DNA from: an uncultured Magnetospirillum sp.
GTDB taxonomy: Bacteria > Pseudomonadota > Alphaproteobacteria > Rhodospirillales > Magnetospirillaceae
DNA length: 34,675 nucleotides
Reading direction: 5' to 3'
NCBI RefSeq assembly: GCF_903853455.1
Contig: NZ_CAINTR010000106.1
Location: forward strand, 1 to 34,675
This document shows positions 1 through 34,675 of this stretch, one piece after another. Made by a program: the position numbers and the translations under genes. Under the pieces are notes generated by a model. The model had not been told where the DNA came from, did not search any database, and saw only the letters and a list, made by a program, of their open reading frames with translations. Position 1 is the stretch's first letter. Each line of letters starts with the position of its first letter.

Positions 1-57
1 CATGAGATGACCGTCATAGACCTGCTGGGCAGGCACCCTCCGACCGGCCGAAATCAC

Positions 58-140
58 ATCGGTACAGGTGGCCGGAAACGGATCGGAATGGGTGGCCGGA
101 TTGGAATCGGAATCCCCGGCCGGATAAATCGGAATCCGCA
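58..140. mobile_element. Terminal repeats and right end of an IS21-like element
   Basis: Four degenerate tandem units of about 22-24 bases begin with ATCGG (at 58, 82, 106 and 128) and share a GGCCGGAT-type core. The array stops at 140 with ATCCGCA. Termini ending in CA, with several repeats of the terminal sequence just inside the end, are typical of IS21-family elements. Immediately after 140 the sequence is an open GGDEF reading frame with no upstream half, so 140/141 looks like the insertion junction. No IstA or IstB coding sequence is visible in the short stretch present, so the family call rests on the terminal structure alone. Confidence 0.5.
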
Positions 141-881
141 GCCAGACTCGCCTCCGTGGTTCAAGAAACGCTTCGTACCACGGATTCCCTGACACGCTGG
201 GGCGGCGAGGAGTTTGTCGTGTTGTGTCCCAACACGACACTGTCGACCATTGCGATTTTGGCCGAGCGGCTACGTGGAAAAATCGACTATGCACCATTCC
301 CGGAGGTCGGGCGCATCACCGTGAGCATCGGCGTGGCCGAGTGCGTGGCCGGAGAAACTTGGGAGCAATGGGTTCATCGGGCCGATGCCGCGCTGTACCG
401 CGCCAAGGCCTGCGGACGCAATCAGGTTCAGGTGGCGCCTGAGACACCACAACGTCTGGGCATCGGCGAAAACGTCGCGGCGAATTTCGTTCGACTTGCG
501 TGGCATTCGGCCTACGAATGTGGCAACGCGCTGATCGACGACCAGCACCGCGGGCTGTTCTCCGATGCCAACAGCATTATTGCCGCCGTACTCTCCAGAC
601 GACCGGCGGACGAGGTGGTCGCCGTGATCGGCACATTGATTCAAGATATCGTCCGTCATTTTGAAGACGAGGAAGCTATCCTTGCCGCAGTCGGTTTTCC
701 CGAAGCGGCGAATCATGCCGCCATCCATCGTGAACTGGTGGACAAGGCTGTGGTTTTGGTTGGACGCTTTCATGCTGGAACCCTTGGCATCGGCGAACTG
801 TTCCAGTTTTTGGCCCATGACGTGGTAGCTCTGCATATGCTCGGGGCCGATCGTGAGTTTTTTCCCTACATGGGAGGCTGA
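141..881 (+). pseudogene. 5'-truncated diguanylate cyclase (GGDEF) fused to a hemerythrin domain
   Basis: The frame is open from the IS junction at 141 and begins in the middle of a GGDEF domain: an RTTD c-di-GMP inhibitory site, five residues, then GGEEF. The end of the cyclase domain (ADAALYRAK) follows normally. A short linker leads to a C-terminal hemerythrin domain with ligand-type residues in DDQH, HFEDEE, HAAIH and HMLGAD. Proteins of this family are oxygen- or redox-regulated c-di-GMP synthases. The missing N-terminal half includes the start of the GGDEF fold, so the product is probably inactive as a cyclase. A GTG at 156 could start a 241-residue fragment, but it lies inside the conserved domain and has no convincing ribosome site. 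The intact parent probably carried a sensor domain upstream. Confidence 0.8.
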
Positions 882-1531
882 CACGGTTGGAACCAGAAGC
901 TGGCCATCGTCGCGAAAGGGGGCGTTACGATACATCGAACATTTTCCAAGACCTGCAGAAGCAGTTCGGACGTATTGCTACGCAACAGTAGAGAGAGTAC
1001 AGAACGAATCGCCGCACCGCATAGCCTCCGATGCCACGAATTGAAATCCACCGGCTGTACAGCGGTTGAGATCGGCAGTCAGTTTTCCAGGATGCGCTTC
1101 GCATCCGGGGACGGAGGCGCAAATCGCAACGCCACCATGGCGGCCTGATGCGGCTTCTGACGTTCAAATGCTTGAGAATATCCGATGACGCAATTCGATA
1201 TGTCGTTCTCCGCGGCGTCGGATGGGGCGGCCTCTCCATCGGCGGCCTCTGGGACCAGGATGACATCACAGGCTCCACATCACCGCCAGCCGGGTGGGAT
1301 CGCGCCGCCAGCCAGTCTTTGGTCGACCATGCCGTGGGTCCAATCGTCCCCCTGTCTGTTGATTGAATGACTCGACACATGCTTAGTTGGCAGAACACGC
1401 GCCCCCTTATCTGGCTCGTCGGTCATTCATTGCTCCAGAGGCCGGTTTCGATCCCCAACAGATTGCCGAGTGGCCGATGCGGTCCCTACTCCGAGGGCGC
1501 GTCCCGGATTCCACGGATCGCACGCCCTTTG
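882..1531. other. Intergenic stretch, no supportable gene
   Basis: About 650 bases lie between the truncated GGDEF-hemerythrin gene and the convergent degenerate-receiver gene. Open frames here are short, Arg/Pro/Ser-rich shadow translations without recognisable domains or ribosome sites. I see no RNA gene, IS end or strong hairpin. It may be decayed sequence linked to the upstream insertion. Confidence 0.5.
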
Positions 1532-2437
1532 TTAGAATGAGGGGGCCATGAGGCGCTGTATTTCGTCGGCCAGGGCGCGGCAATTGGCCAAGATCCCGTC
1601 GAGCAACAGTTGGTCGATGGCGAGGCCGTAACGCAAAATCGCGTCGGCACCGCTCACCACGTTGGCAAGAATGCCCGCCATCGGAACGTCGATGTCCCCG
1701 AACAGGCTGCTGTAGTAGATTGGCAGTCTCGCTGCGATTCGCTTCATGACTTTGGCGAAGGTCTCCAGATTGGTGGCATCCGCCTTGTTCTGCCCGAACA
1801 TGGTCCTGATCGTGTTGTCGAGCCAGCGGAACTGCACCACATAGCGTTCCAGCTTGAGGGTGTTCAACTGGATCTTGGTCAGATCGATCTGGCTTTGCCG
1901 TTCGCCGAGGGGGAGCTGCTTGATGCTGGCTGCCAGCGGATTGGGGACATCGACAAGCTGAATCTGTTCGGTTCCGGGGCGTGAACTCTTGCGGCGGTCC
2001 GGGCCGACATAGTCCATCGTGACGACGAACGGCCTGCGGTAAACGGCAAACTCGTCAATACGTTTGAGCATCGGCCCAGGGGCCACCGGCAGCAACATCA
2101 TGTGATCGGCCCCGGCGGTATCGGCTTTACGGACATAATCCGAATTGCCTTCCGCCAGCAGCATTATGACGATGGGGAACGGGTGGTGGGGCAACCGTCC
2201 GTCACGCATGGCGTTGATCATCGGCGCGACGAAGAACCCATCGAGTTCCGCGCTTATGATAATCAGATCGTAAACTGCCCCCTCGAGGGCACCCAAGAAT
2301 GCCCCTTGGCTGCTGGCCTCGCCAAAGGAAAATCCGTTAAAGCCGGCTTGCGTAAAGGCTTGGCGCAGACCCGTGCGGATCACTCGGTTATCCAAGGCCA
2401 ACAATGTCTGTACCGCGCCGTAATCGATCTTGTCCAT
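1532..2437 (-). CDS. Degenerate (pseudo)receiver-domain protein with a conserved linker motif
   Basis: A 301-residue soluble protein. Residues about 8-130 have the length and alternating pattern of a response-regulator receiver domain, but the phosphoacceptor Asp is replaced by Ser (DLIIIS, Ser62) and the conserved Lys before Pro is replaced by Leu (MLLLPVA). A motif follows at 134-149, RRPFVVTMDYVGPDRR, then a PNP segment and an all-helical C-terminal region of about 130 residues. The same arrangement occurs in the C-terminal part of the hemerythrin protein at 11266-12660, so the two belong to one family. Loss of Asp and Lys argues against ordinary phosphotransfer; a protein-protein signalling role is more likely. 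No strong ribosome site is seen at the chosen ATG. Function is unknown. Confidence 0.75.
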   Translation of the reverse strand: MDKIDYGAVQTLLALDNRVIRTGLRQAFTQAGFNGFSFGEASSQGAFLGALEGAVYDLIIISAELDGFFVAPMINAMRDGRLPHHPFPIVIMLLAEGNSDYVRKADTAGADHMMLLPVAPGPMLKRIDEFAVYRRPFVVTMDYVGPDRRKSSRPGTEQIQLVDVPNPLAASIKQLPLGERQSQIDLTKIQLNTLKLERYVVQFRWLDNTIRTMFGQNKADATNLETFAKVMKRIAARLPIYYSSLFGDIDVPMAGILANVVSGADAILRYGLAIDQLLLDGILANCRALADEIQRLMAPSF

Positions 2438-2867
2438 ATGACTCTATGCAGTTGCAGGAGCCTCACACGCCGGCTGGCGTGCCTTACATGAAGATGCGCC
2501 CGCATTGGCGCTTTCGGAGGGAGGCAGGGATCAGTATACCATGCGCCGCTGTTTATCAATGCATCCCCCGTCGAAACGATCGACGTCGCCTCGTCGGATG
2601 CGGCCCTCAAGAGAGCCGGGAAACCGACAACATCAAGTCACCGGAACACCATCTTGGTGTTCCGGTGACTTGATGGCGAAAGACGATGAGAGCCCCCAGC
2701 CAATCGGTTGGGGGAATCCGAGAAGGGGGAATCGAAACGCCCCCAGGGCACCAAACTTGGCGCCACAGACCGAAGCATCAACGACCAGACCTGATCTCTT
2801 AGATCAGGCCCGCGGGACGGGAAGACACCCGGGTCGAGGGGCGATCCCCTCTCATGCCTTGCGGCAG
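2438..2867. other. Intergenic region rich in hairpins
   Basis: About 430 bases separate two minus-strand genes. The region contains a very strong 21-bp hairpin (listed separately), an 8-bp stem (CCTGATCT/AGATCAGG, 2790-2808) and a 6-bp stem (GAGGGG/CCCCTC, 2836-2851) lying just downstream of the CheY-like gene. None is followed by a clear T-run on either strand. No coding sequence is supportable here. Confidence 0.5.
2631..2675. repeat. Perfect 21-bp inverted repeat with a 3-base loop
   Basis: The arms 2631-2651 and 2655-2675 are exact reverse complements and the loop is TCT. There is no T-tract after either arm, so a standard intrinsic terminator is not certain. It lies between two genes read on the minus strand and could be a transcript-end or processing hairpin, a protein-binding palindrome, or a short mobile-element remnant. 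Confidence 0.8.
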
Positions 2868-3251
2868 TTAGTTCAAGGCTTTCCGAATGCCCGCGTGGAG
2901 GGCCTTTATGGAAATCGGCTTGGTCAAATAGACGTCCACCCCCGCCTCGTGAGCCTGTTGTATGATATCCTCGCCGCTATGGCCGCTGACCATGACAATG
3001 GGCGTGGTGGGATTGCAGCCAAGAGAGCCGTTTCGAATGTGCCGAGTGCATGCGATGCCGTCCATGCCTTCCTTCGACAGATCCATGATCACGAGACTGG
3101 CGTCGAACGTCTTCAGGACTTCGGCGGCTTCATGCCCATCCTTGGCCTCGGCGACGTGCTCGATGCCGAGTGAGCCGAGCACGATCTTGACCAGATCACG
3201 AAAGCGGCCGTTATCCTCGACAATCATGGCCCTTTGAATCGCCTCTGACAT
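2868..3251 (-). CDS. Single-domain CheY-like response regulator
   Basis: A 127-residue stand-alone receiver domain with all catalytic positions present: acidic pair Glu12/Asp13, phosphoacceptor Asp57 in VIMDLSKEGMDG, Ser89 in MVSGH and Lys111 in LTKP. The start is well supported by GGGAGG upstream of the ATG at 3251. It has no output domain, so it probably acts by binding a partner, as CheY and phosphorelay intermediates do. The nearest kinase is the divergent hybrid histidine kinase at 3562, which is a plausible partner. The intervening region is AT-rich and could hold both promoters. Confidence 0.9.
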   Translation of the reverse strand: MSEAIQRAMIVEDNGRFRDLVKIVLGSLGIEHVAEAKDGHEAAEVLKTFDASLVIMDLSKEGMDGIACTRHIRNGSLGCNPTTPIVMVSGHSGEDIIQQAHEAGVDVYLTKPISIKALHAGIRKALN

Positions 3252-3561
3252 ATCCGCCTCCCCCTTAAATCAACCCCCGATCAACCATTTATTAACCATT
3301 CGAACTATCCTGCCAACTGATCTTAAGAAGTAGCCCTCCAGGATATCAGGGCAAGACCCGAGAGCATTGCAACCCATCGCCCCCCCGCCCCCAATCTTGA
3401 CTCAGAAAACATACCTTTGGTATAAAACGCATCCGCTCCTTTGATATCTGGTGGCATCCCAAGCAACCTGGAGTGTGGCAACGAGCATTTCAGAGATCCG
3501 ACTGCGTCACTATTCGTCATGTTTGGTTACGTATCTGCACAGTCAGTTCCGGGGGGCGGGA
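3252..3561. promoter_or_regulatory. Divergent intergenic region between the CheY-like gene and the hybrid kinase
   Basis: About 310 bases upstream of both divergent genes. It contains an AT-rich segment around 3265-3320 that is the likeliest promoter area. I see no clear palindrome or consensus -35/-10 pair that can be assigned with confidence. A frame open from 3451 extends into the kinase but lacks a ribosome site and adds a non-conserved leader. Confidence 0.35.
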
Positions 3562-5544
3562 ATGGGGAAGAAGAAAAGTTTCAGATTCGGGACACGGCTC
3601 GGGGCCGGCTTCGGCATTTGTTTGCTGTTCACGTTGATCGTCGGCGTGGTGGGCATACGCAGCAACGCCGCCCTGAGCCGCCTCACGGCTGACTTTCATT
3701 CTCATCCCTTCACCGTGACCAATGCCCTGCGCAAGGCCAATGCCGACATCATCGAAACCCGCGGCACGGTAAGGGAAATGGTGTCCCTGATCGATTCCCG
3801 GAGCGCGGCCCCCTTCATCTCGATCATCAAGGACCGCGAGCGAGACGTCGAGATGCAACTCGACATCGTCAAAGAACGTTACCTGGGCCCCCCAGGGGAC
3901 GTTGACAATATAATTCGGGATTATGGGTCATTGAAGGCCGTCCGGGAACGGATCATCGCCCTCGTTCGAAATGGAGATTTTAGAACCGCCCGCGAACTCT
4001 CCGACAACACATCGAGGCCCATATACCAGGACCTCCAGGCCGACATGAATACAATCATGGCCTTTGCCGACGCCAAAGCCGCGGCCTTCCTTGAAGATGC
4101 CAACAGGATGGGAAACCGCGTCCAATCCTTCACCTGGATGACGCTCGCCGGTGCCGTAACCATGGCCTTGATTGCCGCCTGGCTCACAACGCGGAGTATC
4201 ACCCGACCGCTGACGCTGCTGAAACACTCCATGCAGGCTCTTTCGGATGGCGATCTTGGCGTCGCCATACCCGGCGTGGAGCGCAAGGATGAGATCGGGC
4301 AGATGGCCAGGGTGTTGCAGGTTTTCAAGGAGAGCTTGATCCACTCGGAAAAGATGGAGCAGACCCTGCGCCAGACCCATAAGATGGAGGCAATCGGTCA
4401 GTTGACTGGCGGGATCGCCCACGACTTCAACAACTTGCTCCAGGTCATCCTCACCGACATAGAGCTTTCCCTGCTGCAACTCGATGACGAATCCCCCGTC
4501 ACCCATTATCTGGAGAGCGCCGCCTCGGAAGTCGAGAGAGGCGCCAAGCTGACGGGACAGTTGCTCGCATTTGCCCGGCGCCAACCGCTAAACCCCAAAC
4601 CGCTGCGGATTGATCGGCTGGTGAGCGGGATGGTCACGATGCTGCGCCGCACCCTCAGCGAACGCATCGACATCGAAGTGGTGAACGGCGGCGGGGTGTG
4701 GAACGCCCTGGTCGATGCCAACCAGCTTGAGAACGCCATTCTCAATCTGGCCGTCAATGCGCGTGACGCCATGCGGGGCGGTGGCAAGCTGACCTTCGAG
4801 GTCGGAAACACCGCCCTTGATGCCGCCTATGCGGCGGATCACGCCGAGGTCAAGCCCGGCCAATATGTGATGCTGGCGGTCACCGACACGGGATCCGGCA
4901 TGAGCCCGGAGGTCATGCAAAAGGCGTTCGACCCGTTCTTCACCACGAAACCCGAAGGCATCGGAACCGGCCTCGGCCTGTCCATGGTCTTCGGCTTCGT
5001 CAAACAGTCGGAGGGCCACGTCAAGATTTACAGCGAACTCGGCGTCGGCACCACGATCAAGCTGTATGTGCCGCGCGCAAGCGGTGCCGAGATGGTGCGC
5101 GAGGCTGTCGAGACAAAAGCCCGGCGCGGTTCCGGCGAGACCATTCTGGTGGCCGAGGATGACGCGGGCGTCCGCAGCTCGGTGGTTGCCCAGTTGGCGG
5201 AACTTGGCTACCGGGTATTGGCCGCGGCGAATGGCGAGGAGGCGGTCGACATTCTGTCAAGGGGCGAGCGGATCGACCTGCTCTTCACCGACGTGATCAT
5301 GCCCGGCACGCTGAACGGCCGTGCCCTGGCCGAAAAGGCCAAGGAGATCATCCCCACCCTGCCGGTGGTGTTCACCTCCGGCTATACCGAGAACGCCATC
5401 ATCCACAACGGGCGCTTGGATGAAGGCGTGACCCTGCTGAGCAAGCCGTACCGGCTGCCACAATTGGCCGAGACCATCCACACCGCCTTGACCGCCCCCC
5501 CAGCCCCCGTGGTCGTGGCCGTGGCCGATTCCAAGCCGAACTGA
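3562..5544 (+). CDS. Membrane hybrid sensor histidine kinase with a C-terminal receiver
   Basis: A 660-residue protein from the chosen ATG at 3562, which places a basic leader directly before the first membrane helix (about 14-32). A helical periplasmic region (33-188) resembles four-helix-bundle chemoreceptor sensors. A second membrane helix (about 190-208), HAMP domain (209-262), phosphoacceptor His287 in GGIAHDFNNLLQ, an HATPase domain with N, DTGSGM and GTGLGL boxes, and a receiver with phosphoacceptor Asp577 in LFTDVIMPG follow. The HDFNN type of H-box is common in NtrB-like and hybrid kinases. It ends just before the PAS-GGDEF-EAL gene at 5553, so the two are probably co-transcribed. 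The signal sensed is unknown. A longer start at 3451 is possible but unsupported. Confidence 0.9.
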   Translation: MGKKKSFRFGTRLGAGFGICLLFTLIVGVVGIRSNAALSRLTADFHSHPFTVTNALRKANADIIETRGTVREMVSLIDSRSAAPFISIIKDRERDVEMQLDIVKERYLGPPGDVDNIIRDYGSLKAVRERIIALVRNGDFRTARELSDNTSRPIYQDLQADMNTIMAFADAKAAAFLEDANRMGNRVQSFTWMTLAGAVTMALIAAWLTTRSITRPLTLLKHSMQALSDGDLGVAIPGVERKDEIGQMARVLQVFKESLIHSEKMEQTLRQTHKMEAIGQLTGGIAHDFNNLLQVILTDIELSLLQLDDESPVTHYLESAASEVERGAKLTGQLLAFARRQPLNPKPLRIDRLVSGMVTMLRRTLSERIDIEVVNGGGVWNALVDANQLENAILNLAVNARDAMRGGGKLTFEVGNTALDAAYAADHAEVKPGQYVMLAVTDTGSGMSPEVMQKAFDPFFTTKPEGIGTGLGLSMVFGFVKQSEGHVKIYSELGVGTTIKLYVPRASGAEMVREAVETKARRGSGETILVAEDDAGVRSSVVAQLAELGYRVLAAANGEEAVDILSRGERIDLLFTDVIMPGTLNGRALAEKAKEIIPTLPVVFTSGYTENAIIHNGRLDEGVTLLSKPYRLPQLAETIHTALTAPPAPVVVAVADSKPN

Positions 5545-5552
5545 GGCCCCCC

Positions 5553-8144
5553 ATGCACATCAAGCGACCACCGGTTCAGGACAGGGGCGTCCCGACCGAA
5601 TCCGGCCCACTGACAACGTCGCGGCCACCGGCGACGTCTGTCGAAGTTCAGCGCGAACACGCGGAACCGGTCCGGCATTTCCGGGATCATTGGACTCGCT
5701 ACCCTTTGGGACTGGCCATCTTTGGAGTGGCCCTGGCCACTCGCCTGGCGATCCTCCCCGCCGGGGACGGCCAGGGATTCCTGACCTTCTATCCGGCGAT
5801 GGCCTTGACGGCCCTGTGCTGTGGTGCCGGCCCCGGCCTCCTGGTGATGGCGCTGGGAGGAATCGCCGCCCCTTTCACGCTCGCATCGCCATTCGGATTG
5901 TCCAAGCTCCCCATTTCGTTCGATCAGTGGGAAGCTGAAGCGGCCTACCTGCTGTCGGGCCTCATCGTCTGCCTGATTGTCAGCCGGATGCGCCGCCATT
6001 CCGAGGCGATGCGGCGGTCCCATTCCATGTTGACGGCGGAAATCGAGGATAGAAAGAGAGGGGAACAGGCCCTGACCGAAAGCGAGGCCAAGCTGCGAGG
6101 CTTATTCGAGCTGTCCCCCCTCGGAATCGCCCTGAACGACGGTGACGGCCGCTTCATCGAATTCAACGAATCCTTCCGATCCATAACCGGGTACACCGAT
6201 GAGGAATTGAGGCGGCTCGACTACTGGAAGCTTACGCCAAGCGGGTACGAAGACGATGAAATGCGTCAACTGGAACTCCTGCGCGATACCGGGAGATACG
6301 GACCATATGAGAAGGAGTATATCCGCAAGGATGAAACACGAGCCTCCGTGCGTCTGAATGGAATGCTGGTCCAAGATCGCCACGGAGAAACCCACATATG
6401 GTCTCTTGTCGAGGACATAACCGAGCAAAAACGCTCGGAATCCGCCCTGTATATTTACGCCAATGCGGTGAAATACAGCGGTCAGCCGATCCTGATAACA
6501 AACTCAGACAATAAAGTCATCGAACTGAATCAGGCGTTCTCCACCCTTACCGGATACACACTGGATGAACTCCGAGGCCAAAGCCCCCGGATGCTGGCGT
6601 CGGCGCACACGCCCCCCGAGACCTATCGCCAGCTGTGGAGCGGCTTGACCGAAGCCGGAGTCTGGCAGGGCAAGCTCTTCAACCGCGCCAAGGATGGCGG
6701 GTTCTTTCCAGTTTTGGCCGTGATCTCGGCCATCCGGAATGATCTGGGCGAGGTGACGAATTACATCGCCTGCTACACCGACATCACCGACCGCATGGCG
6801 GCCGAGCGACGCATCGACCAGTTGCTCCATCACGATCCACTCACCAGCCTGCACAATCGCTACAGCCTGGAAGGCCGCCTGGAGCAGGCCTTGTCGCAAG
6901 CCCGCCGGAATAGAGAAAGCCTCGCGGTTCTATTCATTGACCTGGACCGCTTCAAACTGGTCAACGACAGCATGGGACATCAGGCCGGAGACATGCTGCT
7001 GCTCGAGGTGGCCGGGCGTCTTCGGGAGTGCGTCCGGGAAAGCGACATCGTCGCCCGTCTCGGCGGCGATGAATTCGTCGTGGTCGTTACCGGCTTGTCC
7101 GCGGCCAAGATCGCCGCCCCCATCGCCGAAAAGATCGTCCGTTCGCTCGGCCAACCCTATTCTCTCGGCGACAGCGTCGTGCATTCCAGTTCCAGCGTGG
7201 GCATCAGCATCTTCCCCAATGACGGCGACGATTCCGCAACCCTCATGAAGACGGCCGACATGGCCCTTCACCACGCCAAGAACCAGGGGCGGAGCAATTT
7301 CCAGTTCTTCACCCCGGAGATGAACGCCGCCATGGCCGACACGCTGGCGTTGGACAACGATATCCGCGCCGCCGTCGCCGAGAAGCAATTCGAGTTGCAC
7401 TATCAGCCGAAGATGTCCACGCCCGACCACAAGATCGCGGGGGTCGAAGCATTGGTCCGGTGGCGGCATCCCATCCGAGGGCTGGTTCCGCCCGACCAGT
7501 TCATCCCCCTCGCGGAGGAATCCGAACTGATCGAGGCCATCGGGGAGTGGGTCCTGGACGAAGCCTGCCGCCAATGGACGGAGTGGTCGGCAAAGGGAAT
7601 GACGCCGCTCTCCGTGGCGGTCAACCTGTCGGCGCGCCAATTGGCGTCGCCAACCCTGGTCGAGCGGGTGCGGGCGATAAAAAGCCGCTACGGGCTGCCC
7701 AAGGGCGCGCTGGAACTGGAGGTCACGGAATCAGTCGCCATGCGCAATCCCGAGCGGGCCATCGAACAACTGAAGGCCCTGGGCGCCTTGGGCATCGAGA
7801 TTTCCATCGATGATTTCGGCACGGGGTATTCGTCCCTGGCCTACCTCAAGCTCTTGCCAATTCAAATCCTGAAATTGGACCGCGCCTTCGTGCGTGACAT
7901 CGAAACCGATGAAAACGATGCCGTCATCAGCGCGGCAACCTTGGCATTGGCTCACGCCCTGGGCTTGAAGGTTGTCGCGGAAGGTGTCGAAACCGAGGGC
8001 CAGCGGGATTTCCTGACGTCCCATGGATGCGACTATCTCCAAGGCTTCCTGTTCAGCAAACCGCTTCCCGCCGCCGAGCTTGAGGCGTTCATAATCGCCG
8101 CGAGAGCGGCCGCGCCGATCATCCAGCCTTTTCAAAATTCCTGA
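5553..8144 (+). CDS. Membrane PAS-PAS-GGDEF-EAL c-di-GMP enzyme
   Basis: An 863-residue protein starting 8 bases after the hybrid kinase. The N-terminal part (about 50-150) holds several membrane helices like the KdpD-type (DUF4118) sensor module. Two PAS domains follow (about 180-295 and 300-420). The GGDEF domain has an intact GGDEF motif at 504-508 and an RESD inhibitory site five residues before it, so synthase activity and product inhibition are possible. The EAL domain begins near 605 with EALVRW at 632 and retains DDFGTGYSSL and the late EGVET motif, so phosphodiesterase activity is also likely. It probably adjusts c-di-GMP in response to redox, energy or ligand cues sensed by PAS, perhaps downstream of the adjacent kinase. 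Confidence 0.93.
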   Translation: MHIKRPPVQDRGVPTESGPLTTSRPPATSVEVQREHAEPVRHFRDHWTRYPLGLAIFGVALATRLAILPAGDGQGFLTFYPAMALTALCCGAGPGLLVMALGGIAAPFTLASPFGLSKLPISFDQWEAEAAYLLSGLIVCLIVSRMRRHSEAMRRSHSMLTAEIEDRKRGEQALTESEAKLRGLFELSPLGIALNDGDGRFIEFNESFRSITGYTDEELRRLDYWKLTPSGYEDDEMRQLELLRDTGRYGPYEKEYIRKDETRASVRLNGMLVQDRHGETHIWSLVEDITEQKRSESALYIYANAVKYSGQPILITNSDNKVIELNQAFSTLTGYTLDELRGQSPRMLASAHTPPETYRQLWSGLTEAGVWQGKLFNRAKDGGFFPVLAVISAIRNDLGEVTNYIACYTDITDRMAAERRIDQLLHHDPLTSLHNRYSLEGRLEQALSQARRNRESLAVLFIDLDRFKLVNDSMGHQAGDMLLLEVAGRLRECVRESDIVARLGGDEFVVVVTGLSAAKIAAPIAEKIVRSLGQPYSLGDSVVHSSSSVGISIFPNDGDDSATLMKTADMALHHAKNQGRSNFQFFTPEMNAAMADTLALDNDIRAAVAEKQFELHYQPKMSTPDHKIAGVEALVRWRHPIRGLVPPDQFIPLAEESELIEAIGEWVLDEACRQWTEWSAKGMTPLSVAVNLSARQLASPTLVERVRAIKSRYGLPKGALELEVTESVAMRNPERAIEQLKALGALGIEISIDDFGTGYSSLAYLKLLPIQILKLDRAFVRDIETDENDAVISAATLALAHALGLKVVAEGVETEGQRDFLTSHGCDYLQGFLFSKPLPAAELEAFIIAARAAAPIIQPFQNS

Positions 8145-8448
8145 GCCTGCCCACGGGCCGTTTATGGGGGGCGCAAAATCGTTTATGCCGCTGAAGCGCC
8201 GAAGCGCCGCGGAGAATGCTCTCGCAATTCGAGCAGCAGAAAAGATTGACGGAAGCACTGCGCTTCGGTTCGGCCGCGACCACGGGGGGAGCCGCGGCTT
8301 TAACCGCCGCCTCGCGGTCACGGATTTCACGCAACGCGTCGAAGACCATGGCGCGCACAACATCGGCGTCTTGATCGGGCCGGCCACTACCACGCGCCCA
8401 GGCACGCGATATTATCGCCGCAAGTTCACCCAAACCAACACCACGCAT
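8119..8448 (-). CDS. Small protein with a C2HC zinc-finger-like motif
   Basis: A 109-residue basic protein. A GGAAG element about 9 bases upstream supports the ATG at 8448. The N-terminal half is helical; after an Ala/Pro-rich linker, residues 72-92 form C-x2-C-x12-H-x3-C, resembling a classical nucleic-acid-binding zinc finger, with further Cys71 and His95 nearby. The tail is Arg/Lys-rich. It lies 27 bases after the small membrane-protein gene on the same strand, so they form a probable two-gene operon. Its 3' end overlaps the convergent c-di-GMP gene by 26 bases. I do not recognise a named family. A regulatory or nucleic-acid-binding role is inference from the motif only. Confidence 0.6.
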   Translation of the reverse strand: MRGVGLGELAAIISRAWARGSGRPDQDADVVRAMVFDALREIRDREAAVKAAAPPVVAAEPKRSASVNLFCCSNCESILRGASALQRHKRFCAPHKRPVGRLRNFEKAG

Positions 8449-8475
8449 CGTCAGACTTCCGGAAAAAGCACGGGC

Positions 8476-8673
8476 CTAGGCCTCGACGTCACCAGCGCGC
8501 TCATCGAGCGAATCCGCATACTTTCCACATAAGTAGAGGCCCCCGACCGCAACAGCGGCCAGGACGGATAAAACCCCCCATCCGAGACCAACGCTCAGTC
8601 CGAAAACGACCGCCTTCCCAACAATGGGGGCAGCCCCCGCTGCGTTGCTCCCTGCGATATTCGTTACCAGCAC
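8476..8673 (-). CDS. Small single-helix membrane protein resembling the Mms6/MamG glycine-leucine segment
   Basis: A 65-residue protein with one hydrophobic helix. The GTG at 8673 is preferred over the GTG at 8679 because GGGAGG at 8679-8684 then has a normal 5-base spacing. The segment GKAVVFGLSVGLGWG followed by a hydrophobic stretch and KYADSLDE resembles the [17 protein letters not shown][22 protein letters not shown] arrangement of the Mms6/MamD-like protein at 32364-33011, though the LG repeat is degenerate. The tail is acidic (DERAGDVEA). It may be a divergent magnetosome-membrane protein, but similarity over one glycine-rich helix is weak evidence. Confidence 0.6.
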   Translation of the reverse strand: MLVTNIAGSNAAGAAPIVGKAVVFGLSVGLGWGVLSVLAAVAVGGLYLCGKYADSLDERAGDVEA

Positions 8674-9071
8674 GCTCACCTCCCAGAGACCCGCGAGTTA
8701 CGCAAGGCCGTTACAATTTGTAACACACAGGGGGGGGGGTAATTAAAGAACAATTATTTATGACATTGCGTAACAATACATCCACGACGCGACCTCCGCG
8801 CAGTCGGATGGCCACCACCAATCCAGCATGTGATCGGAGCGTTCCCGCCCCAAGACGGAATCGCCACGCCAATAGTCATATAATTTTTGCGGTTGTTACC
8901 ATTACCTTGGTATGTATATGCTGTTGGTGGTGGATCGCCCAGCGGGTCTTTCAATGTCGCGGGCAACCGGCCTACCGTCGGCAACGTTCCCACCTTCCGC
9001 TGCCCTTGGCCAACTTAAATATACTATTGCCTGCAATCTGGCCGAGGACGAACAGATCGAGGATGTCGCAC
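8674..9071. promoter_or_regulatory. Divergent control region with a palindrome and a G10 tract
   Basis: About 400 bases between the minus-strand small membrane-protein gene and the plus-strand hemerythrin gene. It contains the 15-base palindrome GTTACAATTTGTAAC at 8710-8724 (7-base arms around one T), a run of ten G at 8730-8739, and an AT-rich stretch right after it. The palindrome is a good operator candidate for the minus-strand unit. The G tract is long enough to slip. A frame in phase with the hemerythrin is open across much of the region. Confidence 0.5.
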
Positions 9072-9593
9072 ATGTCGCATAAAAGGAAACACAGCCACAG
9101 GGCCGCACTCCGGGATGCCGAGGCGTCGCCGCATGCCGCCCCCATGTGTGAATTCACCGCCGACATGTCGGTGGGAATCGTGACCCTCGACGCCGACCAC
9201 ATGGCGATTTTCGAAATCGCGAAGCTTCTGCTCGATACGCCGCACAATCCCGAGCACGCGTTGGTCTTGTCGAGTGTGATCGCCGTTCTCGAAGAAGCCG
9301 TTGACGGCCATTTCCTGCGCGAGGAAAGGGCCATGCGCAAGGCCGGCTATCCGCGGTTGGTGGATCATCGCCGGAAGCACGAAAAATTCCGGGCTCACCT
9401 CAAGACCGTCGCGGAAGCGTACCTGCAAGGAACGACATCGGTTGTCGATGGCCTTCCGTCTTTTGTCTCTCGATGGTTCAGCGACCATATCAGGACGAAA
9501 GACAGCAAATACAAGGATTGGGTCACCAGTTCCGCCGTCGATGACCGACCTCTTGCCTTCCTGTCGATGGAGGCGGAGGACTCAAGACAGTGA
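9072..9593 (+). CDS. Stand-alone bacteriohemerythrin
   Basis: A 173-residue hemerythrin-family protein. Ligand-type residues appear in order in DADHMAIFE, GHFLREE, DHRRKH and DHIRTKD, the pattern of a non-heme di-iron oxygen-binding four-helix bundle. The ATG at 9072 is chosen because GAGG at 9059-9062 has usable spacing; the ATG at 9063 is too close to it. The frame is open further upstream, and an early start at 8760 would add a hydrophobic segment, but that leader is absent from the paralogues. Its C-terminal VDDRPLAFLSMEAED motif recurs in the next two hemerythrins. Likely role: oxygen sensing, storage or delivery in a microaerophile. Confidence 0.85.
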   Translation: MSHKRKHSHRAALRDAEASPHAAPMCEFTADMSVGIVTLDADHMAIFEIAKLLLDTPHNPEHALVLSSVIAVLEEAVDGHFLREERAMRKAGYPRLVDHRRKHEKFRAHLKTVAEAYLQGTTSVVDGLPSFVSRWFSDHIRTKDSKYKDWVTSSAVDDRPLAFLSMEAEDSRQ

Positions 9594-9926
9594 TGTCGAT
9601 GTCATGGCGCACCGGCTGGTAGACATGCCTCGAAGGCGTCAGCACAACCCGGGCGGTGAGCCGCCAGGACGCCCACGCCAACTCAGCCGCCCGCCCCAAC
9701 TCCGGAAGAGACACTGCCGGCGAACTCCAATCCCCAAATTGTCATCTCAGAAATCCTTGCGCATTCCGCTGATGAAATGGTAAATCTGGACTGGAACTGT
9801 AGTTTCACAGCATAACAATCAACCTTGGGTTACACCCCTTACATTCCAAATGTATAATTCCTAGGGATTATTTTTATTGCGACCGCACCTTTAGTATTAT
9901 AGAGTTGCGCTCCAACCCGCTTTGAC
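9594..9926. other. Intergenic stretch with an AT-rich promoter-like end
   Basis: About 330 bases. The first half is GC-rich with no credible gene. The last 120 bases are clearly AT-rich and probably contain the promoter of the response regulator at 9927. No defined operator or terminator was found. Confidence 0.4.
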
Positions 9927-10382
9927 ATGGCGCGTTCCTTGCTCGACAAGATCAAAATCCTTTTGGTGGAAGACAATCCGGGAGATGCGCGCCTAGCGAT
10001 TGTGGCGCTCAGGCTCGCCGAGTTCGATTGCATTGTTGATCATGTCGTCGATGGCGTGGAAGCGCTTGATCGATTGCATGCGAATGTTCATGAGGACAAC
10101 AGAATAAATCTCGTCCTCATGGATATTAATATGCCAAGAATGAACGGTAGAGAAACTCTTGATCGAATAAAGTCAAGCGACACACTTAAAAACACTCACG
10201 TCGTAATGATGTCGACAAGCAATTCCGAGAATGATATCAGCTTCTGCCACAATCATGGCGCCGATGCTTTTTTAACGAAGCCGGCCGATCTTGATGATTT
10301 CGTTGACCAGATTAAAAGTTTAAAGAGTTACGTTTTAACAATCTTGCACAGCCATGGCGTTGCCGAACCAAGCCGTGCGTGA
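9927..10382 (+). CDS. Rcp1-type single-domain response regulator
   Basis: A 151-residue receiver protein with the features of the Rcp1 group: VEDNPGDARL near the N-terminus, phosphoacceptor Asp66 in LMDINMPRMNG, the Ser/Thr-rich switch MMSTSNSENDI, and Lys118 in LTKP. Such regulators usually pair with bacteriophytochrome or other hybrid kinases and lack an output domain. The gene is visibly less GC-rich than its neighbours (many AAT, GAT and TTA codons), suggesting separate acquisition. No clear ribosome site precedes the ATG. It lies between two hemerythrin genes, so its partner may be an oxygen-linked pathway, but this is inference. Confidence 0.9.
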   Translation: MARSLLDKIKILLVEDNPGDARLAIVALRLAEFDCIVDHVVDGVEALDRLHANVHEDNRINLVLMDINMPRMNGRETLDRIKSSDTLKNTHVVMMSTSNSENDISFCHNHGADAFLTKPADLDDFVDQIKSLKSYVLTILHSHGVAEPSRA

Positions 10383-10514
10383 CAGCTGTGCGTGGCAGCA
10401 AGGATTGCGCTCGGCGCCCCAAGAAACCCATCGAGACACCCCTGGACTGACGGCTTCAAGGTCACCACATAAATAGAATGTCAAAGCTATCGGAACCGGG
10501 GGGACTAGCTTAGG

Positions 10515-11045
10515 ATGCCGTTGATGCCGCATAGAATGGTGACAGACCATGAACGTGGAGTAAGTGTGGAGCAGAACTCGCACGGCCCGGCCTCCATATT
10601 CGAATTCACACCCGACATGTCTGTTGGGATTATGTCCATCGATGCAGATCATATGGCCTTCTTTGAACTCGCCAAGCTGATTGCAGAGATACCGAACGAC
10701 GAGAACAGAAACAGCATCGTACTGAGTTCTCTTGCCATACTTGATGAATACGTTGACGGCCACTTCCTTCGTGAGGAAAAGGCCATGCGCAAAGTCAACT
10801 ATCCGCACCTTGCCGGGCACCACTTGAAGCATAACCAGTTCCGAGCCCGCATCCGAGCCATTGGAGATGTGTATCGGGAGGGAACGTTGTCGGCTGTCGA
10901 TGACTTACATTCTCTTGTCGTGCAATGGCTGCGCGGTCATATCGCGACCGAGGACAATCGATATAAAAACTGGCTTACCAGTTCCGTCGTCGATGACCGC
11001 CCCCTCGTCTACTTGGCGATCGAAGCCGAGGACTTTAAAAATTGA
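10515..11045 (+). CDS. Stand-alone bacteriohemerythrin
   Basis: A 176-residue hemerythrin. Candidate di-iron ligands are His46 and Glu51 (DADHMAFFE), His83 and Glu87 (GHFLREE), His102/His106 (GHHLKH) and His142 and Asp147 (GHIATED). It is closely related to the protein at 9072-9593 across the whole domain, including the C-terminal SSVVDDRPLVYLAIEAED motif, so the two are likely duplicates separated by the Rcp1-like gene. The start is uncertain: the ATG at 10515 has poor ribosome-site support and other ATGs lie 9, 21 and 36 bases downstream. Probable oxygen-binding protein. Confidence 0.85.
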   Translation: MPLMPHRMVTDHERGVSVEQNSHGPASIFEFTPDMSVGIMSIDADHMAFFELAKLIAEIPNDENRNSIVLSSLAILDEYVDGHFLREEKAMRKVNYPHLAGHHLKHNQFRARIRAIGDVYREGTLSAVDDLHSLVVQWLRGHIATEDNRYKNWLTSSVVDDRPLVYLAIEAEDFKN

Positions 11046-11265
11046 ACCTGGGACCGTGGCTGTTTCCCGGACAGAACGACGGACATCCATAGACGAGACG
11101 CCTTTCATGCGCCCCACCCGGGTGTCGGCCCGTCGCCCCTTGCTTCATCTGGAGGCGGGGCATTGGGGAAAAGCCGATCAACAGGTCGGCTCGCCTGTGC
11201 CGCAAGATCCAGCCCCCTACAATTCGCGGGGGATTGAAAGCCGAGATCACGGATAAGGTGGACAG

Positions 11266-12660
11266 ATGAGTGACGGGCGAACCGAATCTCCGCCGATCAT
11301 CGAGTGGTCCGAAGCGCTGTCGATTGGCAATGCCGCCATCGACAACGACCACAAGGCCTTCATCGAACTTGCCAGGCTTTTGAGGGGCCTCGAAAAAGAC
11401 AATGACAGTTACGCTATAATTGTCGAAAGCATGCTGCTTATGCTTGAGGAGTACATTGCCGGGCACTTCCTCCGTGAAGAGAAGGCGATGAAAGCGGTTA
11501 ATTTCAGGCATTTCCCGCAACACCATCACGACCACAACACGTTCCGCAACAACATAGCAGGAATAATAAAAAGCTATCGCGATGGTGTTAAGTCCGCCAT
11601 CGACAACCTGCACGATACGCTCACAAGTTGGCTGATGGATCACATTTCCTATGAAGACATGAAATTGAAACCATGCCTTCAAGACCATGCGGTTGACAAT
11701 CGCCCATTGGTCTTCCTTGCCATGGAGGCACAGGAAGACAGGGAACCCGTCAAGAAAGCAGTCCCGCCGTCCGGGAACAAAAAACTATCATTACAGATAG
11801 ATTTCTCGAAAGTCAGAGCCCTTATCTGCGAGCCAAGCGGCATCATCCGGTCCGCCATACGCTTGGCGCTCAATGAGCTTGGCGTTTGCAATATCGATGA
11901 GGCGAGCACATTCGTGGCCATCGACAAGGCCTGTGAGGAAGGTGGCCACCAACTTCTGATCTTGAACCAAGAGATCGAGGGCAACGATGCCACATATTTC
12001 ATCCGTCAACTGCGGTCCCTGAATACGGATCGCGACCCGTTCGTCGTGACGGTGCTGCTGCTGACGTCGCGGGATGAAGACACCGTGCGGGCGGCCATGA
12101 ATTCCGGTTCGGACTCGTTGCTTCTGATCCCCTTTTCAACCGGACAGTTGAAGGATCAGATCAAGGGGCAGGCGGAACGGCGCAAGCCATTCGTCGTCAC
12201 CCAGGAATACATCGGAGCGGAACGCCGAATCCAACCCCGCCCCGGCAGCAATTCCGCCCCCCAGATCCCCGTTCCCAATCCGGTGCAGGCATGGGGTCTG
12301 TCGGTTCCGCCCGATCAATACGAACAGATGAAGACCCTGGCGATCCAATCCATCGCCGTCGCCCGCATCAAAAGCCTCGCCGGCGCCATCGAATACGAAT
12401 GCAACGCCCTGACGGTCGCGATCCGCGACAGCGCCGCGTCCAACGAATCCTCGTTTCGCAGCCTTGCCAAGTTGGAGAGCGTCACCGAGGAATTGCGGGA
12501 CAAGGCGAATCGATTCCTGGGAAATCCTCCCGACGGCGTTGCCGCATTCCGGGCGCGATGCCAGGAATTGAAAGCCCATCCAGGGAAACTCACATTCGGC
12601 GATATTGAGGCGTTGTCCCAGGCGGGGCGGGAGATCACCAGCCATTATATAGCCCGGTGA
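11266..12660 (+). CDS. Bacteriohemerythrin fused to a degenerate receiver module
   Basis: A 464-residue two-part protein; AAGGTGG precedes the ATG. Residues 1-157 form a hemerythrin domain with His29, Glu34, His67, Glu71, His86/His90, His126 and Asp131, ending in VDNRPLVFLAMEAQED as in the two upstream hemerythrins. Residues about 182-302 form a receiver-like domain in which the phosphoacceptor position is Asn (LLILN, Asn234) and the conserved Lys is lost (LLLIPFS). The linker motif RKPFVVTQEYIGAERR and a helical tail follow, matching the protein at 1532-2437. The design suggests that oxygen or redox state at the di-iron site is passed to a partner through a non-phosphorylated receiver. It ends convergently with mamZ. 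Confidence 0.88.
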   Translation: MSDGRTESPPIIEWSEALSIGNAAIDNDHKAFIELARLLRGLEKDNDSYAIIVESMLLMLEEYIAGHFLREEKAMKAVNFRHFPQHHHDHNTFRNNIAGIIKSYRDGVKSAIDNLHDTLTSWLMDHISYEDMKLKPCLQDHAVDNRPLVFLAMEAQEDREPVKKAVPPSGNKKLSLQIDFSKVRALICEPSGIIRSAIRLALNELGVCNIDEASTFVAIDKACEEGGHQLLILNQEIEGNDATYFIRQLRSLNTDRDPFVVTVLLLTSRDEDTVRAAMNSGSDSLLLIPFSTGQLKDQIKGQAERRKPFVVTQEYIGAERRIQPRPGSNSAPQIPVPNPVQAWGLSVPPDQYEQMKTLAIQSIAVARIKSLAGAIEYECNALTVAIRDSAASNESSFRSLAKLESVTEELRDKANRFLGNPPDGVAAFRARCQELKAHPGKLTFGDIEALSQAGREITSHYIAR

Positions 12661-12769
12661 TATCCGATCTGGACGATTACCTTTTGACCGCATAGGTTCG
12701 GGACAAGACTCGATCAGGCTCCGAACCGGTGCGGACGGTGGCGACGCACCACGGAAATCCCCCCACTCC

Positions 12770-14698
12770 TCAGTCGATTCGCAGGGCGCGCAGGACGTTT
12801 CCGCCCCGCCACTGGTGGAACCGATACCACAGCAGAACGACGACAGCCGCCGCGTAGACATAGGGCTCGCCGTTCTCGTGGTTGGCAGCGAGGATAAAGT
12901 GCAACGCCACTAGGCCATTGATGACGTAGGTGGCACTGTGCAGCTTCTTCCAGCGCTTGCCGCCGATCCGCTTGATCTGGCTGTTGGCCGAGGTGAAGGC
13001 CAGCGGGATCAGCAGGCAGAAGGCCCCCAGGCCGAGCAGGATGAACGGCCGCTTGTATATGTCGGCTGACATGTCGCCCAGGTTCAAGGCCCACTCCAGC
13101 GTCACATAGGCCAGAACGTGCAGCACCGCGTAGAAGAACGCGAACAGCCCGATCATGCGCCGGTACTTGGCCAGGGACTTGATGCCGGTGATCTCTTGCA
13201 CCGGGCGCATGGCCAGCGAGATAATCAGGAAGGTGAAGGCCCAATCGCCGAGATAGCGGTTGACGAAGCCGACGGGGGCCTCGCCCAGGGAGCCGTTGGA
13301 GATGTATCCCTCGATGACGCTGCGACCGATCAGCCAGACGAAGGGCAGCGCCGCCGTCAGGAACACCAGCGGCTTCCAATCCACCTTGCGGGTGGATTTG
13401 AGGTGATGGTCGCAGGTTTCGTCGATGCCATTGGCCAGCAGCCAGGCGGCGTAGAGGGTCACCAGCATCTTGCCCGTCCCCATCAGGACGAACGGGGCGC
13501 GAGGGCCGAGAGCATCGAAATAATAGCCGCCGCTTTGGACCAGCATGACGGTGCCCAGGCCCCCGACCAGATAGCCCGCCCCCACCATGGCCCCCAGGAT
13601 GGGCTTGGGCGAGACGTCCACCGTCAGGACCTGAAGGGTCACGAAGCAGCCCGCATGGCCGATGCCCACCATCAGCAGCGGCAACGCCACCAGCCAGTTG
13701 AAGGGATTGGCGAACATTCCCAGCCAGATGTAACCCACCGCCGCCAGGGACAGGCTGGCGCCGATGGCGGAAATACGGCTGTGCCGCTCGATGAAGGATC
13801 GCCACAGCGGCACCGCCGCCAGAACCGCCAGCCCCAGCAGGCCGATCATCACGGCGGCGTGGGCGGTGGCGTAGGTGCGGGTCACCCCCACCAGGTCGGA
13901 TACGGAAATGCACCACAGCGAGAAGAACAGGCTGAGGATGATCACGTCGGCGCGGGTGTAGAAGGCCGCGGCGAAGGCCAATTGCATGCGCGGATCGCTG
14001 GTGATCACCGTCCATACCTGCCTGAGGGGGTGTTCCCCCCCCTCGACATTCTGAGGCTGGGCCACGTCCCGCAGAGTCTTGCGCGTCATCTGGAACCCGG
14101 CGATGCCGGCCAGCAACGGCAAGCACATGATGATGAACACGCCGCCCTGGTAATCGGCCATCTGCATGATGATGGCGGACAGCATGGTGCCGCCGAACAC
14201 CATCATGAACACGATGTTCCCCATCAAACGCGGCCGGTTGGCGTGGGAAGACACATCGCCCACCAGGGTCGAAAGCTGCAACTGGACGGTATCGGCCCCC
14301 ACGGTCAGCAGCACCCGCGTCAGGTAGAACAGCACCAGCCCGGCGGCGCCGAAGGCCAGCCCCATTTGCAGGCTGAGCAGCGACATCGCCGCGCCGCCCA
14401 CCGCGATCAAGAAGCCCACCGCGATAATCCGAACCCGTCCGATGCGATCCGACAGCAGGCCGAACCACCCCACGCAGACGATCGAGACGATCTCCGCCAC
14501 CACTTGGATGTCGGCGTTGACCGCGCCTTCCTTCTCGAAAGCGATGCCGAAGATCTTGTCCAGCAGCAGAGGCTGTAAGGAGATGGACAGCGCCGCTACC
14601 AGCGCGCCAACGGTCATCAGCAGGTAGATGACGTTCCATTGGGTGGAGGCGAAGCCGGTCGCTGCCCCGCGGTCCGGGGCCTTAGCGTTCCTCGGCAT
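12770..14698 (-). CDS. mamZ: Magnetosome protein MamZ (MFS transporter plus ferric-reductase-like domain)
   Basis: A 642-residue membrane protein. The N-terminal two thirds is a major-facilitator fold with many helices and the signature GLLSDRIGRVRII between helices 2 and 3. The C-terminal part, from about 450, is a YedZ/ferric-reductase-like membrane domain with conserved His residues, e.g. in YAVLHVLAYVTLEW and HSATYVINGLVALHFIL. This fusion is the hallmark of MamZ, which with MamX and MamH is implicated in iron transport and redox control of magnetite formation in Magnetospirillum. The ATG at 14698 overlaps the end of mamX by 17 bases, showing translational coupling; longer in-frame starts would run deep into mamX. 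The usual next gene, ftsZm, is absent: a convergent hemerythrin-receiver gene follows. Confidence 0.93.
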   Translation of the reverse strand: MPRNAKAPDRGAATGFASTQWNVIYLLMTVGALVAALSISLQPLLLDKIFGIAFEKEGAVNADIQVVAEIVSIVCVGWFGLLSDRIGRVRIIAVGFLIAVGGAAMSLLSLQMGLAFGAAGLVLFYLTRVLLTVGADTVQLQLSTLVGDVSSHANRPRLMGNIVFMMVFGGTMLSAIIMQMADYQGGVFIIMCLPLLAGIAGFQMTRKTLRDVAQPQNVEGGEHPLRQVWTVITSDPRMQLAFAAAFYTRADVIILSLFFSLWCISVSDLVGVTRTYATAHAAVMIGLLGLAVLAAVPLWRSFIERHSRISAIGASLSLAAVGYIWLGMFANPFNWLVALPLLMVGIGHAGCFVTLQVLTVDVSPKPILGAMVGAGYLVGGLGTVMLVQSGGYYFDALGPRAPFVLMGTGKMLVTLYAAWLLANGIDETCDHHLKSTRKVDWKPLVFLTAALPFVWLIGRSVIEGYISNGSLGEAPVGFVNRYLGDWAFTFLIISLAMRPVQEITGIKSLAKYRRMIGLFAFFYAVLHVLAYVTLEWALNLGDMSADIYKRPFILLGLGAFCLLIPLAFTSANSQIKRIGGKRWKKLHSATYVINGLVALHFILAANHENGEPYVYAAAVVVLLWYRFHQWRGGNVLRALRID

Positions 14699-15494
14699 CC
14701 ATGCCTCCCGCTTCCGCCCAGAGGCCGTTGAGGTGATTGTCGCGCAGGGCGCACACCTCGCCGTTGGCCATGACGCTCTTTCCGTAATCCAGCCCCGCAC
14801 TCCCCTGCAATGGATCGCGGAACGCGGTGCCCTTGACGAACATGCCGGGGCGAACCACGCACCCCTCCGCCTGCAAGAACCATCGCGGAGCCAGGTCGAT
14901 CCACATGGGCGGATTGATCCCGTCGTTGATCTGAATGTAAATGTCGCCCCAGACCGAGCGGGTGCCGGCACCGGCGACGCTCACGACCTTGCCCTGGTAG
15001 CGGAATGGCACCATCCGCTCATGCGCCTCGTTGCCCAGGGCGACGGGGGCCGGAGCCACCGCCAAGGCCACGCTCACCGCCTCGGGCAAGGGCATGCCCT
15101 GCATCGCCGCTGTCGCCGGAACGGCATCCGCCTTGCCGGCCCTGGCGACGCTGCCCTTCTTCACGATGGTATGGCAACTGGCGCAGGCCATATTTTCGCG
15201 CCCGTCCACATGCGGCGCCGGCGTCCCCTGGACGATCGGCAGCGTGCCGGCACCTGGACCGGCGGCGGCCGTGGGCGGAGCGACGATGTGGCAGCTGGAG
15301 CACACCATCTTCTCGCGACCGTCCCGATGGGGGGCGGCCATCCCGGCGACGATGGGCGGTGCCATGTCGTAGGTATGATCATCCCACGGATTGGCCTTGA
15401 ACACGGCGGTCAGCACCAAGGCCATGCTGAAGGCAATGCCCAGCGCCATGATCCAAACCGCGATGTCGGGATGCGCAACGGCCTTGGGGTTCAC
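14682..15494 (-). CDS. mamX: Magnetosome protein MamX (double magnetochrome)
   Basis: A 270-residue protein with one N-terminal membrane helix (about 13-33) and two c-type heme motifs, CSSCH at 65-69 and CASCH at 104-108. Each lies in a repeat with a PxxIVxGxxAPHxDGRExMxC pattern, the magnetochrome domain known only from magnetotactic bacteria. The C-terminal 120 residues form a beta-rich domain (WGDIYIQINDGINPPMWID). MamX is thought to transfer electrons and help balance ferrous and ferric iron during magnetite growth, together with MamZ, whose gene overlaps its 3' end. Translation probably begins at GTG 15494, although no strong ribosome site is visible. The gene upstream is an outer-membrane efflux protein instead of mamY, 180 bases away. 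Confidence 0.93.
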   Translation of the reverse strand: MNPKAVAHPDIAVWIMALGIAFSMALVLTAVFKANPWDDHTYDMAPPIVAGMAAPHRDGREKMVCSSCHIVAPPTAAAGPGAGTLPIVQGTPAPHVDGRENMACASCHTIVKKGSVARAGKADAVPATAAMQGMPLPEAVSVALAVAPAPVALGNEAHERMVPFRYQGKVVSVAGAGTRSVWGDIYIQINDGINPPMWIDLAPRWFLQAEGCVVRPGMFVKGTAFRDPLQGSAGLDYGKSVMANGEVCALRDNHLNGLWAEAGGMDAEER

Positions 15495-15564
15495 GAGAAT
15501 TCGACTACCGTCAAAGTGATTTTACCGATTCCCGATACAGCATTGGCAGCGCCAATCGTGAAAG

Positions 15565-15583
15565 GCCCTGAACGTCTCAGGGC
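15565..15583 (-). terminator. Possible terminator between the efflux operon and mamX
   Basis: A 7-bp stem (GCCCTGA/TCAGGGC) with a 5-base loop lies between the end of the outer-membrane efflux gene and mamX. Read on the minus strand, the stem is followed by CTTTCACG, a weak T-tract. It could reduce read-through from the efflux genes into mamXZ. Confidence 0.4.
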
Positions 15584-15674
15584 AGGAGTTTCTCATATTC
15601 CAATGCGCAATGGAATGACCATCAGCCCCCGCTCCTCCGCAACGCCGCTCGGGAGGAAGAGCTTGTCGACATCT

Positions 15675-17258
15675 CTAATACGGCCATGCCCTTTCCAGCC
15701 AACTGGGGGGTTTCCCATCCGTCTTGCCGTCATTCGCGGCGGTGATGCCGGTGGTGTCGGTTCGATTCCACCACCCTCCGCCAAGAGCCTGGAATAATGC
15801 CGCGGTATCGGCGTAGCGGTTGGCCTGGGTTTGCACCAGATTGATGCGCGCCTGGATTTCGATCTGCTGCGCGGCCAGCAGCGCGGGATAACTGATCGCC
15901 CCGAGCTCCAACTGCTGGCGGGTGATCTGAAGGCTTTCCCTGGCTTTGCTTGCCGTCGTCGCCGCCGATTGCAACGCCTTGGCATCAAGCCGGAGAGCGG
16001 AAAGGGCGTCGGCGACGTTCTGGAACGCGGTGATGACCGCCGTCCGGTAATCGGCTTCCGCCTGTTCCAGGGCGGCTTCGGCGGCACGCTGCTTGTGCAT
16101 GAGGGAGAAGCCGTCGAAAATGGTCTGCGCCACGCTTCCCCCCAAGGTCCAGAACCCGGTTCCCGGCGTGAACAGGCCCACCTTGGTGGGACTGTATCCC
16201 TCGTCCTTCCCGGTGATCAGCGACGCGACACTGCCCATGTCGGCCGTCAGATTGATGAGCGGAAGCCGATTGGCGATGGCGACGCCGACCTGGGCGCTGG
16301 CTGCGTGAAGATTGGCCTCGGCCTGCCGAATGTCGGGCCGCTGCTCAACCAGCTTGGACGGCAAACTGACCGGCAGATCCCGGGGGAGCTGCAACGACGC
16401 CAGTTCGAATGTCTCGGCCGGTTCCTCATGCGGCAGGCGTCCGAGCAGAGCGGTCAGGGCATCGCGTTGCTGCTCCAGCTGCTTTTCCAGCGGAGGCAGC
16501 GTCTGTTCCAGTTGAGCCAGTGCAGCCTCCTGCGCCACCACATCGGCCTCGGCGATTTGTCCCAGGGCAAACTGACGACGGAGAATGTCGAGCAGTTCGC
16601 GCTCGCCCCGGATTATTTCCTCGGTCGCGACAATCTGCCCACGCAACGACGCTTCATTGATGGCCGCCACCACCACATTCGACGTCAGCGTCAAATAGGT
16701 GGCCTCCAGTTGGAACCGCTGGGCCTCGGCCTGGGCTTCCAATCCCTCGACCTGCCGCCAGTTGGCCCCCCAAACGTCCGGCGTGTAGGCGACGCTGAGT
16801 TGAGCCGTATGGAGATTGGTGACGGGGGATGTTTGGGTCGTCGATCCCGAGACGCTGCCGCCGGCATTCTTCGTGCGAGTGGAACTGAAGCTGCCTTGAA
16901 CGGTCGGCGCGAAGGCACCGATCTGCGCCGAGAGATTCTCCTCCGCGACCCGCAGGGCCGCCTGGGCGGAACGCATGCTGGGATTGGCGGCGAGCGCCCG
17001 CTTGATCAAGGCATTGAGCGGCTCGGAATGGAACAAGGTCCACCACTCCGCGGGAATATCCCTGCCCGGCAGAAAGTGTTGCGCCTCGCCCCCGGCGACC
17101 TCGGTCGCGACGGTCTCGGCCGGCAGCGGCTTGGCGGCATAGGTTTCGGTCTCGGGGGCCGCCGGCCTTACGAAGTCCGGTCCCACGCAGCCGCACAGCA
17201 GGGCCGCCGCCAGCAGGCTGGTGACGGGAAAAGTTCTCCATATCCGCATTGAACGCAT
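15675..17258 (-). CDS. NodT/TolC-like outer-membrane efflux lipoprotein
   Basis: A 527-residue outer-membrane factor. The signal peptide ends in a lipobox (LLCGC), so it is probably lipidated. Two repeated helical halves with Ala/Gln-rich heptads (AQAALRVAEENLSAQIGAF and later PDIRQAEANLHAASAQVGVA) are the TolC-type fold. In a CzcCBA-type system this protein is the exit duct that connects the RND pump and periplasmic adaptor to the outside. It starts 2 bases after the stop of the pump gene, so it is the last gene of a tightly packed operon. A start at 17249 (MRIW) is also possible. Substrate follows from the partner pump: divalent heavy-metal ions. Confidence 0.9.
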   Translation of the reverse strand: MRSMRIWRTFPVTSLLAAALLCGCVGPDFVRPAAPETETYAAKPLPAETVATEVAGGEAQHFLPGRDIPAEWWTLFHSEPLNALIKRALAANPSMRSAQAALRVAEENLSAQIGAFAPTVQGSFSSTRTKNAGGSVSGSTTQTSPVTNLHTAQLSVAYTPDVWGANWRQVEGLEAQAEAQRFQLEATYLTLTSNVVVAAINEASLRGQIVATEEIIRGERELLDILRRQFALGQIAEADVVAQEAALAQLEQTLPPLEKQLEQQRDALTALLGRLPHEEPAETFELASLQLPRDLPVSLPSKLVEQRPDIRQAEANLHAASAQVGVAIANRLPLINLTADMGSVASLITGKDEGYSPTKVGLFTPGTGFWTLGGSVAQTIFDGFSLMHKQRAAEAALEQAEADYRTAVITAFQNVADALSALRLDAKALQSAATTASKARESLQITRQQLELGAISYPALLAAQQIEIQARINLVQTQANRYADTAALFQALGGGWWNRTDTTGITAANDGKTDGKPPSWLERAWPY

Positions 17259-17260
17259 CC

Positions 17261-20200
17261 CTATTCTCCCGGCTGAGCGGCGGCTTGGTCCGTCTGCCGA
17301 CCGGGAACCCGCTCTTCCATACGACGCTCTATGGCAAAATAGAGCGTCGGCAACACAAACAGCGTCAGCACGGTGGCGACGACCAACCCGCCGACCACCA
17401 CGGTGGCCAGATTGCGCTGGACATCACTGCCGACCCCGGTCGCCATGGCGGCCGGCAGCATTCCCAGGGTCGCCACCGTGGCCGTCATCAAGACCGGACG
17501 GAGCCGTTCGGTGGCGCCGGCCAGCACCGCGTCGTGAAGCGTGCCGCCCTCCTCTTCGCGGACACGATTGAGATTGGCCACCATGATGATGCCGTTCTGG
17601 ACGGCGACGCCGGACAGGGCGATGAATCCCACGGCGCTGGCGACGTTCAAGGTACTGCCGGTGACGTGCAGCGCGATCAGTCCGCCGAGGGCCGCCAGGG
17701 GCACGGTTCCAAGGGTCAACAGCGCTTGCCGGATATTGCCGAGACCGGTGTAGAGGAAGATCGCCATCAAGGCCAGGACCAGCCCCAGGATGAAGACCAG
17801 CCGGGATTGAGCTCGGCGCTGGTTCTCGAACTGGCCGGCGTATTCAAGGCGGTATTTGCTCTGGTCGAACCGGACGGAGTGGTCGATCTTTTCCTGGATC
17901 TCCGCCAGATAGGAGGCGAGATCGCGGCCCCTCAGGTCGATGCGCACGGTCAGAACGCGGTGGTTCATCTCGTGGGTGATGGTGCTTTCGCCGCTTTGCA
18001 TTTTGATGCTGGCGACCTGGGAGAGCAGGATTTGCGCCCCTCCCGACGTGGTCATGAATAGCCGGCCGAGAGCTTCCGGGCTGTTTCTCGCTTCCTGCGG
18101 AAACTTGACCGTCACGTCGTATTGATGATCCCCCACATATATCAGGGAGACCGGCATCCCGCCCACCGCCGTCTGGATCAGGCCGGTGACGTCGGACACG
18201 TTCAGGCCGTAGCGGGACACCGCGTCGCGATCGATCCGGATCACCACCTGCGGAATCGGAGGTTCCTGGAAGATGGCGGCGGAGGCGGTGCCATCGACGC
18301 CGTTCAAGACATCGACGACCTGACGGCCGATCTGGCGCAATTCGGTGAAATCATCGCCGAAAATGCGGATGGCGAGCGGAGAATGCGCCCCGCCGACCAC
18401 ATCGTTGACCATGTCGATGATGGGCTGGCTGATGCCCACGCTGAAGCCCGGAAGTTGCTCCAGCCGCGCCGTCAGGCGAGCCACGAACCGCTCCTTGGTC
18501 TCGCCGCTGGGCCAAGTGTCGTAGGGCTTCAGGCCGACCGGGACCTCCATATGCGAAGGCGTCCACGGATCGACGCCTTCGTCGGTACGACCAAGCTGGG
18601 TGACGATATAGGAAACCTCGGGAAACTCCCGGACGGCACGGCGGAGCTCTCCCGCCATTTCGCTCGCTTTGTCGAGCGAAAGGCCGGTCGGCAATTGCAC
18701 CTGCATCCATAGCGCGCCTTCGTCGAGGTCCGGCAGGAACTCGCGGCCGATGGTCAGGCCCAACCCCAGCACCCCGACCAGCGCAACGCCAGCAGTGCCG
18801 TAAACGATCTTCGGCCGGTCGAGCAAGCCGGAGAGGATGGCGCGATACCGGTTCTCCAGCCACTCCAGGGGACGGTTGTGAAAGGTTGGGCGCGGCCGAC
18901 GCAACGCCAGATAGGCCAGGCCGGGGATCAAGGCCAGGGTGCACAGCAACGCACCGAACAGCGCATAGCCGACGGTGATGGCCATGGGGGAGATCAGCTT
19001 GGCCTCGGCGCGTTCAAAGGCGAACAGCGGGAAATACGCCGTAATGATGATCAGGGTCGCGAACAGGATCGGCTTGGCGACCTGATGGGAGGTCTCGCGC
19101 ACATCGGCCAGGGTCAGTTCCTCGGTCGGCTTGCTCTCGCGCCGACGGAGGATCGCCTCCATGACCACGATGGCGCCATCGACGATGATGCCAAAGTCGA
19201 TGGCCCCCAACGAGAACAGGTTCGCCGGCATTTTCGTCAGTTGCATCAGGATGAAGACCGAGACCAGGGCGATGGGAATCGTCACCGAGACGACGATGGC
19301 GCTGCGTGGGCTGCCGAGGAACAGGATCAGGACGATGAAAACAAGCCCAATGCCCTCGATGACGGTATGCGACACCTTGGACACGGTAGACTGGACCAGT
19401 TCGTCGCGATCGATATAGGGGACGATCCGCACGTCCTTGGCGGAAAGCTGCTTGTTTAACTCGTCCACCTTGTCATGCACCCCCTCGAGCACTTTCGACG
19501 GGTTTTGATATTTGAGCAGTTGCACGATGCCTTCGATGGAGTCGGGGTTGCCGTCCTTGCCGAGGATGCCTTCCCGCTCCTTGTGGCCGTAGCGGATCGC
19601 GGCGAGGTCGCGGACCAGAACCGGCACCCCATTCTTCTGATTGACGACGATATTTCCGAGATCGTCGAGCGTGGTAGCCAAGCCCACGCCCCGGATGACG
19701 AAACTTTGTTCGCCGTGGGTAAGCCGGCTGCCGCCCGCATTGGCATTGTTGTTGTTGATCGCCGTGATGATGTCGTTGAGCCCCAGCCCATAGCGCTGTA
19801 GCGCCGAGGGGTCGAGTTCGATCTCGTACTGCTTGGTGAAGCCGCCGAAATTATCGACGCCGGTGACGCCGGCAACTTGCTGCAACGCCGGGATCACGAT
19901 CCAACGCTGGACTTCCGAAAGCTCCATCAGGTTCTTGCTGTCGGACTCCAGGGTGTATCGATAGATCTCGCCGGTCGGCCCCATCACCGGGTCGAGGCCG
20001 GGCTGAGCCCCTGCCGGCAAGGCAACCCCCGTGATGCGCTCCTGAATACGCTGGCGGGCCCAATAGTCCTCGACGCCATCGCGGAACACCATGGTGATGA
20101 GCGACAGCCCGAAGGTGCTGCTGGACCGGATGGTCGAGAGGCCGGGCACCCCGTTCAAGGCGCGTTCGAGGGGGATGGTGATCTGCTGCTCGATTTCCTC

Positions 20201-20374
20201 GGCCGCCAGCCCGGGAACCTGGGTGGTGACCTGCGCCGCCACATCCCCCAAATCAGGATAGGCCTCTAGCGCCAGTTGCTTCCAGGATACATAGCCGTAG
20301 ACGCACAGAAGCGCCGCCACGATGACCATGGTGCCCCGCTTGCGCAGGCAGAATGCGATGAAAAGATCAATCAT
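17261..20374 (-). CDS. CzcA-like heavy-metal RND efflux pump
   Basis: A 1037-residue inner-membrane proton-driven pump of the HME-RND family. The fourth-helix signature DFGIIVDGAIVVMEAI (about residues 391-406) carries the Asp-Asp-Glu set typical of pumps for divalent metals (Zn, Co, Cd, Ni) and unlike the Cu/Ag type. The N-terminal helix, two large periplasmic loops and the duplicated second half (VASAVGFIALSGVAVQNGI) are complete. The start at 20374 overlaps the end of the adaptor gene by 8 bases. Together with the adaptor and outer-membrane duct it forms a tripartite exporter. Exact metal preference cannot be read from sequence alone. Confidence 0.93.
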   Translation of the reverse strand: MIDLFIAFCLRKRGTMVIVAALLCVYGYVSWKQLALEAYPDLGDVAAQVTTQVPGLAAEEIEQQITIPLERALNGVPGLSTIRSSSTFGLSLITMVFRDGVEDYWARQRIQERITGVALPAGAQPGLDPVMGPTGEIYRYTLESDSKNLMELSEVQRWIVIPALQQVAGVTGVDNFGGFTKQYEIELDPSALQRYGLGLNDIITAINNNNANAGGSRLTHGEQSFVIRGVGLATTLDDLGNIVVNQKNGVPVLVRDLAAIRYGHKEREGILGKDGNPDSIEGIVQLLKYQNPSKVLEGVHDKVDELNKQLSAKDVRIVPYIDRDELVQSTVSKVSHTVIEGIGLVFIVLILFLGSPRSAIVVSVTIPIALVSVFILMQLTKMPANLFSLGAIDFGIIVDGAIVVMEAILRRRESKPTEELTLADVRETSHQVAKPILFATLIIITAYFPLFAFERAEAKLISPMAITVGYALFGALLCTLALIPGLAYLALRRPRPTFHNRPLEWLENRYRAILSGLLDRPKIVYGTAGVALVGVLGLGLTIGREFLPDLDEGALWMQVQLPTGLSLDKASEMAGELRRAVREFPEVSYIVTQLGRTDEGVDPWTPSHMEVPVGLKPYDTWPSGETKERFVARLTARLEQLPGFSVGISQPIIDMVNDVVGGAHSPLAIRIFGDDFTELRQIGRQVVDVLNGVDGTASAAIFQEPPIPQVVIRIDRDAVSRYGLNVSDVTGLIQTAVGGMPVSLIYVGDHQYDVTVKFPQEARNSPEALGRLFMTTSGGAQILLSQVASIKMQSGESTITHEMNHRVLTVRIDLRGRDLASYLAEIQEKIDHSVRFDQSKYRLEYAGQFENQRRAQSRLVFILGLVLALMAIFLYTGLGNIRQALLTLGTVPLAALGGLIALHVTGSTLNVASAVGFIALSGVAVQNGIIMVANLNRVREEEGGTLHDAVLAGATERLRPVLMTATVATLGMLPAAMATGVGSDVQRNLATVVVGGLVVATVLTLFVLPTLYFAIERRMEERVPGRQTDQAAAQPGE

Positions 20375-21533
20375 TGAGGAGGACTCCGCCCTTCTGAATG
20401 ATTCTCTCCCCGGCTTTCAGTCCCCGTCGTATCCTGGCGTATCCCCCGGTTTCCTGGCCCGGTTCGATCGCGCGGCGCTCGAAGGTATATGGCGCCACCT
20501 CGACGAAGACCGTGATGCGGTCGTTGTTCATCATCAAGGCGGAGGTCGGCACCAGGATCTCGTTCGTCGGCGGAGCCACGAAGGTGGCGCTGGCGAACAT
20601 GTTGGGCTTGAACCGGCCATCCCCATTAGGAAACATGATGCGAACCTTGCTCCGGCGGGTATCGGGCTCGAGAACCGCGCTGACCGAGGTCACCGTTCCC
20701 TGAAAATGTTGGTCGGGATAGGCGGGGAAGGTGACGTCCACATCCATCCCCTGTTTGACGAAGGACGCATTGTTTTCAGGTGCGTTCGCCGTCACCCAGA
20801 CCTTGTCGAGGTTGGCGATGGTCATCAACGTCCCGTTGGGATCATTGGCGAATGATCCCGGAGCGGTGCTGAGCTGGGTGATACTGCCCGACACTGGAGC
20901 CCGCAAGGTAAGGACACGACGCCCCTTGACCTCCGAGGTGGCGCCAATTTCCTTGAGCCGAGCGTGGGCGCGGTTGGACTCGGCCAAGGCCTGGGCATAG
21001 TCGCTTTCCGCCTGCTCCAGGTCCTTGATCGCACCGCCGCGCGCACTGGTGAGCGCACGCGCCCGATCCAGCACCTGTTTGGTCAGGCGCTGGGTCTCGA
21101 GCGCCTTGTCATGATCGGCATAGGCTTGAGCAAGGTCGCCGGAATCGATCACGGCCAGGGGCTGGCCCTCGGTCACCTGATCCCCAAGTTGCACCATCAA
21201 CTCCACCACCTTACCGGTAACCGGCGGCAAGACGTTGATGGTTCGCGCGGGGTCCGCCTCGACGGCGGCGGGCAGGATCAGAAGGGGGCTCGCGGTCTTT
21301 TCCTCCACATCCCCCACGACGATGCGATCGAAATAGGGAGAGCCGACGGGAAGGATGATCCGGCCTGCCTCATGGATCAGCGCGGGCGGCTTCTGAGGCT
21401 CGGCGGCGGACCTGGCGCCATGTAAGCCGCCGAAGACGGCGGCCCCCGCCACCATCGCCATCACGCCCACACCTATAGCCAACCGGCGTTTACGATCTCC
21501 TGCCGTTGTGCGTGACACCAATCGATTCGGCAT
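20367..21533 (-). CDS. CzcB-like periplasmic adaptor (membrane fusion protein)
   Basis: A 388-residue adaptor with an N-terminal membrane helix, an alpha-helical hairpin (about 140-215) flanked by lipoyl half-motifs (GKVVELMVQLGDQVTEGQPLAV and later APVSGSITQLS), and a beta-barrel. The ATG at 21533 is chosen because GGGAGG precedes it; an upstream ATG at 21596 has no ribosome site. It bridges the RND pump and the outer-membrane lipoprotein encoded next. It lacks an obvious His-rich metal-binding N-terminal extension. It lies 91 bases after the P-type ATPase gene and could share its transcript. Confidence 0.9.
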   Translation of the reverse strand: MPNRLVSRTTAGDRKRRLAIGVGVMAMVAGAAVFGGLHGARSAAEPQKPPALIHEAGRIILPVGSPYFDRIVVGDVEEKTASPLLILPAAVEADPARTINVLPPVTGKVVELMVQLGDQVTEGQPLAVIDSGDLAQAYADHDKALETQRLTKQVLDRARALTSARGGAIKDLEQAESDYAQALAESNRAHARLKEIGATSEVKGRRVLTLRAPVSGSITQLSTAPGSFANDPNGTLMTIANLDKVWVTANAPENNASFVKQGMDVDVTFPAYPDQHFQGTVTSVSAVLEPDTRRSKVRIMFPNGDGRFKPNMFASATFVAPPTNEILVPTSALMMNNDRITVFVEVAPYTFERRAIEPGQETGGYARIRRGLKAGERIIQKGGVLLND

Positions 21534-21624
21534 AACCCCCTCCCGCGAATGATAACCGGTCGCAGGTAAGTAGCAATGAACAGCCCTACTTTGCAAGTGC
21601 CTATTAGACTTGTAAGAAACTAGA

Positions 21625-23853
21625 CTATGGTCGGGTATGGCGAATGGTGGGGAGACCTGCCCTGAGCAGGCGCAATCCGTTGAAGGCCACCAGGAGCGCC
21701 GTCCCCATGTCCGCCGTGATCGCCCCCCACAGAGTCGCCATGTCCAGGAGCGCCAGAACCGCGAAAATCGCCTTCACCACGATGGCGAAGCCGATGTTCT
21801 GACGGATGACGCCCATCATCCGCCGCGAATGCCCCACCAGCCAGGCCAACCGGCCAAGATCGTCCGACATCAACGCCAGATCGGAGGTTTCGATGGCGGT
21901 GTCGGTACCGAACGCCCCCATGGCGATCCCCAGGGACGAACGGGCCATGGCCGGCGCGTCGTTGACGCCATCGCCCACCATGGCGACGACACCGAATTGC
22001 CGCAAGAGGTCGTCCATGGCAGTGCTTTTATCCTCGGGCAGCAATTCGGCCCGGACAACATCAAGGCCAAGGTCATGAGCCACCCGTTCGGCGGTCGCGA
22101 CATTGTCGCCGGTCAACATGACCAGATGCCCAACTCCCGCCCGCCGAAGGGCGGCCAGCGCCGCCCTGGCTTCCGGACGGATGGGATCGGACAGGGCAAT
22201 CAGTCCAAGCACTCCCGTCTCATCACCGACAGCCACGACGGATCGCCCCTCTTCGGCCAAGGCCTGGGCTGCTTCACGCACGGCAGGCGTTTCGGCCCCC
22301 CGCTCGACCGCGTAGCGATGTGACCCAAGCCACCCCATCCGGCCTTCAACCATCCCACTCATTCCCTTGCCGGGTTGGGCCAGCACACCGTCCGCCGGCA
22401 TGGGGACGATTCCCCGCGCGGCGGCATGGTCAAGGATGGCGCGGCCCAGGGGATGACTGCTGCGGGCCTCGAGGGCCGCCGCGAAACGCAGGATACTGGC
22501 CTCGCTTCCGCCATCCATCGCCACCACCCGCTCGACGGCGGGGCGGCCCGAGGTCAAGGTTCCGGTCTTGTCGAAGGCGATCGCCGAAAGACGGGACACG
22601 GTTTCGAGATATTCGCCTCCCTTGACCAGGACACCGGCCCGCGCCGCCGAAGCCATGGCGGCCACCACCGTCAGCGGCGTCGAGATCACCAGGGCGCAGG
22701 GGCATGAAATGACCAGAAGCACCAGAGCCCGATAGACCCACTCGGACCATCCCAGGCCCAGCAATAGCGGCGGAAGCAACGCCACCGCCACCGCGCCGGC
22801 CAGGACGGCGGGAGTGTAGATGGCGGCGAAACGATCGACCCAGCGTTCGTCCTTGGATCTCTGCCCCTGGGCCTCCTCCACCAACCGGGCGACCTTGGCC
22901 AGGGTGGTCTCTCCGGCCAACTTCAAATTCTCGATCTCGAGTACGCCGTCGGCATTGATGGATCCGGCGAAGACCTCCATGCCGGGTGACTTCGGGACCG
23001 GAACGCTTTCACCGGTGATCGGCGCCTGGTCCACCATGCTCTCGCCGACCAGCACCCGTCCGTCCAAGGGTATCTGCTCGCCGGGCAGAACGACGAAGCA
23101 GGCTCCAATCGCCACATCCTCGGGCGGCAAGAGGTCTTCGCCGCCATCGGGCCGCCTCACCCGCGCCAGGGACGGGGCGCTGTCCATCAGGGCGGCGATG
23201 GCGCGGCGAGCCCGCTCGGCGCTCCAGCTCTCCAGCGCCAGCGACAGGGCGAACAGGGCCGAGACCGTCGCCGCCTCCATCCAGTCGCCCAGCACCATGG
23301 CGCCAAGCACCGCCACCGTCATCAGCAGGTTCATGTCCGGCCGCAGCGAACGGGCCGCAGCGAACGCCTTCGGCAACACCATCCGCAGTCCCACCGCGAC
23401 GGCGACCGCTTCCGCGATTCGAGCCGGCAGAGCCATGTGGAGGGCCTCGTCGCATATCAAACCCGACACCACCGCGGTGCCGCTGACCGCCGCCAGGACA
23501 GCCTGGAGCCACCGACGGGAGGCATCGGCCCGGTTGCGCTGGGAGGCGGTGGAGCGCTCCCACACTTCCGCCGTCATGCCCAGGCCGGCGATCACGGCGA
23601 CGACCTCGTCCGGAGCGACTCCCGACGGCACCGTCATCCTACCGTTGAGCAGGTCGAAACTCAGGCGGTCCTCACCTCCGGCCATGGGGCCGAGTGCCGC
23701 CTTCAGGGCCCGCACCTCCTCGACGCAGCACATACCGGTAACCCGGAAAGACCGCCTCATCCGATCCGCCGCCGGGCGCAAAGGCATGACGGGCATCTGG
23801 GGAAAGGCCGTCCCGCAGCATGTTCCGGTACAGCAGGCGTTGGTTTCCGACAT
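21625..23853 (-). CDS. P1B-type heavy-metal ATPase (Zn/Cd/Pb type)
   Basis: A 742-residue metal-exporting ATPase. The ATG at 23853 is supported by GGAAGGAG; the longer in-frame start adds residues upstream of it. The N-terminus is Cys-rich (NACCTGTCCG) and a metal-binding domain has MCCVEE at 41-46 in place of the usual GMTCxxC. The core shows SCPCAL (about 384), DKTGT (about 427), SSHPLG and GDGVNDAPA. The CPC membrane motif and CCVEE domain fit the ZntA/CadA group that exports Zn, Cd and Pb from the cytoplasm. A divergent MerR regulator and promoter directly upstream support metal-induced expression. It works in series with the RND exporter. Confidence 0.92.
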   Translation of the reverse strand: MSETNACCTGTCCGTAFPQMPVMPLRPAADRMRRSFRVTGMCCVEEVRALKAALGPMAGGEDRLSFDLLNGRMTVPSGVAPDEVVAVIAGLGMTAEVWERSTASQRNRADASRRWLQAVLAAVSGTAVVSGLICDEALHMALPARIAEAVAVAVGLRMVLPKAFAAARSLRPDMNLLMTVAVLGAMVLGDWMEAATVSALFALSLALESWSAERARRAIAALMDSAPSLARVRRPDGGEDLLPPEDVAIGACFVVLPGEQIPLDGRVLVGESMVDQAPITGESVPVPKSPGMEVFAGSINADGVLEIENLKLAGETTLAKVARLVEEAQGQRSKDERWVDRFAAIYTPAVLAGAVAVALLPPLLLGLGWSEWVYRALVLLVISCPCALVISTPLTVVAAMASAARAGVLVKGGEYLETVSRLSAIAFDKTGTLTSGRPAVERVVAMDGGSEASILRFAAALEARSSHPLGRAILDHAAARGIVPMPADGVLAQPGKGMSGMVEGRMGWLGSHRYAVERGAETPAVREAAQALAEEGRSVVAVGDETGVLGLIALSDPIRPEARAALAALRRAGVGHLVMLTGDNVATAERVAHDLGLDVVRAELLPEDKSTAMDDLLRQFGVVAMVGDGVNDAPAMARSSLGIAMGAFGTDTAIETSDLALMSDDLGRLAWLVGHSRRMMGVIRQNIGFAIVVKAIFAVLALLDMATLWGAITADMGTALLVAFNGLRLLRAGLPTIRHTRP

Positions 23854-23912
23854 GGCGAAGGCTCCTTCCTTACGGCTCGCGATCCTGCTGGACAAACCAT
23901 CGATCGGAGTCG

Positions 23913-23943
23913 AGCATGGACCCTGGAGTCACTACAGAGTCAA
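23913..23943 (-). promoter_or_regulatory. MerR-type promoter and operator for the metal ATPase gene
   Basis: On the minus strand, a perfect TTGACT -35 (23938-23943) and a weak -10 CATGCT (23913-23918) are separated by 19 bases, the over-long spacer typical of MerR-controlled promoters. A 21-base imperfect dyad centred on G covers 23920-23940 (ACTCTG...CAGGGT, two mismatched pairs). It reads toward the ATPase start at 23853 and lies just upstream of the divergent merR-family gene. Confidence 0.85.
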
Positions 23944-23952
23944 CGGGAAACG

Positions 23953-24384
23953 ATGTCCATGTCGCAGATCAATATCGGAGACCTCAGCCAGCTGACCGGC
24001 GTCAACATCGAGACCATCCGGTACTACGAGAAAATCGCCCTGATGCCGCCGCCGCCCAGAACCCAGGGCGGCTTCCGCCTTTATGGAGAAAGCCACGCCC
24101 AACGGCTTCGGTTCATCCGGCGTGGCCGTGACCTGGGATTCTCCATAGAGTCCATCCGCGCCCTGCTGACGCTGGCGGAACGGCCGGACCTCCCCTGCGG
24201 GGACGCCGACCAGATGGTCGCCAGCCACCTTGATGAGGTGGATCGGAAAATCGCCGACCTGATCGCCCTGCGGGAAGAGCTGCGGCAATTGACGAATTGC
24301 CGCGGGCAGGTGGTCGCCGAATGTCGGATCATCGCGTCGCTGACCTCCCCCGCGCCCCCGTGCGAGCAGCGGGAAGGGACGTGA
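23953..24384 (+). CDS. MerR-family metal-responsive regulator (CadR/ZntR-like)
   Basis: A 143-residue regulator starting at ATG 23953. The N-terminus has the MerR helix-turn-helix (IGDLSQLTGVNIETIRYYEKIALM) and the wing (GGFRLYGESHAQRLRFIRRGRDLGFSI). The dimerisation helix follows, and the metal-loop area contains DLPCGDA and NCRGQVVAECRII; the tail ends SPAPPCEQ. Cys residues in these positions suit Zn, Cd or Pb sensing. It is transcribed away from the ATPase gene and faces a MerR-type promoter. It ends 6 bases before the convergent gene at 24391. It is expected to repress weakly without metal and activate ATPase (and perhaps RND) expression with metal. Confidence 0.9.
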   Translation: MSMSQINIGDLSQLTGVNIETIRYYEKIALMPPPPRTQGGFRLYGESHAQRLRFIRRGRDLGFSIESIRALLTLAERPDLPCGDADQMVASHLDEVDRKIADLIALREELRQLTNCRGQVVAECRIIASLTSPAPPCEQREGT

Positions 24385-24390
24385 ACCGCC

Positions 24391-25542
24391 CTACGCCTCG
24401 ATGATGGGCGTCCCGTCGATGTGGAAATGCTCGGCCAAGGCCTTTTCCAGGCCCCATAGCTCGCCATCCTCGAAGACGATGCGGACCAGATCATTGGGAT
24501 CGCACGCCGCCACCAGCGAACGGATCTCACGCGCCTCGCGCAGGATCTTGGAAATCTGCTGGCGCACGTTCTCGGCATCAGCCGCACATTGCCGTAACTG
24601 GTCCGGACGGCTGACGGCCTCATGAACCAGACTGCGAAAGAAGACGTTCTTGTCGCCGGAGAAATAGGCGTTGGTCAGGCTCGCGATGAATTTCCGCGTG
24701 CCTTCCCGATCGCCAAGGGCCGCATTCAGGTGTTCGGTCAGCAACTGCGTCGCCGTCATGCTGAGATCGTTGAGGGCCAGCCCCAGCACCTCCGCCAGCG
24801 CCCGCATGCGGTCGATCCGTTGCGACGGGTCGAGAACGGGGGCGGTGGTCGGAGCGACGCTCCGGCTCTGGGCGATGTGGGACAGTTCCTGGGTGATCTC
24901 CTGCGACAACACCCGCTGGGACCGCAACTCGTCGACGATCCCGTCGCTGCTGTCGCGGGTCACCTGCACCAGTTGGGCGGTCGCCGAAACCTGGGCCTCC
25001 AATTGTCCGGCCACCGCCTCGCGATGCTCGCGGAACAACTGGGCCAACAAGGCCATGGAATCGTCGGTGCCGGCATCATGCCGGGGAGCGGCAAGAGCGC
25101 GGACGTCCTGGTTCATCTGGACCAATTGGGCGGTCGCCTCGACCTGGGCCGCCACCTGGGCGGCGATGGCCTCGCGATGCTCGCGGAACAGATCGGCCAA
25201 CATCGTCACCGCCCCTTCCGAGGCGACATCCCGCTGGGACAGGGCGGTGATCTCGGACTTCATGGTATCGACGCTGCTCACGATCCGCGCGAGCAGGACG
25301 ATCAGAACCATGAGCGCGATCGGCAATGTGATCGCCAATAGAACAATAAAAAACTCATGCGGAAGCATGGTAAAAACATTCTTCCAGCCATTGAAAATGG
25401 TTATATAAACAACCGACAGAACAAGCCAAGCGATCGAGCACGCCCACAGCACGCGGGTACTGCTATTAAACTTGGCCGACATTCCCCTAACAAACCCCAT
25501 CAACATAAGGACGGCTCCCATGATGGCGCCCCAGGCATCCAA
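24391..25542 (-). CDS. mamY: Membrane protein with coiled-coil repeats, possible MamY
   Basis: A 383-residue protein (about 41-42 kDa). Two clear membrane helices (about 31-51 and 62-86) are followed by a long helical region. It contains two near-identical repeats about 51 residues apart, each with LFREHREA and AQV-x-ATAQLVQ (about 114-144 and 165-195). The C-terminal 130 residues are helical. Two N-terminal helices, a long coiled coil, this size, and its position upstream of mamX and mamZ on the same strand match what is known of MamY, the protein that organises magnetosome chains or shapes magnetosome membranes. I could not compare sequences directly, so the symbol is tentative. It is separated from mamX by the metal-efflux genes. 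No good ribosome site was seen; a start at the eighth codon is possible. Confidence 0.45.
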   Translation of the reverse strand: MDAWGAIMGAVLMLMGFVRGMSAKFNSSTRVLWACSIAWLVLSVVYITIFNGWKNVFTMLPHEFFIVLLAITLPIALMVLIVLLARIVSSVDTMKSEITALSQRDVASEGAVTMLADLFREHREAIAAQVAAQVEATAQLVQMNQDVRALAAPRHDAGTDDSMALLAQLFREHREAVAGQLEAQVSATAQLVQVTRDSSDGIVDELRSQRVLSQEITQELSHIAQSRSVAPTTAPVLDPSQRIDRMRALAEVLGLALNDLSMTATQLLTEHLNAALGDREGTRKFIASLTNAYFSGDKNVFFRSLVHEAVSRPDQLRQCAADAENVRQQISKILREAREIRSLVAACDPNDLVRIVFEDGELWGLEKALAEHFHIDGTPIIEA

Positions 25543-25787
25543 ATGCGCTGGGACGCAGACGTCGTCGTCACAATAACAGCAAGACGACCGGCAGGATACC
25601 TTGGAAACAACCCACTGGCATGGCTCGGCCGCCGGACCGTCAGCAACTGAAAATGCATGTGACTCTCATGTTGTTATGCTTTCAAGGACATGGCTGTGTA
25701 CATGCAAGTGACATTATGCTAATCGCCCAGACTGGGTGTCGCAAGTCGTGCGGCCGGCGACGATGATGGACGGAGCAGGAGGGTTAC

Positions 25788-26768
25788 ATGAGCTATTCCC
25801 AGGAAATCAGCAGGGAGTGCAAGGGAGTGTTCCTGTTCATGGTCGATCAATCGCGATCCATGAACAAGGAATTCGGCCCCGACCTGTCGGGAAAGATGGT
25901 CAGCCGCGCCGTGGTCGTGGCCAACGCCCTGAACGGCACCCTGGAAGAGCTGGTCAACCGCTGCATGCGTGATGAAGGCGTGCGCGATTATTTCGACGTC
26001 GGCATCATCGGCTACGGCCGCACCAACCGACCGGAATTCTGCTGGCGCGGCGGATTGGCCGGCCGCCGTCTGGTCCCCATCTCGGAGGTGGCGAGCAACG
26101 CCGAGACCGAGGAGGTGGAGATCGAGACCGAGGTGCGCGGCCAGGTGCTGATCGAGCGCATCACCCTGTCGCGCTGGATCGATCCGGTCGGGGTGGACAG
26201 CACCCCCATGAACGCCGCCCTCCGCCTGGCCCACGCCACCCTGGAAACCTGGGTGCGCGACAACCCGCACTCGTTCCCTCCGGTGGTGATCAACATCACC
26301 GACGGCATGGCCAACGACGTCAACACCGACGCCGAGCTTCTGGCCACGGCGCGGAAGCTTACCGAGCTGAAAACCAGCGACGGCAACGTGCTGCTGATCA
26401 ACTGCCACATCGCAGGCGGAACCGACGCGCCGGTTGTCTTCCCCTCGTCACCGACGGAATTGCCGCGCGCGCCCTACGCCAAGCTGCTGTTCGACATGTC
26501 GAGCGAACTGTCCAACCGGCACCGCGCCATCATCTGCGAGGTGTTCGACCGCGACCTGGACCGCACGCCCGTCATCAAGGGCATGGCGTTCAACGCCGAC
26601 GCCGTGGCCCTCCTCAAACTGCTGGACATCGGCACCCGCCAGGCCATCGGCCTGTCCGCCCCCATCGAACCCTCCGTGGCGCCGGATTTGGGATCCGAAC
26701 CGATCATCAGCGATTCCTTCGACATCGAGCATCCGGCGATGCAGATCGAGTTCAGCGAGCAAGAGTAA
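25788..26768 (+). CDS. TerY-like von Willebrand factor A domain protein
   Basis: A 326-residue soluble protein with GGAGG six bases before the ATG. A von Willebrand A domain covers about residues 12-215. The metal-ion-dependent adhesion site is intact: DQSRS (Asp20, Ser22, Ser24), the Thr in VDSTPMNAAL, and the Asp in NITDGMAND. This type, followed by a PP2C phosphatase and a Ser/Thr kinase, is the TerY-P triad known from tellurite-resistance-linked and metal- or stress-linked loci. In such triads the VWA protein is thought to be the scaffold or phosphorylation target. The divergent neighbour is the possible mamY gene. The C-terminal about 70 residues are acidic and probably flexible. Confidence 0.88.
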   Translation: MSYSQEISRECKGVFLFMVDQSRSMNKEFGPDLSGKMVSRAVVVANALNGTLEELVNRCMRDEGVRDYFDVGIIGYGRTNRPEFCWRGGLAGRRLVPISEVASNAETEEVEIETEVRGQVLIERITLSRWIDPVGVDSTPMNAALRLAHATLETWVRDNPHSFPPVVINITDGMANDVNTDAELLATARKLTELKTSDGNVLLINCHIAGGTDAPVVFPSSPTELPRAPYAKLLFDMSSELSNRHRAIICEVFDRDLDRTPVIKGMAFNADAVALLKLLDIGTRQAIGLSAPIEPSVAPDLGSEPIISDSFDIEHPAMQIEFSEQE

Positions 26769-26774
26769 CGAATC

Positions 26775-27692
26775 TTGATCCGGCGACGCCTCCCCATGCT
26801 TTCGTGGACCGCCCAGGGCCGATCCGTCGTCAAGCCCCGCAACGACAGCTTCACCAGCGGCGACACGGTGCTGTGGCGGCGGAACGAAGACCGTTTCCGG
26901 CTGGTGAAAACGCCGGATGGAGTGATGGCCGCCATATCGGACGGCGCCGGCGGCGCCGGGCTGTTCTGCGGCCCCTGGGCCGAAACGCTGGTGACCCGGC
27001 TGCCCAAGTCTCCCCTTGCTGGGTTGAAGGCCCTCAACCAGTGGATGGACGGCTTCTGCCTGACCTTCCGCGCCGAATACGCCGAGCGATCGAAAGCGAC
27101 GCCAGCCCGGCACAGCAAATTCATCCGTGAAGGTTCGTTCGCCACGCTGGTGGCGGGCTGGCTGACCTATCGCCAGGGGCGGGTGATGCTGCGGTGGCTG
27201 GGTTATGGCGATAGCCAGATGATGGTGTTCGACCGCACCGGACGCCAGCCGGTCCTGGCCGCCAGCTACCCGACGACCTTGTCGGCGCTGGACCGGGCGC
27301 CATTTCTGCTCAATTGGAAGGACATGCCGCGCGAGGCCAGCCTCCATGGCGGCGAGATGGCGCTGCCGGATCGGGCGACGGTGGTGCTGGCCTCGGACGG
27401 AATCGGTCAATACCTGTTGCTGCGGACCCTGGCCAGTCTGGCGCGCCCCGCCTCGGCGACCGGAATGCTGGGCGAGTTCCAGCGCCTGTCCGGCGGCGAG
27501 AGCAAGCTGGGACAAGCCGCCCGCGCCCATCGCGCCACCCCGCCACCCTGCGTGTCCACCGAGCTGGCGACCCTCCGCGACAGCCTCAAATCCGATCACT
27601 CTTTCGCCGGCCGGGTCCGCGCCCTGTTCGACAAGGGATTGCTCGCCAACGACGATTCCACGCTCATCATGCTCGACATCGACCTCCGGTGA
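26775..27692 (+). CDS. PP2C-type Ser/Thr protein phosphatase of the TerY triad
   Basis: A 305-residue protein from TTG 26775, with AAGAG nine bases upstream; an ATG at 26796 would give 298 residues and cannot be excluded. PP2C metal-binding and catalytic motifs are all present: RRNEDRF near residue 37, AISDGAGGAG near 58, GSFATLVAGW, VLASDGIGQY, and NDDSTLIMLD near the C-terminus. It should therefore be an active Mn/Mg-dependent phosphatase. It lies 6 bases after the TerY-like gene and 7 bases before the kinase gene, so the three are one operon and the enzyme probably reverses phosphorylation by the kinase. Confidence 0.85.
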   Translation: MIRRRLPMLSWTAQGRSVVKPRNDSFTSGDTVLWRRNEDRFRLVKTPDGVMAAISDGAGGAGLFCGPWAETLVTRLPKSPLAGLKALNQWMDGFCLTFRAEYAERSKATPARHSKFIREGSFATLVAGWLTYRQGRVMLRWLGYGDSQMMVFDRTGRQPVLAASYPTTLSALDRAPFLLNWKDMPREASLHGGEMALPDRATVVLASDGIGQYLLLRTLASLARPASATGMLGEFQRLSGGESKLGQAARAHRATPPPCVSTELATLRDSLKSDHSFAGRVRALFDKGLLANDDSTLIMLDIDLR

Positions 27693-27699
27693 CTCTTCC

Positions 27700-28665
27700 A
27701 TGCCCCTCCCCCTGATCAACGACTACAAGACGGCCATTGCCAACGCCAAGGGGCGCTTTGCCACCCTGGAATTCGAGCCGCATCTGGACGCGCGCCGCAG
27801 CCCGGTCTTCCTGGCCGGCAATTTCGCGGGGGTGTTCAAGGTGATGGCCAAGGGCGGAGATCCCATGGCCATCAAGTGCTTCACCCGCGAGGTTCCCGAC
27901 CTGCCGCGCCGCTACGCCGCCGTGGCCAAATTCTGCCGGACCTCCCAGTGCCCCTATGTGGTGCCGCTGCAATTCCTGCCGGCCGAGGTGTTCGTTACCT
28001 CCAGCGTGGCGCCCCACACCGACTACGCGGTGGTGACCATGCCCTGGATCGACGGGCGCGGCATCGGCGCCATCGCCGAACTCCTGTGTCAGCGAAGCAA
28101 TGCCTCGGCACTGGCCGGACTGACCCGGGCGTGGGGCCGTCTGTGCCTTGACCTGCTGCGACGCGGCATCGCCCATGGCGATTTGAAGCACGACAACGTC
28201 CTGGTCAGCCAGGATGGTCGCCTTAAGCTGATCGACTATGATTCCATGTACCTGCCCGAACTGAAAGGACTGCCCTCGACCATGCTGGGTGGGATCAATT
28301 TCCAGCACCCACGGCGCGATGTCCGGCATTTCGATCCCGCCATCGACCACTTTTCCATGCTGGTTATTCTGCTGTCGCTGCGGGCCTTGACCTTCGAACC
28401 GGAATTGTTCAAGCGCCATCACAACGGCGAGAACCTCATCCTGATCAAGAGCGACTTCGCCCAGCCAGAGCGTTCAGACCTGCTGAAGCAATTCGGGGCC
28501 AGCCCGGATTTCCATGTCCGCGATTGGGCAACGCATCTGACCAAGGCGGCAAAGGCCCCGACCATCCGCATTCCCGGCATCGACGCCATCCTCACCTCGG
28601 CGACCAAGATCGACGCCAGCCCGGCCAAACCACCCGCCAAAAGGCTGTTCTCGTTCCTCTCCTAG
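27700..28665 (+). CDS. Ser/Thr protein kinase of the TerY triad
   Basis: A 321-residue kinase starting at ATG 27700. Catalytic residues are Lys59 (MAIK), His159-Gly-Asp161-x-Lys163-x2-Asn166 (HGDLKHDN) and the metal-binding Asp179 in a DYD motif replacing DFG. The glycine-rich loop is reduced (AGNFAGVFKV). HGD and DYD variants are usual in the TerY-associated kinases. No membrane helix or sensor domain is seen, so the input probably comes through the VWA partner. It ends 15 bases before a convergent small gene. Substrates are unknown; nearby magnetosome or iron proteins are an attractive but unproven possibility. Confidence 0.88.
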   Translation: MPLPLINDYKTAIANAKGRFATLEFEPHLDARRSPVFLAGNFAGVFKVMAKGGDPMAIKCFTREVPDLPRRYAAVAKFCRTSQCPYVVPLQFLPAEVFVTSSVAPHTDYAVVTMPWIDGRGIGAIAELLCQRSNASALAGLTRAWGRLCLDLLRRGIAHGDLKHDNVLVSQDGRLKLIDYDSMYLPELKGLPSTMLGGINFQHPRRDVRHFDPAIDHFSMLVILLSLRALTFEPELFKRHHNGENLILIKSDFAQPERSDLLKQFGASPDFHVRDWATHLTKAAKAPTIRIPGIDAILTSATKIDASPAKPPAKRLFSFLS

Positions 28666-28680
28666 GCCGGGACAGGCAGG

Positions 28681-28932
28681 TCAGTGAGGGCGCCTTTGGC
28701 GCACCGCCGCCGAACCATAGATCAAGCTCGCCATCAACCCAACGGCGACGGCAGCCCCTAATGGACCACCAGCCAAAGCCCCCAGCCCCACCGCCGCCCC
28801 CTTGCCAAGGGCCAGAAAACCGGCGGCCTTGGCTGTACCGGCGGCCACCGCACCACCCGCGCCGGCGATGGCGGAACCAACGACCGGGTGCGTCCCCGGA
28901 GGTGTGGCGTTAGCTGGGGTGTAAAGGCTCAT
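28681..28932 (-). CDS. Small Ala/Gly-rich membrane protein
   Basis: An 83-residue protein; GAAGGGG lies about 8 bases before the ATG. It is composed mainly of Ala, Gly and Val, with two hydrophobic stretches (about 18-40 and 45-70) and a basic tail (AVRQRRPH). The segment LGKGAAVGLGALAGGPLGAAVAVGLM recalls the glycine-rich membrane segments of MamC/Mms6-type proteins without being clearly homologous. It is divergent from feoA across a 230-base region that carries a Fur-box candidate, so it may be iron-controlled. I do not recognise a family. A small magnetosome-membrane protein is a reasonable guess from composition and context. Confidence 0.6.
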   Translation of the reverse strand: MSLYTPANATPPGTHPVVGSAIAGAGGAVAAGTAKAAGFLALGKGAAVGLGALAGGPLGAAVAVGLMASLIYGSAAVRQRRPH

Positions 28933-28983
28933 GGGGTGTCCCCTTCATCTGATAGTGCGAATAGCTCGCATCGACAGATCACC

Positions 28984-29008
28984 GCAATTGCAACTCATTG
29001 TCAAATGC
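28984..29008. promoter_or_regulatory. Candidate Fur box upstream of feoA
   Basis: The sequence TTGCAACTCATTGTCAAAT, inside this interval, contains TGCAACTCATTGTC, which matches 10 of 14 positions of the corresponding part of the Fur consensus (TGATAATCATTATC). It lies between the divergent small membrane-protein gene and feoA, about 160 bases upstream of feoA. It is likely to mediate iron repression of one or both genes. Confidence 0.5.
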
Positions 29009-29164
29009 TATCTGCTTCGCTCACACAAATGCTCCGCCGTCGCATGCCCCCTGCCCGCAGACCAAGGTAGTAGCGAAAAGAACTTCCAATGTCACATTTG
29101 GGGTTTTGCCTTATCAGTAAAACCAGATTAAACTGACAAGCATTCGCATTCTTAGGGCGGGACC

Positions 29165-29419
29165 ATGAATCAGCACATTGAGATGGATAGCGTCACCCTT
29201 GCCGACCTTCGCCCGGAGCAACAGGGCGAAATCCTCAAAATCGACAGCGCTGATGGTGTTTTCAAACGCCGCATGATGTCGCTCGGGGTGGTTGCCGGCA
29301 CTGCCGTCACCCTGGATCGCTCGGCCCCGCTCGGCGATCCGCGCATCTACACCCTGATGGGCTACAGTTTGGGGCTTCGCAACACCGAAGCCCGGCAGAT
29401 TCGCATCCGCCTGAAATAA
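29165..29419 (+). CDS. feoA: Ferrous iron transport protein FeoA
   Basis: An 84-residue SH3-like protein. The pattern from LADLRPEQQGEILKID through KRRMMSLGVVAGTAVTLDRSAPLGDPRIYTLMGYSLGLRNTEARQIRI is typical of FeoA: the MxLGxxxG core and the final beta strand are conserved. FeoA is a cytoplasmic partner of the FeoB iron transporter, whose gene begins 37 bases downstream. Magnetospirilla carry a magnetosome-island feoAB in addition to a general one; proximity to mms6/mmsF-type genes suggests this is the magnetosome-associated pair. A Fur-box candidate lies upstream. Confidence 0.9.
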   Translation: MNQHIEMDSVTLADLRPEQQGEILKIDSADGVFKRRMMSLGVVAGTAVTLDRSAPLGDPRIYTLMGYSLGLRNTEARQIRIRLK

Positions 29420-29456
29420 TTCACCCCATCCGACTGAAACCTGAGGGTTATCACGC

Positions 29457-31568
29457 ATGAAATCCCCCGTCACCGTGGCACTGGTGGGCAACCCCAATGC
29501 TGGCGCCACCAGCTTGTTCAATGCCCTGACGGGCGCCCAATCCGCCGTCGCCAACTACCAGCGGGTCACCACCTCGCTCTCCACGCGCGAGATCAGCCAT
29601 CGCGGAGTCAGCTTACGCATCGTCGATGTCCCGGGCATCTTCTCCACATCGTCACAATCGCCGGAGGAGAAGATCGGCTGTGATTACCTTCATGGCGAAG
29701 AGCCGGACGTCATCGTCAACGTCCTCGACGCCGGCCATCTGGACCGCAGCCTGTTCCTGACCACCCAGTTGATCGAGACCGGGCTTCCCCGCATCACCGT
29801 CCTCAACATGATTGACGAGGTGCGACGCGCCGGCATCCGCATCGACACTGCCATGCTGGCATCGGCCCTCGGCTCGCCGGTGGTGGAGACCTGCGCCCTG
29901 AAGAAGGAAGGGATCGAAGCCCTGCTGGATGCCGTCGTGGGGGTGGTCTCGGCACCGCCCGTCACGCCCCTGCGGCTGCACTACGACAGCCACCTGGAGG
30001 CGGCCATCGACCGCGTCCAGCAGCATATGGCCGAGTTGCACCCGCAGGAGCTGAGCCCCGTGCGTTCACGCTGGCTGGCGACCAAACTGCTGGAAGGCGA
30101 CGACGAGATTCTGCGCCACGAAAGCAATCACGTCGAACTGGTCGATGAAATCCGGGGCGAGCAATCCACCCTGGCCCACGAACACGACGAGGACGCCGCC
30201 ACCTTGCTGGCCTCGGCGCGCTTTGCCTTTTCCAACGGATTGCTGCGGGAAGTCCGCCAGCAGACGGAGGACCCCACAGCCGGGTTCAAGCTGACCCGCA
30301 TCCTCGATGACGTCTTCCTGAACCGGAGCCTGGGCCTGCCGCTGCTGCTCGGCATTCTGTGGGTGATGTTCGAGGCCACCTTCAGCCTGGGTGCCATTCC
30401 CACCGACTGGATCAAGGCCGGGGTTCAGTTGGCGACCGACCTCGTGGACAAGACCCTGCCCGAGGGAATGTTCCACGATCTGGTGATCAACGGCGTCATG
30501 GCCGGTGTCGGCGGCACCATCGTCTTCCTGCCCAACATCGTCATCCTGTTCTTCTTCATGGCGGTGTTGAGCGGCACCGGCTACCTCGCCCGCGCCAGCT
30601 TTCTGATGGATCGGGTGATGCACCATTTCGGCCTGCACGGCACCACCCTGATCCCCATGGTGGCCGGCTTCGGCTGCAACGTCCCGGCGGTCATGGCCAC
30701 CAGCGTCATCACCAACAAGCGGGCGCGCCTGATCGCCATGCTGATCTCGCCGTTCATGAGCTGCTCGGCCCGCTTGCCGGTTTTCATCCTGTTCGCCGGA
30801 GCATTCTTCAGCAATATCGCCGGAACGGTGGTATTCGCCATGTACATGGCCTCGATCGGAACGGCCATGCTGTCGGCGGTGCTGCTCAACCGCATCATTC
30901 CCGGCAGCGGCAGCGACGCCTTCGTCATGGAATTGCCGCCTTACCGCCTGCCGACCATGCATTCGGTGCTGCACCACATGTGGGACAGCGCCCAGGGCTT
31001 CGTCGCCAAGGTCACCGGCGTCATCCTGGTGGGTTCGGTCGTGATCTGGTTCCTCCAGGAATTTCCCCGCAACATCGTCTATTCCCAGGATTTCGAGACC
31101 GCCATCACCGAGATGGAAAGCCGGGCCGACAGCCCGGCCAAGGACGAGGCCTTGCGCAGTCTCAAGGCGACCCAGGCGCAGGAGAAACTGGAAAAAAGCT
31201 ATCTCGGACGTTCGGCCATCGCGGTGACGCCGCTGTTCGAACCACTGGGCTTCTCGTGGCGGGAATCGGCCTCCATCATGACCGGCTTCGTCGCCAAGGA
31301 AGTGGTGGTGGCGACCTACGCCGTCATCTACGCCCAAGAGAAGCAATCGGATGGCCTGACGGCGGCCCTGCGGGGGGCCATGCCTCCGGCAACGGCGGTC
31401 GCCTTCATGATCTTCACCTTGCTCTACGCCCCCTGCCTATCGACCATCGCCATCATCGCGCGGGAGGCGCGGAGTTGGCGATGGGCCGGCTTCTCCGTGG
31501 CATATTCGTTGACCTTCGCCTGGATCCTGGCGCTGGCGGTAAGCAAGATCGGCCAGCACCTGCTCTAG
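29457..31568 (+). CDS. feoB: Ferrous iron transporter FeoB with an altered P-loop
   Basis: A 703-residue transporter with an N-terminal G domain and a polytopic membrane domain. The G3 (DVPG, Asp57) and G4 (NMID, Asn117-Asp120) motifs are conserved, but G1 reads GNPNAGATSLFN: Ala17 replaces the P-loop Lys of the usual GNPNxGK(S/T). The G2 region (NYQRVTTS) is also unusual. In the membrane part, the gate motifs GFGCNVPAVMAT and PFMSCSARLPVF and the late ESASIMTGFVAKEVVV segment are present. FeoB imports Fe2+. Loss of the Lys would be expected to weaken nucleotide binding or hydrolysis, so this copy may work differently. GAGG precedes the ATG. Confidence 0.93.
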   Translation: MKSPVTVALVGNPNAGATSLFNALTGAQSAVANYQRVTTSLSTREISHRGVSLRIVDVPGIFSTSSQSPEEKIGCDYLHGEEPDVIVNVLDAGHLDRSLFLTTQLIETGLPRITVLNMIDEVRRAGIRIDTAMLASALGSPVVETCALKKEGIEALLDAVVGVVSAPPVTPLRLHYDSHLEAAIDRVQQHMAELHPQELSPVRSRWLATKLLEGDDEILRHESNHVELVDEIRGEQSTLAHEHDEDAATLLASARFAFSNGLLREVRQQTEDPTAGFKLTRILDDVFLNRSLGLPLLLGILWVMFEATFSLGAIPTDWIKAGVQLATDLVDKTLPEGMFHDLVINGVMAGVGGTIVFLPNIVILFFFMAVLSGTGYLARASFLMDRVMHHFGLHGTTLIPMVAGFGCNVPAVMATSVITNKRARLIAMLISPFMSCSARLPVFILFAGAFFSNIAGTVVFAMYMASIGTAMLSAVLLNRIIPGSGSDAFVMELPPYRLPTMHSVLHHMWDSAQGFVAKVTGVILVGSVVIWFLQEFPRNIVYSQDFETAITEMESRADSPAKDEALRSLKATQAQEKLEKSYLGRSAIAVTPLFEPLGFSWRESASIMTGFVAKEVVVATYAVIYAQEKQSDGLTAALRGAMPPATAVAFMIFTLLYAPCLSTIAIIAREARSWRWAGFSVAYSLTFAWILALAVSKIGQHLL

Positions 31569-31616
31569 ATATACGAGGGCATTCCTCCCAACCTTGACAG
31601 AAGGAAGCGTGCCGCC

Positions 31617-31790
31617 ATGGCGTGGGGATCGATCTGGGATATGGGCGCTATTGCGGTCGTAGGTGCCGGAGCAGCTTTCGTGGTCATCCGCCATCTGTGG
31701 CGGATGACCCGGCCATCTGGCGGAACGGCTTGCGGTGGCGGGTGCAGTTGCGGAGCCAAGGGGAACAGTGGGCGCACCGGTTGCGGCTGA
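31617..31790 (+). CDS. FeoB-associated Cys-rich membrane peptide
   Basis: A 57-residue peptide starting 48 bases after feoB; GAAGGA precedes the ATG. It has one N-terminal membrane helix (about 8-26), a short basic segment, and a C-terminal Cys cluster (ACGGGCSCG and TGCG, four Cys). This matches the small FeoB-associated Cys-rich proteins that often follow feoB, thought to take the place of FeoC or to handle iron on the cytoplasmic side. Its position as the third gene of the feo operon supports the call. Confidence 0.8.
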   Translation: MAWGSIWDMGAIAVVGAGAAFVVIRHLWRMTRPSGGTACGGGCSCGAKGNSGRTGCG

Positions 31791-31799
31791 CCTCCGTCA

Positions 31800-31952
31800 A
31801 TGACCCCTTACGATCAAATGCCCAAGAACGGCAGGATCAAGGTCGGCATCCTACTCACCGTGGCCGCCATTGCCATCGGCTTCATCGAAATCGCCGACAA
31901 TGGAGAGGCCATCTTTCGAAGTGTCCTCGATTGGTGGCGCCGGCTTCCCTGA
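31800..31952 (+). CDS. Small single-helix membrane peptide after feoB
   Basis: A 50-residue peptide beginning 9 bases after the Cys-rich gene. A short polar start (MTPYDQMPKNGRIK) leads into one membrane helix (about 15-28), then a short acidic piece and a Trp/Arg-rich end (WWRRLP). No strong ribosome site is visible, and translation may be coupled to the upstream gene. It is probably the last gene of the feo operon. No family is recognised; the coding call rests on position, frame and the ordered polar-helix-polar layout. Confidence 0.5.
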   Translation: MTPYDQMPKNGRIKVGILLTVAAIAIGFIEIADNGEAIFRSVLDWWRRLP

Positions 31953-31957
31953 AACGT

Positions 31958-31993
31958 CAACGCCGAGACACCCGTCAGGTTGCCTCGGCGTTG
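31958..31993. terminator. Probable bidirectional terminator
   Basis: A 10-bp perfect stem (CAACGCCGAG/CTCGGCGTTG) with a 16-base loop lies between the end of the feo operon and the end of the convergent mamF/mmsF-like gene. There is no long T-run, though the minus strand continues ACGTTTC. Position between convergent operons is the main support. Confidence 0.55.
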
Positions 31994-32016
31994 GATCTAC
32001 ACATCAAAGTATCCGA

Positions 32017-32352
32017 TCAGATGCGGTCGGAAAAATATCCGATCAGCGGCAGCTTCCAGGCGCGGCGGAATGCCACCGACACCAGACCGGCCACCGACAG
32101 CAAGACAATGGCCATGGACGAGAAGCCGAAGAACCATTTTCCAATAACGGGAACCTCCAGGATGAACATGGACACCACGGCCCACATCCACAGCACCAGC
32201 CCCTGCTTGGCATGGAACTGAACGTATTCGTCATCCTTGTTGCGCATCAGAGGCACGAAACAAAGAATGCCCAAATAGCTGAGCGCCGCCATCACCAGAG
32301 GCTTGTAGCTCGTACCGGATTCCTGCGACAGCCCGAGAGTCTGTGCGATCAT
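32017..32352 (-). CDS. MamF/MmsF-family magnetosome membrane protein
   Basis: A 111-residue protein with three membrane helices (about 18-36, 47-66, 75-95). The segments [34 protein letters not shown] and [35 protein letters not shown] are the signature of the MamF/MmsF group, abundant magnetosome-membrane proteins that control magnetite crystal size and shape. MamF and MmsF are too alike to separate by eye; position directly after an Mms6-like gene favours mmsF (mms6-mmsF order), whereas mamF is normally next to mamD. A strong AAGGAGG before the ATG overlaps the end of the upstream gene. Confidence 0.9.
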
Positions 32353-32363
32353 ATCGTCCTCCT

Positions 32364-33011
32364 TCAGACGGCTTCGGCCGCAGCCGGCTCGGCATTGCGG
32401 TTCTTGTAATATCCATAAAGGGCCACGGCGCCCGCCACTCCGACGACACCCAGCAGCACCGGCCCCCAGGCTCCGAGACCCAGACCGAGGCCAAGGCTCA
32501 CGCCCTTGGCGGTCAGCATGGCGCTGCCGCTGCTGGCGGCGACGATGGGACTGGCGGTGACCGAAGCCCCGCTGGCGGCTCCCGCTGCGGCGGCGCCGGC
32601 CGCACCGGCCCCGCCGGCGGCAACCACGGCCTTGCCCTTGGCTCCAGCGGCGGCGATCTTGGTCGCGCCGCCGACAGTGGAGGTCGTGCCGACGCCCTTG
32701 GCGGTCAGAGCCGCCTGATTGGCGCCACCAGTAGCAACCTTGGCCCCGGCGGCCTTCATTCCGGCCGCCTTGGCGGTAACCGCCTCGCGCTCAACCTCGG
32801 CGGCGGCGGCTTTCGCGGCACCGGTCTTGGCCGCCACGCCATTGGCCGCACCCGCCTGAGCCCCGCCGGCTTTCATGCCGGCCGCCTGCGCTGCGCCCTC
32901 ACGTTCGATTTCCCGCGCAGCTGCGGCCCCCACGGGCACGCCACCGGCTGCGGGAACTGCGGCATTCGCGGCGGCTCCACCTGCCATTCCCGTTGCCATC
33001 TGCACTGCCAT
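32364..33011 (-). CDS. Mms6/MamD-like leucine-glycine-repeat magnetosome protein
   Basis: A 215-residue protein; GGAGGG precedes the ATG at 33011, which is preferred over an in-frame ATG at 33056. Residues 1-165 are Ala/Gly-rich and low in complexity. At 168-180 is [14 protein letters not shown], then [22 protein letters not shown], the LG-repeat and membrane helix of Mms6 and MamD. The helical N-terminal part contains a duplication (ExEREGA...AAGMKA at 34-48 and 72-87), which may explain a length between Mms6 (about 135-157) and MamD. The C-terminus ([13 protein letters not shown]) lacks most of the acidic residues that bind iron in Mms6. It likely acts on the magnetosome membrane in crystal maturation. 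It is first in an operon with the MmsF-like gene. Confidence 0.85.
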
Positions 33012-33114
33012 GACCACCCTCCAAGAGTATTGAGAAATTAACTTCTCTTTTGACATATGCAGCTACTTACGGCAATAGCCTTTCATTTGACGGATCGAAA
33101 GCGCGAACTTGCGC

Positions 33115-33135
33115 ATGATAACGATTGTCATATAG
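33115..33135. promoter_or_regulatory. Strong Fur-box candidate upstream of the mms6-like operon
   Basis: ATGATAACGATTGTCAT (33115-33131) has 7-base arms ATGATAA/TTGTCAT with one mismatch around CGA, very close to the Fur consensus GATAATGATAATCATTATC. It lies in the divergent region between the mms6-like operon (start 33011) and the small gene at 33258, so it could control either. An 8-bp GC stem (GGGCGGGA/TCCCGCCC, 33143-33160) lies next to it. Confidence 0.6.
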
Positions 33136-33257
33136 CACTTGTGGGCGGGAACTCCCGCCCCCTCCCCGTGCCAAAAATTTGCCGCTTTGATTCGCGCCTA
33201 TGGTAAGCTGGAGGGGAGTAAATCAGCGTTTCGCAGCGGCCACGTACGGGAATTTCC

Positions 33258-33473
33258 ATGATCGACATACCACTAACCGGACTAAAAGTCGCGGCGCCGA
33301 AATTGCTCTCGGGAGTGCTTTTGGGCCTGCCGCTCACCGTTGCCATTGGTCCCGGCCTTGGGCTGGTGGTCGTGGGCGTGCTTGGAGCCGCTTGCGTCGG
33401 AGGATACGTAACCGCCGTAAATTCATTGGCCCGCGGCAAGTCCCGGCCCTCCGTCGCCATCCCGCCACTTTGA
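33258..33473 (+). CDS. Small hydrophobic glycine-rich protein, possibly MamG-like
   Basis: A 71-residue protein with GGGAA about 6 bases before the ATG. Most of it is one or two membrane helices: LLSGVLLGLPLTVAIGPGLGLVVVGVLGAACVGGYVTAV. The IGPGLGLVVVGVLGA part resembles the LG-repeat/helix region of small magnetosome proteins such as MamG and Mms6, but the repeat is imperfect. It is divergent from the mms6-like operon and shares its Fur-box region. This supports, without proving, a small magnetosome-membrane role. Confidence 0.6.
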   Translation: MIDIPLTGLKVAAPKLLSGVLLGLPLTVAIGPGLGLVVVGVLGAACVGGYVTAVNSLARGKSRPSVAIPPL

Positions 33474-33672
33474 TACGCAGGGGAGAACCTCCCGCCAAAG
33501 GGAAGGGGTGCCGGACGTCTGCCGGAGAGATCGACGGAGGACATTTCGAGTGCGGCCGGAAGGCCCGCGCCCACTCCATCGCATAGCCCAATACCTCGAA
33601 TTCACGCTTTGACAAGTCAGTCTGGACTGGACACCATCACCTGGGCGGCCATTTAAGACGGAGACGAAGGAA

Positions 33673-33933
33673 ATGAGCGGCGGTGACAATAAGGAAGCAG
33701 CCCTTGCGATCATCAGGGGCATTATTGGCGCAGCCACCGACGTCGCGAAGATGGCTCAGGAAATCGAGCAAGAAGTCGACGAAATCGGCAATGCACCCGC
33801 CGCGGCAATGACGGCGGTAAAGCCGCCCGTCATTTTCGACGCCCCCCCTCCTGCTCCGCAGCCCGAGGTCAAGGCAAGTTCCCAGGCCGAAGTCTTGAGC
33901 CAACTTCTCAGTCGCAAGCCGAACAAGAGATAG
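33673..33933 (+). CDS. Small hypothetical protein with a helical N-terminus and Pro-rich tail
   Basis: An 86-residue protein; GAAGGAA directly precedes the ATG at 33673. Residues 5-40 form a likely amphipathic helix (KEAALAIIRGIIGAATDVAKMAQEIEQEVDEI). The middle is Pro-rich (FDAPPPAPQP) and the end is helical and basic (EVLSQLLSRKPNKR). No membrane helix or known domain is seen. It follows the small hydrophobic gene on the same strand 200 bases later and may share its regulation. Confidence 0.55.
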   Translation: MSGGDNKEAALAIIRGIIGAATDVAKMAQEIEQEVDEIGNAPAAAMTAVKPPVIFDAPPPAPQPEVKASSQAEVLSQLLSRKPNKR

Positions 33934-34132
33934 CCTCGGCGGGACGGCCCCTGCCATCGGCTTAGGGCTGCCTCCTGAAGCAGGCGGCGGCGTTTCGTCG
34001 CCCCCAATCCTATCCGCTGAGCGTGCCGTGTCTTACGCAATCGACTAGGAACGACCCCTTCCTCAAGTTATTCGATCCAAAGCCGATGGGCAAAAACACG
34101 TGGCAATCCGCCACATCCAGCCCCTCCGCAAC

Positions 34133-34211
34133 GGTAACGCGTTACCAATTTCGCCCTTTTCCGAAGACACGGAGGGGGCACCCTGTTAGGCTCCAGTAGT
34201 AACGTGTTACC
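34133..34211. promoter_or_regulatory. Twin operator palindromes before a small regulator-like gene
   Basis: GGTAACGCGTTACC at 34133-34146 is a perfect 14-base palindrome, and AGTAACGTGTTACC at 34198-34211 is a near copy with its centre 65 bases away. They bracket the probable promoter of the gene at 34221; the second ends just before its ribosome site. This arrangement is typical of repression by a protein binding two sites, often autoregulatory. Confidence 0.7.
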
Positions 34212-34220
34212 GGAGGCAGG

Positions 34221-34448
34221 ATGGCCCTGACACCAGCGGAAAAGCAGAGGCGCTATCGACAGCGGCACCGGGACCAGCCAACCCAGGCCCAAAAGATCGC
34301 CATGCTGGAAGCGCGCGTCGTCGAACTTGAGGCGCAACTAAAGGCCGCGAGCGGACTCGACACAGGCTCACAGGGCTCTCATCAGGCGATCGACGAGACG
34401 GTGATCGCCGAGTGGGAACGAGCGCTCGGCCGAAGCCGGAAGCGATAA
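34221..34448 (+). CDS. Small basic coiled-coil protein, bZIP-like in layout
   Basis: A 75-residue protein with GGAGG before the ATG. The N-terminus is strongly basic (KQRRYRQRHRD, 8-18), followed by a helix with hydrophobics at heptad positions (Leu29, Val33, Leu36, Leu40) and then an acidic/polar tail ending in basic RSRKR. A basic region next to a short coiled coil is the layout of leucine-zipper DNA-binding proteins. Similar proteins starting MALTPAEKQRRYR occur in alphaproteobacterial and phage genomes as hypotheticals. Twin palindromes lie just upstream, so it may bind its own promoter; this is inference. Confidence 0.65.
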   Translation: MALTPAEKQRRYRQRHRDQPTQAQKIAMLEARVVELEAQLKAASGLDTGSQGSHQAIDETVIAEWERALGRSRKR

Positions 34449-34550
34449 CCCCCCTCTCTCGGCCGCATGTCATAGGCAGAGGAATGAGGCTCGCGACTCT
34501 CCGCAAGAGAGATTCTGAATTCGGGGAAGAGGGAAAGGCTCCTCGCTGTT
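34449..34550. other. Probable end region of the ISL3-type element
   Basis: The 100 bases between the bZIP-like gene and the transposase stop should contain the right terminal inverted repeat of the element. A short internal inverted repeat (GACTCTC/GAGAG area, about 34494-34512) is present, but I cannot fix the exact terminus or a target duplication without the other end. Confidence 0.3.
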
Positions 34551-34675
34551 TCAAGTGGGTAGCTTGAGTTCGAGTCGGCCAGCGATCAGGTAGATAATCG
34601 CCTTGAGGTTGCGGGTTGATCGGTAGCCCCTGGCTTTGGCCTTGGCCGCTTGAACGAGGCTATTGATGCCTTCGA
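34551..34675 (-). mobile_element. 3' end of an ISL3-family transposase gene (runs off the window)
   Basis: The reverse strand is open from the window edge to the TGA at 34551-34553 and encodes about 40 C-terminal residues: EGINSLVQAAKAKARGYRS, then a short polar piece and KAIIYLIAGRLELKLPT. The N-x-L(I/V)-Q-x-AK-x-(R/K)ARGYRS pattern is the conserved C-terminal end of ISL3-family DDE transposases. The rest of the element lies beyond 34675. It marks a mobile-element boundary on this side of the magnetosome gene cluster. Confidence 0.75.

Follow-up and report, generated by a model that had tools for sequence, protein, structure and literature searches.

The 34,675-nucleotide stretch of DNA analyzed here (the window), from an uncultured Magnetospirillum sp., carries among its magnetosome genes a triad encoding a TerY-type VWA protein, a PP2C-type Ser/Thr phosphatase, and a Ser/Thr protein kinase, whose TerY subfamily is nearly confined to Alphaproteobacteria with magnetosome genes. 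We consider it somewhat probable that this triad represents a magnetosome-dedicated TerY-P branch, which would act as a reversible phosphorylation switch on magnetosome proteins. Nearly exclusive and physically tied to magnetosome genes, the module is a concrete candidate for post-translational control and gives reason to revisit genes filed as irrelevant in the magnetosome island. If true, the proposal would mean that a bacterial organelle is subject to a layer of post-translational control, of which we found no description in the open-licence literature, and it would carry TerY-P triads beyond stress and defence into organelle biology; the organelle may thus be controlled by protein modification instead of gene switching.

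The triad consists of three genes on one strand:
25788..26768, + strand: terY1, a TerY-type VWA protein of 326 aa with intact MIDAS residues
26775..27692, + strand: PP2C-type Ser/Thr phosphatase gene, 305 aa from TTG, with intact metal ligands
27700..28665, + strand: Ser/Thr protein kinase gene, 321 aa, with intact catalytic motifs

These coordinates and the gaps of 6 bases (terY1 to PP2C) and 7 bases (PP2C to kinase) bear out the packed arrangement described in the original prediction, the PP2C start being uncertain between TTG at 26775 and an in-frame ATG at 26796. The terY1 product matches the PADLOC TerY model (E 2.7e-60) and has no match in Pfam and none by sequence in the PDB; the PP2C product matches PADLOC PP2C (E 2.7e-7) and, under the cut-off, Pfam PP2C_2, again with no match in a PDB sequence look-up. 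With these look-ups having given nothing, both folds were settled by fold comparison, in which solved VWA/I-domains match the AlphaFold2 model of TerY1 (pLDDT 80) and solved structures of PP2C phosphatases match the PP2C structure model (pLDDT 88), the best of them at E 5.5e-9. The kinase exceeds the cut-off for Pfam Pkinase (6.6e-9) and returns only weak PAK-type kinase matches in a PDB sequence look-up. Alignments of all three proteins uphold the earlier claim of intact catalytic motifs: TerY residues D20, S22, S24, T139, and D172, which we take to be the MIDAS, are invariant in 13 sequences, as are PP2C D39, D56, G57, D208, N292, D293, and D294 in 11, and kinase K59, H159-N166 (HGDLKHDN), and D179 in 15, with K59 and K163-D165 no longer invariant once a 33% outgroup joins the alignment. 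Only positions 37-293 of the 562 in the PADLOC STK_OB model are matched by the kinase, which ends at residue 321 and has cysteines at 60, 79, 84, 130, and 149 only, none of them after residue 149; by this model coverage its C-terminus holds no OB fold, and by these cysteine positions no zinc ribbon. Homologues of terY1 in 12 other genomes are 83-86% identical, and in a comparison of three species the three genes have dN/dS values of 0.12-0.21. The triad genes are under purifying selection, and conservation together with dN/dS rules out chance ORFs as a reading of the triad.

Magnetosome and iron-transport genes surround the triad in the window:
24391..25542, − strand: mamY, NCBIfam MamY 634.7 bits (cut-off 600), ORF start uncertain
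25543..25787, no strand: mamY-terY1 intergenic region, aligned by MAFFT over 12 loci
29165..29419, + strand: feoA, ferrous iron transport, Pfam FeoA 2.5e-18
29457..31568, + strand: feoB, ferrous iron transporter, NCBIfam feoB 558.3 bits
32017..32352, − strand: mmxF, MamF-like protein, no NCBIfam match
32364..33056, − strand: mms5, NCBIfam MamG 102.4 bits (cut-off 100), named Mms5 by position
14682..15494, − strand: mamX, NCBIfam MamX 416 bits (cut-off 400)
12770..14971, − strand: mamZ, NCBIfam MamZ 1063.7 bits (cut-off 650)

The possible mamY of the original prediction is bona fide by its NCBIfam score, and the flanking feoAB is equally real, with clear FeoA and FeoB matches 0.5 kb downstream of the triad and with mmxF and mms5 beyond. 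The name mmxF was assigned by position beside mms5, next to which 84-94% tblastn matches to this ORF lie in seven loci; an mms5-mmxF operon has been published (PMC9549626). The mms5 product is a magnetosome protein rich in Ala and Gly, with MamG, MamD, and Mms6 as relatives; the same window also holds an ATPase of the cadA type and a regulator of the MerR type. The absence of ter genes noted earlier extends, for the TerD family, to the whole genome, in which TerD (PF02342) has 0 matches, the control search giving matches in 2 of 14 genomes; a tellurite ter locus is ruled out by this lack of TerD. Between the divergent, head-to-head mamY and terY1, a block around TGTGTACATG...ATTATG (about 25687-25730) is common to most aligned magnetospirilla, is weak in L087, and is not seen in two LM-1-type loci (L092, L096); a promoter scan of this region did not outperform shuffled sequence (1 found versus 0.9 expected).

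Conservation in other magnetotactic genomes, the check proposed with the original prediction, came out in its favor. Among 99 genomes, the window's own included, with the TerY subfamily defined by at least 60% identity and MamB by a match over cut-off, both occur in 23, TerY only in 2, MamB only in 4, and neither in 70 (Fisher p 2.5e-16, without correction for shared ancestry); the corresponding counts in the 76 better genomes are 21, 0, 4, and 51. Within the window's genus, MamB is over cut-off in 11 of 17 genomes and TerY is present in all 11, the other six having no TerY homologue of at least 60% identity. Four MamB-positive relatives (G019, G072, G078, G089) have no TerY match. A second scan with TerY alone, one genome per species, yielded 31 loci: one lies in Abditibacteriales and 30 are spread over 24 alphaproteobacterial genomes, of which 17 belong to the 99-genome set as well, by contig and match coordinates. 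Magnetosome genes are present in 23 of these 24 genomes: 21 pass the MamB cut-off, G489 passes that for MamE, and G496 (L102) has mms5/mamF beside terY; G487 lacks MamB and does not pass the MamE cut-off. Among a further 384 genomes sampled within the class, TerY is matched at E<=1e-15 in just one. The scan patterns were derived from magnetotactic members, so more distant TerY proteins are out of their reach.

Sporadic occurrence with unrelated neighbors, the outcome that had been named as adverse to the original prediction, was not observed, as mam genes adjoin in several arrangements. At 22 of the 30 loci a mam or mms gene is recognizable, with five or more arrangements represented, and the adjoining gene varies by lineage: mamY, mms5/mamF, mamX/mamZ, or mamS. 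Matches at some loci are weak (28-37% at L094, 40-43% at L106), and eight loci have no mam gene in the flank fetched; in three of these, but not in the other five, a contig end comes within 400 bases of terY. The predicted tie to a magnetosome/iron region gains from these recurrent mam neighbors on its magnetosome side and is weaker on its iron side: proximity of feoAB to the triad is largely a feature of magnetospirilla, while mamY, mms5/mamF, and mamX/mamZ recur elsewhere. Overall, the original interpretation is supported in part. A strictly feo-linked iron switch is ruled out by the absence of feoAB near the triad at most loci outside the magnetospirilla.

The TerY tree places the magnetosome-associated TerY proteins of the scan in one clade (support 100/100), within which two paralogous copies each have their own mam partner. 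In the TerY1 clade (15 rows, 100/99) mamY adjoins in 13, the other two ending at a contig edge; in the TerY2 clade (10 rows, 100/99) mms5 adjoins in nine, the tenth lying at a contig edge. The terY2-kinase2 pair adjoins mms5 in 10 of 13 magnetospirilla. This second copy has no PP2C, and PP2C is absent at 7 of 30 loci, where the kinase directly follows terY. A truncated terY2 (122 aa) occurs at L046 and L082.

We infer the enzymatic activity, substrates, signal, and effect of the triad as follows. The kinase would phosphorylate Ser/Thr residues of magnetosome proteins and PP2C would remove the phosphate from the same residues, while the metal-binding (MIDAS) face of the TerY VWA domain could serve as a scaffold or metal-dependent adaptor joining kinase and substrate. 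The likeliest substrates would be products of the genes to which the module stays attached; candidates are MamY (chain positioning), MamX/MamZ (redox), and MamF-like sorting factors together with the cargo Mms5/MamD. Such a role would be accessory and post-translational, not needed for magnetite formation as such, and might bring the assembly or positioning of the organelle into step with metal, redox, or cell-cycle state. More tentatively, the two TerY-kinase pairs, linked to mamY and to mms5/mmxF respectively, could form a dedicated reversible Ser/Thr system regulating chain positioning and magnetosome-membrane cargo loading.

Published genetics bears on the proposed accessory role. In one study of M. 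gryphiswaldense, magnetosomes stay wild-type-like after R2 and R8 deletions, and a five-operon cassette without the intervening genes rescues a deletion of ~100 kb (PMC7908775). By gene order, triad 1 probably lies inside the stretch deleted in MSR-1, and this probable deletion without a visible magnetosome defect makes its role accessory, redundant, or conditional; an essential role in magnetosome formation is unlikely, although the second copy could compensate. The triad goes unmentioned in the accessible text of a Tn5 screen that reached 86% saturation (PMC7676999), and the accessible portions of the literature on mamXYop, mms5op, and feoAB1op do not name it as a magnetosome gene either. 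We found no report of the triad in magnetotactic bacteria among open-licence papers.

Linkage to magnetosome genes admits other readings. The triad might sense iron-caused metal or oxidative stress and phosphorylate general stress targets instead of magnetosome proteins, being kept near mam and feo genes since it is useful only in iron-loading cells. We regard this as unlikely. It accords with the hypothesis that TerY-P triads are metal-sensing phosphorylation switches (PMC11090510) and with the presence of feoAB, the cadA-type ATPase, and the MerR-type regulator in the window, but the feoAB linkage is not general and that to mamY, mms5/mamF, and mamX/mamZ is wider. Complemented dM13 M. gryphiswaldense grew about 70% less under H2O2 despite regained magnetosomes (PMC7908775), yet the ~100 kb deletion behind this effect covers many genes.

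A plain antiphage TerY-P system was rejected on kinase architecture and host range, neither of which agrees with it. That the triad is an antiphage TerY-P defence system traveling as a passenger on the island seems improbable: TerY-P is a reported antiphage system (PMC7699616, PMC11090510), mobile elements abound on the MSR-1 island (PMC7908775), and the triad proteins match PADLOC TerY, PP2C, and STK_OB, as do 15/15 TerY and 15/15 kinase homologues for their respective models, but the kinase has neither the defence-type OB fold nor a zinc ribbon, PP2C is missing at those seven loci, only 1 of 24 alphaproteobacterial TerY genomes is without detected magnetosome genes, and each paralogue keeps its own mam partner across a deep split. 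We give as little credence to non-functional hitchhiking, in which the triad comes along with the inherited island and serves no purpose. Island blocks do move: between G041 and G008, dS is only 0.14-0.19 for terY2, kinase2, and feoB, against 0.63-0.88 for triad 1. Linkage can therefore spread by transfer, and the truncated terY2 also fits; purifying selection, the invariance of catalytic residues in the copies aligned, and retention of the triad through rearrangement of neighboring genes argue against this.

Our preferred reading, a switch dedicated to magnetosome proteins, builds on known systems. The magnetosome-linked triad is most likely a variant of the TerY-P triad, known in tellurite-associated and antiphage settings, with which it shares the gene set of TerY VWA protein, PP2C, and Ser/Thr kinase, the intact MIDAS, and a hypothesized action as a phosphorylation switch that depends on metal (PMC11090510, PMC7699616). 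It differs from known TerY-P in its own TerY clade, a genome without TerD, its location in magnetosome gene clusters, and a second copy without PP2C; its kinase is not fused to a C-terminal OB fold, unlike that of antiphage TerY-P as far as described, nor to a C-terminal zinc ribbon, unlike that of CoCoNuT-type TerY-P. Three relatives without a MamB match (G004, G006, G015) have TerY and kinase in a row, as here, and inspection by eye places a PP2C-like frame in the interval in G004 and G006, but their TerY is only 33-37% identical and their kinase longer (420-424 aa), and the TerY of G004 and G006 falls outside the magnetotactic clade. McaA of AMB-1 is likewise a VWA protein, and the positioning of magnetosomes requires its MIDAS; unlike TerY, it is a membrane protein with a predicted periplasmic VWA domain and a McaB partner, and the main text contains no mention of kinase or phosph- (PMC9512821). 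The known operons mamXYop, mms5op, and feoAB1op are the module's neighbors, and mms5, mmxF, mamX, mamZ, mamY, and feoAB all lie in the window with it.

The triad comprises three open reading frames on the + strand, placed as in the original prediction and separated by only 6 bases (terY to PP2C) and 7 bases (PP2C to kinase):

25788-26768, + strand: terY (terY1), VWA protein (PADLOC TerY, 2.7e-60)
26775-27692, + strand: PP2C phosphatase, TTG start at 26775 or possibly in-frame ATG at 26796
27700-28665, + strand: Ser/Thr kinase (Pfam Pkinase above cut-off)

The window's TerY has no match in Pfam, nor in the PDB by sequence, and its AlphaFold2 model resembles solved VWA and integrin I domains; PP2C scores under the Pfam cut-off, and its model fits solved PP2C phosphatases. 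In selected sets of homologues, the residues that we take to be the TerY MIDAS (13 aligned sequences), the PP2C metal ligands (11) and the kinase motifs K59, HGDLKHDN and D179 (15) are unchanged, so the catalytic motifs appear as intact as had been claimed. Across the window, G041 and G008 (two relatives which we take to be MSR-1 and AMB-1, respectively), dN/dS is 0.12-0.21 for the triad genes, comparable to the 0.11-0.17 of feoB.

The predicted flanks hold as well. The possible mamY, divergent and upstream of terY, exceeds the NCBIfam cut-off and is a real one; feoA and feoB follow downstream of the triad, with mmxF and mms5 beyond them on the opposite strand. The reported lack of tellurite-resistance ter genes extends to the whole genome for TerD. 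On the far side of mamY from the triad lie:

12770-14971: mamZ
14682-15494: mamX
15675-24384: metal-efflux block of RND-like genes (assigned by eye), a cadA-type P-ATPase and a CadR/MerR-type regulator

Since the efflux block separates mamX and mamZ from mamY, the window is a piece of magnetosome island with an interrupted mamXY operon, unlike locus L042 of a relative, where the operon is unbroken. Most aligned magnetospirilla share a block around TGTGTACATG...ATTATG (25687-25730) between mamY and terY1, possibly a divergent promoter or operator serving both. Beside the kinase, an 83-aa Gly/Ala-rich ORF (28681-28932, - strand) has no Pfam or NCBIfam match; of 30 genomes searched, 10 have a match to it, and each of these belongs to the window's genus and is MamB-positive. 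No match was found in G002, which is also MamB-positive, or in the six MamB-negative members of the genus. It is a possible candidate for a small magnetosome protein.

The triad's TerY is conserved in other magnetotactic genomes. Among 99 genomes including the window's own, with TerY counted at 60% identity or more and the magnetosome marker MamB above its profile cut-off, TerY occurs in 25 and MamB in 27: both in 23, TerY only in two (G017, G036), MamB only in four (G019, G072, G078, G089) and neither in 70 (Fisher p 2.5e-16, ignoring shared ancestry). The objection from shared ancestry is countered by the four families having both proteins (f1, f4, f17, f22) and by MamB-negative congeners without close TerY, namely G095 (against G075) and G004, G006, G011-G013 and G015 (against the window's genome). 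TerY at 33-37% identity, with a kinase behind and no MamB, is found in G004, G006 and G015; in G017 and G036 a MamG/Mms5-like gene adjoins terY. Only one of 384 other genomes drawn evenly across the class gave a TerY match at 1e-15 or below.

A further scan took one genome per species and used only the TerY alignment; its patterns, built from magnetotactic members, sample this TerY subfamily rather than all TerY. It gave 31 loci. One, at 43% identity, belongs to an Abditibacteriales MAG with no MamB match; the other 30 lie in 24 alphaproteobacterial genomes, including Magnetospirillum, Paramagnetospirillum, Magnetovibrio blakemorei MV-1 and strain LM-1. By their matching contig sizes and hit coordinates, 17 of the 24 also belong to the 99, so that the samples cannot be treated as independent. 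MamB exceeds its cut-off in 21 of the 24. Among the remaining three, G489 has MamE above cut-off and mms6, mamG and mamF near terY (L091), G496 has mms5 and mamF adjoining terY (L102), and G487 has neither a MamB match nor MamE above cut-off. In 22 of the 30 loci tblastn recognised a mam or mms gene, so the association with magnetosome genes recurs elsewhere, in several arrangements.

Magnetosome genes around terY
mamY divergent from terY: magnetospirilla, LM-1, WMHbin7
mms5/mamG-mamF upstream, same direction, ~95-165 bases between mamF and terY matches: L091, L093, L095, L102, L104
mamZ adjacent: L094, L097
Triad, then mamX and mamZ: L106, also G070
mamQ-mamB-mamS upstream: L108
mms5 divergent from terY2: L085, L099, L100, L101, L105

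The mam matches are weak in L094 (28-37%) and L106 (40-43%). Eight loci show no such gene, and matches at E up to 0.01 were absent from them too; terY is within 400 bases of a contig end in three (L086, L098, L110) and farther from one in five (L089, L090, L103, L107, L109). A kinase match stands behind terY in 29 of the 30, interrupted by the contig end in L109; the exception, L091, stops after terY. PP2C was found in 21, and in seven the kinase follows terY directly. In G070 (L057:8096-9007 and 15876-16787), two near-identical terY in opposite orientation, perhaps an inverted duplication, enclose a stretch of PP2C, kinase, mamX and mamZ; farther out lie mamS and mamB.

Thirteen magnetospirilla, among them the window's genome, have TerY1 at 83% or more; in 10 of them a paralogous pair without PP2C, terY2-kinase2, sits next to mms5. 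The two genes of the pair overlap by 4 bases. G000, G002 and G005 lack the pair, and G038 has an extra truncated terY2 piece. Neither gene was found in the window's genome, whose contig ends 1.6 kb past mms5; short unassigned ORFs (33057-34675) occupy the place of the relatives' pair. Kinase2 (L042:14889-16052 and equivalents) exceeds kinase1 by 66 residues and has, by eye, a SHOCT-like stretch at its end. In the TerY tree, magnetotactic sequences form a single clade (support 100/100), within which TerY1 (15 rows, 100/99) unites magnetospirilla, LM-1 and WMHbin7, and TerY2 (10 rows, 100/99) is separate. As mamY adjoins 13 of 15 TerY1 rows and mms5 nine of 10 TerY2 rows, the others (L086 and L088; L098) lying at contig edges, each paralogue has retained its own mam partner wherever visible. 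Between G041 and G008, dS is 0.14-0.19 for terY2, kinase2 and feoB against 0.63-0.88 for triad 1; by these divergences the feoAB-mms5-terY2 block has moved between species more recently. This agrees with a report of a feoAB1-mmxF block of ~10 kb, flanked by transposases, at differing island ends in M. gryphiswaldense assemblies (PMC5920173).

An essential role for the triad is unlikely. M. gryphiswaldense strains with deletions in R2 and R8 have wild-type-like magnetosomes, as does the ~100 kb deletion strain dM13 once it has received a five-operon cassette (PMC7908775). Because the triad of G041 lies on the side of mamY facing away from the mamB-bearing cluster, it probably falls outside mamXYop and within these deletions. 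The triad genes are not mentioned in the text examined of a Tn5 screen that reached 86% saturation (PMC7676999); mamY mutants were not recovered in that screen either, so it may overlook genes for positioning. Four MamB-positive relatives, moreover, lack the module. It may have an accessory, redundant or conditional role, or possibly one in stress: dM13 with magnetosomes restored still grew ~70% less under H2O2 (PMC7908775).

For a role in magnetosomes, kinase and PP2C encoded with a VWA adaptor would most likely form a reversible Ser/Thr switch, and TerY-P triads have been hypothesised to be metal-sensing phosphorylation switches (PMC11090510). The recurrent gene neighbours suggest MamY, MamF-like proteins or MamX/MamZ as substrates. 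MamY is described as cytoskeletal, with a part in positioning the chain (PMC9549626), loss of MamF-like proteins mislocalises MamJ, MamD and Mms5 (PMC11628618), and McaA, a VWA protein, requires its MIDAS in magnetosome positioning (PMC9512821).

No report of the triad in magnetotactic bacteria was found in the open-licence papers searched, which leave out key ones. Its gene composition is that of TerY-P triads. The antiphage type, however, bears an OB fold on the kinase and the CoCoNuT type a zinc ribbon, both lacking from the window's kinase, and the tellurite type has the TerD that this genome lacks. With the composition of TerY-P and none of these additions, the triad is called a magnetosome-associated TerY-P, a new variant.
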